NCBI RefSeq assembly: GCF_000062885.1
Contig: NC_009142.1
Span: forward strand, 4,267,584-4,331,583
From: Saccharopolyspora erythraea NRRL 2338
Lineage (GTDB): Bacteria; Actinomycetota; Actinomycetes; Mycobacteriales; Pseudonocardiaceae
Direction of reading: 5' to 3'
DNA length: 64,000 bases
Shown here: positions 1 through 64,000 of the stretch, in pieces
Numbering within the stretch: position 1 is the first letter of the stretch
Layout: each line of letters opens with the position of its first letter
Translations under genes and position numbers: made by a program
The notes under the pieces: model-generated
What the model was told of the DNA's origin: nothing
The model's input: the letters and a program-made list of their open reading frames with translations, nothing else
The model's database searches: none

Positions 1-567
1 GGTTTTCGCGAATTCGCGGAGGAATTCCACGATGGCGTCGGAGTAGAGCAGCTGCGTCATTCCGTAGGTGGCGCCGCGCTCGCATTTGAAACCGAACCGG
101 CCCTGCTCGCCTTCACGGGTCGGGATCAGGATCGACCCGCGGTGGGGAACCACGTCCTGGTACTTGGTGAGCGCGTCCGTCGGGGCCACACCGGGTCCCT
201 CGCCGTCGGTCATGTTGCGGGGCACGCCGACGAACGCGATGCCGTCCATGTCCGCCTTGCGCAGGTCCTGCAGGCGCTCGCCCAGCTTCTGTTCGTCGTG
301 GAAGGCGGTGACCTGCGTGCACAGCGCGCGCATGCCGTCGAGCTCGGGCTGGATGGCCCGCCAGAAGTCGATGGTGTCCATCTTCGGCCGGAAATCGACC
401 GGGCGGTCCCCGTCCTCCTGGATGATGCCGGGGATCATCACGTGCCGGATCCGGCCCGCCAGCCCGCTCGACCGGCTGAGCTCGGCGATTTTCCTCCCTT
501 CCGCAACGGCCTTCTGCTCACCGCCGTCGAGGTCGGGCGGAACCAGTTCGAGTGCGATGGTGTTCAT
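1..567 (-). CDS. metF: Methylenetetrahydrofolate reductase, mycobacterial type (3' end outside window)
   Basis: The first 189 residues of a reductase that makes 5-methyl-THF, the methyl donor for MetH. The N-terminus (MNTIALELVPP) and the stretches GRIRHVMIPG, CTQVTAFHDE, GVAPTDAL and FKCERGATYGMTQL match, from memory, the short mycobacterial-type MetF rather than the E. coli type. The ATG at 567 follows a GAGG at a 5-nt spacing. The gene lies downstream of ahcY on the same strand, but a strong hairpin at 829-866 separates them, so it probably has its own promoter within 568-828. The reading frame runs off the window at base 1. Function follows from family resemblance and from its place in a methyl-cycle locus. 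Confidence 0.85.
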   Translation of the reverse strand, partial: MNTIALELVPPDLDGGEQKAVAEGRKIAELSRSSGLAGRIRHVMIPGIIQEDGDRPVDFRPKMDTIDFWRAIQPELDGMRALCTQVTAFHDEQKLGERLQDLRKADMDGIAFVGVPRNMTDGEGPGVAPTDALTKYQDVVPHRGSILIPTREGEQGRFGFKCERGATYGMTQLLYSDAIVEFLREFAKT

Positions 568-828
568 CTCGGCCTCAGGTTTTCCTTCTGGTCGACTTCG
601 GTCACCGCGGAGAGCGGAAGAATCCACGCCGCGAACCTGCCCGATGCGAGCAGGGACCGATACTCCTGCTGGAAGGTCTGTTCGCGAAAACCGCGAATCG
701 AGGAACGCGGGAACCCTCAGCGGTTCCCGCTCGGGAAAAGGAGGGGGCGTTGTGGACGGTCATGTCGTCGGCGGCCCGCTTCGGCCGGGGGGCCGCGCCG
801 TCGCGGAGCAATGTCCGCGGGCCCGGTG
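568..828 (-). promoter_or_regulatory. metF upstream region with two inverted repeats
   Basis: No gene is supported here. A perfect 9-bp inverted repeat (707-715 with 722-730, 6-nt loop) lies about 140 nt upstream of the metF start. A second short one (681-686 TTCGCG with 692-697 CGCGAA) lies between it and the gene. They could be an operator, an attenuator or a leader structure. No clear -10/-35 pair was recognised. Confidence 0.35.
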
Positions 829-866
829 CGGTGGTCACCGCCCGCCGCACCGGGCGGTGACCACCG
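829..866 (-). terminator. Terminator hairpin after ahcY
   Basis: A perfect 16-bp inverted repeat (829-844 with 851-866, 6-nt loop) begins 29 nt after the ahcY stop. There is no T-run, as is common for actinobacterial terminators. It separates ahcY from metF. Confidence 0.75.
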
Positions 867-894
867 GTCGGCACCGTGGTGCCGCAGCGGCTGA

Positions 895-2355
895 TCAGTA
901 CCGGTAGTGGTCGGGCTTGTACGGGCCCTCGACGTCCACACCGATGTAGGCGGCCTGCTCCTTGGTCAGCTTGGTCAGCTTGACGCCCAGGGCGTCCAGG
1001 TGCAGGCGGGCGACCTTCTCGTCCAGGTGCTTGGGCAGCACGTAGACCTGCTTGTCGTACTCGCCCGGCTTGGTCCAGAGCTCGATCTGGGCCAGCGTCT
1101 GGTTGGTGAACGAGTTCGACATGACGAAGCTCGGGTGCCCGGTGGCGTTGCCCAGGTTGAGCAGCCGGCCCTCGGACAGCACGATGATCGCGTGGCCGTC
1201 CGGGAAGGTGTACTCGTGGACCTGCGGCTTGATCTCGACCTTCTTGATGCCGGGGACCTTCTCCAGCCCGGCCATGTCGATCTCGTTGTCGAAGTGGCCG
1301 ACGTTGCCGACGATGGCGTTGTGCTTCATCTTCGCCATGTGCTCGGCGGTGATGATGTTGAAGTTGCCGGTCGTGGTGATGAAGATGTCGGCCTGCTCGA
1401 CGACGTCCTCGATCGTCTTGACCTCGTAGCCCTCCATCGCCGCCTGCAGCGCGCAGATCGGGTCGATCTCGGTGACGATCACGCGAGCGCCCTGGCCGCG
1501 CAGCGACTCCGCCGAGCCCTTGCCGACGTCACCGAAGCCGCAGATGACGGCGGTCTTGCCGCCGATGAGCACGTCGGTGCCCCGGTTGATGCCGTCGACC
1601 AGGGAGTGGCGGCAGCCGTACTTGTTGTCGAACTTCGACTTGGTGACCGAGTCGTTGACGTTGATCGCCGGGAACAGCAGCTCGCCGGTCTTGGCGAACT
1701 CGTAGAGGCGGTGCACGCCGGTGGTGGTCTCCTCGGTGACGCCCCGGATCTCCTTGGCGATCCTGGTGAAGCGGCCCTTGTCCTTGTCCAGGCTCTCGCG
1801 CAGGGTCGCCAGGACGACCTTGTACTCGTCCGGGTCCTCGTCGGTGGCCTGCGGCACCGCGCCGGCGGTCTCGAACTCGACGCCCTTGTGCACCAGCAGC
1901 GTGGCGTCACCGCCGTCGTCCAGGATCATGTTCGGGGACAGGCCGCCGTCGAACTGGAACAGCTGGTCGGTGCACCACCAGTACTCCTCCAGGGTCTCGC
2001 CCTTCCAGGCGAAAACCGAGGTGCCCTCGGGCTTCTCCGGAGTGCCGTTCGGTCCGACCACGACGGCCGCGGCGGCGGCGTCGTCGGTGGAGAAGATGTT
2101 GCAGGACACCCAGCGCACCTCCGCGCCGAGCTCGAGCAGCGTCTCGATGAGCACCGCGGTCTGCACCGTCATGTGCAGCGAACCGGCGATCCGCGCCCCC
2201 TTGAGCGGCTTCGAGTCCGCGTACTCCCGGCGAGTTGCCATCAGGCCGGGCATCTCGTGCTCAGCCAGGCGGAGCTGGTGCCGGCCCGCCTCCGCCAGCG
2301 ACAGGTCCTTCACTGCGAACTCGATGCCGTTGACCTTCTGCAGCTTCGCGCTCAT
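895..2355 (-). CDS. ahcY: S-adenosylhomocysteine hydrolase
   Basis: 486 aa, full length for the bacterial/mycobacterial form. It cleaves SAH to homocysteine and adenosine in the cytosol, relieving product inhibition of methyltransferases. The Rossmann NAD site [15 protein letters not shown] is in the middle and the C-terminus ends in KPDHYRY, the usual end with the conserved Lys-Tyr. The ATG at 2355 has AAAGGAAACC just upstream. It starts 59 nt after metH ends on the same strand, so the two are probably co-transcribed. Products go to MetH (homocysteine) and AdoK (adenosine), both encoded immediately upstream. Confidence 0.97.
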
Positions 2356-2414
2356 GGTTTCCTTTCTCGTTTTCCTGCGAACTCTCGTGGAGGTTCAGGT
2401 GTTGCCGCGTTCGA

Positions 2415-5984
<3,570 letters not shown>

Positions 5985-6040
5985 GACGCCTCTTATTCCC
6001 CTTCGCCCTCTCTGAAGCGAACTTCTTGCCCTCGCCGCCG

Positions 6041-7015
6041 TCAGCTCAGCAGCGACCGGATCTCGGCCGCGGCTTCCTCGCCGTAGGCGCCGGCGAACCG
6101 CTCGACGAACGAGCCCGGCTCGATGACGTACTCCTGCGGGCCGTCGGTCTCCAGCGAAACCGTCGCCAGCGTGCAGCCCAGCTGCACCGACCGCTCCAGG
6201 CTCAGCTCCCCGGCCAGCCCTGCCAGGAAGCCCGCGCGCAGCGCGTCGCCGACCCCGGTCGGGTCGCCCTTGCGCTGCTCCTGGGGCGGCGCGACCTCGA
6301 TGGTCGGCGCCGACTTCGACTCGATCTTGACACCCTTGGGCCCGAGTGAGGTCAGCCACATGCCGACCCGGTCCAGCACCTCGGCGTGCGACCAGCCCGT
6401 GCTCTGCAGCAACAGGCTGTGCTCGTACTCGTTGGTGAACAGGTACTCGGCGTCGCCGACCAGCTTACGGATGTCCTCGCCGCCCATGCGCGCCAGTTGC
6501 TGCCCGGGGTCGGCGAGGAACTTGTACCCGCGGTCCCGGCACTCCTGGGTGTGGCGGACCATCGCCTCCGGGTCGTTGGGCGAGATGACCACGATGTCCA
6601 GGCCGCCGAGGCGGTCGGCGATCGGCTTGAGCTCGATCTCGCGGGCCTCCTGCATCGCACCGGCGTAGAAGGAGGCGATCTGGTTGAGGTCCTGGTCGGT
6701 GGTGCACAGGAAGCGCGCGGTGTGCTTGGTCCCCGAGACCCGCACCGACTTGGTGTCCACCCCGTGGCGCTCCAGCCACGCCCGGTACTCCTCGAAGTCC
6801 TCGCCCACCGAGCCGACCAGCACCGAGGTGGTGCCGAGCTGGCCGAGGCCGAAGGTGATGTTGGCCGCGATGCCCCCGCGGCGGACCTGCAGATCGTCCA
6901 CGAGGAACGACAACGAGACCTGCTCCAGCTGGTCGGCGATCAGCTGCTCGGCGAACCTGCCGGGGTAGGCCATCAGGTGGTCCGTGGCGATCGAACCGGT
7001 CACCGCAATCCGCAC
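6041..7015 (-). CDS. adoK: Adenosine kinase, PfkB/ribokinase fold (AdoK type)
   Basis: 324 aa. It phosphorylates adenosine released by AhcY to AMP. The N-terminus IAVTGSIATDHLM and the blocks SLSFLVDDLQVRRGG, FLCTTDQDLNQIASFY and DPTGVGDALRAGFLAG (catalytic Asp in the last) closely follow mycobacterial AdoK (formerly CbhK), as I recall that sequence. The GTG start at 7015 has GGAG at a 7-nt spacing; an ATG five bases upstream is out of frame. It is probably the first gene of adoK-metH-ahcY, since the 363-nt gap upstream carries hairpins including a likely metK terminator. Confidence 0.92.
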   Translation of the reverse strand: MRIAVTGSIATDHLMAYPGRFAEQLIADQLEQVSLSFLVDDLQVRRGGIAANITFGLGQLGTTSVLVGSVGEDFEEYRAWLERHGVDTKSVRVSGTKHTARFLCTTDQDLNQIASFYAGAMQEAREIELKPIADRLGGLDIVVISPNDPEAMVRHTQECRDRGYKFLADPGQQLARMGGEDIRKLVGDAEYLFTNEYEHSLLLQSTGWSHAEVLDRVGMWLTSLGPKGVKIESKSAPTIEVAPPQEQRKGDPTGVGDALRAGFLAGLAGELSLERSVQLGCTLATVSLETDGPQEYVIEPGSFVERFAGAYGEEAAAEIRSLLS

Positions 7016-7130
7016 TGCATTACTCCTTCACCAGGTTTGGGTGGACACGCCTGTCGCGGTCGTCACATCGATCCGGCGCCGGGCAGGCCGCTGCTGCGCG
7101 CCCCGCCCCCCCCGCCGGCCTCCGCCCGCT

Positions 7131-7269
7131 CGGCCGCCCAGCTTGCACGGGTGGCCGACCGGCTCCGGCGTCCGGCCCCTTCGCACACCGGGGTGCTCAC
7201 CTCGTACTCGTCGTACTCGGCGAGCACCCCGGTCGCACGTGCGCTGTGAGGTGCCGCGGCACTCCACAG
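7131..7269 (-). promoter_or_regulatory. adoK leader with three inverted repeats
   Basis: The metK-adoK gap (7016-7378) has no gene. Three inverted repeats stand upstream of adoK: 7131-7139 with 7149-7157 (9 bp, one mismatch), 7187-7198 with 7222-7233 (perfect 12 bp, loop carrying TCGTACTCG twice) and a 26-bp near-palindrome at 7244-7269. They could form a structured leader or be protein-binding sites. No known SAM, SAH or B12 riboswitch consensus was recognised. Confidence 0.5.
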
Positions 7270-7302
7270 GGACTACAGACGCCATCGGAGGAACATTTGG
7301 CA

Positions 7303-7375
7303 AGCCGTCCCGCCGGAGTCCCACAGTGCGGGAAGCGGTGCTCCCGCGCGCGCCGGGAACTCCGGCCGGACGGCT
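7303..7375 (-). terminator. Long hairpin directly after metK
   Basis: A 17-bp inverted repeat with one mismatch (7303-7319 with 7359-7375) encloses an inner 6-bp hairpin (7328-7333 with 7342-7347). It starts 3 nt after the metK stop. No T-run follows. It is likely a terminator or attenuator between metK and adoK. Confidence 0.65.
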
Positions 7376-7378
7376 CCG

Positions 7379-8581
7379 TCAGATACCGGCCGCGCTCTTG
7401 AGCGCCTCGGCGCGGTCGGTGCGCTCCCACGGCAGGTCGACGTCGCTGCGGCCGAAGTGGCCGTAGGCGGCGGTCGGCGCGTAGATCGGACGCAGCAGGT
7501 CCAGGTCGCGGATGATCGCGGCCGGGCGCAGGTCGAAGACCTCGTTGATGGCGGCCTGGATCTTGACCGGGTCGACGTTCTCGGTGCCGAAGGTCTCGAC
7601 GAACAGGCCGACCGGGGCCGCCTTGCCGATGGCGTAGGCGACCTGCACCTCGATGCGGCTCGCCAGACCGGCGGCCACCGCGTTCTTGGCGACCCAGCGG
7701 GTCGCGTAGGCCGCCGAGCGGTCCACCTTCGACGGGTCCTTGCCCGAGAACGCGCCACCGCCGTGGCGGGCCATGCCGCCGTAGGTGTCGACGATGATCT
7801 TGCGGCCGGTCAGCCCCGCGTCACCCATCGGGCCACCGACGACGAAGCGACCGGTCGGGTTCACCAGCAGCCGCAGGTCGGAGGTGTCCAGGCCGACCCG
7901 CTCCAGCTCGGGGCTGATCACGTGCTTCTGGATGTCCTTGCTCAGCGTCGCGTCGAGGTCGACGTCCTCGGCGTGCTGGGTGGACAGCACCACCGTGTCG
8001 AGCCGGACCGGCTGGTCACCGGCGTACTCGATGGTCACCTGGGTCTTGCCGTCGGCCCGCAGGTACGGCAGCGTGCCGTTCTTGCGCACCTCGGTCAGGC
8101 GGCGCGACAGGCGGTGCGCCAGCGTGATCGGCAGCGGGGCGAGCTCGTCGGTGTCGGTGCAGGCGTAGCCGAACATCAGGCCCTGGTCGCCGGCGCCCTG
8201 CTTGGCGATCTCGTCGATGACGCCCTCGACCCGCGACTCGTGCGCGGTGTCGACGCCCTGGCCGATGTCCGGGGACTGCTGGCCGATCGCGACGTTCACA
8301 CCGCAGGACGAGCCGTCGAAGCCCTTGACCGAGGAGTCGTAGCCGATCTCCAGGATCTTCTCCCGGACGATCGTGGGGATGTCCGCGTAGGCATCGGTGG
8401 TCACCTCACCGGCCACGTGCACCTGGCCGGTGGTCACCAGCGTCTCCACCGCCACCCGGCTGCGCGGGTCCTGCCGCAGCAGCTCGTCCAGGATGGAGTC
8501 GCTGATCGCGTCGCACATCTTGTCGGGGTGACCCTCGGTCACCGACTCACTCGTGAACAACCTGCGGTTGATCTCACTCAC
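7379..8581 (-). CDS. metK: S-adenosylmethionine synthetase
   Basis: 400 aa, full length. It makes AdoMet from methionine and ATP. The N-terminal [14 protein letters not shown] and the central [19 protein letters not shown] (phosphate-binding loop) are diagnostic. The GTG start at 8581 follows GAGG at 7 nt. It begins 58 nt after the fused betaine methyltransferase ends, and a strong hairpin follows it. The pair therefore looks like one transcription unit that supplies and spends AdoMet for betaine synthesis. Confidence 0.97.
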
Positions 8582-8639
8582 GGCTGATCCTCACCTCACA
8601 GCGGTTTCGGCTTCGATCCTTGCGTACGGACGGTCACTG

Positions 8640-10346
8640 TCAAGACTGCGCATGGAAGATCCCCCACGCCAGGTTGCCCGCGTTGCCCGCTTCGACCCAG
8701 TTGCGCAGGCCGGTCTTCATCCGGTTCCGGTAATCCTCGCCGATGCGGTCGGAGAGCTCCTGTTCGCGGCTCTCCAGCACCTCCAGCACCCGGCCGTAGT
8801 GCACCGGCAGGTACTCGCTGAGATCCTCGAAGTCCACGGTCTGCAGGCCCAGCCTGGCCAGCTCACGCCGGTAGAAGCCCGGCGAGCCCATGGTGTCCAG
8901 GTGCAGCCGGTCGAGGATCGGGCCGAGATCGGAGGTCCGGGCGCCGTCGGCGGCCATCGGGTCGGTGAATACGAACGAACCCCCGCCCTTCAGCACGCGG
9001 GTCACCTCTTCGAGGACCCGCTCCCGATCACCGCTGTGCAGGATCGCATCCTGCGACCAGACGATGTCGAAGGCATTGTCCTCGTACGGGATGTCCTCGA
9101 ACGAACCGTCCTTGACCTCGATCAGCTCGTCGAGCCCCTCGGCCCGGTTGAACTCGATGTTGCGGGCGTTCTCCACCTCGCTGAGGTTCAGGCAGGCGAC
9201 CTTGCAGCCGTAGGTGCGGGCCAGGTGGCGGGCCGCGCCGCCGTAGCCGGCGCCGATGTCGAGCACGCGGGTCTCGGGGGTGATCCGGACCTTGGCCGCC
9301 ATCCGCTCGACGGTCCGGCGAGAGGCGCTGTCGATGTCCTCGTCGGGGCTCTGGTAGAGGCCGACGTGAATGTCGTTGCCGCCCCAGACGTGGAAGTAGA
9401 AGTTGTCGGCGTCCTCGGAGTTGTAGTAGTCGCGGGCGGTCGACACCGCACTCGAATAACCAGCGGAAAGCTGCTCCTCGGTGCGGTAGTTCTTCTCCGC
9501 AACGTGGATGAAGAAATCGGGTTCCGATTCCTTGTAGGTCTCCTGGAAATCGCCGTAGGTGTCGATCCGCTGGAATCCGACCTCGCGCATGAGCCGCCGC
9601 ATGTAGTTCTTCCGCAGCGGATACATGTTCAGATAGAACTCGGATTTGTCCGGGAACGTGTACTTGAAGCGCGCGAGCCCGTCGTCGATGTAGTCGGGCT
9701 CAGCGGAAACGTCATCACCGGCGTAGTAGTAAGTGTGCTTGCTGGAGAAACCGGTGTCCAAGATCGAATCGTAGTTGCGTTGATCGATGATCAGGACACC
9801 GTCGTGCTTGAGCATGGCGTAGAACTCGGCCAGCGCCTTGCGGCGGTCGCGCTCGGAGAACAGGTGCGTGAAGGAGTTCCCGAGGCAGATGATCGCGTCG
9901 TACTCGCCGTGCACGTCGCGGTTGAGCCACCGCCAGTCGGCGTGCACCACCCGCAGGATGTGCCCGCCGTAGGTCAGGCCGTTGCTGAAGGCCTTGGCCA
10001 GCATCTGGGGGCTGCCATCAGCGCTGACCGCCTCGAAGCCCTCCTCCAGCAGCCGCACCGAGTGAAAGCCGGTGCCGGTGGCGACATCGAGCACCGAGCG
10101 GACGCCGCGGGCCTTGAGCTGGTCGATGAAGAAGCTGCCCTCGCTTTCGTAGCGCTTCTTCCAGTCGATGAGCTCGTCCCACTTGTCGACGAATCCGCCG
10201 ACGTATTCGTGCGTGTAGTGGTCGGATTCGCGCACTTCCAACGGATTGTCGCCGAACACCTGCTCCTCGCGGGCCACCAGATCCGCGGTGCCGTCGATCG
10301 GACCGGTGCCTTCACTTCGGGCGAGGTCGTCCACGCTCTTGGCCAT
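8640..10346 (-). CDS. Fused glycine/sarcosine and sarcosine/dimethylglycine N-methyltransferase
   Basis: 568 aa with two class I methyltransferase modules. The first has motif I VLDVATGTGFHSV near residue 85 and resembles glycine/sarcosine methyltransferase. The second has VLDIGAGYGGAARHLA near residue 360 and resembles sarcosine/dimethylglycine methyltransferase. Together they convert glycine to the osmolyte glycine betaine using three AdoMet. In most organisms these are two genes; a fusion is known from the halophile Actinopolyspora halophila. The ATG at 10346 has GGGAG at 6 nt. metK follows on the same strand, and the upstream AT-rich region carries palindromes that may mediate osmotic control. 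Confidence 0.93.
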   Translation of the reverse strand: MAKSVDDLARSEGTGPIDGTADLVAREEQVFGDNPLEVRESDHYTHEYVGGFVDKWDELIDWKKRYESEGSFFIDQLKARGVRSVLDVATGTGFHSVRLLEEGFEAVSADGSPQMLAKAFSNGLTYGGHILRVVHADWRWLNRDVHGEYDAIICLGNSFTHLFSERDRRKALAEFYAMLKHDGVLIIDQRNYDSILDTGFSSKHTYYYAGDDVSAEPDYIDDGLARFKYTFPDKSEFYLNMYPLRKNYMRRLMREVGFQRIDTYGDFQETYKESEPDFFIHVAEKNYRTEEQLSAGYSSAVSTARDYYNSEDADNFYFHVWGGNDIHVGLYQSPDEDIDSASRRTVERMAAKVRITPETRVLDIGAGYGGAARHLARTYGCKVACLNLSEVENARNIEFNRAEGLDELIEVKDGSFEDIPYEDNAFDIVWSQDAILHSGDRERVLEEVTRVLKGGGSFVFTDPMAADGARTSDLGPILDRLHLDTMGSPGFYRRELARLGLQTVDFEDLSEYLPVHYGRVLEVLESREQELSDRIGEDYRNRMKTGLRNWVEAGNAGNLAWGIFHAQS

Positions 10347-10910
10347 ACTTCACTCCCACCGTTCGCGTTGGTCATGCGCCACTGCACCACTCGGGGACGC
10401 GCGAATTCCATACCCCGAGCTCGTCTCGCGGTCGTGCCGGGCCGCCACCGAAAAGCGGCACCGCAACCGGTGCGGGCAGCCGAGAAACGCTCAAGGCCGC
10501 GCTCGAACACCAGTCATCAACTCGGTCGGCACCCTTGTCGACCGGCCGACGCGAAATCCGTGCGTCGTGTAACCAAACTAGGCGAAGGAGATCGCAAAGC
10601 AAGCGTACGAACGTGTGACACTAATCACCGCAATGCGATGTTAGCGTGATTCCCATAGTCACCCTGGGTGAATAAATGCGCTGCTACCAGCGTATATTCC
10701 GACGATTTTGCCGGCGGATAACGATCGAGGAAGTGCGAGAGGTCGCGAAGTTGTGTATACTACGCGTGCGCACTACTTACCAAACAACTGAAAACAATGC
10801 AACCGCGGACCTCTACAAAAATGATCCAACGGGCGTCGCGGAGGATGTCGTTTTCTCTTTTTCACTGATTGGATCGCGTCGCGGACCGCGGATGTTACGA
10901 TCCTCGGCGG
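10347..10910 (-). promoter_or_regulatory. AT-rich control region upstream of the betaine methyltransferase
   Basis: No convincing gene. On the minus strand a possible promoter has -35 TTGCTT at 10602-10597 and -10 TAGTTT at 10580-10575 (16-nt spacer), giving a leader of about 220 nt. Just upstream are a perfect 13-nt palindrome TCACCCTGGGTGA (10659-10671) and an interrupted repeat AATCAC...GTGATT (10623-10651). The stretch 10600-10870 looks the most AT-rich in the window. A weak plus-strand frame at 10676-10921 has no recognisable features and is not called. Confidence 0.4.
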
Positions 10911-11033
10911 CTCAGCGGTAGTGCCGCGACCAGGCCCGCTGACCACCGGTGACGGTCCGGGACCCGAACCACCCGAGCCCCGACGGCCTCCGGGTGAGCG
11001 ATGTCCGGTCACCGTCGGCGACAATTCGAGCGC

Positions 11034-11123
11034 CGCGGCACCGCCCGTTCCGTACCGATTCACCGCGGCACCGCGCGCTCCGTACCGATTCACCGTGACA
11101 CTGCCCGTTCCGTACCGATTCAC
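11034..11123. repeat. Three tandem 30-bp repeats
   Basis: Units at 11034-11063, 11064-11093 and 11094-11123 each end in CCGTACCGATTCAC and differ at a few positions. A related pair of segments beginning GCAGAAGCC at 11194 and 11224 also has a 30-bp period. The surrounding 10911-11481 has open frames on both strands but none with normal codon use for this genome, so no gene is called. Confidence 0.85.
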
Positions 11124-11481
11124 CGCCGGAACCGATCAGTACCGGTGTTCCCCCACCGGCCTCGTCGCAAAACCCCGCCGACCGCCGGTACCGGCAGAAG
11201 CCTGTCGGACGCCCGTGCCTCCAGCAGAAGCCCGTCGAACGCCCCCATGCGCGCCCGCGATACGGCGGAGCCGTCGCCCCCGACCGGCGCGGGCCGGCGA
11301 GCTCGACGGACGTACCGGGATCGTTCACCACGACCACCCCTGGTGTTCACCGTAGATCAACGGGCCGTGATCGGCAGTGTGGCAGCGACCACTCGATCAC
11401 GCCAACCGGGGGGCGATCACCCGGTGCATCCGGACCGGTTCAGCGGAGAGATTGCCCACCGGGGGATTCAGTACCCTTCTC

Positions 11482-13197
<1,716 letters not shown>

Positions 13198-13441
13198 GGG
13201 CGCACCTCCGCTGATCGTGGGCCCTGGTAGGGCGAACTGTACTGCGCCTGATCGCCCGGCGCGACGGGCTCGGCGCGGCGCATCGGAGGCCGGGTCGCAC
13301 CCTGATGGGTTGCGCCGAATGTGGGCGATGGCTTTACGTGTGAGCATGGTCACGATAAGTATGGATCGGCTCGCCGAAGCGGGGGCAGGATCGGCAGGAG
13401 GGCGCCTCGCGGCGGCATGACGTCCGGTGGAGGGCCATCGC
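13198..13441. promoter_or_regulatory. Divergent intergenic region, acyl-CoA synthetase / GH2
   Basis: 244 bp between two divergent starts must hold both promoters. Apart from the two ribosome sites (GGAGGT for the minus gene, GTGGAGGG for the plus gene) no distinct operator or promoter box was recognised. Confidence 0.4.
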
Positions 13442-15277
13442 ATGCGTCCGTACCCGTCCGCATCCCGTCGGCTGACCGTCATCCTCACCGCAGGGCTCGC
13501 GCTCACCGGCTTCGCGGCGCTGGCCGGGGCGGACATCGCGTGGGAGCCGCAGGAGGCCCCGTTGACCACTCCCTGGACCGCCGAGGTCGGACCCGACAAC
13601 GCGCTGCCGGAGTACCCGCGCCCGCAGCTGGTCCGCCAGCGCTGGCAGAACCTCAACGGCACCTGGGAGTACGCGGGCGGGGCCGAGCCGCCCGGCACCC
13701 CGGCCGAGCGGATCCTGGTCCCCTACCCGCCCGAGTCGGCGTTGTCGGGTATCCAGCGACACGACGACCACATGCTCTACCGGCGCACGTTCACCGTGCC
13801 TGCGGAGTGGTCCGGTCAGCGCGTCCTGCTCCACTTCGGTGCCGTCGACCAGCGCGCCGAGGTCCGCGTCAACGGCACCTCGGTGGCCATCCACGAGGGC
13901 GGCTACACCTCATTCAGCGCCGACGTCACCGACGCGCTGGTCCCCGGCGGGCAGCAGGAGCTGGTGGTCGTGGCGCAGGACCGCAACGACGCGGCGCCGT
14001 ACCCGGTGGGCAAGCAGCGCAACAAGCCGGGTGGCATCCTCTACACCGGCGCCTCGGGCATCTGGCAGACGGTGTGGATGGAGCCGGTGCCCGAAGTGCA
14101 CATCGGCAAGCTGGACGTGACTCCCGATGTCGCGACCGGAACGTTCGCGGTGCGGGCCCGCACCGGCAACTCCGACGCGCAGGCCGAGGTGGTGGTCGGC
14201 GAACCGGGCGGCCAGGAGGTCGCCCGGCAGTCCGGAGCGGCAGGCGGCGAGCTGCGGGTGGCGGTACCCAACGCGCGGCTGTGGTCCCCGTCCGACCCGT
14301 TCCTCTACGACCTGCGCGTGCGCCTGCTCGGCACCGGTGGCCAGGTTCTCGACGAGGTCACCAGCTACGCGGGCATGCGGTCGGTCGGCCTGGTCAACGA
14401 CGAGCAGGGCAGGCCCAGGATCGCGCTCAACGGCCGGATCCTGTTCCAGCACGGGCCGCTGGACCAGGGCTACTGGCCCGACGGCATCTACACCGCGCCG
14501 ACCGACGAGGCGCTGCGCTTCGACATCGAGGCGGCTCAGCGGCTCGGGTTCAACATGATCCGCAAGCACGTCAAGGTCGAGCCCGCCCGGTGGTACTACT
14601 GGGCCGACCGGCTCGGAATGCTGGTGTGGCAGGACATGCCGTCGCTGCCGATCGACCTCGCCGACCCGCCCGGCAGCAACCCGCCGCCGAGCGAGGAGGC
14701 CGAGGCCCACTTCCGCACCGAGCTGGCGGAGATGATCGACCAGCTCCGCAGCACCACCTCCATCGTGGCGTGGGTGCCGTTCAACGAGGGCTGGGGCGAG
14801 TTCGACACCGCAGCGGTCGCCGAACAGGTCGCGCAGGCCGACCCGACCCGGCTCGTCGACGCCAGCAGCGGGGTGAACTGCTGCTACTCGCTGCCCGACA
14901 GCGGCGCGGGGCACATCTACGACGACCACACCTACGTCGGCCCCGGCAAGCCCGCGGTGGTCGCGCCGCGCGCGTCGGTAGACGGCGAGTACGGCGGGCT
15001 CGGCCTGGTCGAGCAGGGCCACCTCTGGCCGGGGCCGCCGCAGGCATACGAGATGACCGAGAGCCGCGAACACCTGACCCGCCGCTACTCCGAGGTCAGC
15101 ACCGCGCTGGCCGACGTGGTGCGGGCAAGCGGGTTGTCGGCGGCCGTCTACACCCAGACCACCGACGTCGAGAACGAGGTCAACGGGTTCTTCACCTACG
15201 ACCGCCGGGTGCTCAAGCCCGACCTGGCGATCGTGCGCGACCGCAACCTCGAGGTGATCGACGCGGGCACGCCCTGA
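13442..15277 (+). CDS. Secreted glycoside hydrolase family 2 (beta-galactosidase/glucuronidase-like)
   Basis: 611 aa with an N-terminal signal peptide (RR, then a hydrophobic stretch to about residue 33). The modules follow the GH2 order: sugar-binding jelly roll (LNGTWEY, VLLHFGAVDQRAEVRVNG), immunoglobulin-like domain, then the TIM barrel with the acid/base motif FNEGWG near residue 446. Substrate is not evident; the length and architecture fit short secreted GH2 proteins of actinomycetes. The ATG at 13442 sits behind GGAGGG; an upstream in-frame GTG at 13427 lies inside that site and is less likely. A Tat-type aldose epimerase follows 69 nt downstream on the same strand, suggesting extracellular sugar release and handling. 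Confidence 0.85.
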   Translation: MRPYPSASRRLTVILTAGLALTGFAALAGADIAWEPQEAPLTTPWTAEVGPDNALPEYPRPQLVRQRWQNLNGTWEYAGGAEPPGTPAERILVPYPPESALSGIQRHDDHMLYRRTFTVPAEWSGQRVLLHFGAVDQRAEVRVNGTSVAIHEGGYTSFSADVTDALVPGGQQELVVVAQDRNDAAPYPVGKQRNKPGGILYTGASGIWQTVWMEPVPEVHIGKLDVTPDVATGTFAVRARTGNSDAQAEVVVGEPGGQEVARQSGAAGGELRVAVPNARLWSPSDPFLYDLRVRLLGTGGQVLDEVTSYAGMRSVGLVNDEQGRPRIALNGRILFQHGPLDQGYWPDGIYTAPTDEALRFDIEAAQRLGFNMIRKHVKVEPARWYYWADRLGMLVWQDMPSLPIDLADPPGSNPPPSEEAEAHFRTELAEMIDQLRSTTSIVAWVPFNEGWGEFDTAAVAEQVAQADPTRLVDASSGVNCCYSLPDSGAGHIYDDHTYVGPGKPAVVAPRASVDGEYGGLGLVEQGHLWPGPPQAYEMTESREHLTRRYSEVSTALADVVRASGLSAAVYTQTTDVENEVNGFFTYDRRVLKPDLAIVRDRNLEVIDAGTP

Positions 15278-15346
15278 CCCGCCGGCAGCGGCCGCCGCAT
15301 CCGGCGCGGCCGCGGTGGAAAACCGGCTCGGTGCGAGGAGGAACCC

Positions 15347-16369
15347 ATGTCACAGCAGCGCAAGTGGACGCGGCGCAGCGCGATCACGGCCGCGGCCGGA
15401 GTCGCCGCTGCCACGTCGCTGACCCCGACCGCGCACGCCCGGCCCCCGGCGGGCGGCGGGCAGACCGCGCTCGGGCGGCTCTACGAGATCCGCTCCGGCA
15501 GGCACCGGGTGGTGGTCGCCGGGGTCGCCGCGACGCTGCTGTCGTGGCAGGTCGACGGCACCGAGATGCTGCTCACCCACGACCCGTCGTGGCTCGGCGA
15601 GGGCTACCAGGGCAAGACGATCCTGCCCTGGCCCAACCGGATCGAGAGCGGCCGCTACACCTTCGGCGGTCAGCAGCTGCAGGTCCCGATCAACGAGCCG
15701 TCGCGACAGGCCGCGCTGCACGGGCTGATGAGCTGGGTCGAGTGGCAGCCGGTGCGCCACCGCGGGGACGGAGTGGTGCTCGAACACCTCCTGCACCCGC
15801 ACTACGGCTACCCGTTCACCCTGGCGCTCCAGATCGAGTTCACCGTGGACGGACGCGGGGTGAGCAGCAGGCTGTCGGCGAAGAACGTCGGTGACACCGA
15901 CGCCCCGTTCGGCACCGCGAACCACACCTACATCGCCGCCAGCGGACCGGCCATCGACACCATGGGCTTCGAGCTGCCCGCGAGCACCTACTACGTCACC
16001 GACGACAACCTCATCCCGACCGGGACCGCACCGGTCGCGGGCACCGAGTACGACTTCCGCTCGGCGCGGCGGATCGGCGCCACCAAGATGGACACCGCTT
16101 TCACCGACCTGGCAAGGGAATCCGGCGGGGAGGCGGTGGTCCGCTTCGAGCGCCCTGGCGGGCAGCACGTCGAGCTCTGGGTGGACCGGACCCACGGTTA
16201 CCTGCAGGTCTACACCGACGACTCGCCGTCGCAGGACCGCCCGGCCCGCGCGGGCATCACCGTCGAGCCGATGACGTGCGCTCCCAACGCGTTCGTGACC
16301 GGCGACGGCCTGATCACCCTGCGGCCCGGCGAGGTGCACGAGGGCCGCTGGGGCTACCGAATCGGTTGA
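15347..16369 (+). CDS. Exported aldose 1-epimerase (galactose mutarotase family)
   Basis: 340 aa. It starts with a Tat-like leader (twin arginine in WTRRSAITAAAG, then an alanine-rich stretch ending near HARP), so it should act outside the membrane. Family blocks include ALHGLMSW (His near residue 124), FGTANHTYIA (His near 193) and the C-terminal Glu in GITVEPMT (near 305). These are the expected catalytic positions for interconverting sugar anomers. The ATG is preceded by GAGGAGG. Its position after a secreted GH2 suggests it processes the released sugar. Confidence 0.88.
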   Translation: MSQQRKWTRRSAITAAAGVAAATSLTPTAHARPPAGGGQTALGRLYEIRSGRHRVVVAGVAATLLSWQVDGTEMLLTHDPSWLGEGYQGKTILPWPNRIESGRYTFGGQQLQVPINEPSRQAALHGLMSWVEWQPVRHRGDGVVLEHLLHPHYGYPFTLALQIEFTVDGRGVSSRLSAKNVGDTDAPFGTANHTYIAASGPAIDTMGFELPASTYYVTDDNLIPTGTAPVAGTEYDFRSARRIGATKMDTAFTDLARESGGEAVVRFERPGGQHVELWVDRTHGYLQVYTDDSPSQDRPARAGITVEPMTCAPNAFVTGDGLITLRPGEVHEGRWGYRIG

Positions 16370-16437
16370 TGAGGCCGGTTTCCGGCGTCGCCGGAGCCGT
16401 TCCTGACACCGGCACCGCGAGGTCATAGGGTGAGGGC

Positions 16438-17273
16438 GTGGCCGACTACATCCAGATCCCCACGCCCGCGGGCAGGTTCGACGCGCTCACCAGCGGCCCG
16501 GAAGGCGGCCGTCCGGTGCTGCTGCTGCACGGCTTCCCGGAGGCCGCCGTCCAGTGGAGCGAACAGCTCGCCGTGCTCGGCGAAGCCGAGTGCCACGCGG
16601 TCGCCCCGGACCAGCGCGGCTACTCGCCCGGCGCGCGCCCCGAGCAGGTCGCCGACTACCGGCTGGAAGAACTGGTCGGTGATGTCCTGGCCATCGCCGA
16701 CCACCTCGGCTGGCAGCGCTTCGACCTGGTCGGCCACGACTGGGGCGCGGCGGTGTCGTGGGCGACGGCGGCGGCGCACCCGGACCGGTCCGCACGCTGA
16801 CCGCGGTGTCGATCCCCCACCTCGACCCGTTCGGGCAGGCGGTGCGCGAGGACGAGGACCAGCAGCAGCGGTCGGCCTACATGCAGGTGTTCCGCGGTTC
16901 GGGTGCCGAACGCGCCCTGCTGGAGGACAACGCGCGCAAGCTGCGGCAGATCTACGGCAACTTCGTCCCCCAGCACCACGTCGACGACTACGTGCAGCGG
17001 CTGACCGAGCCGGGCGCGCTGACCGCGGCGCTGAACTGGTACCGGGCCACCCGTTTCAACGGTCCGATCGGGAAGGTGGAGGTGCCGACGCTCTACGTCT
17101 GGAGCACCGAGGACGTCGCGGTCGGCTCCACCGCGGCCCTCGCCACCGAGCACCACGTCACCGGCCCGTACCGGTTCGAGATGCTGGAGGACGTCTCGCA
17201 CTGGATCCCCGAGCAGGCACCGGAAGCGCTGAACCGCTTCATCCTCGAACACCTGCTGGCGCACCAGGACTGA
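16438..17273 (+). pseudogene. Alpha/beta hydrolase broken by a frameshift
   Basis: The first part starts at the GTG at 16438 and covers HGFPEA (oxyanion) and the nucleophile elbow VGHDWGAA (Asp nucleophile, epoxide hydrolase/haloalkane dehalogenase type), then stops at 16800. The remainder (VRTLTAVSIPHLDPF to the stop at 17273, with the catalytic-His region DVSHWIP) is in another frame. Restoring one base near 16786-16788 joins them seamlessly into a protein of about 278 aa. The family is clear, the substrate unknown. Either a real inactivation or a one-base sequence error. Confidence 0.85.
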
Positions 17274-17295
17274 CCGCCGCGGCGCCGGTGCACCG

Positions 17296-18204
17296 TCAGC
17301 CGGCGGCCGGGACGTGGTCGGCGAGGAACCGCACCATGTCGGCCCCGACCACGTCGAACACCGACCCGTCGTGGCCGCCCGGAAGCACCGAGGCCACCGG
17401 GATGTCGGTGTGCTCGGCGACCAGCCGCTCCGCGCCGGGCAGGAACGGGTCGGTGTCGCCGACCCACACCCCGACGGGCACGTCGCCGAGCTTGTCCAGG
17501 TGCGCCAAGGGATCGGCGTGCCGCCACTGCTCCTCGGAACCGAAGACGCCCTTCTCGCTCATGTGCTCCCAGGTCACCGGGAGCGCGGGGGCGAGCTCGG
17601 CGACCGCCGAGACAGGGTTCCCGGCCGCCTGGCGCGCGATCGCGTAGTTCAGCGCGCCGAATCCGCCGGTGGAGATCCCCGCGACCGCGAACGGCCGTCC
17701 TTCGTCGTCGCCGAGTCCGCGCTCCCGCAACCATCGCGGCAGCTCCTCGGTGAGCATGCTCGACAGGTCGCCGTTCGCCGAACCGTCGGTCCAGTAGGCG
17801 TTGTAGCCGCCGTCGACCACGACGAAGGCGAACGCCGGGATCGCACCGTCGCGGTACTCCCGTTCCAGCGCGGCCAGGGTGTCGTAGGGGATCGGGGTGG
17901 GATCGATGCCGTCGCGCCCGTGCAGGTAGAGCACCACCGGCAGGCCCTTGGTCCGCTCCAGGCCCGAGGGGTGGGCGGTGTAGAGCCGGACGTCGGTCTG
18001 GCGGTGTTCGGAGCGCACCTGCTCGTAAATGATCGCCGGCATCGGGGCCGATGCGGTCGGCGCCTCCTGCCGCCCGGGTGGTGCGGCCCGCGGCGCCGGG
18101 ACGCAGCCGGAGACCAGCAACGCGGGTAGGAGAGCCACGGCCGCCAAGGCCGCTCGCACAGACCGGTACCGCCGCCCGAGGGCCACCCCACGCACCGCCG
18201 TCAT
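17296..18204 (-). CDS. Lipoprotein esterase-like alpha/beta hydrolase
   Basis: 302 aa. A lipobox (LLVSGC) about 30 residues in predicts a membrane-anchored extracellular lipoprotein. The catalytic serine is in GISTGGFG near residue 176, and a likely catalytic histidine is in LPGGHDGS near the end; the fold resembles the putative-esterase (EstD/Fes-like) group. Substrate unknown. The ATG at 18204 is nearly touching GGAGGG; a GTG nine bases further in (18195) has better spacing and may be the true start. It converges with the broken hydrolase gene, with only 22 nt between their stops. Confidence 0.8.
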   Translation of the reverse strand: MTAVRGVALGRRYRSVRAALAAVALLPALLVSGCVPAPRAAPPGRQEAPTASAPMPAIIYEQVRSEHRQTDVRLYTAHPSGLERTKGLPVVLYLHGRDGIDPTPIPYDTLAALEREYRDGAIPAFAFVVVDGGYNAYWTDGSANGDLSSMLTEELPRWLRERGLGDDEGRPFAVAGISTGGFGALNYAIARQAAGNPVSAVAELAPALPVTWEHMSEKGVFGSEEQWRHADPLAHLDKLGDVPVGVWVGDTDPFLPGAERLVAEHTDIPVASVLPGGHDGSVFDVVGADMVRFLADHVPAAG

Positions 18205-18319
18205 CCCTCCAGCATCGAGTCGCACCCCCGGACCCGACCACGGTACCGAAAGGTCGGACCTTGTCTGCTCGCCCGGTTCCGGAGAGCATGTCTGCGGGTT
18301 GTCGACGGAAGGAGCGGTC

Positions 18320-19861
18320 GTGAAGGGTGCGGAAGGCCTGCTGGCCACGGCGATCGAGGCGGGCGTGCGGGTGTGCTTCGCCAATCCGGGCACGACCGAG
18401 ATGCCGCTCGTGGAAGCCTTCGACGCGGTGCCCGGCATTCGCACCGTGCTCGGCCTGTCCGAGGGCGTGGTGACCGGTGCGGCCGACGGCTACACGCGGA
18501 TGGCCGGGGTACCCGCCATGACGCTGCTGCACCTCGGTCCGGGTTTCGCCAATGGCATCGCCAACCTGCACAACGCGCGCCGCGCCCGCACCCCGGTGAT
18601 CAACGTCGTCGGGGAGCACGCCACCTGGCACCAGCCCGCCGACGCACCGCTGGCCAGCGACATCGAGTCGCTCGCGGCGCCGGTCTCGGGCTGGGTGGGA
18701 CGGACCACGTCCGCGCGGTCGGCGGGGGCCGAGTTCGTCGAGGCGCGCCAGGCGGCCCTCCGGGACCGGTTGCCCGCCACGCTGATCGCCGCGGCCGACC
18801 ACATGTGGAGCGAGGGCGGCACGACCGCCGACGTCCCGCCTGCCCCCGGTCCGGCCGAGGTCGAGCAGGAGCAGGTCGACGCGGTCGCCAAGGTCCTCGC
18901 CTCCGGGGAGCGCCCGGCGCTGCTGCTTGGCGGGAACGCGCTGAGCGCCGACGGGATCCGCACGGCCGCGCGCATCGCCGCGGCGGTCGGCGGCGAGGTC
19001 CTCGCGGAGCGTTCGCCCGCCCGCATCGAGCGGGGTCCGGACGTGCCGCCGCTGCGCTCGCTGCCCTACTTCCCAGAGGACGTGCTCGGCAGCCTCGACG
19101 GCTTCTCGCACCTGGTGCTGGTGGGCACGACCGAACCGGTGGCGTTCTTCGGCTACGAGGGCATGCCCAGCGTCCTGGTGCCGGACGGCACGCAGCTGCA
19201 CACGCTCGCCGATCCGGGCCAGGACGCCGCGGCGGCGCTCGACGCCCTCGCCGAGGCCACCGGCAGCGCCGATGCACGACCGCCCGCCCCGCAGCGCCCG
19301 GAAGTGCGGGCGCCGCAAGGAGATCTGACCTCCTCGGCGATCGCGGCGGCGATCGTGCTCACCCAGCCGGAAGGCGCGATCGTGGTCAACGAAGGCGTTT
19401 CCTCGTCCGGTGCGTACCCGGGCCTGGCCGCCGCCGCGCCCCGCCACACCGAGATCACGCTCACCGGCGGCGCGATCGGCATGGGCATCCCGGCCGCCAC
19501 CGGCGCGGCGGTCGCCTGCCCGGACCGGCACGTGATCGACTTCCAGGCCGACGGCAGCGCCCTCTACACGGTGCAGGGGCTGTGGACCCAGGCCAGGCAG
19601 CGGCTGGACGTCACCACCGTGATCTGCTCGAACTCCCGCTACCGCATCCTGGAGGCGGAACTCAGCCGCGCCGGGGTGGACCGGCCGGGGCCGGCCGCCG
19701 CGGGCATGACCGCCCTCGGCGACCCCGCACCCGACTGGACCGCGCTCGCGGCGGGCTTCGGCGTCCCGGCGGTCCGGGCCACCACGGGCGAGCAGCTGCT
19801 GGACGCCCTGCGCCAGGCGAGCCTGGAGCCCGGCCCGCACCTGGTGGAGGCCGTCATCTGA
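18320..19861 (+). CDS. Thiamine-pyrophosphate enzyme, acetolactate synthase large-subunit-like
   Basis: 513 aa with the three-domain TPP enzyme plan: N-terminal pyrimidine-binding domain (conserved Glu in GLSEGVVTGAADGYTR), middle domain, and C-terminal PP domain (QADGSALYT near residue 410, then CSNSRYRIL). It belongs to the shorter ALS/benzoylformate-decarboxylase-like group (about 515 aa), for which substrates are mostly unproven. No regulatory subunit gene is adjacent, which argues against a housekeeping acetolactate synthase. The GTG start follows GGAAGGAG. Its last 8 bases overlap the 3' end of the opposing response-regulator gene. Confidence 0.85.
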   Translation: MKGAEGLLATAIEAGVRVCFANPGTTEMPLVEAFDAVPGIRTVLGLSEGVVTGAADGYTRMAGVPAMTLLHLGPGFANGIANLHNARRARTPVINVVGEHATWHQPADAPLASDIESLAAPVSGWVGRTTSARSAGAEFVEARQAALRDRLPATLIAAADHMWSEGGTTADVPPAPGPAEVEQEQVDAVAKVLASGERPALLLGGNALSADGIRTAARIAAAVGGEVLAERSPARIERGPDVPPLRSLPYFPEDVLGSLDGFSHLVLVGTTEPVAFFGYEGMPSVLVPDGTQLHTLADPGQDAAAALDALAEATGSADARPPAPQRPEVRAPQGDLTSSAIAAAIVLTQPEGAIVVNEGVSSSGAYPGLAAAAPRHTEITLTGGAIGMGIPAATGAAVACPDRHVIDFQADGSALYTVQGLWTQARQRLDVTTVICSNSRYRILEAELSRAGVDRPGPAAAGMTALGDPAPDWTALAAGFGVPAVRATTGEQLLDALRQASLEPGPHLVEAVI

Positions 19862-20519
19862 CCGCGGTGCGCGCTCTGGTCACCTCCGGTTCCGGTGGCT
19901 GGTCGAGCAGCGAGTGCCGCAGCGCGAAGGAGGCCGCCTCCAGCCGGGAATGCACGCCCAGCTTGGTCAGGACCGACTGCACGTGGGTCCGCACGGTGGT
20001 CGAGGACACCCCCAGCCCCCTCGCCATCGCACGGGTCTGCGCACCTTCGACGAGCAGCTCCAGGCACTGCCGCTCGCGCGCGGTGAGGTGCGAGGCCAGC
20101 CGCCGCGCGTCGGTCGTGCCGCGCAGCTTCGGCGCCCGCGACGCCGCCAGCTCGACCACCACCTCGCCGTCGACCACCGCGCGGATCGCGGTGGCCAGCA
20201 CGGAAAGGCCGCACATCTTGTTCACGTAGCCGGTCGCGCCCCGTCCCAGCGCGTCGCGCATGCCCTGCACGTCGCCGTCGGCGGTGAGCACGAGGACCTT
20301 CGTGCGCCCGTCGGTGATCTTCTCGACCACCGTCAGCCCGTCGCCGTCGGCGAAGTACCTGTCCAGCAGGCACACGTCCGGCTGGTGCGAGCGCACCGCG
20401 GCCAGCGTGTCCTCGATGCTGCTCGCCGTGCCCACCACGCGGAAATCGTTTTCCGGAAGCGCGCTCACCAGCGCGTCCACGAATATCGCGTGGTCGTCAC
20501 CGAGCACCAGATCGACCAT
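19854..20519 (-). CDS. LuxR-type response regulator (downstream of a soluble histidine kinase)
   Basis: 221 aa. The N-terminal receiver has the acidic pair LGDDH, the phospho-acceptor Asp in CLLDRYF, Thr in VLTADGD and Lys in YVNKM. The C-terminal helix-turn-helix starts at LTARERQCLELL and continues through VSSTTVRTHVQSVLTKLGVHSR. The ATG at 20519 has GGAAGGGGG upstream. It overlaps the end of the kinase gene by 23 nt, so the two are translationally coupled and likely cognate. It ends in an 8-nt tail-to-tail overlap with the TPP enzyme gene. Confidence 0.9.
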   Translation of the reverse strand: MVDLVLGDDHAIFVDALVSALPENDFRVVGTASSIEDTLAAVRSHQPDVCLLDRYFADGDGLTVVEKITDGRTKVLVLTADGDVQGMRDALGRGATGYVNKMCGLSVLATAIRAVVDGEVVVELAASRAPKLRGTTDARRLASHLTARERQCLELLVEGAQTRAMARGLGVSSTTVRTHVQSVLTKLGVHSRLEAASFALRHSLLDQPPEPEVTRARTAVR

Positions 20520-21201
20520 CGCATCCCCCTTCCCGTCGGCGTCGCCTCCACGACGGGCCCGGTCGGGCGCCGAAGACGACAACGACCCGCGTGCCGCCCC
20601 CCGGCGGCGAGTCGATGCGCAGCCGCGCCGCGCACGCGTTGGCCAGGTCGTGGACGATCGCCAGTCCCAGCGAGGCTTTGCCGCTGGGCCCCCGGCCGAA
20701 GCCGGGACCGTCGTCGGCGACCTCCACCACGACACCGCCCGACGCGCGCCGGGACACCGCGACCTCGACGGTGCCGTCGGCTCCCGCGGCGCGCACGGCG
20801 TTCTCGACCAGGTTGGCCAGCATCCGCCACATCGCGGTGCGGTCGGTGCGCAGGGTGCACGGCTCGCCCGGCCGCAACCGGACCTCGGCCGGCGCCGACA
20901 ACCGCGTGACCGACACCAGTTCGGCCACCAGCTCGCCGACGTCGAACACCTCGGAGGCGGCGGGCCGGTCGTCGACCAGTTCCACCAACCGCTCCAGTTC
21001 GCGTTCCATGAGCCGCAGCCGGTGCCGCGCGCTGCCGGACAGCGACGCCTCGGCGTCCATCCCCTCCCTCAGGTACGACAACGTCGCCAGCCCCCTGCCC
21101 AGGTCGTGCAGCAGTCCCTGGACCTCGGGTGGCTCCGCGCGCCCCCACTTCCACGCAGATCCCCGATGCAAAGCCGCTCCTTCGTCCGGCCATCCCGTCA
21201 T
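20497..21201 (-). CDS. Small soluble histidine kinase without a sensor domain
   Basis: 234 aa. A HisKA-like helix carries LLHDLGRGLATLSYL (His as phospho-site), followed by the ATPase domain with the N box NLVENAVRAAG, G1 DDGPGFG and the G2-like GKASLGLAIVHDLANA. No transmembrane helix or PAS/GAF domain is visible, so it probably receives its signal through another protein. The ATG at 21201 is a best guess; no strong ribosome site is seen and the frame stays open upstream. It lies between a glycosyltransferase gene and its response regulator on one strand, linking it to polysaccharide control. Confidence 0.8.
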   Translation of the reverse strand: MTGWPDEGAALHRGSAWKWGRAEPPEVQGLLHDLGRGLATLSYLREGMDAEASLSGSARHRLRLMERELERLVELVDDRPAASEVFDVGELVAELVSVTRLSAPAEVRLRPGEPCTLRTDRTAMWRMLANLVENAVRAAGADGTVEVAVSRRASGGVVVEVADDGPGFGRGPSGKASLGLAIVHDLANACAARLRIDSPPGGGTRVVVVFGARPGPSWRRRRREGGCDGRSGAR

Positions 21202-21260
21202 CTGGACTGTCGGGATGACGTTGGGCCGCGTTGCTTGCTCGTGCGCGCGGGGTGTTTCGG

Positions 21261-22418
21261 CTACTCCACGTGCATGACCCGGGCGGCGGCGGGAGTCCGC
21301 GAGCCACCGTATGCGTCCCCCAACGCCTCCGCGAGCGCAGCCGAGTCGTGCCTGCCCGCGATCCGCGCGGCGGCCGCCCGGGCCATGCGCAGCGCTTCGC
21401 ACGGCTCGTCGAGCAGGCGTGCGACGGCAGCGGCCAGCAGCTCCGGCCGTCCGGGAGGAGCCAGCAGTCCCGTCTCGCCCGGCACCACGACGTCCCCGAC
21501 GGCGTTCACGGCCGTGGCCGCGACCGGGATCCCGCAGCGCATGGCCTCGACGACGGCCAGCGGCAGGCCCTCGTACCTGCTGGACATGGCGAAGACGTCG
21601 AAGGCGGGCAGCAGGTCCACCGCGTCGGCCCGGTCGCCGGTGAAGACCAGGCGCACCCCCGCCCGCTCGGCGAGGTCGCGTGCCTCACCGGCGAGCTCTC
21701 CCCCGCCGACCCAGACACCGACCACGCCCCGCGGACGCAAGGCGCGCAGCGCGGCGACGAAGTCGTCCGGCGCCTTCTGGTACGTCAGCCTCCCCACGGT
21801 CCCCACGACGGGCACGTCGGGTGGAAGTCGCAGCGCTCGGCGCGCGTCGTGCCGCGACTGCGGTGTGAGCACCCGAACAGGGTCCACGGCTACGCCGATC
21901 GTGCGAACGCGTTCCGGGGGCACGAGGCGCCGTCGCAGCGCCTCGACGGCGACACCGGTGCCTACGCACAGTGACAGGTCGGTGATGCGGCCGAGCGCCC
22001 GTTCGACGGCGACATAGGTAGCCCGGCGTGTCACCCGTTGGAACTCGTGGAACGGGAAGCCGTGGTAGGTGTGCACGATCCGCGGCGCACCCGTGCGGCG
22101 CGCCGCGAGCCGGCCGAGCGTGCCCGCCTTCGCGCAGTTGGTGTGCACGACGTCGAACTTCCGCCTCGCCAGCAGCCGGACCAGCCCGGCCAGGGCGAGC
22201 ACGTCGGCGTGCGGTGCGATCGGCGCGCGCAGCGCCGGGACCAGCACGGTCTCGAGCCCGGCGGCGCCGGCCTCGCGCAGCAGCCGGCCGCCGCTGCCCG
22301 CCACGATCGTCACCTCGTACTCCGCCGGATCCAGCGCCCGCCCTCCACGCAGGACCATCTCGCCCGCACCGCCTTCCAGGCGGGTGACGACCGCGGCGAC
22401 CCGCAGCCGGCCGCTCAC
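21261..22418 (-). CDS. Glycosyltransferase family 4
   Basis: 385 aa with a GT-B layout: N-terminal acceptor domain starting VAAVVTRLEGGAGEMV, linker, and C-terminal donor domain with GTVGRLTYQKAPDD and the E-x7-E type motif SSRYEGLPLAVVEAM. It should transfer a sugar from a nucleotide donor onto a lipid-linked glycan at the cytoplasmic face. The GTG start overlaps the upstream response-regulator stop by 4 nt (GTGA), so expression is coupled. The histidine kinase follows after about 60 nt. Confidence 0.88.
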   Translation of the reverse strand: MSGRLRVAAVVTRLEGGAGEMVLRGGRALDPAEYEVTIVAGSGGRLLREAGAAGLETVLVPALRAPIAPHADVLALAGLVRLLARRKFDVVHTNCAKAGTLGRLAARRTGAPRIVHTYHGFPFHEFQRVTRRATYVAVERALGRITDLSLCVGTGVAVEALRRRLVPPERVRTIGVAVDPVRVLTPQSRHDARRALRLPPDVPVVGTVGRLTYQKAPDDFVAALRALRPRGVVGVWVGGGELAGEARDLAERAGVRLVFTGDRADAVDLLPAFDVFAMSSRYEGLPLAVVEAMRCGIPVAATAVNAVGDVVVPGETGLLAPPGRPELLAAAVARLLDEPCEALRMARAAAARIAGRHDSAALAEALGDAYGGSRTPAAARVMHVE

Positions 22419-23092
22419 CGCATCGGCCTCGGACCGTGCGGGCGCATCCCCGCCGAGGTGGCCACGCTGACCGCCTCGAGCTGGCTGTGCACGTGCAGCT
22501 TGGCCAGGATGCTGCGGGTGTGGGTGCGCACGGTCTCGGTGGAGATCCGCAGCTCCTCGGCGATCCGGCTACCGCGCTTGCCCGCCACCATGCCCTGCAG
22601 CACGTCGCGTTCGCGGTCGCTGAGGCAGTCCAGCGGCCCGGTCCGCTCGGTGGCACGGACCGCGTCCTCGCGCAGCTCGCGCAGGACGATGCCGAGCAGT
22701 TCCGGCGGATACCAGCCGTGGCCCGCGCACACCCCGCGCAGGACCGCGGTCAGCTCGTCCACACCGGACTCCTTCGACACCCACGCCTGCACGCCGGCAC
22801 GGGCCGCCTCCACCGCCTGATCGGGATCGTGGCGTCCGGTGAGCACGACGACGTGCACCTGCGGACGTTCCCGCCGGAGCAGGCGGACCAGCTCCCCGCC
22901 GCGCGTGCCCACCGGTTCGACGTCGACGGTGATGACGTCCGGCCGCAGCCTGCGCACCATCTCCGGCAACCGGGGGTCCTCCAGCTCGCACCGGCCCACC
23001 AGCCACAGGTCCGGCACCGTCGACAACCGCACGCTCAGCGCCTCGGTGAGCATGAGGTGGTCGTCCACCATGAGCAGCCGCACGAAGTTCAC
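22415..23092 (-). CDS. LuxR-type response regulator (upstream of GT4)
   Basis: 225 aa. Receiver domain with MVDDH, phospho-acceptor Asp in VITVDVEP, Thr in VVLTGRHD and Lys in WVSKESG. The output helix-turn-helix is LSDRERDVLQGM through ISTETVRTHTRSILAKLHVHSQ. The start is ambiguous: the GTG at 23092 gives the usual short lead before the receiver, while an in-frame GTG at 23122 adds ten basic residues and has GAGGAC very close. It ends in a GTGA overlap with the glycosyltransferase gene. This second regulator lacks its own adjacent kinase and may share the one at 20497-21201. Confidence 0.88.
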   Translation of the reverse strand: MNFVRLLMVDDHLMLTEALSVRLSTVPDLWLVGRCELEDPRLPEMVRRLRPDVITVDVEPVGTRGGELVRLLRRERPQVHVVVLTGRHDPDQAVEAARAGVQAWVSKESGVDELTAVLRGVCAGHGWYPPELLGIVLRELREDAVRATERTGPLDCLSDRERDVLQGMVAGKRGSRIAEELRISTETVRTHTRSILAKLHVHSQLEAVSVATSAGMRPHGPRPMR

Positions 23093-23180
23093 CGCCCAAC
23101 GATCCCGTCCCCGGCGCGCCACGTCCTCGTGCGAACGCAGGAGTTCCGTCTCATGTACACGGCCGAGTGACCGTGGGTCA

Positions 23181-24506
23181 TCACCCGGCCCGCAGGTCCG
23201 GTTCCGGCTCCCGCACCTGCTGCGGTTGCTGCGGCGTGGCCTCGACCGGCCTGCGCCCGGGGCTGCTCCACCGCCCCGTCGAGCGCGCCAGCCAGGCCTG
23301 CGGCAGCGCGTACAGCGAGATCGCCGCGTCCAGCACCCGCATGAACAGGAACACCGGTGCGTAGAGCAGGAACCGCGGCCGGCGCTGGATCAGCGCCACC
23401 AGGCACGTCAGCAGCAGGTCGGGCAGCACGATGCCGAAAAGCATCACCGGCAGGCTCAGGTGCGCCGCGACCGCGGCGTGGACCTCACCGATCACCGGCA
23501 GGTGCGCCACCGAGCCGAACACCTCCGGGATCACCAGCAGCGCGAGCAACAGCGGCAGCAGCACGATCATGATGCTGCTGCTCAGCAACTCCAGGAGCAG
23601 CAGCCCGAGCATCGCGGTGAACAGGTTCGCCTTCGGCGGGTGCAGCCTCACCGTCTGCCACAACCCGAGCGACCACCGCTTGCTCTGGCGCACGTAGTCC
23701 TTGAACGTGCCCGGTTCCTGGGTCACCGCGACCGCCGACGGCGTGAAGCCCACCTTGCCCAGGGCCTTCTGGTAGACCTCGAAGGTCATGTTGAAGTCCT
23801 CGATCACCAGACCCGGCGGGTTCACCTCGATCTCGGGCAGCACCGCGGTCCGGTACAGGCTGGCGAACCCGGGCACGATGTGGGTGGCGTTGACCCGGCG
23901 CCAGGTCTGGCCGAACTTCAGCAGATACTGGGTCATGGTGTAAATCCGCTGGCGGTGGTAGGCCACCAGCCTGCCCACCTGCGAGAGCCTGCTGTCATCG
24001 GTGGTGGAGCGCACGCACCCGGCGACCGCGACCACGCCCGGGTCGGCGAACAGCGGCAGCGCGGCCCGGAAGTACCCGGGCTCGACGTGGGTGTCGGCGT
24101 CGAGCAGCATCACGACCTCGAACCGCTCGACGAGCCGGAACCGCCGGATGCCCTGGTGCAGCGCGCCCGCCTTGCCCACGTTGGTGGCCGTGCTGATCAC
24201 GTTCACCCCGCAGCGCCGGGCCAGCTCCACCGTGCGGTCGGTCGAGCCGTCGGAGATCACGTGCACGTTCTGCCTGGGCACCAGCGAGGTGATCGCGTTC
24301 AGGCTGTCGACGATGACCTCCTCCTCGTTGTGCGCCGGGATGAGCACGGCGACGTCGCTGACATCGAGGTCGACCGGTGCGGGTGCCCTGCTCTTGGACC
24401 ACCAGCCCCACGTCGAGCTGTCGAGCAGCCGCAGAAGTCCGATCACGCCCCACAGCGTGAAGTTGGTCCCGAAGACCACAATGGCCAGCAACCACCACGG
24501 AATCAT
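23181..24506 (-). CDS. Membrane processive glycosyltransferase family 2 (poly-GlcNAc/hyaluronan synthase-like)
   Basis: 441 aa. One N-terminal membrane helix, then a GT-A domain with VAVLIPAHNEEE, the DAD metal motif in MLLDADTH, the ED acceptor motif in VIEDFNM and the processivity motif QSKRW. A set of C-terminal membrane helices (from about residue 300) follows. This layout matches IcaA/PgaC-like and chitin/hyaluronan-type synthases that polymerise and extrude a beta-linked sugar chain. The ATG at 24506 overlaps the GH18 stop by 4 nt. With a GH18 and a deacetylase in the same locus, an N-acetylhexosamine polymer is the most economical guess. Confidence 0.88.
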   Translation of the reverse strand: MIPWWLLAIVVFGTNFTLWGVIGLLRLLDSSTWGWWSKSRAPAPVDLDVSDVAVLIPAHNEEEVIVDSLNAITSLVPRQNVHVISDGSTDRTVELARRCGVNVISTATNVGKAGALHQGIRRFRLVERFEVVMLLDADTHVEPGYFRAALPLFADPGVVAVAGCVRSTTDDSRLSQVGRLVAYHRQRIYTMTQYLLKFGQTWRRVNATHIVPGFASLYRTAVLPEIEVNPPGLVIEDFNMTFEVYQKALGKVGFTPSAVAVTQEPGTFKDYVRQSKRWSLGLWQTVRLHPPKANLFTAMLGLLLLELLSSSIMIVLLPLLLALLVIPEVFGSVAHLPVIGEVHAAVAAHLSLPVMLFGIVLPDLLLTCLVALIQRRPRFLLYAPVFLFMRVLDAAISLYALPQAWLARSTGRWSSPGRRPVEATPQQPQQVREPEPDLRAG

Positions 24507-25660
24507 CCATTCCTCCCCCGTGATTTCGTCACCGGGAGACTGGCCCGCAGCTCTGGCCAGGTGCCGGTGTCCTCATAGCCGTACATCCACAGGTAGACGC
24601 CGCGGATCCCGGACCCGCGAGCGGCTTCGAACTTCGCCTTGGAGCTGGCGGTGTTCTCGAACCACACCTCGTGCCGCCGCCCCTGCGCGTCGGTGTAGGC
24701 GAACCAGGGCGACTGGGTGCGTGCGTCGTAGAACGTCGGCACCTTGTGCTCGGTCGCGAGCTTGAAGGCCTGCAGCCACGTCACCGAGGTCCCCTGGCCG
24801 TCGACCCAGTCGTAGCCGTAGAGCGGCACGCCGAGCACGATGCGCTCCCTGGGCACCACACTGGTCGCGTAGCTGAGCACGTCGCGGATCCAGCCGACCG
24901 GAGCGACAGGACCGGGGCGCGAGGTTCCCCAGTGGAAGTCGTAACCCATCAGCCGGACCTGGTCGGCCACCTGGCCGATCGCGGCGTAGTCCTGCGCGAC
25001 GTTGCGCTCGTCGTAGCCGGCATCGGAGGTCTTGGCGAACACCGCGACCGACAGCGTCTTGCCCTCGGCGTGCAGGGCCCGTCCCAGGTCGGTGACGAAC
25101 CGGGTGAACTGCTCGCGGTCGCCGGCGCGCAGATTCTCGTAGTCGATGTCGATACCGGCGTAGTTCTCGCGCTTGACCAGCTCGACGATCTCGAACACGT
25201 GGCGCCGCATCAGTTCCGGGTCGTGCAGCATCCGCGCCACCGGTTCGTAGGACCAGTTCCCCTCGGTGATGTTGGCCAGCGACGGCACGATGGGGATCTG
25301 CGCCTCGCGCAACCGCTGGAGGTGCCCGGCGACCTCGGTGGCCTGCGCGGGCGAGTACTGGATGGTGAGCCTGCCGTCGTCGCCGAGCCCGTACATCCAC
25401 GGCGACACCTCGTTGACCGCGGTGCGGTTCTGCACCACCGTCGCCGTGCCGTTCCCGAGGTTCCAGAACGGCAACGACGCCACCACCACGGTTCCCGAGG
25501 GCACCACCGGCGCGGGTCTGGGCACCGCCATCACGGCGGCCAGCACCATCGCGCAGCCGATCAGCGCCAGGAACCACACCGAACCGGCCCTGCGCCGCAG
25601 GGCGGCGACCGGTTGCGCGGCCACCGACCTGAGCCGTGGCCTCGTCGTCTTGTTCGCCAT
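24503..25660 (-). CDS. Membrane-anchored glycoside hydrolase family 18
   Basis: 385 aa. A basic N-terminus and a hydrophobic segment (about residues 28-46) predict a signal anchor with the catalytic domain outside. The GH18 active-site motif is present as GIDIDYENL near residue 170, with the catalytic Glu. The product is related to chitinase/spore-cortex YaaH-like proteins and might trim or release the polymer made by the adjacent GT2. Start ATG at 25660, ten nt after the epimerase gene ends. The coupling to GT2 by ATGA overlap argues for a biosynthetic rather than nutritional role. Confidence 0.87.
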   Translation of the reverse strand: MANKTTRPRLRSVAAQPVAALRRRAGSVWFLALIGCAMVLAAVMAVPRPAPVVPSGTVVVASLPFWNLGNGTATVVQNRTAVNEVSPWMYGLGDDGRLTIQYSPAQATEVAGHLQRLREAQIPIVPSLANITEGNWSYEPVARMLHDPELMRRHVFEIVELVKRENYAGIDIDYENLRAGDREQFTRFVTDLGRALHAEGKTLSVAVFAKTSDAGYDERNVAQDYAAIGQVADQVRLMGYDFHWGTSRPGPVAPVGWIRDVLSYATSVVPRERIVLGVPLYGYDWVDGQGTSVTWLQAFKLATEHKVPTFYDARTQSPWFAYTDAQGRRHEVWFENTASSKAKFEAARGSGIRGVYLWMYGYEDTGTWPELRASLPVTKSRGRNG

Positions 25661-25670
25661 CGGCCCGTCC

Positions 25671-26651
25671 TCATTCCGCCGCGACCGCGGGCACCTGCCG
25701 GGACCGCGTCTGCTCGGCGATCACGGCGCGGATGATGTCGTCCAGCGTCCTGGACGGCTCGAAGCCGATGAGTTCCCTGGCCCGGGAGCAGTCCGGCACC
25801 CGCCGCTGCATGTCCTCGTAGCCCGGGCCGTAGGCCTGCTCGTAGGGCACCCGCACGGTGTCGCTGGACGAGCCGGTCATCTCGATGATCCGGGCGGCCA
25901 GCTCGGCGATCGAGACCTGCTCGCCGCTGCCCAGGTTCACCGCGCTGCCGCGCGCCTTGTCCAGCTGCACCAGCTCGACCAGCGCGGGCACCACGTCGTC
26001 GACGTGGCAGAAGCAGCGGACCTGCCTGCCGGTGCCGAAGATCGTCAGCGGCCTGCCCTGCAGCGCCTGGTTGACCATCCGGGGGATGACCATGCCGTAG
26101 CGCCCGGTCTGGCGCGGTCCGACGGTGTTGAACAGCCGCACGATCACCGCGCGCAGTCCCAGCTCGCGCACGTAGGCGTGGGTCAGGCTCTCGTCGATGG
26201 CCTTGGCTTCCGAGTAGGTCCAGCGCGACATCAGCGGCGAGCCGATGACGCGGTCGTCGCCCTCGCGCAGCCCGACCTTCGGATTCTTGCCGTAGATCTC
26301 GCTGGTGGAGGCCAGCAGCAGCCGGGCGTTGTAGCGCAGCGCCGCGTCGAGCACGTTCTCGGTGCCGTGGATGTTGGTGAGCAGGCTGCGGATCGTCCGC
26401 TCCTGGATGACGAACGCGCCGACCGCCGCCGCGAGGTGGAAGACGATGTCCACTTCGGACGTCAGCTCGTCGACCAGCCCGCGGTCCATGACGCTGCCGT
26501 TGACGAGCTCGAATTCGTCGGCGTCGGGCAGGTTCTCGAACCGGCCGGTGCTGAGGTCGTCGAGCCCGACCACGCTGTGCCCCTCGGCGAGCAGTTGCTC
26601 GGTCAGGTGCGAGCCGATGAACCCGGCCGCGCCGGTGACCAGTGCCTTCAT
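25671..26651 (-). CDS. NAD-dependent nucleotide-sugar epimerase/dehydratase
   Basis: 326 aa, extended SDR. The glycine-rich NAD motif VTGAAGFIGSHL is at the N-terminus, the substrate site shows STSEIYGK and the active-site YxxxK is in WTYSEAKAIDE. NTVGPRQTGRYGMVIPR follows, as in UDP-glucose/UDP-glucuronate 4-epimerases and decarboxylases. It likely provides an activated sugar for the exopolysaccharide; with the nearby nucleotide-sugar dehydrogenase a uronic acid or xylose-type donor is possible. The frame is open far upstream but the ATG at 26651 overlaps the GT4 stop (ATGA), fixing the start. Confidence 0.9.
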   Translation of the reverse strand: MKALVTGAAGFIGSHLTEQLLAEGHSVVGLDDLSTGRFENLPDADEFELVNGSVMDRGLVDELTSEVDIVFHLAAAVGAFVIQERTIRSLLTNIHGTENVLDAALRYNARLLLASTSEIYGKNPKVGLREGDDRVIGSPLMSRWTYSEAKAIDESLTHAYVRELGLRAVIVRLFNTVGPRQTGRYGMVIPRMVNQALQGRPLTIFGTGRQVRCFCHVDDVVPALVELVQLDKARGSAVNLGSGEQVSIAELAARIIEMTGSSSDTVRVPYEQAYGPGYEDMQRRVPDCSRARELIGFEPSRTLDDIIRAVIAEQTRSRQVPAVAAE

Positions 26652-27736
26652 CGCTGGGCCTCCCCCAGTCGTGCGTACAGGTCGTCGATGCGACCGGTGA
26701 CGGCCTCGATGCCGTACCGGCGGCGGATCTCGGGGACGTCGGCGCGCGGCCTGCGTTCGCTGATCTCGCGCGCGATCTCGGCGCGCATGCGCTCGGGGTC
26801 CCCGGGCACCTGGCGGGCGCGGTCGGTGTCGATGCCGTCCATGGCCGGGCAGGTGGTGTAGAGCGCGGGCATGCCGTTGGCCAGCGCCTCCAGCACCGAC
26901 AGCCCGAAGGTCTCCTGCGCGGAGGAGGCCACGAACAGGTCCAGCGACGACAGCATCGCGGCGACGTCGTGCCGCTCGCCCGCGAAGACGACGTGGTCGG
27001 AGATGCCGTGCGCGCGCACCAGCTTCTCCAGCCGCTCGCGGTCGGCGCCGTCGCCGACGAGCAGCAGCTTGGTGCGCTGGTCCACCAGCGGTGCCATCGC
27101 GTCGATGACGAGGTTGAACCTCTTGTTCGGATCGAGCCTGCCCAGCACCCCGACCACGAAGGCGTCCGGCGGGATGCCGTGCTCGGCCCGCACCCGCCCT
27201 CTGGCCTCCGCGTCGAAGCGGACCCGGCCGAAGTCCACGCCGTTGGGGATCACGGTGATCTTGCGCGGCCGCACTCCCCAGTTCACCAACCGCGTCGCGA
27301 CGGTGTCCGACACCGCGATCGTCGCGTCCGAGCACAGGTCGGTGCCCAGGTACAACGCCCGCACGCCCAGCGTCATGCGGCGCCGTTCGAGGTGGGTCTC
27401 GCCGATGGAGTGCTCGGTGGTCACCACGACCTTCGTGCCGGCCAACCGCGCCGCCAGGCGCCCGTACACGCAAGCCCGGTAGAGGTGGGTGTGCACCACG
27501 TCGTAGCGCTCGTCGCGGATCAGCTCGCGCAGCCTGAGCACCGCGCTGAGCTGGGTGTTGCTGGTCATCCCGAGGTCGCGGACCCGCACGCCGTCGGAGC
27601 GGATCATGGAGGCGACGTCTCCCGGGTTGTACAGCGCGACCACGTCGGAGTCGTGCCTGGTGTGCTGGAGTACCGACCGGAGCTGGAGCTCGGCGCCGCC
27701 GACCCCGAGCCCTGTGATCACGTGCAGAACCTTCAC
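26648..27736 (-). CDS. Glycosyltransferase family 4
   Basis: 362 aa, GT-B fold. N-terminus VLHVITGLGVGGAELQ is the standard acceptor-domain opening; the donor domain has LGRLDPNKRFN and the motif SSAQETFGLSVLEALANG with the conserved Glu pair. It adds a sugar to the lipid-linked intermediate made by the priming transferase just upstream. The GTG start at 27736 has GGGAGG at 6 nt and overlaps the sugar-transferase stop by 4 nt. Confidence 0.9.
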   Translation of the reverse strand: MKVLHVITGLGVGGAELQLRSVLQHTRHDSDVVALYNPGDVASMIRSDGVRVRDLGMTSNTQLSAVLRLRELIRDERYDVVHTHLYRACVYGRLAARLAGTKVVVTTEHSIGETHLERRRMTLGVRALYLGTDLCSDATIAVSDTVATRLVNWGVRPRKITVIPNGVDFGRVRFDAEARGRVRAEHGIPPDAFVVGVLGRLDPNKRFNLVIDAMAPLVDQRTKLLLVGDGADRERLEKLVRAHGISDHVVFAGERHDVAAMLSSLDLFVASSAQETFGLSVLEALANGMPALYTTCPAMDGIDTDRARQVPGDPERMRAEIAREISERRPRADVPEIRRRYGIEAVTGRIDDLYARLGEAQR

Positions 27737-29109
27737 CGTCGTCCTCCCATGGCTCGTGCGACGATCGCGACCGTGCGGGCCACGACCACCAGGTCCATCC
27801 ACAGCGACCAGTACTCGATGTACTGGTTGTCGAAGCGCGCGCGGTCCGGGATCGAGGTGTCCCCGTGCAGGCCGTGGACCTGCGCCCATCCCGTCATGCC
27901 GCCCGGCATCCGGTGCCGGTCGGCGTAGTGCGGTATCTCCCCTGCGAAACGCTTGGCGTAGTAGGGCCGCTCGGGTCTGGGACCCACCAGCGACATCTCC
28001 CCGCGCAGCACGTTGACCAGCTGCGGCAGCTCGTCGAGATGCGTCCCCCGCAGCCACCGCCCGAGCGCGGTGCACTGGTCGGCCGCGACCGCCCACTTCT
28101 CGCCGGTGTCGACCAGCGTCCGCAGCTTGACCACCCGCACCAGCCGCCCGGTCCGGCTGACCCGCCACTGGCAGAAGAAGGTCGTGGCCTTGCCGCAGCC
28201 GCGCACGATCCCGGCCAGCACCAGCAGCACCGGTGCGAGCAGCACCAGCAGCACGGTGCCCACGACCAGGTCGAAGGCGCGTTTGGCCACTGCCGACAAC
28301 AGGTTCGGCCTGCGCAGCGGCACCAGCACGACTCCCCAGATCTCGTCGAGGCACGCCCTCGGCACCGCCAGCCCCAGCTCGCCGGGCCTGGGCACCAGGC
28401 AGAAGTCCACGCCCACCGACCGGCACGCGCGCACCGCGGCCACCAGTGCCCCGTCGTCGCCTTCCGGAGCGCAGACCAGCACGCGCGCGATGCGGTACCG
28501 CGCGATCACCCCGGCCAGGTCCGCGACGCCGCCGAGAGCGGGAAGCCCCCTCACCGCCCCGAAACCACCGCCCGCGACCCAGCCCGCCGAGCGCAACCCG
28601 CATTCCGGGTGCTCGGCGAGGAGCCCGGCGATCCGGGCGGCCTCGTCCCCGCTCCCGACGACCAGCGCCGGTTCGACCAGCCTGCCGCGGCGGTGGGCCG
28701 CCCTCAGCAGCCCGTACGCCGCGCCACGCGCGGTGACCAGCGCGCCCGCGGTGAGCAGCGCCAGCAGCACGGCCGCTCCCGGAGCGGTCCACGGCAGCAG
28801 CACCGCCACCGGCAGCAACGCCGCCACCGCGATCCGGGGTGCCTGGTCGGACACCCGCAGGCAGATCCGCAGCCGGTGCTGGCCCTGACCGGCGAGCACG
28901 GCCAGGACCGCCAGGCCGTAGGCGGCCCCGGCCGGCACCGGCACCTGCGCGAGCACCGCCGGCACCACCACCGCCACCAGATCGGTGACCGGCAGCGCCG
29001 ACGCCTTCACCACCCGCGTGGACCGCGCGTCGCACGGGTGCTCGCGGGTGAGCGAGGGCAGCGCGGCGGTGAAGCCGCCGTGCTCGGATCGCAGGCCGGG
29101 GGCGCTCAT
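27733..29109 (-). CDS. Polyprenyl-phosphate sugar phosphotransferase (priming enzyme)
   Basis: 458 aa. N-terminal half with several hydrophobic segments and a nucleotide-binding-like region; C-terminal half is the bacterial sugar transferase domain: membrane helix near LLVLLAPVLLVLAG, then VKLRTLVD, LDELPQLVNVLRGEMSLVGP and GWAQVHGLHG. It resembles WbaP/WcaJ-type enzymes that start a repeat unit by moving a sugar phosphate onto undecaprenyl phosphate. One oddity: the usual KFRSM-type motif reads VKLRTLVD, and the DELPQ core is intact. The gene overlaps both neighbours by 4 nt. Confidence 0.9.
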   Translation of the reverse strand: MSAPGLRSEHGGFTAALPSLTREHPCDARSTRVVKASALPVTDLVAVVVPAVLAQVPVPAGAAYGLAVLAVLAGQGQHRLRICLRVSDQAPRIAVAALLPVAVLLPWTAPGAAVLLALLTAGALVTARGAAYGLLRAAHRRGRLVEPALVVGSGDEAARIAGLLAEHPECGLRSAGWVAGGGFGAVRGLPALGGVADLAGVIARYRIARVLVCAPEGDDGALVAAVRACRSVGVDFCLVPRPGELGLAVPRACLDEIWGVVLVPLRRPNLLSAVAKRAFDLVVGTVLLVLLAPVLLVLAGIVRGCGKATTFFCQWRVSRTGRLVRVVKLRTLVDTGEKWAVAADQCTALGRWLRGTHLDELPQLVNVLRGEMSLVGPRPERPYYAKRFAGEIPHYADRHRMPGGMTGWAQVHGLHGDTSIPDRARFDNQYIEYWSLWMDLVVVARTVAIVARAMGGRR

Positions 29110-30341
29110 CTACCGACGCCTCCCACCGCCATGCGGCGGGAGCGCAGCGCCGACAGCCGCCCGCTGACCTGCCGCACCGCGTAGTCGGCCCCGTAGACGA
29201 AGCGCATGACCGGTCCGTGCTCCGGGGCCACGACCGCGCCGACGAAGAACAGGCCGGGGACCGAGGACTGGAAGTCGCGGCCCACCCGCGGCGTACCCGC
29301 GAGCGTGCTCAGCCGCGAGCGCAGTTGCGGTCCCACGAACGACAACCGCGCCAGGTTGGGCGGATAGCCGGTCGCGCCGATGACGTGGTCGGCCTCGAAC
29401 TCCCGCCTGCCGTGCCCGTTGGCCCGCACCCCGAGCCGGACGCGGTGCCCGTCCTGTGCCGCCCAGTCGATCCCGTGGGACAGCCGGACCGGGAACTTGC
29501 CCTCGACGCGCTCGCGCAGCCACCAGGCCCCCGCCGGCCCCAGCGCGGTGCGCGCCCGGTAGACCCTGGTCTGCTTCGGCAACCGCCGGAACAGCCGTGG
29601 GTGCTCGGAGTAGAACCAGGTCGAGAGCCCCGAACCGAGACCGGCCTCGGGTTCCCGCATGCGTTGCAGCAACGGGCGGTCCGGCAGCAGCGGTCGCCCG
29701 TTCCACACCAGACCGTCCGCGCGCACGAGCATCTGCGTGCGTGCCCCGTGCTCGTGCAGCAGCGCCGCCGTCTCCAGCGCCGACTGCCCCGCCCCGACGA
29801 CGATCACCTCCCGGTCCTGGAACACGCTGAGGTCGGTGTGCTCGGAGCTGTGCGTGCACAGCTCGGTCGGCAGGTCCTCCAGCACCTCGGGCAGGCGGGC
29901 GAAGTGCTCGACACCGGCTGCCACCACCACGTTGCGGGCGCGGACCTGCTCACCGTCGGCCAGGGTCAGGTCGAAGTGCTCGTCGCGCCTGCGCACGTCG
30001 GTGACCAGCCGCTCGTCGACCTCCAGCCCCCGGTCGAGCCGGAACCACTCGCCGTAGGAGACGAAGGTGTCCAGCGACACCGGCACCCCGTAGTCGGCGT
30101 AGGTACGGCCGGTCTCGCGGCAGAAGTTGCGCAGCGAGTGCGTCCCGTCCGGATCGGACAGGTTGGAGGCGAACCCCTGCGACTTCAGGTACATGCCGCG
30201 CGGCATCGCCGTGCGCCACAGCCCCATCGGGACGCCGAACTGCCGGTAGGACACCCCGTTGGCGCGCAGATGCGCGGCCAGCGACAGCCCGTACGGCCCG
30301 GCGCCGACGATGGCCACGTCGACGAGGTCGTAGTCGTTCAT
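29106..30341 (-). CDS. FAD/NAD(P)-dependent flavoprotein monooxygenase-like protein
   Basis: 411 aa. FAD motif VGAGPYGLSLAAHL at residue 12 and a second Rossmann motif VVGAGQSALETAALL near residue 180, followed by the late GATGYPPN box, the layout of Class B-type and N-hydroxylating monooxygenases. Substrate is unknown. The ATG at 30341 is preceded by GGAGAAAAAGG. It overlaps the ATP-grasp gene upstream and the priming transferase gene downstream by 4 nt each, so it is made with them. An N- or C-oxidation of an amino group on, or destined for, the polysaccharide is a possible role. Confidence 0.82.
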   Translation of the reverse strand: MNDYDLVDVAIVGAGPYGLSLAAHLRANGVSYRQFGVPMGLWRTAMPRGMYLKSQGFASNLSDPDGTHSLRNFCRETGRTYADYGVPVSLDTFVSYGEWFRLDRGLEVDERLVTDVRRRDEHFDLTLADGEQVRARNVVVAAGVEHFARLPEVLEDLPTELCTHSSEHTDLSVFQDREVIVVGAGQSALETAALLHEHGARTQMLVRADGLVWNGRPLLPDRPLLQRMREPEAGLGSGLSTWFYSEHPRLFRRLPKQTRVYRARTALGPAGAWWLRERVEGKFPVRLSHGIDWAAQDGHRVRLGVRANGHGRREFEADHVIGATGYPPNLARLSFVGPQLRSRLSTLAGTPRVGRDFQSSVPGLFFVGAVVAPEHGPVMRFVYGADYAVRQVSGRLSALRSRRMAVGGVGR

Positions 30342-31588
30342 ACCTTTTTCTCCTTTCCCGGGCGAAAATGCAGCCGCCGCAACGGGCGAGTAGCCGCGCG
30401 TGCGCCCATCCACAGGCACATCAACGCGAAGGGTGTGAGGTCGTCGCGCGCGTACCACGCGGTCTCGTCCACCGCGCGGACCGAGTCGGCCCACGAGCGC
30501 AGCCCGAGCCGCCCGTCGCGCCAGTAGCGCAGCGCGGCGATCGGGTCGTAGTTCTCGACCAGGAACCGCCTGCCGGGAACCGAGGTCCCGGCGGGCGTGG
30601 CCTGTCCGGTCAGGTCCAGGTAGGCGGCCAGCGCGACGTCCACGCCCGCGCTGTCCTCGAACAACCGGAACTGCGCTCCGAGACGGGGGTTGAAGTCCAG
30701 CAGCTTGTACTGGCCGTCCCTGGCGTCCCAGCGGAAGTCCAGGTCCACGATGCCCCGGAAGTCCAGCCGGTGCAGCAGATCGGTCGCGTGCCGGTGCAGT
30801 TCGGCGTTCTCGGCCCAGCGGCCGAGGCTGGTCAGCCCGGCGTGCGCCGGGTACGACCGCTCCTTGGTGCCCACGAAGGAGGCGGTGCACCGCGCTTCGG
30901 CGTCGCAGTAGCCGTGGAAGAACCAGTCGTGCCCGATGCCGCCCGGCAGGTACTCCTGCAGCATCAGCCGCTGGTCTCCGGGCAGCCGGCACAGCTCGGC
31001 GAGCTCGGCCCGGTCGTGCACGATCGTCGTGCTGCGCCGCCCGGCGCCGTTGCGCCACGGTGTCGGGAGCTTGACCACCACCGGGAACCCGAAGCGGTCG
31101 GCGAACTCGCCCGCCTCGTCGGGACTTCCCACCATCGTCGCCTGGGCGCACGGCACGCCGAGCGCCTGGCACAGCCGGTACATCGTGTACTTGCCGGCGA
31201 GCAGCCGCGGCAGGTCGTGCGGCGGCTGCGGGAAGCTGAACCACTCCCGCAGCGAGTTCCCGTGCTCGGCGAGGAAGATCGCACCCGCGTCGTCGGTCGG
31301 GAACAGCACCGCGGTGCGCCCGATCCGCTCGGCGATGCCGCGCAGTCCCCGCAGCACGCCGTCCACGTCCTGGGCGTCGGGCCGCCACACCCAGTGGCCC
31401 CGCACGTAGCGGGAGTGCGCGGCCGGCGCGTACCGGTGCTCCTGCACCGCGTACATCGGCACACCGGCCCGCCCGAGGCTGCGGATCAGGCCGAGCCCAC
31501 CGTGGTGCATGACGTTGGGGTCGAGCTTGAAGACCACCGCGGGGGTCGAGGTGTCGAGGCCGTCGAGACGGCCGTGGTGCCTGCCCAT
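30338..31588 (-). CDS. ATP-grasp ligase-like protein
   Basis: 416 aa. An N-terminal nucleotide-fold region (FKLDPNVMHHGGLGLIRSLG) is followed by an ATP-grasp domain: LLAGKYTMYRLCQALGVP (hinge), GFPVVVKLP (ATP lysine), LMLQEYLPGG and the metal-binding LLDFNPRLGAQFRLF. ATP-grasp enzymes form amide or thioester bonds between a carboxylate and an amine via acyl phosphate. In an exopolysaccharide cluster this suggests joining an amino acid to a uronic acid or amino sugar. Start ATG at 31588, 15 nt after the dehydrogenase gene; overlaps the flavoprotein gene by 4 nt. Confidence 0.82.
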   Translation of the reverse strand: MGRHHGRLDGLDTSTPAVVFKLDPNVMHHGGLGLIRSLGRAGVPMYAVQEHRYAPAAHSRYVRGHWVWRPDAQDVDGVLRGLRGIAERIGRTAVLFPTDDAGAIFLAEHGNSLREWFSFPQPPHDLPRLLAGKYTMYRLCQALGVPCAQATMVGSPDEAGEFADRFGFPVVVKLPTPWRNGAGRRSTTIVHDRAELAELCRLPGDQRLMLQEYLPGGIGHDWFFHGYCDAEARCTASFVGTKERSYPAHAGLTSLGRWAENAELHRHATDLLHRLDFRGIVDLDFRWDARDGQYKLLDFNPRLGAQFRLFEDSAGVDVALAAYLDLTGQATPAGTSVPGRRFLVENYDPIAALRYWRDGRLGLRSWADSVRAVDETAWYARDDLTPFALMCLWMGARAATRPLRRLHFRPGKEKKV

Positions 31589-31603
31589 CTGGTCGATTCC
31601 CCC

Positions 31604-32947
31604 TCACACGACCCGGCGGTGGGCGGCGGCGTCGAACTGGTAGGTCGCGTCGATCACCAGCGGGCACCGCGTGGCCCAGCCGTAGTCGAGTCCGGGGTGG
31701 ACGGTGTGCATGAGGACCAGGTCGCAGTCCTGGCCCGGGTCCGGGACGCTCTGCAGCTCCGTCCCGTCCTCCAGCACCACTTCGGGGATGAGCGGGTCGT
31801 AGTAGGAGACGTGGACCCCCGCCCGGCGCAGGCCGGAGATGATCGGCAGCGCGGGCGACTCGCGCAGGTCCCGCACGCCGGCCTTGTAGCTGACACCGGC
31901 GATCAGCACCCTCGCGCCGCGGGGTGGCACGGCAGCGTCGACCAGTTCCTCCAGGACCCGGCGCACGACCTGGTCCGGCCGGTGCTCGATGGAACGCATC
32001 GCCTGCTCGATCAGCGGCACCCGCACGCCGTGCTCGCGCAGCTGCCACAGCAGGTAGTGCGGGTCGCACGGGATGCAGTGCCCGCCGACGCCGGGACCGG
32101 GGAAGCTGCCGAGGAACCCGTAGGGCTTGGTCCCGGCGGCGATGGTGACCTCGACGGGATCGAGGTCCAGGTCGCGGCAGACGTCGGCGATCTCGTTGGC
32201 CAGCGCCAGGTTCACCGCGCGGAAGATGTTCTCGTAGAGCTTGGTCAGCTCCGCCGCCTCCGGCGAGCCGACCAGGTACACCGAGTCGGTGGTGCGCCCG
32301 ATGACGTGCGCCGCCCGCTCCGCGCAGGACCTCGTGACGCCACCCACGATGCGCGGGGTCTCCCGCTGGGTGTGGTCGAGGTTGCCGGGGTCGATGCGCT
32401 CCGGGCTGAAGGCCACGTGCACGTCGGTGCCCACCCGCAGCCCGCGCCTGCGCAGCGGCTCCACCAGCAGCATCCGGGTGGTGCCGACGAACGTGGTCGA
32501 GGTGAGGATGATCGTCTGCCCGTTGCGCACGTGGGCGACGACGCTCTCGCACGCCGCGCGCAGCGCCGAGAGATCGGGAGTGCGGTCCTCGTCGACGGGC
32601 GTGGGCACGCACACGATGACCGTGTCGGCTTCGGTCAGCACCGCCGCGTTGTCCGAGAGCCGCAGCGCGCCCGACTCCAGCACCTCGGCCAGCCCCCGTC
32701 GCTGCGCCTCCGGCAGGTCGACCTCACCCGCCCGGATCTCGGTCAGCCGCCGCGCGCTGGTGTCCAGACCGGTGACCCGCGCTCCGCACGCCGCGAGCGA
32801 GTAGGCCGTGGGCAGTCCGACGTAACCCAGACCGACTACCGCGACGGGTTCGCCGACGTGGGCGTTGCGCCGTATGAACGGGACCAGCCGTTCGAAGAGC
32901 TGGTGCTCCCTGCCGTTGACGGCCAGGGCGAGTGGACTTGCGGTCAC
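31604..32947 (-). CDS. Nucleotide-sugar 6-dehydrogenase (UDP-glucose/UDP-GlcNAc type)
   Basis: 447 aa. N-terminal NAD domain VAVVGLGYVGLPTAYSLA, middle domain with AFSPERIDPGN and KLYENIFRAVNLALANE, and the active-site cysteine loop GPGVGGHCIPCDPHYL near residue 290. The four-electron oxidation of a UDP-sugar gives a UDP-uronic acid. The sequence looks closer to the UDP-N-acetylhexosamine dehydrogenase branch (WbpA/WecC-like) than to Ugd, though this is judgement. GTG start with GGGAGG 4 nt upstream. First gene after a 99-nt gap from the deacetylase. Confidence 0.9.
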   Translation of the reverse strand: MTASPLALAVNGREHQLFERLVPFIRRNAHVGEPVAVVGLGYVGLPTAYSLAACGARVTGLDTSARRLTEIRAGEVDLPEAQRRGLAEVLESGALRLSDNAAVLTEADTVIVCVPTPVDEDRTPDLSALRAACESVVAHVRNGQTIILTSTTFVGTTRMLLVEPLRRRGLRVGTDVHVAFSPERIDPGNLDHTQRETPRIVGGVTRSCAERAAHVIGRTTDSVYLVGSPEAAELTKLYENIFRAVNLALANEIADVCRDLDLDPVEVTIAAGTKPYGFLGSFPGPGVGGHCIPCDPHYLLWQLREHGVRVPLIEQAMRSIEHRPDQVVRRVLEELVDAAVPPRGARVLIAGVSYKAGVRDLRESPALPIISGLRRAGVHVSYYDPLIPEVVLEDGTELQSVPDPGQDCDLVLMHTVHPGLDYGWATRCPLVIDATYQFDAAAHRRVV

Positions 32948-33046
32948 GATCCCTCCCAGTTCATGCGCGCGTTTCCGCCTGAATCCGGCTACGAGAACCG
33001 TCGCACCCGCGTCTGCCGCGGCCCTCCTCCAACGGGGTTAGTGCGA

Positions 33047-33793
33047 CTACCGAAATGACAGGAGTTCGGTTACCCCCATCTCGTGACGGACCCGCTTGGC
33101 CAGCAGCCTGAGGTGGCCGTCGCTGTCGCCGACGTAGGTGCGCGGGAGCGCGTGCCTGCCGGTCAGCGGCGAGTACCAGATCGCGCACCCGTAGTCGTAG
33201 CCGCAGTCGCGCACCGCGTCGCGCACCCGCCGGCTCAGGTCCCCGTAGGGGTAGCAGAACCCGCCGACGTCCTGACCGGACAGGGTGCGCAGCACCTCGC
33301 GGCTGCCCGCCACCTCCTCCGCCAGCTCGTCGTCGTCCAGTTCGGACAGGCGGCGGTGCAGCATGCCGTGCGAGCCGATCTCCATCCCGGCCAGGACGGC
33401 CTGCTCGACCTGCTCGGAGGTCATCAACGGCTTGCGCGGCCCGTCCGGGTCCCAGACGTTGCTGCCGCCGAGCCTGCCTGCGATGACGAACACGGTCGCG
33501 GTGAAGCCGTGCCGCCGCAGGGCGGGCACGACGTGGTGCATGAAGTCCTGGTAGCCGTCGTCGAAGGTCAGGCCGACCAGGCCGCGCGGGTCGTCGGCCG
33601 CCATCAGCTCGCCCATCGACACGCCCCGCAGCCCGCGGCGCTCCAGCCACCGCAGCTGCCGCTCGAACCGGGCGGGGTCCACCGTCACCCGGTAGGGGTC
33701 TTGCGCGTACTCGGAAACCGAGTGGTACATCAGCACGTACGGCAGCGCGCGCCCCGATGGGGCCGCGATCTGCTCCTGAACGGTCCAGGCCAT
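33047..33793 (-). CDS. Polysaccharide deacetylase (NodB domain, carbohydrate esterase 4)
   Basis: 248 aa. The NodB motif 1 LTFDDGYQDF is near residue 74, with the catalytic and metal Asp residues, and motif 2 GSHGMLHRR near residue 142 supplies the metal histidines. A later FCYPYGDLS matches motif 3. No signal peptide is apparent, so it may act in the cytoplasm or be exported without a classical leader. It removes N-acetyl (or O-acetyl) groups from sugars. ATG at 33793; first gene of the exopolysaccharide run and adjacent to an inserted element upstream. Confidence 0.88.
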   Translation of the reverse strand: MAWTVQEQIAAPSGRALPYVLMYHSVSEYAQDPYRVTVDPARFERQLRWLERRGLRGVSMGELMAADDPRGLVGLTFDDGYQDFMHHVVPALRRHGFTATVFVIAGRLGGSNVWDPDGPRKPLMTSEQVEQAVLAGMEIGSHGMLHRRLSELDDDELAEEVAGSREVLRTLSGQDVGGFCYPYGDLSRRVRDAVRDCGYDYGCAIWYSPLTGRHALPRTYVGDSDGHLRLLAKRVRHEMGVTELLSFR

Positions 33794-33919
33794 GGCTACG
33801 CCGTCCCCCCTCGGCTCCAGGTCACGCCGGAACCGTAGGCATGCGACGGGGACGGGCGGATCGGGTCGACGGGGTAACCCCGCTACCGCATCGGCACGAG
33901 GAGGCGGGCGCGCAGTCGC
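33794..33919 (-). promoter_or_regulatory. Upstream region of the exopolysaccharide cluster
   Basis: Contains an inverted repeat CGGGG-TAA-CCCCG at 33870-33882 about 77 nt before the deacetylase start. The larger motif ACGGGGT...CTACCG (33869-33888) has a similar copy at 33032-33052, upstream of the dehydrogenase gene. These may be shared operator or promoter elements. No -10/-35 pair is clear. The left end of the inserted element lies at or beyond 33890. Confidence 0.3.
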
Positions 33920-34192
33920 TCAGGGAAGTGGCTTCAGGACTTCCAAGCTCTGGGCTACCCGTACGCGGCGGGCTACCAAGACGCGGTGCAGTGCTTCGCT
34001 CTTCAGGGCGGGGTGAAGCAGCGCACCGCGGGGTCTTTGCACATGAGGCGGGAGAGACGCCTCTTCCAGCCGGGTGAGCTGGCGGCCGTTGAAGGCTCCG
34101 TATCGGTACTTGATCACGAAAACCAAGTGTGCGTGGAGCATGAAAAACAGTGTTCTCCAGTGCGCATATCCCCGCAATTGGCCATGAACCAT
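33920..34192 (-). pseudogene. tnpA: Truncated Y1 transposase TnpA (IS200/IS605 family)
   Basis: Only the first 45 or so residues look like TnpA: FMLHAHLVFVIKYRYGAF followed by NGRQLTRLEE. After this the sequence no longer resembles the family; the HUH motif and the catalytic tyrosine are absent. The remaining frame to 33920 is probably element-end sequence. It is divergent from tnpB, the IS605-like arrangement. Non-functional on this evidence. Confidence 0.7.
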
Positions 34193-34209
34193 GGCTATAT
34201 GATCAAGGT

Positions 34210-35436
34210 GTGCGGCTTCGGTATGGCTTCCGCTTGTACCCGACGCTTGGTCAGCAAACCGCGCTGGCGAAGGCGTTCGGGTGTGCTCGTGTGGTGTTCA
34301 ACGACGCCATCGCGGCACGCCGGGACGCCGACATCGAAGGGCTTCCCGCGCCGAAGTCCGCCGAGCTGTCCAGGACGCTGATCACCGCCGCGAAGAAGAC
34401 CCCCGGCCGGTCCTGGCTGGGTGAGGTGTCGGCCGTGGTACTGCAACAGTCGTTGCGGGACGCAGAGCGGGCTTTCAAGAACTTCTTCGACTCGATCAGT
34501 GGTAAGCGCAAGGGCCGCAAGATGGGGGCACCGAGGTTCAAGACACGCCGTGACCGGCGGCAATCGATCCGGTTTACCGCCAACGCCCGCTGGTCGATCA
34601 CGCTGGGCGGGAAACTCCGTTTGCCGAAGATCGGCGATGTGCCGGTGTGCTGGTCTCGCCAGCTGCCCTCAACGCCGTCGAGCGTGACCGTGATCAAGGA
34701 CTCCGCCGGACGGTACTTCGCGTATTTCGTGATCGACACCAACCCCGAACCCATCACCGGTGACGCCCCGGAAATCGGGATCGACCTCGGACTGGGGCAC
34801 TTCGCGGTCCTGTCGGACGGAACCAAGATTGCTGCGCCGAGGTTCCTGCGCAAGGCGGAGAAGAAGCTCAAGCGGGCACAGCAAGACCTCTCCCGCAAGC
34901 AGAAAGGGTCGAACAACAGAGACAAAGCCAGGGTCAAGATGGCTCGCGCTCACGCGCGGGTCGCCGACGCGCGACGCGAGTTCCACCACCAGCTGTCCAC
35001 CCGGCTGATTCGCGAGAACCAAGCGATCGCGGTGGAAGACCTGGCGGTGTCGAGACTGGCACGCACTCGCCTGGCCAAGTCCGTCCACGACGCCGGATGG
35101 TCGTCGTTCGTGTCGATGCTCGAATACAAAGCCGCCCTCCACGGACGGAAGGTGACCCGCATCGGCAGGTTCGAACCCACCACGCGGACTTGCTCGAACT
35201 GCGGGGCGAAAGACGTGCCCAAGCCGCTGCACGTACGCACCTGGCAATGCCAGGAGTGCGGTGTGTGGCTGGACCGGGATATCAACGCGGCGGTCAACGT
35301 CGCGAAGGCCGCTGGACTGGCGGTGACAGCCTGTGAAGCGCATGTAAGACCCGAAATCGTTCGGGCTGAGCGCGGTGAAACAGGAACCCACCGAAGCGAC
35401 CTGGCGGCGCGAAGCCCACGCCGCCAGACGCGGTAG
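34210..35436 (+). CDS. tnpB: TnpB, RNA-guided nuclease of an IS200/IS605-type element
   Basis: 408 aa, typical length. N-terminal helix-turn-helix-like start (YGFRLYPTLGQQ), OB/WED-like middle, and a split RuvC nuclease with Asp192 in IGIDLGLGHF, Glu276 in AVEDLAV and Asp357 in WLDRDINAAVNV. A zinc finger (CSNCG...CQECG) lies between the last two. All key residues are intact, so nuclease activity guided by an RNA from the element's right end is plausible. The GTG at 34210 gives the family N-terminus; the frame is open to 34150. Codon use and GC are slightly lower than in neighbours. Confidence 0.9.
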   Translation: MRLRYGFRLYPTLGQQTALAKAFGCARVVFNDAIAARRDADIEGLPAPKSAELSRTLITAAKKTPGRSWLGEVSAVVLQQSLRDAERAFKNFFDSISGKRKGRKMGAPRFKTRRDRRQSIRFTANARWSITLGGKLRLPKIGDVPVCWSRQLPSTPSSVTVIKDSAGRYFAYFVIDTNPEPITGDAPEIGIDLGLGHFAVLSDGTKIAAPRFLRKAEKKLKRAQQDLSRKQKGSNNRDKARVKMARAHARVADARREFHHQLSTRLIRENQAIAVEDLAVSRLARTRLAKSVHDAGWSSFVSMLEYKAALHGRKVTRIGRFEPTTRTCSNCGAKDVPKPLHVRTWQCQECGVWLDRDINAAVNVAKAAGLAVTACEAHVRPEIVRAERGETGTHRSDLAARSPRRQTR

Positions 35437-35470
35437 GAATCACCGGACCTCAAACCGGTGAGGACGTCAA
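35340..35470 (+). ncRNA. Probable guide RNA (omega/reRNA) scaffold at the element's right end
   Basis: In this family the guide RNA scaffold spans the 3' end of tnpB and the right end, with the guide in the flanking DNA. Here the tnpB 3' end runs into the hairpin at 35440-35461 and the end at GTCAA (35470). A guide would then begin AACTCCCCGTACTC, inside the 3' end of the amidohydrolase gene. The 5' limit is arbitrary. Confidence 0.4.
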
Positions 35471-37194
35471 AACTCCCCGTACTCCCCCACCCTGCGGCCG
35501 GCCACCCAGGTCTGCAGGACGCGGGTCTGCCAGCGGTGCCGGCCCGCCGGTGGTTGCAGCGGGTCCTGGTCGAGGACGACGAAGTCCGCCCACCTGCCCG
35601 GTTCCAGGGTGCCCAGCACCCGTTCCTGGTGCGCGGCGAAGACGGCGTCGCCGGTGAAGGTGCGCAGCGCTTCGACAGGCGTCATGGCCTGCTCGGCGTA
35701 CCAGCCGCCGTGCGGGCGGCCCTCGCGGTCGGTGCGGGTGACCGCGGCGTGCAGCCCGTCGAACGGGTTGTGCGAGGAGACCGGGAAGTCGGATCCGGAG
35801 GCGATGGTGATGCCCTGGTCGAGGATGGCCCGCCAGGCGTAGGCGCCCGCCATCCGCTCGAGTCCGATGCGCGACTCGGCCATGTTCATGTCGTCGGTCG
35901 CGTGCACCGGCTGCATCGAGGCGATGACGCCGAGGCGCCGCAGCCTCGGTATGTCCGATGTGGACATGACCTGGGCGTGCTCGACCCGGTGCCGCATGCG
36001 GTTCCCCGTCGCGGCGAGCGCGGCCTCGTAGGCGTCGAGGACCATCCGGTTGCCGGCGTCGCCGATCGCGTGCGTGGCAACCTGGTAGCCCGCCCGCATC
36101 ACCGCGGTGACGCGCCGCCCGAGCTCGGCGGCGTCCATCTGCGGCAGGCCCGAGTTCCCCGGATCGTCGGCGTATGGCCGCAGCAACGCGGCGCCGTGGC
36201 TTCCCAGCGCGCCGTCGACGTAGAGCTTCACCGTGCCCACGCGCAGCACGTCGCCGGCGACCGAGTCGCGGCGCGCGTCCGCCCCGATTTCGGCGAACGC
36301 GTCCCAGGTCAGAAACGAGTTGGTGCGGATGGTCAGCTCGCCGGAGGCGGCGAGCCCGTGCAGCACCGCGAGTTCGGCCGCGCCGGTGCCCGCGTCGCTG
36401 ATCCCGGTGAGCCCCACTTCGTGCAACTTGCTCTGCGCCGCCAGGAACCGCCGCCTGAGGTCCTCGGTGGTCGGCTGCGGCAGGTGCCGTTCGACGAGGT
36501 CCTGCGCCGCGTCCACCAGCGCACCGGTCGGCGCGCCGTCGGCGCCGCGCACGATCTCCCCGCCGGGTGGGGTCGGCGTCGCCGCCCCGACCCCCGCTTC
36601 CCGCAGCGCCGCCGTGTTCGCCACGCCCGCGTGCCCGTCGACGCGCACCAGCCACACCGGGCGGTCCGCGACCACGGCGTCGAGGTCGGCGGCGCCGGGC
36701 AGCCTGCCGAGGCCCCACACGACGTCGTTCCAGCCGCGGCCGGTGATCCAGCGCTTGTCCGGGTTCTGCTCGGCGTGCGCCCTGAGCGCCCGCATCGCCT
36801 CCTCCAGCGACCTGGTGCCGGCCAGGTCGAGCTGGGTCGTGTTGGCGCCGAGGCCGCCGAAGTGCCCGTGCGCGTCGTGGAGGCCGGGGATGACGACCCG
36901 CCCCTTGCCGTCCACCCGGGTGGCGCCACCGGCGTTGGCCACGTCCAGCCCGGCGACCCGGCCGTCCGGCCCGACGAGCAGGTTGGTGAACTCGCGGGTT
37001 CCGTCCGCGGTGAGCGTGATGCCTTTGACGTTGTCGATGAGCGTCGGCCCGGCCGGCGGGCGTGGGCCACCCGGCGACTGCGGGGCGCAGCCCGAACCGA
37101 GCAGCCCGCCGGTGGCGGTCAGCCCCACGAGCGCGAGGAAACGGGACCGGCTGAGACGGGGTTGCGGAGCAGGTCGGCAGCACGCCTCGCACAT
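35467..37194 (-). CDS. Secreted amidohydrolase (YtcJ-like, metal-dependent)
   Basis: 575 aa. N-terminal export signal with a twin-arginine-poor but lipobox-like end (LTATGGLLGSGCAP), so probably a lipoprotein. Amidohydrolase 3 family features: GLHDAHGHFGGLG (metal HxH), VKLYVDGALGSHGA, VATHAIGDAGN, RHRVEHAQVMS and SGSDFPV. Substrate unknown; relatives act on amides or formyl groups. ATG at 37194 follows AGGAGG at 7 nt. The stop codon (35467-35469) lies inside the right end of the inserted element, so the last residue or two and the stop are probably derived from the insertion. Confidence 0.87.
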   Translation of the reverse strand: MCEACCRPAPQPRLSRSRFLALVGLTATGGLLGSGCAPQSPGGPRPPAGPTLIDNVKGITLTADGTREFTNLLVGPDGRVAGLDVANAGGATRVDGKGRVVIPGLHDAHGHFGGLGANTTQLDLAGTRSLEEAMRALRAHAEQNPDKRWITGRGWNDVVWGLGRLPGAADLDAVVADRPVWLVRVDGHAGVANTAALREAGVGAATPTPPGGEIVRGADGAPTGALVDAAQDLVERHLPQPTTEDLRRRFLAAQSKLHEVGLTGISDAGTGAAELAVLHGLAASGELTIRTNSFLTWDAFAEIGADARRDSVAGDVLRVGTVKLYVDGALGSHGAALLRPYADDPGNSGLPQMDAAELGRRVTAVMRAGYQVATHAIGDAGNRMVLDAYEAALAATGNRMRHRVEHAQVMSTSDIPRLRRLGVIASMQPVHATDDMNMAESRIGLERMAGAYAWRAILDQGITIASGSDFPVSSHNPFDGLHAAVTRTDREGRPHGGWYAEQAMTPVEALRTFTGDAVFAAHQERVLGTLEPGRWADFVVLDQDPLQPPAGRHRWQTRVLQTWVAGRRVGEYGEF

Positions 37195-37486
37195 CGCAAA
37201 CCTCCTGGAGCGGACATCCGCGTCGATCATCGAAGGCTATGGAGCCGGGTTTGGCCGGTCAACCAAGCGGTTCGGCGGACAGCACCCGCGACCACGTGTT
37301 CTGCTTGCGCCCAGGACAAGCTCCCCTGTGCCTGGAAGAACCAGCAGCAGGGCTGCGGTGCTTCGAGTCGGCCTTGCCGCACTCGACCACCAGGTTCCCC
37401 GGGAGTACGCCGCAGAGCGGGAACCCGCGCAATGCGAACAGAGGGGCGGCACCAGCGGATGCACCCGCCCTTCTGGAGGTGTACTC
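37195..37486. other. Intergenic region, amidohydrolase / F420 oxidoreductase
   Basis: 292 bp between divergent starts. It must contain both promoters. Short frames cross it on both strands, but none has a ribosome site or recognisable protein features. No operator-like repeat was noticed. Confidence 0.4.
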
Positions 37487-38308
37487 GTGAAGATCGGCCT
37501 CGGCCTGCCCATCAGCGACCCCGCCGGCCTGTTGTCGTGGGCGCGGCGCGCGGACACCGGCCCGTTCAGCACCCTCGGCCTGCTCGACCGGCTGGTGTTC
37601 GACAACCCCGAACCACTCGTCGCGCTCGCGGCCCTCGCCGGAGCCACCGAACGCATCCGCGTGCAGACGGAGGTGCTGCTCGCCCCGCTGCGCCAGACGC
37701 CGCTGCCGGCCAAGCAGATCGCGACGCTGGCGAGGACGAGCGGTTCGCGCCGCACCCTCGGCATCGGCATCGGCATCGGCGGACGCGAGTACGACTTCCT
37801 CGCCGTCCGCGCCGACATCCGCCGCCACGGACGCGTTCTCGACGCCCAGATGGCCCGAGCTGCACCGGCTGTGGGCGGGCGAGGCGTGTGGTGACGTGGT
37901 CAGGCCGTTCGAACGTCCTGAGGTGCTGTTCGGCGGGTTCGTCCCGTCGGCCGTCGACCGCGTCGGCAGGTGGGGCGACGGGTTCCTCGGCGCAGGCCCG
38001 TTGGAGTACGCCGAACGCACGTTCCGGCTGGCCGAGGCGTCCTGGCGGGAGCACGGCCGCCCCGGACGCCCGCGTCTGGTCGGCCAGGTCAACGCCGCCA
38101 TCGGCCCGGACCAGGTCGTCGAACAGGCCAGGACGGCCATCACCACGTACTACGGCCAGAGCTACTTCGCCGACCCGACGGCGAGCACCCCGGCCGGAAT
38201 CCGCGCCGCGATCAGCAGCTCGGCGACCTCGGCGCCCAGGCGGTGGTCCTGCACTGCTGGCCCGCCGACGTCGGCCAGGTCGACCGGCTGGCCGACCTCA
38301 TCGCCTGA
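37487..38308 (+). pseudogene. LLM-class F420-dependent oxidoreductase with two frameshifts
   Basis: GTG start with GGAGGT 6 nt upstream. The first part (IGLGLPISDPAGLLSWARR, GIGIGIGGREYDF) is the luciferase-like N-terminus. Near 37853-37856 the frame changes; ELHRLW...PEVLFGGFVPSAVDRVGRWGDGF continues in another frame. Near 38214-38219 it changes again, and LGDLGAQAVVLHCWPADV ends at the stop at 38308 in the first frame. Two corrections restore a normal family protein of about 273 aa. The cofactor assignment to F420 follows from the family in actinomycetes. Confidence 0.85.
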
Positions 38309-38315
38309 GCGGAAG

Positions 38316-38352
38316 GCGCGGGCCCCGGGGAACGCATCCCCGGGGCCCGCGC
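38316..38352. terminator. Bidirectional terminator between the F420 pseudogene and korB
   Basis: A perfect 15-bp inverted repeat (38316-38330 with 38338-38352, 7-nt loop) lies between two convergent stops, 7 nt after one and 10 nt before the other. It can serve both strands. Confidence 0.85.
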
Positions 38353-38362
38353 GGTCCGCGAC

Positions 38363-39423
38363 TCAGATCGTCCAGGTGTCCCGGCCGGTGAGCAGCCCCT
38401 GGAGGTTGGGCGGGTTGCTGTGCGCGGCTTCGGCGAGCTGCGCCCGCGCCAGATCGTCGTAGGTCGCGCGCTGGACCGAGCGGAAAACGCCGGTGACGGT
38501 CGGGTCGAGGTCCTGGGCGCCCAGGCGCGACAGCGCGAACGCCTGCGACGGGTCCTCCCGCTCGGCGTCGTGCACCACCACGTCGGACTCGTCCACTTCC
38601 GAGAACTTGGCGACCCGGAAGTCGCCGCCGCCGTCGCGGACCACCGCCAGCCGCTCGTCCTGCGGCCCGAAGACGATCGGCTCGCCGTGCTTGAGCGGGA
38701 TGATCCGGCGCTGCTTCTCGTCGTTGTCCTTGAGGACGTCGAACGCGCCGTCGTTGAAGATCGGGCAGTTCTGGTAGATCTCCACCAGCGCGCTGCCCCG
38801 GTGCTCGGCCGCCGCGCGCAGCGTCTCGGTCACGTGCGCTCGGTCGGAGTCGACCGTGCGGGCCACGAAGCTCGCCTCCGCACCCAGCGCCAGCGAGACC
38901 GGGTTGAACGGGTGGTCCAGCGAGCCCGCCGGGGTCGACTTGGTGACCTTGCCGACCTCGCTGGTGGGCGAGTACTGGCCCTTGGTCAGCCCGTAGATCC
39001 GGTTGTTGAACAGCAGGATCTTGAGGTTGACGTTGCGCCGCAGCGCGTGGATCAGGTGGTTGCCGCCGATGGAGAGCGCGTCGCCGTCACCGGTGACCAC
39101 CCACACCGACAGGTCCGGCCGCGCGGTCGCGAGCCCGGTGGCGATCGCGGGCGCCCGGCCGTGGATGGAGTGCATCCCGTAGGTGTTCATGTAGTACGGG
39201 AACCGGCTGGAGCAGCCGATGCCCGAGACGAACACGATGTTCTCGCGCTTGAGGCCCAGCGTCGGCATGAAGCTCTGCACCGCGTTGAGGACGATGTAGT
39301 CGCCGCAACCGGGGCACCACCGGACCTCCTGGTCCGACTTGTAGTCCTTGGCCGACTGCTTCTCCTCGGAGACCGGCACCCCGGCCAGGCCCCCGAGGGC
39401 GGGAAAGCCCAGGTCCGTCGTGG

Positions 39424-39427
<4 letters not shown>
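38363..39427 (-). CDS. korB: 2-oxoacid:ferredoxin oxidoreductase, beta subunit
   Basis: 354 aa. Carries the TPP site (TGDGDALSIGGNH) and cysteines for one [4Fe-4S] cluster (CPGCGDY, SGIGCSS and a later NCPIFND). With KorA it oxidises 2-oxoglutarate (or another 2-oxoacid) to the acyl-CoA while reducing ferredoxin. In actinobacteria KorAB supports or replaces 2-oxoglutarate dehydrogenase. The ATG overlaps the korA stop by 4 nt. No ferredoxin gene is adjacent. Confidence 0.92.
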
Positions 39428-41340
<1,913 letters not shown>

Positions 41341-41450
41341 CAATTGACCCGTTCCCTTTCACCGTGCCGGCAACGTCCGCGCACGCGGACGATCCCGAGG
41401 CCGACGATACAGCCCCTGGCGGCGTTCCTACCGCGAGTAGGGCGGGCCGA

Positions 41451-42806
41451 TCAAGCTGCGCGACCGGTCCCCGCCCGCCGCACGTAGCGGACGCGGCACG
41501 GGCTTCGCGGCCATTTCGTGTGCGCCCCGGGAACGGGTCGCGGATTCGTGTCCAGCAGCTCGAACTCGAATTCCCGGAAGAGGTGGGCGAGCGCGATGGT
41601 CATCTCCAGATAGGCGAAATGCACACCGAGGCAGCGGTGCACCCCGCCACCGAAACCGACCAGGTACCTGGTGTCCTTGGGATTGTCCTGGAAACGTTCC
41701 GGCCGGAACCGGTCGGGCTCGGGATAGAGCCCGGGAAGCCGGTGGGTCACCGCCGGGGAGATCATCAGCATCGCACCCTCGGGAATCCTGTACCCGGCGT
41801 ATTCGAAGGCCTCGGCCGCAGTTCTGGCCATCGTGAATGCCACCGGATGCAGGCGCTCGGTCTCGTGCAGTGCGTGGCCGAGGTACTTGAGCTTCCCGAC
41901 GTCGGAGAGGGTGAGTTCGCCGAAGGAGCGTGAACCGAGCACGCCGTGCGTCTCCTCCAGCACTTTGCGCAACGCTTCGGGATTGCGCAGGAGGTCGATC
42001 ACCGCCCAGCTGATGTGGCCGGTGGTCGTCTCGTGGCCCGCCCAGCTGAACAACAGGATCAGGTTGATCAGCACGCGGTCGGGCACGACCTCGCCGTCGT
42101 CGTAGCGGGCCTCGATGAGCGTCTGCAGGAAATCGCCCGGCTCCACGGGACTCCGGCGCCGCTGCCGGATCAGCTCGCCCATCAGCCGGTGCAGCTCGCG
42201 CTTGGCGAACCGGCTGCGGACCAGGTGCGGCAGCGGGAGCCAGCCGGCCATGACCGGATCCATCCCGGCGGAGAAACGGCGGAACTTCTCGAAGAACCCG
42301 TTCTCCAGCCGCGCGGAGAACTCCCGGCCGAGAAAAGCGCGCGCCGCGATCCGCATCACCAGCGGACCCATCGTGCGCACCAGGTCGAACTCGCCGGAAT
42401 TCCCCAGAGCGCGGTCCAGTTCGCACACCTCGTCCACCATGGTGGCCACGTAGTTCTCCAGTTGCCTCCCCTGGAAGCGCGGGAGAACCAAGGCTCGCTG
42501 ACGCCGGTATTCGTCGTCGCCCGCGAAGAAGTAGAACGCCGGGTCGAACATCCGGACGAAGAACGGATAGGCGGTCCTGATCGACAGGCGGCGGTCGGTC
42601 TCGGAGAAGAAGAATCGGTTGTGCTCCGGCCCGATGAACATGTGGGCGGTCCACCCCGGAATGCGGACCGAGAACGCCTCGCCGCATTCGGCGTAACCGC
42701 GTTCGGCCATCGCGACCGGATTCCTGATGAACTCCCCGGCATGGCCGACCAGCGGCCTCGCACCCGACAGCATCGGCGGAGAATCGTCAGGTGTGATGTC
42801 CGTCAT
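41451..42806 (-). CDS. Cytochrome P450
   Basis: 451 aa, soluble bacterial type. I-helix oxygen-binding motif SWAGHETTTGH, K-helix ETERLHP (ExxR), the PERF region RFRPERFQDN, and the heme-ligand loop FGGGVHRCLG with Cys near residue 390. The heme loop and length are reminiscent of the CYP51-like group, but this is not certain and the substrate is unknown. No ferredoxin or reductase gene is adjacent. A near-palindrome (42816-42832) starts 10 nt upstream of the ATG and could be a repressor site. Confidence 0.87.
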   Translation of the reverse strand: MTDITPDDSPPMLSGARPLVGHAGEFIRNPVAMAERGYAECGEAFSVRIPGWTAHMFIGPEHNRFFFSETDRRLSIRTAYPFFVRMFDPAFYFFAGDDEYRRQRALVLPRFQGRQLENYVATMVDEVCELDRALGNSGEFDLVRTMGPLVMRIAARAFLGREFSARLENGFFEKFRRFSAGMDPVMAGWLPLPHLVRSRFAKRELHRLMGELIRQRRRSPVEPGDFLQTLIEARYDDGEVVPDRVLINLILLFSWAGHETTTGHISWAVIDLLRNPEALRKVLEETHGVLGSRSFGELTLSDVGKLKYLGHALHETERLHPVAFTMARTAAEAFEYAGYRIPEGAMLMISPAVTHRLPGLYPEPDRFRPERFQDNPKDTRYLVGFGGGVHRCLGVHFAYLEMTIALAHLFREFEFELLDTNPRPVPGAHTKWPRSPCRVRYVRRAGTGRAA

Positions 42807-43164
42807 AGCAGCGAGAGTAACAGCTGTTTACTGACCCCGTATACGCCGACCGAGTGATGTGCGCGCTCCCGCTATGTGAGACGGCGGGCACGGCCGGAGG
42901 AGGCCCGGCAGCCGCGGTGCCGGACCGCCCGGGGGGGTGCCGGAGACGCTGCCGCGTCTGTCCGCGCCTGTGCCTGCGGGTGATGGGCGGCAGCGGTCAG
43001 TGCAGCCGTGGCGGTGGGCTTCCTGTGGTTCCTGAGCCGTATTGGCGCCCGGCCGCCGCGCAGGCACGGCCGCGAACGCCGTCGCGGCCGTGGTTCCCGG
43101 CAGCCGGGTACGGAGGCGCGCGGCTGGTGCCAGGGCGGCCGGAGCCGCCGCCCCGGCACCGGCC
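42807..43164 (-). promoter_or_regulatory. P450 upstream region with a near-palindrome
   Basis: 358 bp without a supported gene. AGTAACAGCTGTTTACT at 42816-42832 is a palindrome except for one extra T. Its position next to the start codon and its TetR/MarR-like form suggest a repressor operator. The distal part belongs to the terminator of the lipase gene. Confidence 0.45.
43126..43160 (-). terminator. Terminator hairpin after the lipase gene
   Basis: A 14-bp inverted repeat with one G-T pair (43126-43139 with 43147-43160, 7-nt loop) begins 4 nt after the lipase stop. Confidence 0.7.
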
Positions 43165-43830
43165 TCAGCCGGCCAGACCGGCCGCCACCTGCCGCAGGAT
43201 GCCGGTGTCGGACAGGAAGGCCAGATGGCTCACCCCCGGCACCTCGTTGTTCCGCGCACCCTCGACCGCGGTGCTGGTGTAGGGCACGATGACGCCGTCG
43301 GCGGGCGAGTACCACGTCGTGTACTCGACGTCGCCGGGCGTCTCGTCGCCGGAGTTGAGCCGCTCGACGAAGGCCGAGCCCGGCAGCATCTCCCGGCACG
43401 AGGGGTACGCCTGGCACAGGTTCGCCGTCCGGGTGCCGTGGTTGGCGCCGGCCAGCGACGTCCAGTGGCCGACCTCCTCCACACCACCCAGTTCCTTGAT
43501 GTACCAGCGGCTGACCAGCCCGCCCATCGAGTGGTTGACGATGTCGACCTCGTCCGCACCGGTCTCGGCGAGCACCCGGTCGACGAACGCGGCGAGCTCG
43601 GCCGCGCTGCGCTCGTTGGACTGGTGGGAGTTGTACTCGAACGAGAACAGTTCCGCGTCGCCGTAGCCGGCCTCCCGGAACACGTCCCGCGCGGTGTTCC
43701 AGTTCCACGCCGCACCGCTGTAGCCGTGCACGAACACGACCGGTGTGCTCGCCCGGTCGTCCGCCGACGCCGCCGGGCCCGCGGTTGCCAGCGCCAGCGC
43801 CGCCAGCACCGCGCCGAGTGTCCTGCGCAT
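43165..43830 (-). CDS. Secreted lipase, class 2 type
   Basis: 221 aa with a signal peptide (RRTLGAVLAALALATAGPAASA). The mature part opens with VVFVHGYSGAAWNW (oxyanion hole) and has the nucleophile in VNHSMGGLVSRW near residue 100; Asp and His are expected in SPADG and GVSHLAF. Two to four cysteines could form a disulfide (CQAYPSC). It fits extracellular triacylglycerol lipases of actinomycetes. ATG at 43830 with GGAGG upstream. It is divergent from a LuxR-type regulator gene. Confidence 0.88.
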   Translation of the reverse strand: MRRTLGAVLAALALATAGPAASADDRASTPVVFVHGYSGAAWNWNTARDVFREAGYGDAELFSFEYNSHQSNERSAAELAAFVDRVLAETGADEVDIVNHSMGGLVSRWYIKELGGVEEVGHWTSLAGANHGTRTANLCQAYPSCREMLPGSAFVERLNSGDETPGDVEYTTWYSPADGVIVPYTSTAVEGARNNEVPGVSHLAFLSDTGILRQVAAGLAG

Positions 43831-43957
43831 TGAGCCTCCTTGCTCGGAATGTGGGAATCCCGGCAGTCTTGATCAGCCCGGCACTGCTCCACATCGGCGA
43901 AATCGCCGGTTCCTGCGGTCGCTTGTCCGGTGCGGGCCACCGCGACAGACTGTTGCG

Positions 43958-46205
43958 ATGCCGCAGGACAACGCCGGGATCGCCGGCGCATCCCGCCTGC
44001 TCGCGCTGCGCGGCAGGGACCGCGAACTGCGGATGCTGGGTGAGCTGTTCGAACGGGCGCGCGCGGGCAGCGGGGGCGCACTGGTGCTCGCCGGAGGCAC
44101 CGGCCTGGGCAAGACCGCGTTGCTGGACACGGCCCGGCGCGACGTCGCCGGTTTCGACGTGCGCGGTTTCCGCGCCGTGGAGCCGGAGTCGGCGGTACCG
44201 CTCGCCGGGCTGCGGCGGCTTTTCCCGGCCTGCGAGGCGGGACCCGACCGCGCCCACCGCGCGTTGGTCGGACTTTCCGGCGAGGCGCCGGTTCTGTGCT
44301 GGGTCGACGACGCGCACCACCTCGACCACACGTCGTTGGACGCACTGGCGTTCGCCGCGCGCCGGGCCGAGACCGCACCCCTGGTGCTGCTGTTCACCAC
44401 CGGACTCGGACCCGGCGCCGCCACCGTCCCCGACGAGTTGGCCGATCTGCCGCTGCTGCGGCTCGAACCCCTCAGTCCGGCCGACAGCCTGCGCCTGCTC
44501 GACGACCGCGTCCCGTACGGGCTGCCGGAGGGGCTGGCCGACGAACTCGTGGTGCTCGCGTCCGGGAACCCGCTCGCCCTCACCGAGCTCGCCGACGAGC
44601 TGACACCCGAACAGCTCGGCGGCACCGAACCCTGCCCGACGGCACCACCGGCGCGCAGCCGGATCAGGACCGGGGTTGGCAGGTGTCTGCGGGGGCTGAC
44701 CACGCAAGCACGGCTGCTGGCGCTTCTCCCGGCGGTCGACGAGGACCTCGACCTGAGCACGCTCATGCGCGCCGCCGCGCGCGTCGCGCCGAGCGCGCTC
44801 GACGAGGCCGAGGCGTCCGGTCTGCTGGTCGTCGACGGCGACCGGGTGCGCGCTCCCGACGAGCTGACCAGCAGCGTCCTCCGCGCCGAGGCGCCACCGT
44901 CGCTGCGCCGGGACGCCCACCTGCTGCTGAGCGAGGTGCTCGACGCGCGGCAGCACCGCGCCCGGTGGCTGTGGCACCGCGCCACCGTGACGCGGTGGAC
45001 GCCGGGGAGCGTCGCCGACGCCCTCGGCGACGCCGCCGAGGAAGCCGGGCAGGCGGGCGACTTCTCGGTGTCGGCGCGGACCTACGAGCGCGCCGCGCGG
45101 CTCTCCGGCGACGCCGAGACCAGGGCGCTGCGGTTGGTCATGGCGGGCCGCGACTCGTGGCTGGCGGGCAGGAGGACGCACTCGCGTGCGCTGCTGCGGC
45201 AGGCCGCGCCGCTGATCCGCTCGCGCAGGCTGCGCGGGATGACCCAGCTGCTGCGGGGCGCGATCGAGCTGGCCGAGGGGGTGCCCGCCATCGCCGACCG
45301 GAACCTGACCGGCGCGGCGGAGGAGCTCGCCGGCACCGATCGCCGGCTCGCGCTCACCGCGCTCATGCTCGCCGGTGAGGCCGACTTCGCCGCCGGGGAC
45401 TTCCGCGCCTACCACGCCAACGCCAGGCGCGCCGAGGAACTGCGCACGCCCGCCGACGGGCCGCGGGTGCGGCTCATGCTCGACCACTTCGCGGGCCTTG
45501 CCGCGACTTTCCGCGGTGAGCACGGGACCGCGGTTCCCGCGCTGCGGCGCGTGGTGCGGCTGGCCGAGGCGGTGGACGACACAGCGTCGAGCATCTGGGC
45601 GAGCCAGGCGGCGTTCGTGCTGGGCGACGCCGAGGTCTCGCTGCGGATGGCCACCAGGGCGCTCAGCTCGTCACGAGAACAGCCCGTCGCTCTGCTGGCT
45701 CCGTGGGCGGGCGTGTACCAGTCCTTGGCCGCGCTGATGCTCGATCGGTACGCCGCCGCGGAGGCCAGCGCGCTGGAGGGGCTGCGGATGGCCCGCGCGC
45801 TCGGTCAGCGCAACTTCGCGATCAGCCACCTCAGCATCCTCACGCTCGTCGCGGCCCTGCAGGGCGACCGGCACACCGCCCGGCTGCGGCTCGAGGCGAC
45901 CTCCGAGGAGATCGCCGCGCGCGGCCTGGGCCGCACCGGTGCGCTGAGCTCGTGGGCCATCGCCTGCGCCGAGCTGGCGCACGGCAGGCACACCGACGCC
46001 CTCGCCAGCCGCCGCGACCGCGGGCCTGGACGCGCTCACCCCGAAGCAGGCCAAGATCGCCCGGCTCGTCGCCGAGGGCGCCACCAACCGGGAGATCGCC
46101 GACCGCCTGTTCATCAGCCGGCGCACCGTCGACCACCACCTGCGCAACATCTTCGCCACGCTCGGCATAAGGTCGCGGGTCCAGCTCAGCAGGCTGCTGC
46201 CCTGA
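43958..46205 (+). pseudogene. LuxR-family ATPase (LAL) regulator with an internal deletion and frame change
   Basis: The ATG frame encodes an AAA-type ATPase with Walker A AGGTGLGKTALLD near residue 45, Walker B VLCWVDDAHH, and a long helical TPR-like region. Near 46005-46025 the frame breaks inside HGRHTDALA. The following frame encodes only a complete LuxR helix-turn-helix (LTPKQAKIARLVAEG through FISRRTVDHHLRNIF) to the stop at 46205. Relatives of this size have about 100-200 residues between these points, so a deletion plus frame change is likely. As written, the protein would lose its DNA-binding domain and run on to 46261. Confidence 0.75.
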
Positions 46206-46356
46206 CCGCTGCGGCCGGCGTCGGCGCATGGACGATGCATTTCCTTTGTGCCGGTTTTTGAGTTCTTTTACTTTTCCGGCCGCATGCCCGAAAATCGCGC
46301 CGAAACGTTACTGAGAGGTGACTGCCCGACCGGAAGCCCGGTCCTACCCTGGAAGA

Positions 46357-46671
46357 ATGTATGTGGTATTGCTGCATCACACCGTGCCGGCAGAAGACAT
46401 CAACCTCATACTCCCCGACCACTTCGAATGGATAAACCGGCATTACCGGGCAGGCGACTTCCTGATCGAGGGCCGCTGCGCGCCGGGAGCCGACTCCGTC
46501 ATCATCGCCGCGGGCATGAAGCGGGGCAGGCTGGACGCCATCCTGGCCACCGACCCCTTCGTGCTGCGCCACATGGTCAAGCCCGAGGTGATCGAGTTCA
46601 GGGCGCTGCACACGGTGCCCGAGCTCGTCCACTACGCCGACCGGCTCGACAGCGGCGTCAGCGGCGGATAA
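46357..46671 (+). CDS. YciI-family small protein
   Basis: 104 aa. MYVVLLHHTVPAEDIN, HFEWINRHYRAGDFLIEGRC and RHMVKPEVIEF fit the YciI-like dimeric ferredoxin-fold family, which includes small dehydrochlorinase-like and sigma-factor-associated proteins of mostly unknown role. The ATG at 46357 follows GGAAG closely; an upstream in-frame ATG is out of family length. Codon use at the start is unusually AT-rich for this region. Confidence 0.78.
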   Translation: MYVVLLHHTVPAEDINLILPDHFEWINRHYRAGDFLIEGRCAPGADSVIIAAGMKRGRLDAILATDPFVLRHMVKPEVIEFRALHTVPELVHYADRLDSGVSGG

Positions 46672-46971
46672 CCGCTGCGGGTTCCGGTGCGCCGGGGACA
46701 GCCGGAAAAGGCGTTCCCGGCGACGGGAACCAAAAGCGGCAGTTCGCCCTCGGCGACCGGATCCGGACCATTCTGGGCGGTCCGGCCGACAACACCCGCG
46801 CGGTTGCGAAAAGGGTCGCGCGGCCGATTTCGGGCACCCATTTCCTCGGTTCCGGACCGAGTTCGTTCAGCATTCCGCGCGATGCCGCCGACCTGGGCGG
46901 CGCCGGTCGGCGGTATTGCGCGCCAACCGTCTGCGCCCGCATGCTGACCGCGCTCCCGGAAGGAGATCTCC
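46672..46971 (+). other. Intergenic region upstream of the nitroreductase
   Basis: 300 bp with no supported gene. A 7-bp inverted repeat GTTCCCG-GCGA-CGGGAAC at 46713-46730 lies 41 nt after the YciI stop and may be its terminator. The remainder should hold the nitroreductase promoter; no boxes are clear. The ribosome site AAGGAG sits 6 nt before the nitroreductase ATG. Confidence 0.4.
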
Positions 46972-47664
46972 ATGCCCGCCGCGCCGTCGCCTCGTCCGCA
47001 CTCGCACCCCTTCGTCCCGTACCGGCCGGAGCGGGTGCCGGTGGACGAGGGGCTGCGGCGCGGGCAGGCCCTGCACGACCTGCTCGCACGGCGGCGCAGC
47101 GTCCGCTTCTTCAGCCCCGACCCGGTACCCGCAGCGGCCATCGAACTCGCGGTGCGCACCGCCAACACCGCTCCCAGCGGCGCGCACCAGCAGCCGTGGA
47201 CGTTCGTCGCGGTGCGGGACCCGGAGACCAGGCACCGCATCCGGCTCGCCGCCGAAGCCGAGGAACGCGCCTTCTACGGCCGCGACGACCTCCAGGAGTG
47301 GCACGGCGCGCTGGCGCGCCTGGAGACGGGCGCCGACAAGGACTACCTCGACGTCGTGCCGTGGATCGTGGTGGTGTTCGCGCAGAAGTACTCCACCGAC
47401 GAGACCGGCCGCAGGCGAAAGCACTACTACGTCAACGAAAGCGTCGGCATCGCCTGCGGGATGTTCATCAGCTCGCTGCACGCGATGGGCCTGGCCACGC
47501 TGACCCACACGCCCAACCCGATGGGCTTCCTCAACGACATCCTCGGCCGTCCCCGCGGCGAACGCCCGTACATCCTGTTCCCGGTCGGCTACCCCGCCGC
47601 CGACTGCGAGGTGCCCGACCTCGCGCGCAAGCCGCTGGAGCAGGCGCTGGTGCACCACCCGTGA
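46972..47664 (+). CDS. Nitroreductase-family FMN oxidoreductase
   Basis: 230 aa. Family blocks: RRRSVRFFSPDPVP (FMN phosphate region), TANTAPSGAHQQPWTFVAV, VGIACGMFISSLHAMGLATLTHTP and RPYILFPVGYP. The presence of PSGAHQQPW and length match the iodotyrosine-deiodinase/BluB-like side of the superfamily. Substrate unknown. Clear AAGGAG ribosome site. A GntR regulator gene follows 67 nt downstream. Confidence 0.88.
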   Translation: MPAAPSPRPHSHPFVPYRPERVPVDEGLRRGQALHDLLARRRSVRFFSPDPVPAAAIELAVRTANTAPSGAHQQPWTFVAVRDPETRHRIRLAAEAEERAFYGRDDLQEWHGALARLETGADKDYLDVVPWIVVVFAQKYSTDETGRRRKHYYVNESVGIACGMFISSLHAMGLATLTHTPNPMGFLNDILGRPRGERPYILFPVGYPAADCEVPDLARKPLEQALVHHP

Positions 47665-47731
47665 CCGGCTCCGCCGCCCCGCGCGGCCGGTATCCTCGAA
47701 CACTGGTCAGGACGGCGGAGAGGGTGGCGCG

Positions 47732-48424
47732 GTGCCAGTCACGGACGAGGCGATCGAGAAGATCAAATCCATGATCGTCACCGGTGAGCTCGGCCCCGGG
47801 GACAAGCTGCCCAAGGAGGCCGACCTCGCCGAACGGCTGGGCCTGTCCCGCAACTCGCTGCGGGAGGCGGTGAAGGCGCTGTCGCTGATCCACGTGCTCG
47901 ACGTGCGCCAGGGCGACGGCACCTACGTGACGACCTTGGAGCCGAACCTGCTGCTGGACGCGCTGGCGTTCATGGTGGACTTCCACCAGGACGACAGCGT
48001 GCTGGAGTTCTTCGAGGTCCGCCGGATCCTCGAACCCGCCGCGACCGCGATGGCCGCCACCGCGATGAGCGACGAGGACATCGCGGGGCTGCGCGCCGTG
48101 CTGGACGAGCTGGGCGAGGACCCCTCGGTGGAGGTGCTGGTCGCCAACGACCTGGAGTTCCACCGGCGGATCGCGGCGGGCTCGGGCAACACCGTGCTGT
48201 GCTCGCTGATCGAGGGGCTCTCCGGTTCGACCGCGCGGGCGCGCATCTGGCGGGGGCTCACCCAGGAGGGGGCGGTCCGCCGCACCCGCGAGCAGCACGC
48301 CGCGATCTGCGACGCGATCGAGTCGCGTCAGCCCGACGTCGCGCGGGCGTGGGCGACGGTGCACGTGGCGGGGGTCGAGGAGTGGCTCCGCAGTGCGCTG
48401 GGTGTGCCGCGGTCTTCGAGCTGA
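47732..48424 (+). CDS. GntR-family regulator, FadR (FCD) subfamily
   Basis: 230 aa. N-terminal winged helix (LPKEADLAERLGLSRNSLREAVKAL, then QGDGTYV) and a C-terminal FCD ligand domain with the metal-type residues in EFFEVRRILEP, DLEFHRRIA and EQHAAICDAI. The GTG start at 47732 has GAGAGGG nearby. It converges on the fucose-type catabolic operon, whose promoter at about 54300 carries an inverted repeat of the kind GntR proteins bind, so it is probably that operon's repressor, responding to a sugar acid. Confidence 0.88.
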   Translation: MPVTDEAIEKIKSMIVTGELGPGDKLPKEADLAERLGLSRNSLREAVKALSLIHVLDVRQGDGTYVTTLEPNLLLDALAFMVDFHQDDSVLEFFEVRRILEPAATAMAATAMSDEDIAGLRAVLDELGEDPSVEVLVANDLEFHRRIAAGSGNTVLCSLIEGLSGSTARARIWRGLTQEGAVRRTREQHAAICDAIESRQPDVARAWATVHVAGVEEWLRSALGVPRSSS

Positions 48425-48505
48425 CCCGGCGAGCCGTCCGGAAAAGCTGCGCCGCGCGGCCGCCGGCTCGACGCTGTTCGCCGCTGACCGGCGTTCGCGG
48501 CCCGT

Positions 48506-49501
48506 TCAGGAGTCGCGCGCGGTGACGTCCGGACGCAGCAGTCCGGCGGCCACCAGGTCGGCCCACAGCTGCCGCGGCACGGGCCTGGCGTGGAGTTCGG
48601 CGTTGCGCACGACCTCGTCGGCCGACCGCATCCCGAGCACGACGCCGGCCACCGCGGGGTGGCCGGCGGCGAACGCGATGGCGGCCTGCGGGAGGCTGAC
48701 GCCGTGGGCGCGGCAGACCTCGCGCATGCGCTCGGCCTTCGCCCGCAGCTCCCGGGACGCGGGCCGGTAGTCATACATCGCGTCCGGTGCCTGGGCGTCG
48801 GTGGCGAGCAGCCCGCCGTTGAAGACCCCGGCCGCGAGCACCGAGACACCGCGCCGCAGGCATTCCGGCAGCATCGTGTCCGACGCGGACTGCTCCAGCA
48901 GCGTGTAGCGCCCGGCGAGCATCACGGCGTCGATGTCGGTCTCGGTGACGAAGCGCTCCAGCATCGGCCACTGGTTCATGCCCGCGCCGATCGCACCGAC
49001 CACGCCCTGGTCCCGCCACTCGTGCAGCACCGGGTACGCCTCGCCGACGGCCTGTTCCCAGTGGTCGTCGGGATCGTGCAGCAGGACCACGTCGACCCGG
49101 TCCACGCCGAGCCTGCGCAGGCTCTCCTCCAGCGAGCGGCGCACGCCGTCGGCGCTGAAGTCCCACTGCCGGACGTGGTCGGCCGGGACGTCGAAACCCG
49201 CCGCGTGGTCGCGCTGCCCGGCGGCGTCCGGCCGCGGGACGAGCAACCGCCCGACCTTGGTCGACAGCGCGTAGGAGTCCCTGGGCCGGTCCGCCAGCGC
49301 CCGGCCCAGCCTGCGTTCGGCCAGGCCGAGCCCGTAGTGCGGTGCGGTGTCGAAGTAGCGGACGCCCGCCTCCCACGCGGCGTCGACGGCCGCCAGCGCG
49401 GTGTCCTCGGCGACCTCGCGGTAGAGGTTGCCGATCACCGCGCCGCCGAAGCCGAGCCCGCTCACTCGCACCCGCGACCGGCCCAGCCGCACCCGCTTCA
49501 C
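48506..49501 (-). CDS. Aldo/keto reductase, L-fucose dehydrogenase-like
   Basis: 331 aa. AKR barrel: GFGGAVIGNLYR, YFDTAPHYGLGLAE (Asp and catalytic Tyr near residue 54), LSTKVGRLL (Lys), and VLLHDPD (His). It resembles the D-threo-aldose 1-dehydrogenase/L-fucose dehydrogenase group, which oxidises L-fucose to the lactone with NAD(P). The GTG at 49501 overlaps the mutarotase stop (GTGA). Last gene of the operon and first step of the proposed pathway. Confidence 0.82.
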   Translation of the reverse strand: MKRVRLGRSRVRVSGLGFGGAVIGNLYREVAEDTALAAVDAAWEAGVRYFDTAPHYGLGLAERRLGRALADRPRDSYALSTKVGRLLVPRPDAAGQRDHAAGFDVPADHVRQWDFSADGVRRSLEESLRRLGVDRVDVVLLHDPDDHWEQAVGEAYPVLHEWRDQGVVGAIGAGMNQWPMLERFVTETDIDAVMLAGRYTLLEQSASDTMLPECLRRGVSVLAAGVFNGGLLATDAQAPDAMYDYRPASRELRAKAERMREVCRAHGVSLPQAAIAFAAGHPAVAGVVLGMRSADEVVRNAELHARPVPRQLWADLVAAGLLRPDVTARDS

Positions 49502-49812
49502 GACGGGAGCTCCCAGACCAGCGGCAGGCCGGTGTCGTCGCCGGAGTAGTCGTCCTCGACCGCGAGCAGCTCGGCCATCCGCTCCTGCCACGCGACGTTG
49601 GCCGGGTGGTCGCGCAACGCACGGCGCATGGCCCGGTAGTCCGCGACCTCCACGACGTGGAAGAGGTCCAGGCCGTCGCGCCAGATGCGCCAGGTCCGCA
49701 CACCGGCCTCGCGCAGGGCCGCGTCCAGCTCGGGCGGGATCACCGCGTGCACCCGCTCGTAGTCGGCTTCCCTGCCGGGTTCCAGCCTGGTGTGCAAGGC
49801 GATCCGCTGCAT
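49498..49812 (-). CDS. L-rhamnose/L-fucose mutarotase (RhaM/FucU-like)
   Basis: 104 aa. MQRIALHTRLEPGREADYERVH and TWRIWRDGLDLFHVVEVADY match the L-rhamnose mutarotase family (ferredoxin-like dimer; His, Tyr and Trp residues for anomer exchange). It would supply the anomer used by the dehydrogenase. ATG at 49812 with GGAGGG close upstream; 14 nt after the SDR gene, overlapping the AKR start by 4 nt. Confidence 0.87.
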   Translation of the reverse strand: MQRIALHTRLEPGREADYERVHAVIPPELDAALREAGVRTWRIWRDGLDLFHVVEVADYRAMRRALRDHPANVAWQERMAELLAVEDDYSGDDTGLPLVWELPS

Positions 49813-49826
49813 CTGCCCTCCCGCGC

Positions 49827-50567
49827 TCACCTGCGGAGCCTGAGTCCGTGCATCCCGCCGTCGACGGCCAGGACGGTGCCCGTGGTGGCCCCGGCCGACG
49901 GGCTCGCCAGGAAGGCCACCGCCGCGGCGACCTCCTCCGCCGACACCAGCCTGCCCGTCGGCTGCCTCTTCTCCAATGCCGAGAGCTCCGCCTCCGGGTC
50001 GTCGGCCGCGGCGAGCAACCGGCGCACCCACGGGGTGTCGACGGTGCCGGGGTTCACGCAGTTGACCCGGACGCCCTCGCCGACGTGGTCGGCGGCCATC
50101 GCCAGCGTCAGCGACTGCACGGCGCCCTTGCTCGCGCTGTAGAGCGCGCGCTGCGGCAGCCCCGCCGTCGCGGCGATGGAGCAGGTGTTGACGATCGCGG
50201 CCGCCGGGGAGCGCCGCAGGTGCGGCAGGCAGGCCCGGGTGGCGCGCACCAGTCCGAGGACGTTGACATCGAAGACCCGCTGCCACTCGTCGTAGGAGTT
50301 GGTCTCGACGGTGCCCTGCGCCCCGATCCCGGCGTTGTTGACCAGGACGTCGATCCGCCCGAGCTGCCGCGCGGCCGCCGCGACCGCGGCGTTCACCGAC
50401 TCCTCGTCGGTGACGTCGGCGCGCAGGCCGGTACCGGGAGCCTCCGACGGGTCCAGATCCAGGCACGCCACGGCCGCTCCGCGCTGCGCCAGCGTCCGGG
50501 CCACGGCCAGGCCGATGCCCGATCCGCCGCCGGTCACGACCGCGCCGAGTCCCTCGAAGTCCTTCAC
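49827..50567 (-). CDS. Short-chain dehydrogenase, probable 2-keto-3-deoxy-L-fuconate dehydrogenase
   Basis: 246 aa classical [26 protein letters not shown], catalytic Ser in NTCSIAAT and YSASKGAV (Tyr-x-x-x-Lys). Alone the substrate would be unknown; placed between FucD-like and mutarotase genes, oxidation of 2-keto-3-deoxy-L-fuconate to the 2,4-diketo compound is the natural reading. The GTG start overlaps the dehydratase stop by 4 nt. Confidence 0.85.
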
Positions 50568-51880
50568 GCACCGCTCCCGTTCTCACTCGTGGCCCACACG
50601 GGTCCGTCCGGGTAGGCGTGGTCGGCCAGCGTCCGCGGCAGCATGGCGGCCCCGAAACCCGGCGCGGTGGGCGCGACGTAGTGGCCGTCGCGGACCACGA
50701 CCGGGTCGGCGAAGTGCTCGTGGAGGTGGTCGACGTACTCGATCACCCGGTCCTCCTTCGAACCCGACACCGCCACGTAGTCGAACATCGACAGGTGCTG
50801 CACCAGCTCGCACAGCCCGACGCCGCCTGCGTGCGGGCACACCGGTACCCCGAACTTGGCCGCCAGCAGCAGGATCGCGACGTTCTCGTTGACCCCGGCC
50901 ACCCGGGCGGCGTCCAGTTGCAGGTAGGACAGCGACCCGGCCTGCAGCATCTGCTTGAACACCACCCGGTTCTGCACGTGCTCACCGGTGGCGACCCGCA
51001 CCGGGGCGATCGCCCTCGCGATGGTCGCGTGGCCCAGGACGTCGTCCGGGCTGGTCGGCTCCTCGACCCACCAGGGGTCGAACTCGGCCAGCGCGCGCAC
51101 CCAGTCGATCGCGGTGCCGACGTCCCAGCGCTGGTTGGCGTCGACGGCGATCCGGACGCCGGGTCCGACGGCCTCGCGGGCGATGCGCAGCCTGCGGATG
51201 TCGTCGTCGAGATCGCCGCCCACCTTCAGCTTGATCTGGCCGAAGCCGTCGGCGACCGCCTGCTCGCACAGCCCGCGCAGCTTGTCGTCGTCGTAGCCGA
51301 GCCAGCCCGGCGAGGTCGTGTAGGCCGGGTAGCCGGTGGCGCGCAGCTCGGCCTCCCGCCGCGCCCTGCCGGGCTCGGCGCGGCGCAGGATCTCCAGCGC
51401 CTCGCCCGGCGTCAGCGCGTCGGTGAGGTAGCGGAAGTCGACGAGCTCGACGATCTGCTCCGGCGTCAGGTCGGCGAGCAGCTTCCACACCGGCTTGCCC
51501 TCGCGCTTGGCCCGCAGGTCCCACAGCGCGTTGACCACTGCCGATACCGCCATGTGCATGACGCCCTTCTCGGGGCCGAGCCAGCGCAGCTGGGAGTCGT
51601 GCACCATCCGCTTCCACACCCCGCCGAGGTCGGCCAGCGCCTCGTCGAGCGCGAGCCCGACGACGTAGGGCTCCAGCGCGCGGATCGCCGCGGTCTGCAC
51701 GTCGTTGCCGCGGCCGATGGTGAAGGCGAACCCGTGGCCCTCCAGCCCGGCGTCGGTTCCGATCACCACGTAGGCGGCCGAGTAGTCGGGGTCGGCGTTC
51801 ATGGCGTCGGAGCCGTCGAGGTCCCGCGAGGTCGGGAAGCGGACGTCGTGAGTCCGCAGGCTCGTGATCTCCGCACCCAT
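50564..51880 (-). CDS. L-fuconate dehydratase-like enolase-superfamily enzyme
   Basis: 438 aa. Mandelate-racemase subgroup: [17 protein letters not shown] at the N-terminus is typical for L-fuconate dehydratase, followed by IKLKVGG (catalytic Lys near residue 220), metal ligands in [19 protein letters not shown] and GEHVQNR, and the catalytic His in CPHAGGVG near 350. It dehydrates L-fuconate to 2-keto-3-deoxy-L-fuconate. ATG overlaps the FAH-family stop by one base. Confidence 0.92.
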
Positions 51881-52728
51881 CAGGCCTGCCCCACCTTCTG
51901 GCGCTGGCTGCCGAGCCCGTCGATCTCCAGCTCCACGACGTCGCCCGCCCGCAGGTAAGGCTTGGGCTCGGGCATCCCCATCGCGACACCGGCCGGGGTG
52001 CCGGTGTTGATCACGTCGCCGGGCTCCAGCACCATGAACCCGCTGAGGTAGCGGACGATCTCGGCCACACCGAAGATCATGTTCGCGGTGTCGCCGTCCT
52101 GGCGGGTTTCCCCGTTGACCCGCAACCGCAGACCGAGCCGCTGCGGGTCGGCGATCTCGTCGGCTGTGACCAACCAGGGCCCCATGGGGTTGAACGTCTC
52201 GCAGGACTTGCCCTTGTCCCACTGGCCGCCGCGTTCGAGCTGGAACTCCCGTTCCGAGACGTCGTTGGAGATCGCGTAGCCCGCCACGCAGGCCATCGCG
52301 GCTTCGTCGTCGGCGAGGTAGCGCGCCGTGCGGCCGATCACGACCGCGAGCTCGACCTCCCAGTCGGTCTTCACGCTGCCTCGCGGCACCAGGACCTCGT
52401 CGTCGGGCCCGACGATGGTGTTGGGCGCCTTCATGAACAGCACCGGTTCGGCCGGTTCGGGGGCGCCGGTCTCGGCGGCGTGGTCGGAGTAGTTCAGCCC
52501 GACGCACACGATCTTGCCCGGCCGCGCCACCGGCGGTCCGACCCTCGTCGAGGGGGCGAGCTCCGGCAGGGTGCCCAGGTCGGTTCCGCGGACCCGCTCG
52601 ACACCGCCACCGGCCAGGAAGTCGCCGTCGATGTCGCCGGTGACCCCGGACAGGTCCCGGATCCGGCCTTCGGCATCCAGCACGGCCGGCCGCTCGGCTC
52701 CGGCGGGCCCCACGCGCAGCAGTCTCAC
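51880..52728 (-). CDS. FAH-family hydrolase, probable 2,4-diketo-3-deoxy-L-fuconate hydrolase
   Basis: 282 aa. FAH fold: [16 protein letters not shown], metal-binding Glu residues in [20 protein letters not shown] and [15 protein letters not shown]. In this operon it would split the diketo sugar acid into pyruvate and L-lactate. The GTG at 52728 has GGAGAG at the right distance; a TTG at 52740 would give four extra residues. Follows the transporter gene by 51 nt. Confidence 0.87.
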
Positions 52729-52779
52729 ACGACTCTCCAAACATCCATCCCTGTTCCGCCGGGCGTCCGGCGAAAACGA

Positions 52780-54177
52780 TCAACGGGTCGGTGCACCCGG
52801 TGCCTCCCGGGTTCGCCAGTGGTCCTCGATCTCCTCCAGCGACCTGCCCCCGGTCTCCGGCACCCGCGTCCGCACGTACCAGGACGCCACCGCCGAGAGC
52901 CCGGCGAACACCAGGAACACCCAGGTCCCCACGACCTCCAGCACCGACGGGAACACCAGGGAGGAGGCGGCGTTGAGCAGGTACTGGGTGAAGGTGATGA
53001 CGCCCATCCCCAGCGCGCGCACGCGCAGCGGCAGCACCTCGGGGCACAGCAGCCAGAACACCGGCCCCAGCCCGATACCGAAGGCGAAGGTGTAGAGGAA
53101 CACGCACCCGATCGCCAGCCAGGTGTGGTCCGGGAAGAACGCGAGCAGCACCGTCGGCGGCACCTGCGCGGCCAGGCTCGTGGCCAGCAGCGGGACGCGG
53201 CCGAGGCGTTCGATCAGCGGCAGCGCGATCGCGGTGGAGACCACCAGCGCGATGCCGACGCCGTAGTTGGCTATCGTGCCCGCAGAGCTGGACCCGCCGG
53301 TGACGTCGGCGAAGATGATCGGCGCGTAGTAGACCACCGAGTTGATCCCGGTGAAGACCTGGAAGAACGTCAGCACCAGCGTCAGCGCTATCGCCGGCCG
53401 GTAGGCCCCGAACAGCTCGGCGAACCCCGCAGTCTGCTGCCGGAGGCTGCGCTCGATCTCGTCGGCCTCCCGCTCGGCCTGGCGCCGACCGGGCCGGACC
53501 CGTTCCAACACCCGGACCGCTTCGTCGCGCCTGCCCCGGGCCAGCAGCCAGCGCGGGCTCGCAGGCGAAATGACCATCCCGGCCAGGAAGACCAGAGCGG
53601 GCACCGTGCCCAGGCCCAGGATCCACTGCCACAGCCCGCTGCCGGCGAACACCGACCCGATGACGTAGGCCAGCAGGATGCCGATGTTGACGGCGAGCTG
53701 GTAGGTACCGGTCAGCAGGCCGCGGATCCGCTTCGGCGCCAGCTCGCTGAGGTAGATCAGGCCGAACTGGTTGGCGATGCCGCACGCCAGCCCGAGCACG
53801 AACCGGAACACCATCAGCACGGCGGCGCTCGGCGCGAGCGCGCACCCGACCGAGCCGAGCACGAACGACGCCCCGCACACGATCAGCAGGTGGCGCCGGT
53901 CGAAGCGCCGCGCCGCGATGGTCGCGCCGACGATCGCGGGCAGCGCGCCGAACAGCAGCATGCTGGTGACCAGACCCTGCCCGCCCGCGCCGAGCCCGAA
54001 GTCCTCGCTGATCAGCGGCAGCGCGCCCGACATCGACCCGACGTCGTAGCCGTAGAGGATGCCCGACATACCCCCGAGCACCGCCACGACGTAGACGAAG
54101 GCGGGTAGCCGCTCCCCGGTCGGCTCGGCGCCGGGACCGTCCACGCGGCTCCGTCCGGCGGCTCGGACATCGGACAC
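52780..54177 (-). CDS. Sugar-porter MFS transporter
   Basis: 465 aa with twelve predicted membrane helices. Sugar-porter signatures: [53 protein letters not shown] and [28 protein letters not shown] at the end. It likely imports L-fucose or a related sugar by proton symport. GTG at 54177 has GAGGAG at 6 nt. First gene of the operon, behind the promoter and operator at 54280-54320. Confidence 0.9.
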
Positions 54178-54282
54178 GGGAGTCTCCTCACGGCAGCCGG
54201 ACGGACCTGCGCGCGCACGGCCGAGAGAGGTCCGGCGGAGCGGCCGCGAGGGCGGCCCCTGTGCCGTGCGTCACCGGGCACC

Positions 54283-54316
54283 GAGGCTATACATCCGATG
54301 TTTCGCCGCGCAAGAC
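54283..54316 (-). promoter_or_regulatory. Promoter with embedded operator for the fucose-type operon
   Basis: On the minus strand TTGCGC and TATAGC are separated by 16 nt, and the spacer contains ACATCGGATGT (plus-strand 54291-54301, a perfect inverted repeat around one base). A repressor bound there would block RNA polymerase. It lies about 115-140 nt upstream of the transporter start. Confidence 0.55.
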
Positions 54317-54376
54317 CCAAGCGTGCTCGAACCGGCTGACGTGAGTCGCAGAAGATTGACGGATAGATAGGATCTT

Positions 54377-55357
54377 TCAGCGACGGCGGCCGCGTGGACG
54401 CAGGGCGACGTTGGGCAGCGCCGGGGCGGCCAGCGGCGGCCCGTCGTACCCGAGCACCGCTCCGAAGCGGCTCCCCGGATCGGCCGCTTCGCGCGCCGCC
54501 TCCCAGTCCAGCCGCGCCCGCGCGATCTCGTCGTGGTCGCGGCCGACGAAGTTCCACCACATCACGATCTGCTCCTCGAACGGCGTCCCGCCGAGCAGCA
54601 GCGCGGTGGACGGTCCGCCGAAGGAGATGTCCCGTCGTCCCCGGCCGAGGTAGAGCATGGTGCCGGTGGCCACCGGACGTCCGTCGACGGTGAGCCCGTC
54701 GCGCAGCGCGAGGACCGCGTGCTCGAAGTTCGGTTCCAGCGGCAGCAAGAAGTCGGCCCCGCCGACGGCCACCTCGGCGCCGAGCAGCGGGGTGTAGGTC
54801 TTCGCAGGCGAGACCGCGCCGTCCAACCGTCCCATGAGGACGGTGGCCGCACCGCCCGCGGCGCTCAGCACGGGCAGGTCCACGTGCTGCTCGAAGTGCG
54901 CGCCGACCGCGCGCTGGTCTCCGGACAGGGCGACCCAGAGCTGCACGCCGTGCAGCACCGGCGAGTGCTCGGCGGGCGACTCCTCCGAGTGCGAGATGCC
55001 GCTGCCCGCCGTCATCAGGTTCAGCTCGCCGGGCCGCACCAGCGCACGGCTGCCGAGGCTGTCGCGGTGCAGGACCTCACCGTCCAGCAGCCAGCTCACC
55101 GTCTGCAGGCCGATGTGCGGGTGCGGCGGCACCTGCATGCCCGCCTGGCCCGCGATGCCGACGGGGCCGTAGAAGTCGGCGAAGCACCAGGCGCCCACCA
55201 TGCGCCGGTTCCGGTTGGGCAACGTGCGGCCCACGGTCATCGCGCGGGGTCCGCCGAGCGGGACCTCGCGCGGTTCGAGGAGTTCGACTTCCGGTTCGGC
55301 CGCGGTGGCGACCCCGCCGCACACGGTTTCGGCGGGATCCCGCTCCACGTTGCTCAC
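54377..55357 (-). CDS. Pirin-family bicupin protein
   Basis: 326 aa. Pirin signatures: VGAWCFADFYGP, VPPHPHIGLQTVSWLLDGE (metal-binding His), SLGSRALVRPGELNLMTAGSGISHSE and LHGVQLWVAL. Bacterial pirins are putative metal-dependent dioxygenases (quercetinase-like) or regulators of metabolism; the exact role is open. GTG at 55357 gives a normal N-terminus but no clear ribosome site. Divergent from a small acetyltransferase gene. Confidence 0.88.
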   Translation of the reverse strand: MSNVERDPAETVCGGVATAAEPEVELLEPREVPLGGPRAMTVGRTLPNRNRRMVGAWCFADFYGPVGIAGQAGMQVPPHPHIGLQTVSWLLDGEVLHRDSLGSRALVRPGELNLMTAGSGISHSEESPAEHSPVLHGVQLWVALSGDQRAVGAHFEQHVDLPVLSAAGGAATVLMGRLDGAVSPAKTYTPLLGAEVAVGGADFLLPLEPNFEHAVLALRDGLTVDGRPVATGTMLYLGRGRRDISFGGPSTALLLGGTPFEEQIVMWWNFVGRDHDEIARARLDWEAAREAADPGSRFGAVLGYDGPPLAAPALPNVALRPRGRRR

Positions 55358-55423
55358 CGCACCAACGCTACTCGGGCACCGGTGCGAGGCATACTGCGCG
55401 AGGCGACGACGTTGGAGGGACAC

Positions 55424-55726
55424 GTGGCAGAAACCGTCGACAACCCCGGCGACGCCCGGTTCGAGATCCGCGGCGACGGCGAGACGGCCGGTTTCGTCGA
55501 CTACCGGCTGCGGGGCAGCACGATCTCGTTGCTGCACACCGAGGTCGGGGACCGCTTCGAAGGCCAGGGGCTGGGCAGCCGGCTCGTCCGGGCGGTGCTG
55601 GACAGCGCACGCGAACGCGGGCTCGAGGTGCTCCCCCACTGCCCGTTCGTGCGTTCCTGGATCGCCCGCCACCCGGAGTACCTGGAGCTGGTTCCGGAGG
55701 ACCGGCGAGCGGAGTTCGACCTGTGA
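55424..55726 (+). CDS. Small GNAT-like N-acetyltransferase (YjdJ/COG2388 type)
   Basis: 100 aa. FVDYRLRGSTISLLHTEV, the acetyl-CoA loop FEGQGLGSRLVRAVLD and the ending HCPFVRSWIARHPEY are typical for this family of very short GNAT proteins. Substrate unknown. GTG at 55424 follows GGAGGG. The frame is open upstream on the antisense of the pirin gene but only this part is family-like. Confidence 0.88.
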   Translation: MAETVDNPGDARFEIRGDGETAGFVDYRLRGSTISLLHTEVGDRFEGQGLGSRLVRAVLDSARERGLEVLPHCPFVRSWIARHPEYLELVPEDRRAEFDL

Positions 55727-55730
55727 TGCC

Positions 55731-55770
55731 GCCTCGCGGTCTGCCGGGCGGGCCCGGCAGACCGCGAGGC
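55731..55770. terminator. Bidirectional terminator between GNAT and fahA
   Basis: A perfect 18-bp inverted repeat (55731-55748 with 55753-55770, 4-nt loop) between two convergent stops at 55726 and 55777. Confidence 0.88.
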
Positions 55771-55776
55771 CGGATG

Positions 55777-56976
55777 TCAGCCCGGCAGGATGCGGCCGAC
55801 GACCTCGCCGAAACCGATCGTGGTGCCCTCCGCGCCCGGCGCGGTGGCGCTGATGCTGATCTCGTCACCGTCCTCCAGGAACGACCGGGTGCCGCCGCCG
55901 GGCAGCTCGATCGGCTCCCGCCCGCCCCAGCTCAGCTCGATCAGCGAACCGCGCTGCTCGGGTTCGGGGCCGCTGACGGTGCCCGAGGCGTAGAAGTCGC
56001 CGGTGCGCAGCGACGCGCCGTTGACCGTCATGTGCGCGAGCTGCTGCGCCGGGGTCCAGTACATGGAGGCGAACGGCGGCCGGGAGACGAGGTGGCCGTT
56101 GAGCCGGACCTCCATCGCCAGGTCCAGCCCCCAGTCCTGCTCGCCGTCGCGCAGGTAGGGCAGCGGCTCCGGTGCGCGTTCCGGCGGCGCCACCCTCGCG
56201 TCCTCCAGCGCCTCCAGCGGCACGACCCACGGCGAGACCGACGTCGCGAACGACTTGCCCAGGAACGGCCCGAGCGGCACGTACTCCCACGCCTGGATGT
56301 CGCGGGCCGACCAGTCGTTGACCAGGCACACCCCGAACACGTGCTCGGCGAAGTCGGCCACGCCGACCGACGTGCCCAGCTCCGAGCCGGTGCCGACGAC
56401 GAAGCCCACCTCGGCCTCGATGTCCAGCCGCTGCGACGGACCGAAGCTCGGCGCGTCGGCCTGCGGGGGCTTGCGCTGACCGCTGGGCCGCACGACCGGG
56501 GTGCCCGACACCACCACGGTGCCCGCCCGGCCGTGGTAGCCGATCGGCAGGTGCTTCCAGTTCGGGGTCAGCGGTTCGGAGTCCGGGCGGAACATCCGGC
56601 CGATGTTGGCTGCGTGGTGTTCCGAGGAGTAGAAGTCGACGTAGTCGGCGACCTCGAACGGCAGCAGCAGCCGCACGTCCGCGGCGCGGTGCAGCGCGGG
56701 CTCGACCTCGGGCCGGTTCGCCTCGACGGTGAGCAGTTCGACGACCCGGGCCCGCACCTCGTGCCAGCGCTCGCGCCCCTGTGCCATGAAGGCGTTGAGG
56801 CTCGGCCGCGCGAACACCTCGTCGCCGAGCGCGGCCGCCAGGTCGAGGACGTGCTCGCCGATGGCGACGCCGACCCGCGCGGCGCCGCCGCCGGACGGCT
56901 CGAACACCCCGTACGGCAGGTTCTGCACCGGGAAGTGCGAGCCTGCCGGCACCGGAACCCAACTCTGCAACGTCAC
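55777..56976 (-). CDS. fahA: Fumarylacetoacetase
   Basis: 399 aa, full length. FPVQNLPYGVF at the N-terminus, DYVDFYSSEHHAANIG (metal Asp, catalytic His), DIEAEVGFVVG, NDWSARDIQAWEYVPLGPFLGKS split across conserved metal sites, and FYASGTVSG. It hydrolyses fumarylacetoacetate to fumarate and acetoacetate, the last step of homogentisate breakdown. GTG at 56976 has AAAGGA at 6 nt and overlaps the stop of the unknown gene by 4 nt. Confidence 0.94.
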   Translation of the reverse strand: MTLQSWVPVPAGSHFPVQNLPYGVFEPSGGGAARVGVAIGEHVLDLAAALGDEVFARPSLNAFMAQGRERWHEVRARVVELLTVEANRPEVEPALHRAADVRLLLPFEVADYVDFYSSEHHAANIGRMFRPDSEPLTPNWKHLPIGYHGRAGTVVVSGTPVVRPSGQRKPPQADAPSFGPSQRLDIEAEVGFVVGTGSELGTSVGVADFAEHVFGVCLVNDWSARDIQAWEYVPLGPFLGKSFATSVSPWVVPLEALEDARVAPPERAPEPLPYLRDGEQDWGLDLAMEVRLNGHLVSRPPFASMYWTPAQQLAHMTVNGASLRTGDFYASGTVSGPEPEQRGSLIELSWGGREPIELPGGGTRSFLEDGDEISISATAPGAEGTTIGFGEVVGRILPG

Positions 56977-57815
56977 TGTCGGTCCTTTCCTGTCGTCGGA
57001 ACCAGTTCGCCCGCCTCCCGGACCGGTGTGCTGGTGCTGCACGAGCCGTAGCTGAGCATCGCGCGCCGCGTCCGGTGCGCGGTCTGCTCGTCGAGCGCGG
57101 CGATCCGCCCGGCGAGCTCGGCGGGATCGTCGATCTCCAGCGCCGCCAGCACGTCCTGCCCGGCGCCACCGGCCGCGGCCACCGCGCTCGCCAGCAGCAG
57201 GTTGAGGTAGCCGTGGTGGGTGAAGCCGGTGGTCGCGTCGCGGTGGCGCACGGCGTGGTGCAGTCCGGCCGTGGCCTTGAACGGCACACCCGCCGCGACG
57301 CACGCCACGATGAAGCTCGCGACCTCGTGCGGCGTGGGGAAGAGCTCCGCGCGCACACCACCGCAACGCAGCTTCGCGCCGAGCACCCGCTCGCCGCCCG
57401 CCGCGTGCACCGCGTCGAGCGCCTGGCCGACGTCGGCGGCCGAGGGCGGTTCCAGGAACACCGGTACGCCGTCGGGCACCACGGCGAGCAGGTCGCCGAC
57501 GGAGGCGACCTTGGCCATCGGCACCTCGACCAGCGCCAGCGACGTCCGCGGATCCCCGCCGAGCTCGGCGCACGTCTCGGCCAGTCCCGACACGCCCCGG
57601 TCGGCGATCAGCCCCACCTCGACGTGGTCGGCGCCGGTCAGGTGCTCCCGCAGCTCGCCGATCCGGCTCGCGGGGCACAGGAAGCGGTGGGTGAGCATCG
57701 GTTCCGCCGACGCCAGGTCCGCGCGGTGGCGGGCCACCGCCGCATCCATCTCCAGCGCCGTCGGAGGGAACAGCCCCGCGTCGTCGACCAGACCTCTCAG
57801 CAGCGGTGGGGTCAC
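56973..57815 (-). CDS. Unknown protein coupled between hmgA and fahA
   Basis: 280 aa, family not recognised by name. Conserved-looking blocks are LVDDAGLFPPTALEMDAAV at the N-terminus, KLRCGGVRAELFPTPHEVA, VPFKATAGLHHAVR and a C-terminal LSYGSCSTSTP. Alternating strand/helix segments and the late lysine and histidines suggest a TIM-barrel-like fold; no signal peptide or membrane helix. Its GTG overlaps the hmgA stop and its stop overlaps the fahA start, both by 4 nt, so it is almost certainly part of homogentisate catabolism. No maleylacetoacetate isomerase gene is seen in the operon, so filling that step is one possibility. Confidence 0.8.
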   Translation of the reverse strand: MTPPLLRGLVDDAGLFPPTALEMDAAVARHRADLASAEPMLTHRFLCPASRIGELREHLTGADHVEVGLIADRGVSGLAETCAELGGDPRTSLALVEVPMAKVASVGDLLAVVPDGVPVFLEPPSAADVGQALDAVHAAGGERVLGAKLRCGGVRAELFPTPHEVASFIVACVAAGVPFKATAGLHHAVRHRDATTGFTHHGYLNLLLASAVAAAGGAGQDVLAALEIDDPAELAGRIAALDEQTAHRTRRAMLSYGSCSTSTPVREAGELVPTTGKDRQ

Positions 57816-59011
57816 GCCGGCCCCCTCCCCGACCAGGTCCAGGCGTAGCGCTGGTCGTCGGCGGCCAGCCCGCCCTCGCCCAGCTCCAGCGGCCGGAACG
57901 TGTCGACCATGACCGCCAGCTCGTCGAAGAACTCGACGCCGATGCTGCGTTCGTAGGCACCGGGCTGCGGACCGTGCGAGTGGCCGCCGGGGTGCACCGA
58001 CACCGAGCCCTGGCCGATGCCGGAGCCCTTGCGCGCCTCGTAGTCGCCACCGCAGTAGAACATGATCTCGTCGCTGTCCACGTTGGAGTGGTAGTACGGG
58101 ACCGGGATCGACAGCGGGTGGTAGTCCACCTTGCGGGGCACGAAGTTGCACACCACGAAGTTGTTGCCCTCGAAGACCTGGTGCACCGGCGGCGGCTGGT
58201 GCACGCGGCCGGTGATGGGCTCGAAGTCGGAGATGTTGAAGGTGTAGGGGTACAAGCAGCCGTCCCAGCCGACGACGTCGAACGGGTGCTCCGGGTAGAC
58301 GTAGCGGGTGCCGACGACGGAACCGCCGCCGCCCCGGTGCTTGACCAGGACCTCGACGTCGGTCCCTTCGGCCAGCAGCGGCTCGGCAGGCCCGTGCAGG
58401 TCCCGTTCGCAGTACGGCGCGTGCTCCAGAAGCTGGCCGAACTTCGACAGGTAGCGCCGGGCCGGGGTGATGTGGCTGTTGGCCTCGATGCAGTAGGTGC
58501 GCAGCGGTTCCCCGCCCTGCGGGACCCACCGGTGCGTCGTCGCGCGCGGCAGCAGCACGTAGTCGCCCTGCTTCGCCGTCAGCGCCCCGAAAACGGTCTC
58601 CACGACCGCCTCACCCGACTCGACGTAGACGCACTCGTCGCCGACCGCGTTGCGGTACAGCGGCGAGGCCTCCCCCGCGGCGGCGTAGGAGATGCGGACG
58701 TCGGCGTTGCCCAGGACCAGCCGCCTGCCGGTCACCACGTCGGCGGCCTTCCACGACTCGCCCGGGAACAGCTCGTGCAGCTTCAGGTGCCGCGGCTTGA
58801 GCGGGTGGTTGGGCCGGGTCGACAGGTCCGGCAGCTCCCACTCGGTGGCGTCGGCGATCGCCGACGGGATCGCCCGGTGGTACAGCAGCGACGAGTCCGC
58901 CGAGAAACCCTCCTCGCCCATCAGCTCCTCGAAGTAGAGGCCACCGTCGGGAGTGCGGTGCTGGGTGTGCCGCTTCGGCGGCACATCGCCCACACAGCGG
59001 TAGTAAGCCAT
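57812..59011 (-). CDS. hmgA: Homogentisate 1,2-dioxygenase
   Basis: 399 aa, shorter than the 430-470 aa proteobacterial enzyme, as in several actinomycete homologues. Cupin-type core with GDYVLLPRATTHRWV, NFVPRKVDYHPLSIPVPYYHSNVDSDE split across the iron-binding His and Glu region, and VHPGGHSHGPQPG (iron His). It opens the ring of homogentisate to maleylacetoacetate using Fe(II) and oxygen. ATG at 59011 with GGAA upstream. Coupled to the next gene by GTGA. Confidence 0.92.
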   Translation of the reverse strand: MAYYRCVGDVPPKRHTQHRTPDGGLYFEELMGEEGFSADSSLLYHRAIPSAIADATEWELPDLSTRPNHPLKPRHLKLHELFPGESWKAADVVTGRRLVLGNADVRISYAAAGEASPLYRNAVGDECVYVESGEAVVETVFGALTAKQGDYVLLPRATTHRWVPQGGEPLRTYCIEANSHITPARRYLSKFGQLLEHAPYCERDLHGPAEPLLAEGTDVEVLVKHRGGGGSVVGTRYVYPEHPFDVVGWDGCLYPYTFNISDFEPITGRVHQPPPVHQVFEGNNFVVCNFVPRKVDYHPLSIPVPYYHSNVDSDEIMFYCGGDYEARKGSGIGQGSVSVHPGGHSHGPQPGAYERSIGVEFFDELAVMVDTFRPLELGEGGLAADDQRYAWTWSGRGPA

Positions 59012-59053
59012 CTCGCGTTCCTTCCTCGGTTGCGGAGTTCCACCAGGGGCAGA

Positions 59054-60397
59054 TCAGGTGCGCTGCCCGGACGTCTCGACCGGCGCGCCGATGTCGCTCA
59101 GCCGCCGGTGCCCGGTCTCGCCCGCCCGCAGGAAGGCGATCACGGTGCACAGCTCGGCCACCGCGAGGAACACGCCGACGGGCAGCGTCGAACCGAAGCG
59201 CTTCATCAGGCCCACCCCGATGATGGGCGCGAGCGACCCGCCGAGCACGGTGGCGAGCTGGTAGCCCAGCGAGGCGCCGGTGTAGCGCACCGCGCTGGGG
59301 AACAGCTCGGTGAAGAACGCGACCTGCGCGCCCGTCATCAGCCCGTGCAGGGTCAGCCCCACGACGACGACCAGCGTGATGGTCGCCGGGCTGCCGCCGT
59401 CGACCATGGGCAGCCCTACGAAGCCCCAGACCGCGATGAGCACCGCGAGCGCGATGTTGAGCCCCCGGCGGCCGAAGCGGTCGGAAAGCGCGCCACCGGC
59501 GAGCATCGCGGCGACCTGGAACACCGAGCCGACGGCGACCGCGGTGAGGCCCACGCCCTTGGGCAGGTGCAGCTGCTCGGCGAGGTAGGAGAGCAGGAAG
59601 ATGCTGAAGACGTAGTAGGTCGTCTTCTCCCCGACGTTGGCCATGGTCGCGAGCACGACCTCGCGCCGGTGTTGGCGCAGCACGACGCCGATCGGGGCCT
59701 TGCCGTGCTCGGCGGCACCGGACGCGCGCAGCTCGGCGAACAGCGGCGACTCCTGCACCGCGCGCCGCAGCCACAGCCCCGCCAGGACCAGCACGGCCGA
59801 GACCACGAACGGCAGCCGCCAGCCCCACTCGACGAACGCCTGGTCGGTGACGGCCAGTCCCAGCAGCGCCAGCACACCCGTGGCCAGCAGGTTGCCCAGC
59901 GGACCGCCGGTCTGCGGCCAGCTCGCCCAGAACCCGCGGCGGCGGGCGTCGGCGTGCTCGGTCACCAGCAGGATCGCCCCGCCCCACTCGCCGCCCAGCG
60001 CCACGCCCTGCACCAGCCGCAGGACCGTGAGCAGGACCGGTGCGGCCACGCCGATCGTCTCGTAGGAGGGCACGAGGCCGATGGCCACCGTCGCCCCGCC
60101 CATCAGCGTCAGGCTCAGCGCCAGCGTCCTGCGCCGCCCCAGCCGGTCGCCGAGGTGTCCGAAGAGGACCCCGCCGACCGGGCGCGCCAGGAAGCCGACG
60201 GCGTAGGTGACCAGTGCCAGCAGCACCCCGGTGACCGGGTCCCCGGCCGGGAAGAAGACCTTGTTGAACACCAGCGCGGCGGCCGAGCCGTAGAGGAAGA
60301 AGTCGTAGAACTCGATCGTCGTGCCCGCCAGGCCGGCGGCCACGATCTTGCCGAACTCCCGGCGGGGTGCCCGAGCGGGCTCGGTCGGTGCGGTCAC
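59054..60397 (-). CDS. MFS transporter, metabolite:proton symporter type
   Basis: 447 aa with twelve predicted helices. MHS-family marks: IEFYDFFLYGSAAALVF, GHLGDRLGRRRTL, GGEWGGAILLVTEHA and FFTELFPSAVRYTGASLGYQ. Relatives import shikimate, proline or aromatic acids. Between the monooxygenase pair and hmgA it probably imports a phenylacetate-type substrate, a position comparable to MhaC in Pseudomonas putida. GTG at 60397 with AGGAG upstream. Confidence 0.88.
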   Translation of the reverse strand: MTAPTEPARAPRREFGKIVAAGLAGTTIEFYDFFLYGSAAALVFNKVFFPAGDPVTGVLLALVTYAVGFLARPVGGVLFGHLGDRLGRRRTLALSLTLMGGATVAIGLVPSYETIGVAAPVLLTVLRLVQGVALGGEWGGAILLVTEHADARRRGFWASWPQTGGPLGNLLATGVLALLGLAVTDQAFVEWGWRLPFVVSAVLVLAGLWLRRAVQESPLFAELRASGAAEHGKAPIGVVLRQHRREVVLATMANVGEKTTYYVFSIFLLSYLAEQLHLPKGVGLTAVAVGSVFQVAAMLAGGALSDRFGRRGLNIALAVLIAVWGFVGLPMVDGGSPATITLVVVVGLTLHGLMTGAQVAFFTELFPSAVRYTGASLGYQLATVLGGSLAPIIGVGLMKRFGSTLPVGVFLAVAELCTVIAFLRAGETGHRRLSDIGAPVETSGQRT

Positions 60398-60431
60398 GTG
60401 GCGGCTCCTGGCATCGTCGTGGTCCGGCGGG

Positions 60432-60596
60432 TCAGCACGCGTCGCGCGCTTCGGCGATGAGACCGGTGAGCTGGTCGGCGTCGAGGTGGTCGAGCGCGGT
60501 CAGCAGCACCAGGCGCACGAGGAACGCCTCGCGGTCCTCGACGGCGTCGAGCGCCTCGCTGACCGACCGCCAGACGAACTCGGCGTGCCCGTTCAT
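60432..60596 (-). CDS. 54-aa protein, possible MhaB-type coupling subunit
   Basis: 54 aa: short helical protein starting MNGHAEFVWRSVSEALD and rich in Leu, Asp and Glu. Its ATG overlaps the monooxygenase stop by 4 nt (ATGA), so it is co-translated. In P. putida, 3-hydroxyphenylacetate 6-hydroxylase consists of flavoprotein MhaA and a very small coupling protein MhaB; gene order, size and context here match that pair. The assignment rests on context, since the sequence is too short to recognise. Confidence 0.65.
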   Translation of the reverse strand: MNGHAEFVWRSVSEALDAVEDREAFLVRLVLLTALDHLDADQLTGLIAEARDAC

Positions 60597-62218
60597 CGGT
60601 GACCTCCCGTGACGATGAGATCGGCGACGTCCGCAGCCCCGCTGAAGTCCGGGAGCCTGCCGAACAGGAGGCCGTCCGGGCGAATCGCGAAGACCTCGCC
60701 GGGTCCGGCTCCGAACTCCGCCGCCAGCGCGCCGCCGACGTCGTCGAACGCGCTGACCGCCGGATGGTCCCCTCCTGCTCCGGTGGTCAGCCCTCGCACG
60801 CCGACGCCCGTCCGGGCGGCCAGCGCGGACACCGCTTCGCCCAGCTCCGCGGTGGCGACGCCGAAGCCGAGCAACGCGAAATCCCGTCCCCGCAACGAGT
60901 TCAGGCTCGACGTGCCCGCGGACGTGCGCACGACGCGGTCGGGGACCGGGTCGCCCGGTCGCAGACCCGGCGCGTCGCAAGGCAGCGTCAGCGGGGACGT
61001 CCGGCTGTGCGTCGCGCTCGACTGGCGCGGGTTGACCAACTCGCGCAACGCGGGACGGCGGCCCGCCAGCGCCAGCACGGCGTCGCGGGTCAGCTCGTAG
61101 CCCCGGGTGCCCGGGGTCATGAACAACGTGCTCTTCTCCGCCTCGGCCACGTTCTGGCACCACGCGTCGCGCCGCTCGGTCGCGTAGACGTCCAGCAGCG
61201 CGGGTCCCGCCTCACCGTCGACCACCGCGGCGAGCATCCAGGCCAGGACGTCGGCGTCCTCCAGCCCGGAGTTCAGGCCGCGGACCCCGAAGATCGGGAC
61301 CAAGCGCGCGGCGTCGCCGGCGAACAGCACCCGGCCGTGCCGGTAGGAGTCCAGCGACAACGCGTGCGCGCGGTAGAGGCTGGTCCACTCCAGCGTCCAG
61401 GGCCGGTCGTCGCCCAGCCAGTCCAGGTGGCGTGCGATCCGTTCGCGGACGCGCTGCTCATCGGTTTCCACCTCGGGGTCGGCGCCGGGCTGCAGCTGGT
61501 AGTCGACCCGCCAGATGTCGTCGGGCTGGCGGTGCAGGACGATCGTCGAGCCCGGGTTGCTCGGCGGGTCGAACCAGACCCGGCGCTCGGTGGGCAGCGC
61601 GGCGGGCCAGTGGATGTCGGCGATGACGTAGCGGCCCTCGTAACTGGTGCCGTCGAGCCGCAGACCCAGCGCCTCTCGCACGGTGCTGCGGGCGCCGTCG
61701 GCGGCCACCACCCAGTCGCCGCGCACCCGCACCGGCCCCTCGGGCGTCTCCACCTCGAGGACCGCGTGGTCGTCGTGGCGCGTGCAGTCGACGACGCGGC
61801 ACCTCCAGCGCACCTCGCAACCGTCGGTCGCCTCGATCGCATCGACCAGCACCTGCTCGGCGACCGACTGCGAGATGTTGACCATCGGCGGGTGCGCGTC
61901 GCCGGCCCCGCTCGGCATGTCGAAGGACAGGACCTCGGTGTCGCGGTAGTAGCTGCGACCCGAGGTCCACGGCAGGGACAGCTCGGCGAACCGCTCCCCC
62001 ACGCCGAGCCTCTCCAGGACCTCCAGCGAATGGCGGGACAGGCAGATCGCCCTGCTTCCGGCGCATACCGAGTCCCCGGCCTCCAGCACGGTCACCCGGA
62101 CGCCTCGGCGGGCCAGGCCGAGGGCGAGGGCTAGCCCGACCGGGCCGGCGCCGACGACCACGACCGAGTCGGCCTCCGGGGGCGGGGTGAACGCGTAGCG
62201 GCGCGGGGTGAAGTACAC
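60593..62218 (-). CDS. FAD-dependent aromatic monooxygenase (MhaA/MhpA-like)
   Basis: 541 aa, group A flavoprotein hydroxylase. FAD dinucleotide motif VVVGAGPVGLALALGLARRG near residue 17, DGARSTVREALG (DG motif), and the second FAD motif GRVLFAGDAARLVPIFG with GLNSGLEDADVLAW. A C-terminal thioredoxin-like domain follows as in MhpA. Since homogentisate genes follow, the likely reaction is hydroxylation of 3-hydroxyphenylacetate (or 4-) to homogentisate. The GTG at 62218 has GAGG at 5 nt; the frame is open to 62251. Divergent from an IclR regulator. Confidence 0.87.
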   Translation of the reverse strand: MYFTPRRYAFTPPPEADSVVVVGAGPVGLALALGLARRGVRVTVLEAGDSVCAGSRAICLSRHSLEVLERLGVGERFAELSLPWTSGRSYYRDTEVLSFDMPSGAGDAHPPMVNISQSVAEQVLVDAIEATDGCEVRWRCRVVDCTRHDDHAVLEVETPEGPVRVRGDWVVAADGARSTVREALGLRLDGTSYEGRYVIADIHWPAALPTERRVWFDPPSNPGSTIVLHRQPDDIWRVDYQLQPGADPEVETDEQRVRERIARHLDWLGDDRPWTLEWTSLYRAHALSLDSYRHGRVLFAGDAARLVPIFGVRGLNSGLEDADVLAWMLAAVVDGEAGPALLDVYATERRDAWCQNVAEAEKSTLFMTPGTRGYELTRDAVLALAGRRPALRELVNPRQSSATHSRTSPLTLPCDAPGLRPGDPVPDRVVRTSAGTSSLNSLRGRDFALLGFGVATAELGEAVSALAARTGVGVRGLTTGAGGDHPAVSAFDDVGGALAAEFGAGPGEVFAIRPDGLLFGRLPDFSGAADVADLIVTGGHR

Positions 62219-62329
62219 AACCACCTCAAGGTTGTTGCAACTATCGAGCACTGCTGTTACAAAGATTGCATCAACTATCTTTCCGGGGTTTCGGGCGTGT
62301 CAAGACCTCGGAGCCGAACCGGAGTGCAC
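62219..62329. promoter_or_regulatory. Divergent promoter with repeated operator-like boxes
   Basis: 111 bp, AT-richer than its surroundings, between the monooxygenase and IclR starts. CAACTATC occurs twice in the same orientation (62238-62245 and 62272-62279, 34 bp apart, about three helical turns). The first copy overlaps the palindrome GTTGCAAC (62234-62241). Good candidates for IclR-type binding sites. Confidence 0.55.
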
Positions 62330-63037
62330 GTGTCTGCTGAGCGGAAACCGGACGGGTCGCAAACCCTCGAACGCGGACTGCGGGTCCTGCGGATGCTGGC
62401 CGAGTCGCCGGAGGGCCTCGGCGCCAGCGAGGTGGCGACCCGCCTCGACGTGCACCGCTCGGTCGCCTACCGGCTGCTGATGGCGCTGACCAGGCAGAAC
62501 TTCGTCTCCAGGGACGAGCAGGGGCGGTACCGGGTCGGCCTGGACTTCTTCACCCTCGCCGAGCGGGTGCGGCCGCGGCTGCTGGACGTCGCGACGCCGG
62601 TGCTGCGGGAGCTGACCGCCGAGCTGGACGCCACCACGTGCCTGGTGGTGCCGGAGAACGGGTCGGCGGTGGCCGTCGCGGTCATCGAGCCGCCGGGCCC
62701 TGGACCGCGCTTCTCCTACGGCATCGGCAACCGGGATCCGCTGGAGCGGGGCGCGGCGGGCATCGCCCTGCTCGCGGCGGGCAGCCCCCGCGAGGGCGAG
62801 CAGGAGCGGGTCGCGACGACGCGGCGCGACGGGCACGTCGTCACGCACGAGGAGGTCGTGCCGGGGTCCACGGGCATCGCCGCGCCGATCCACCCCGCGC
62901 CGGGCGAGAGCCCCGCGGCCATCAACGTCATCACGCACCGCCGTGACGTCGCGGAGCGGGCGATCCCGATCGTCGTGTCAGCGGCCCGGCGCATCAGCGA
63001 GGCGCTCGGCGGGTCGCCCACCACCGCGGCGGGCTGA
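62330..63037 (+). CDS. IclR-family transcriptional regulator
   Basis: 235 aa. N-terminal winged helix (LERGLRVLRMLAES, SEVATRLDVHRSVAYRLL) and C-terminal ligand domain, which looks short and modified: the usual long effector region is reduced. It is divergent from the homogentisate operon and very probably controls it in response to the aromatic substrate. GTG at 62330 with CCGGAG at 5 nt; an in-frame GTG at 62297 would add eleven residues. Confidence 0.87.
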   Translation: MSAERKPDGSQTLERGLRVLRMLAESPEGLGASEVATRLDVHRSVAYRLLMALTRQNFVSRDEQGRYRVGLDFFTLAERVRPRLLDVATPVLRELTAELDATTCLVVPENGSAVAVAVIEPPGPGPRFSYGIGNRDPLERGAAGIALLAAGSPREGEQERVATTRRDGHVVTHEEVVPGSTGIAAPIHPAPGESPAAINVITHRRDVAERAIPIVVSAARRISEALGGSPTTAAG

Positions 63038-63105
63038 AGGCCGCAGGGCACACGTGCGACGGGTCAGCACGGAAAACGACTGGACCGAGCACGCATACTG
63101 CGCCT

Positions 63106-63551
63106 GTGGAACTCGACCAACATCTTGTCGACGCGGCGATCGAGCAGATGCGCCACCGGTGGCCGGACTCCGAGCACGCCGTGGCCGCAGCGGTCTACCT
63201 CGACGACGGCCGGATCCTGACCAGCGTCGGCCTCGACAATCTCAACGCGTCCGCCACGCTGTGCGCGGAGACCGGAGCGATCTGCCAGGCCTACACGCTC
63301 GGCAGCCGGGTGACGGCCTCGGTATGCGTTGCCGGAAACCCCGTGGGCGACGGCATCGCCGTCCTCGCACCGTGCGGGATCTCCAGGAACGGCTCGCCCT
63401 GTGGGGCCCCGACGTCCAGGTCGCCGTCGCCGATCCGGGAAGCTCCCACGGGTGGGCCGCGCGGAAGCTGGTCGAGCTCAACCCGTTCTACTGGGGTGAG
63501 ACCTACGCCGACGGTAGCGGGTGGCCGTCCACGGCCGTTCACGCCACGTGA
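63106..63551 (+). pseudogene. Cytidine deaminase broken at the zinc motif
   Basis: GTG start at 63106. The first part has the CDA-type zinc/active site region CAETGAICQAY (Cys-Ala-Glu) and runs to LAPCGI. There the PCxxC motif should follow, but one base is missing at about 63381-63383 and the frame is lost. The remainder (QERLALWGPDV, NPFYWGETY) is in another frame to the stop at 63551. Restoring one base gives a normal protein of about 148 aa with an intact PCGIC motif. Confidence 0.82.
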
Positions 63552-63569
63552 CGTCCCACCGGGCTCGGG

Positions 63570-63653
63570 GGCAACCGAGGGAGTCGAACCCTGCGCGGCT
63601 TGTGAAGGCGGCGCCCATGACCGGCCCATACCCTTCGGCGGGCGGCGGTTGCC
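63570..63653 (-). other. tRNA-like remnant
   Basis: On the minus strand 84 nt begin GGCAACC and end GGTTGCC, a 7-bp acceptor-like pair, and include GGTTCGACTCCC, a T-arm-like segment, and CTTCACAAG, an anticodon-loop-like segment. A proper D arm and a paired anticodon stem cannot be drawn. It may be a decayed tRNA or an integration-site remnant. Confidence 0.3.
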
Positions 63654-63672
63654 CTTGACTGCAACGCCGCAC

Positions 63673-63692
63673 GCGGGGTGAACATTCCCCGC
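63673..63692 (-). terminator. Hairpin after the right-edge gene
   Basis: GCGGGG (63673-63678) pairs with CCCCGC (63687-63692), 14 nt downstream of the stop of the gene at 63707-64000, on its strand. Confidence 0.5.
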
Positions 63693-63706
63693 ACACCGCC
63701 GCGCGC

Positions 63707-64000
63707 TCAGCCCACCGACCAGAACACCGCCCGCCCGACCTGCGCGTACAGGCCCTTGGGGTGGCCCCGGAACAGCGGTTCGGTTCCGAAGAGCACGGAT
63801 CGCGCGCCGCGCTCGGACACTCCCGAGACCACCGAGGCCGCACCCGCCGCCTGCGTCGGCCCGTTCCCGTCCGCCGCGGGCAGCCAGTGGCCCGCCACCA
63901 GCGGATCGCGCGGCGCGTAGCGCTGCTCGGCCGCCACGCCGGGCCCCAGCTCGGTGAACCACAGCGGCGAGTAGACGAAGGAGGCTCCGGCGCGCCGGAG
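63707..64000 (-). CDS. C-terminal part of a probable secreted M14-type zinc carboxypeptidase (5' end outside window)
   Basis: 97 residues of the C-terminus. FVYSPLWFTELGPGVAAE, LVAGHWLPA and the ending FGTEPLFRGHPKGLYAQVG resemble the tail domain of actinomycete M14 carboxypeptidase-like proteins as I remember them; the catalytic part lies outside the window. The family call is therefore tentative, while the coding frame itself (codon bias, terminator after it) is well supported. Confidence 0.55.
   Translation of the reverse strand, partial: LRRAGASFVYSPLWFTELGPGVAAEQRYAPRDPLVAGHWLPAADGNGPTQAAGAASVVSGVSERGARSVLFGTEPLFRGHPKGLYAQVGRAVFWSVG

Follow-up and report, generated by a model that had tools for sequence, protein, structure and literature searches.

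A conserved operon of Saccharopolyspora erythraea with a likely N-modified surface polymer as its predicted product

Introduction

Some PNAG loci include a surface hydrolase. PNAG synthesis by pgaABCD, icaADBC and Streptomyces matAB has a processive-type GT2 and a CE4 deacetylase in common with the operon described here, according to excerpts of PMC5972031. The Wzx/Wzy exopolysaccharide (EPS) loci of Actinoplanes, as excerpted from PMC13390465, share a sugar transferase (wps-2), GT4 enzymes and a deacetylase (wps-3) with the operon, and a GH26 (wps-1) with some of its relatives, the type B loci below. The term ATP-grasp is absent from the main texts on the Actinoplanes wps (PMC13390465) and imp (PMC12691653) clusters. 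XrtA/PEP-CTERM loci hold similar kinds of enzymes, namely an EpsB-type priming transferase, an stp2-type GT4 and a deacetylase. A polysaccharide deacetylase of S. spinosa was highest at early stationary phase, and the excerpts of that report (PMC3936707) gave no tie to the operon. A search of the open-licence part of PMC, judged by titles, the starts of abstracts and some passages, returned no recognisable paper on the gene set.

Results

Operon organization

The operon consists of 13 minus-strand genes, running from position 33793 down to 19854 of the window (the whole 64-kb stretch of DNA analysed), with six 4-base overlaps (Table 1). All nine genes named in the original prediction were found as ORFs on the minus strand between 23181 and 33793, each above the Pfam cut-off for its named family. 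They are separated by gaps of 99, 15 and 10 bases or joined by 4-base overlaps (five), which bears out a near-continuous operon. Its extent had been set too short: four further genes lie beyond GT2, two LuxR-type regulators (the first is RR1) that enclose a second GT4 and a histidine-kinase-like gene.

Table 1 Genes of the operon, with window coordinates and the matches on which each assignment is based.
Feature	Position	Strand	Basis
NodB/CE4 polysaccharide deacetylase	33047..33793	-	PF01522 98 bits
Nucleotide-sugar 6-dehydrogenase, UDP-HexNAc type by nearest relatives	31604..32947	-	PF03721/PF00984/PF03720; TIGR03026
ATP-grasp ligase	30338..31588	-	PF02786; predicted fold
FAD/NADPH flavoprotein, N-hydroxylating-monooxygenase fold	29106..30341	-	PF13434 58.6 bits/PF13738; Foldseek
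Polyprenyl-phosphate sugar-1-phosphate (priming) transferase	27733..29109	-	PF02397 175 bits
GT4 glycosyltransferase a (GT4a)	26648..27736	-	PF00534, PF13439
Extended SDR, nucleotide-sugar epimerase or decarboxylase	25671..26651	-	PF01370 189 bits
Membrane-anchored GH18 hydrolase	24503..25660	-	PF00704 96.7 bits
Processive-type GT2, N- and C-terminal membrane segments	23181..24506	-	PF13641 84.6 bits/PF00535; hydropathy
Response regulator with LuxR-type DNA-binding domain (RR1)	22415..23122	-	PF00072, PF00196
GT4 glycosyltransferase b (GT4b)	21261..22418	-	PF13692, PF00534
Histidine-kinase-like protein, start codon inferred	20497..21201	-	PF02518 53.8 bits
Second LuxR-type response regulator, start codon inferred	19854..20519	-	PF00072 62.8 bits, PF00196 60.6 bits

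Sugar donors, chain synthesis and hydrolysis

A polyprenyl-phosphate priming transferase, as expected of Wzx/Wzy systems, is present (PF02397, 175 bits); it fell slightly below the cut-off of TIGR03025 (283.4 bits, cut-off 295.55). The dehydrogenase scored above the cut-off of TIGR03026 (377.7 bits), and its best PDB match was a UDP-ManNAcA dehydrogenase. It reached 204-212 bits with two UDP-ManNAc models versus 148, 114 and 37 with three UDP-Glc models, all under the equivalog cut-offs. The motif GGHCIPCDP occurred in 22/22 loci with a match, and we take its GGHC as a sign of UDP-HexNAc 6-dehydrogenases. By these similarities, the nearest kin of the enzyme appear to be UDP-HexNAc dehydrogenases, a refinement of the nucleotide-sugar dehydrogenase named before. 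The supposed epimerase does belong to the extended SDR family, but its best solved relatives in the PDB were UDP-glucuronate decarboxylases.

The GT2 motifs DAD, ED and QxxRW were invariant in 12 aligned rows; QxxRW together with membrane segments is typical of synthases. Its best named GT2 model was PgaC/IcaA (TIGR03937), at 75.4 bits versus a cut-off of 422.3, and a PDB search with the GT2 alignment gave no match at 1e-6. The nearest PDB relatives of GH18 were YdhD and YaaH, and D171, D173 and E175 were invariant in 13 rows. Hydropathy showed a single N-terminal hydrophobic segment, consistent with the surface location predicted for this enzyme.

Deacetylase, ligase and flavoprotein

In the deacetylase, TFDDG, H142 and H146 were invariant across 14 aligned rows. 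Because hydropathy revealed no hydrophobic segment, the protein is probably cytoplasmic.

The ATP-grasp protein matched PF02786 over a short stretch only (35.5 bits, cut-off 19.8). Its structure model (pLDDT 85.3) has the ATP-grasp fold, and K133, K173, D298 and N300, which we take to be the ATP/metal residues, were invariant in 19 rows. Since the nearest PDB structures in Foldseek were CPSase-like 2pn1 (E 4.5e-17), PurK and biotin carboxylases, with the amino-acid ligase RizA only at rank 32, the predicted amino-acid decoration is one candidate among several: the group joined may be a carbamate, an amide or some other acyl group.

The flavoprotein (PF13434, 58.6 bits, cut-off 21.3) had the amine N-hydroxylases SsDesB, PvdA and SidA as the top Foldseek matches of its model, and the FAD/NADPH Rossmann motifs GAGPYG and GxGQSALE stood in 14/14 rows. 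In a sequence profile, the family scored higher with thioredoxin-reductase-like proteins than with N-hydroxylases. Because the model lies nearest to N-hydroxylating monooxygenases, the predicted "oxidised amine" decoration is better supported, at the level of a predicted fold. The ATP-grasp and flavoprotein genes adjoin in 43/53 relative loci, including some outside polysaccharide-type clusters.

Conservation among relatives

Relative loci (n = 53) were collected with the ATP-grasp protein as bait, leaving out stretches of the own genome (L107-L109) and loci below 6500 bases; L048, being too short, is absent from the tree. Thirty-one were typed as A (19), B (10) or C (2), and 22 were classed as "other"; contig ends truncate at least six of these (L039, L042, L043, L047, L048, L118). 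Type A was defined by GT2 (>45% identity) and GH18, both beside the ATP-grasp gene, so that these two are not independent tests. The search for the same gene set in other actinomycetes, suggested in the original prediction, found all nine named genes in 19/19 type A loci, which are not independent relatives: one family dominates them, and L049 shares 98% identity in the ATP-grasp protein. Among 200 genomes of the family, GH18 was found in 37, the ATP-grasp protein in 43 and both in 35, in single-protein searches with these two only and with cut-offs (E<=1e-100 and E<=1e-75, respectively) chosen after the lists were seen. In the 32 pairs on one contig, the two genes lay 5.8-6.4 kb apart.

Across the 31 typed loci, the deacetylase and GT4a were present in 31, as was the ATP-grasp bait, and the priming transferase and the flavoprotein in 30 each. 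The dehydrogenase was found in 19/19 type A, 0/10 type B and 0/2 type C loci. RR1 followed GT2 in 14/19 type A loci, L038 being the only one of the other five without room for it. GT4b stood downstream of GT2 in 13/19; among the other six, L038, L049 and perhaps L050 were too short. Some type A loci lack RR1 or GT4b although there is room for them, which counts against the model proposed below.

One core (priming transferase, GT4, deacetylase, ATP-grasp and flavoprotein) recurs beside three alternative gene sets. In type A, the set is GT2 with GH18. In type B, the core stands with a MurJ-like flippase and Wzy, the latter detected in 8/10 loci in one scan and in the remaining two (L046, L124) in another. 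In type C (L041, L055), the core is joined to a PelF-type set, with PF11997, which we take as the mark of PelF, in L041. The membrane protein partnering the PelF-type gene had no Pfam match; calling it "PelG-like" is a guess from its position. A KorA-like gene (12/36 loci called) and an amidohydrolase (6/36) near the locus in relatives look like positional neighbours with no sugar role.

The ATP-grasp gene also occurs without the deacetylase or the priming transferase, in five loci where a UbiA-family gene adjoins it (flavoprotein found in three) and in L111, L112 and L123 (flavoprotein in two), so the substrate of the ATP-grasp/flavoprotein pair may be a free small amine. In L111 and L112, the pair adjoins a fumarylacetoacetase-like gene, without polysaccharide genes.

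Exporter search

In agreement with the prediction that no Wzx, Wzy or ABC exporter is visible, a Pfam scan of window ORFs gave no match to MurJ, Wzx, Wzy or an ABC exporter; the ORFs were picked by codon-position GC and by eye, and genes that are small or mis-framed could have escaped this selection. MurJ and Wzy probes found no match in the 19 type A loci. The window has two MFS transporters (52780-54177 and 59054-60397). Elsewhere in the own genome, MurJ and Wzy_C are each encoded twice, so that export through distant genes is possible. The Wzy genes lie ~0.8 and 1.05 Mb from the locus, and one adjoins another priming transferase; the second MurJ adjoins a Mur-ligase-like gene, as read from the sequence. 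The ORFs called over 20 kb at the genome's other priming-transferase locus (L109) gave no match to any other operon protein.

Discussion

The conserved operon likely has an N-modified surface polymer as its predicted product. We tentatively propose, with somewhat less than even confidence in all steps jointly, that it directs synthesis of a surface polysaccharide and that the sugars receive their nitrogen modification in the cytoplasm, still linked to lipid. From its family, the priming transferase would start the chain by linking a sugar phosphate to a polyprenyl carrier. GT4a, perhaps with GT4b, would add a hexosamine, whose amine the deacetylase, located inside the cell by hydropathy, may free. 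The ligase and the N-hydroxylase-type flavoprotein could act as a pair on this amine or on a group joined there, yielding an acylated and/or N-oxygenated amino sugar. A second, HexNAc-uronate-derived donor would come from the dehydrogenase and the SDR. Because different gene sets stand beside one core, GT2 is the candidate for chain elongation and export, replacing the Wzx/Wzy of sister loci. Outside, the anchored GH18 may trim or release the polymer, and the regulators at the operon end would control the operon.

It is fairly unlikely that the product is instead a Wzx/Wzy-like heteropolymer or wall glycan, perhaps wall-tied and teichuronic-acid-like, with outside genes flipping and joining the repeat units and GT2 adding one sugar or a side chain. 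Ten sister loci do pair the same core with a flippase and Wzy, and a second MurJ as well as two Wzy_C genes are present in the own genome, but the distances and neighbours of these genes argue against such a role, as does the GT2, which retains QxxRW and membrane segments. An ordinary poly-GlcNAc locus (pga/ica or matAB) that carries passenger genes is very improbable. GT2, deacetylase and hydrolase are all there, with PgaC/IcaA as the best named GT2 model; against this, the PgaC, PgaB and IcaB cut-offs were missed by far, the deacetylase lacks a hydrophobic segment, and the supposed passengers are kept in 19/19 type A loci.

The product of the pair might also be a small soluble compound, e.g. 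a hydroxamate, that has nothing to do with the polymer, the two genes merely being located in envelope loci. We judge this unlikely: the flavoprotein occurs in 30/31 and the ATP-grasp bait in 31/31 polysaccharide-type loci, and no siderophore assembly family was seen among the scanned window ORFs, although L111 and L112 hold the pair by itself and siderophore enzymes are among the nearest flavoprotein folds. Returning to lipid-linked modification, a more specific version is improbable as a whole: a portable ligase/N-oxygenase pair would put an N-oxygenated amide (hydroxamate-like) or an N-hydroxy amino sugar on lipid-linked sugars, the core being joined to three chain-building/export machines in actinobacteria and the pair alone to a putative arabinan-type wall locus, and the nitrogen-oxidised polymer would be structural and perhaps metal-binding.

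The operon represents a conserved polysaccharide system of Pseudonocardiaceae, unnamed within our searches, that recurs in altered form in further actinobacteria. Clumping and the cell surface are of importance when such antibiotic producers are fermented. If the pair oxidises polymer nitrogen, this would be unusual chemistry for bacterial surface glycans, and the matrix might bind metals. With one core standing beside GT2, Wzy/flippase or PelF-type sets in different loci, these loci offer natural experiments on the exchange of export routes.

Comparison with known systems

Compared with PNAG loci, as excerpted from PMC5972031, the operon adds a priming transferase, GT4s, a sugar dehydrogenase, a ligase and a flavoprotein. 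Besides GT2, the deacetylase also speaks against a pga/ica assignment, as it fell far short of the exported N-deacetylase models PgaB (51.4 versus 321.9 bits) and IcaB (30.5 versus 248.35). Unlike the Actinoplanes wps and imp clusters in the excerpts of PMC13390465 and PMC12691653, the scanned window ORFs have no Wzx or Wzy match. The XrtA/PEP-CTERM EPS models were likewise missed (TIGR03013, 170.2 of 393.35 bits; TIGR03006, 35.4 of 276.2; TIGR03088, 148.6 of 409.05). The PelF model NF038011 scored 45.7 bits with GT4a and 33.8 with GT4b (cut-off 100), and no PelG family match was found among the scanned window ORFs; the link to the Gram-positive Pel locus, as excerpted from PMC7112168, lies in L041 and L055, which combine the core with a PelF-type gene. 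With SsDesB, PvdA, SidA and putrescine N-hydroxylase, the flavoprotein shares its predicted fold and FAD/NADPH motifs, at ~15-22% identity in structural alignments, and differs in being set in envelope loci. That the operon fits no standard locus is true for PNAG, Wzx/Wzy, XrtA and Pel, but its core recurs with Wzy and a flippase in ten loci. Within our searches, it stands as an undescribed locus in which a processive-type GT2 is combined with genes for lipid priming, as originally predicted, and its conservation strengthens this view.

Operon structure and genomic surroundings

All nine genes named in the original prediction proved to be genuine minus-strand open reading frames of the predicted Pfam families, in the order deacetylase, dehydrogenase, ATP-grasp, flavoprotein, priming transferase, GT4a, SDR, GH18 and GT2. 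The operon was longer than predicted, with four more genes downstream. At its 12 junctions, genes overlapped by 4 bases in six cases and by 23 bases in one, and were separated by 10-99 bases in the other five (two start codons inferred).

In a near-identical relative, L049, a different gene occupied the TnpB/TnpA position. Relatives of the two oxidoreductase subunits were found near the operon in 12/36 and 8/36 of the loci called.

Features of the operon and its surroundings in the window.
Feature	Position	Strand	Assignment
Nine named genes, deacetylase to GT2	33793 to 23181	-	Pfam
LuxR-type response regulator, first after GT2		-	Pfam
Second GT4, second after GT2		-	Pfam
Histidine-kinase-like gene, third after GT2		-	Pfam
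Second LuxR-type regulator, last gene	ends 19854	-	Pfam
IS605-type TnpB gene, adjoining operon upstream	34150-35436	+	PF01385 + PF07282
Apparent broken TnpA fragment, between TnpB and deacetylase	about 33800-34100		By eye
Two-subunit 2-oxoacid:ferredoxin oxidoreductase-like pair	38363-41343	-	
SAM-cycle group (AdoHcy hydrolase, B12 methionine synthase, PfkB kinase, SAM synthetase)	895-8581	-	

Conservation and linkage across genomes

Among 200 Pseudonocardiaceae genomes, 43 had ATP-grasp relatives (E ≤ 1e-75) and 37 had GH18 relatives (E ≤ 1e-100; 41 at 1e-40), with both cut-offs chosen after inspecting gaps in the match lists. At a looser 0.001, ATP-grasp matches rose to 109 genomes, mostly weak matches representing other ATP-grasp proteins. 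The two genes occurred together in 35 genomes, GH18 alone in two drafts (G048, G167) and ATP-grasp alone in eight (Fisher p = 6e-29, for related and hence not independent genomes). Their spacing was 5,835-6,379 bases in the 32/35 genomes with both on one contig; the remaining three were drafts with the genes on separate contigs. Across the wider class, the ATP-grasp profile matched 43/394 genomes at 1e-30.

One core with different export sets

Operon parts were probed in 53 neighbourhoods with an ATP-grasp match (window excluded). The GT2/GH18 pair (type A) was present in 19, all of which carried the other seven genes. Ten had a MurJ-like flippase (type B): one from Streptomyces stelliscabiei, four from family f21, which group with it and are probably Streptomyces, four from family f19 and one from Pseudonocardiaceae. 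Wzy was found in eight by the locus probes and in L046 and L124 by a separate search. Deacetylase, GT4a and a GH26-like gene were present in all ten type B loci, priming transferase and flavoprotein in nine each, and GNAT in six. The probe search detected dehydrogenase, SDR and GH18 in none of the ten, and GT2 as a single weak match (31%, L061). Type C (L041, L055) had a PelF-type gene (PF11997) together with a membrane protein that matched no Pfam family. The other 22 neighbourhoods included at least six cut by contig ends.

Adjoining the PelF-type gene in L055 is a 681-aa protein (15361-17406 of that locus) with a signal-like start and no Pfam match, which may resemble fungal Agd3-type deacetylases.

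In a tree of the 53 ATP-grasp proteins, type labels were clustered (10 changes, versus a shuffled mean of 24.6), types A and B each required more than one change, and the L045-L061 join was flagged as a possible long-branch effect. Exchange of export sets around one core is thus suggested, but not proven.

The ATP-grasp/flavoprotein pair

At most 408 bases separated the flavoprotein gene from the ATP-grasp gene in 43/53 neighbourhoods, counted regardless of side or orientation. In L044 the distance was 4.5 kb, and in nine neighbourhoods (one cut by a contig end) the flavoprotein gene was not found. Outside polysaccharide loci, five genomes from a single genus had the ATP-grasp gene in one neighbourhood with a UbiA-family gene (L063 by Pfam; L064-L066 and L068 by clustering), three of them with the flavoprotein; these may be arabinan-type wall loci. 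L063 also had a HAD hydrolase. In genus g71, probably Streptomyces, the ATP-grasp gene lay near a fumarylacetoacetase-like gene (L111 by Pfam; L112 and L123 by reading the sequence), with the flavoprotein in 2/3.

Among PDB structures, the predicted ATP-grasp structure (mean pLDDT 85.3, pTM 0.86) was nearest to 2pn1, PurK and biotin carboxylases, with RizA at rank 32. The flavoprotein model (pLDDT 84.7) was nearest to SsDesB, PvdA, SidA and putrescine N-hydroxylase, the first bacillithiol reductase, YpdA, ranking 26. SsDesB was also its best single sequence match (E 1.2e-8, residues 9-203 only). With the family profile, however, thioredoxin-reductase-like proteins outscored N-hydroxylases, so it is mainly fold and length that favour an N-hydroxylase.

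Export and proposed pathway

No window ORF scanned with Pfam matched known exporter kinds, and no Wzx-type protein (PF01943) exceeded the cut-off genome-wide. The whole genome held two MurJ, two Wzy_C and two priming transferase genes, one Wzy gene adjoining the other priming transferase at 3.51 Mb. GT2 is therefore the likeliest local route; distant genes are a possible alternative. A simple Kyte-Doolittle scan placed membrane segments at the N- and C-terminal parts of GT2, an N-terminal anchor on GH18 and no segment above threshold in the deacetylase. A search of the PDB with the GT2 alignment gave no match at 1e-6.

Gene content, operon layout, linkage and the assignments to families and folds are the demonstrated part. 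In the proposed pathway, with a putative order of steps, the nitrogen of a lipid-linked sugar would be modified in the cytoplasm, GT2 could serve as both polymerase and exporter, and GH18 may trim the polymer. The decoration chemistry is the least secure part.

Comparison with known systems

The closest PDB matches were YdhD and YaaH for GH18, UDP-ManNAcA dehydrogenase and Cap5O for the dehydrogenase, and UDP-glucuronate decarboxylases for the SDR. GH26-like hydrolase and GNAT (Acetyltransf_6) genes were both present in type B loci L046, L113, L116 and L124-L126; according to PMC13390465, Wzx/Wzy clusters with a GH26 enzyme had not previously been characterised. In the literature searched, we found no description of this kind of locus, and the most secure statement is that it is a conserved envelope-polysaccharide locus.
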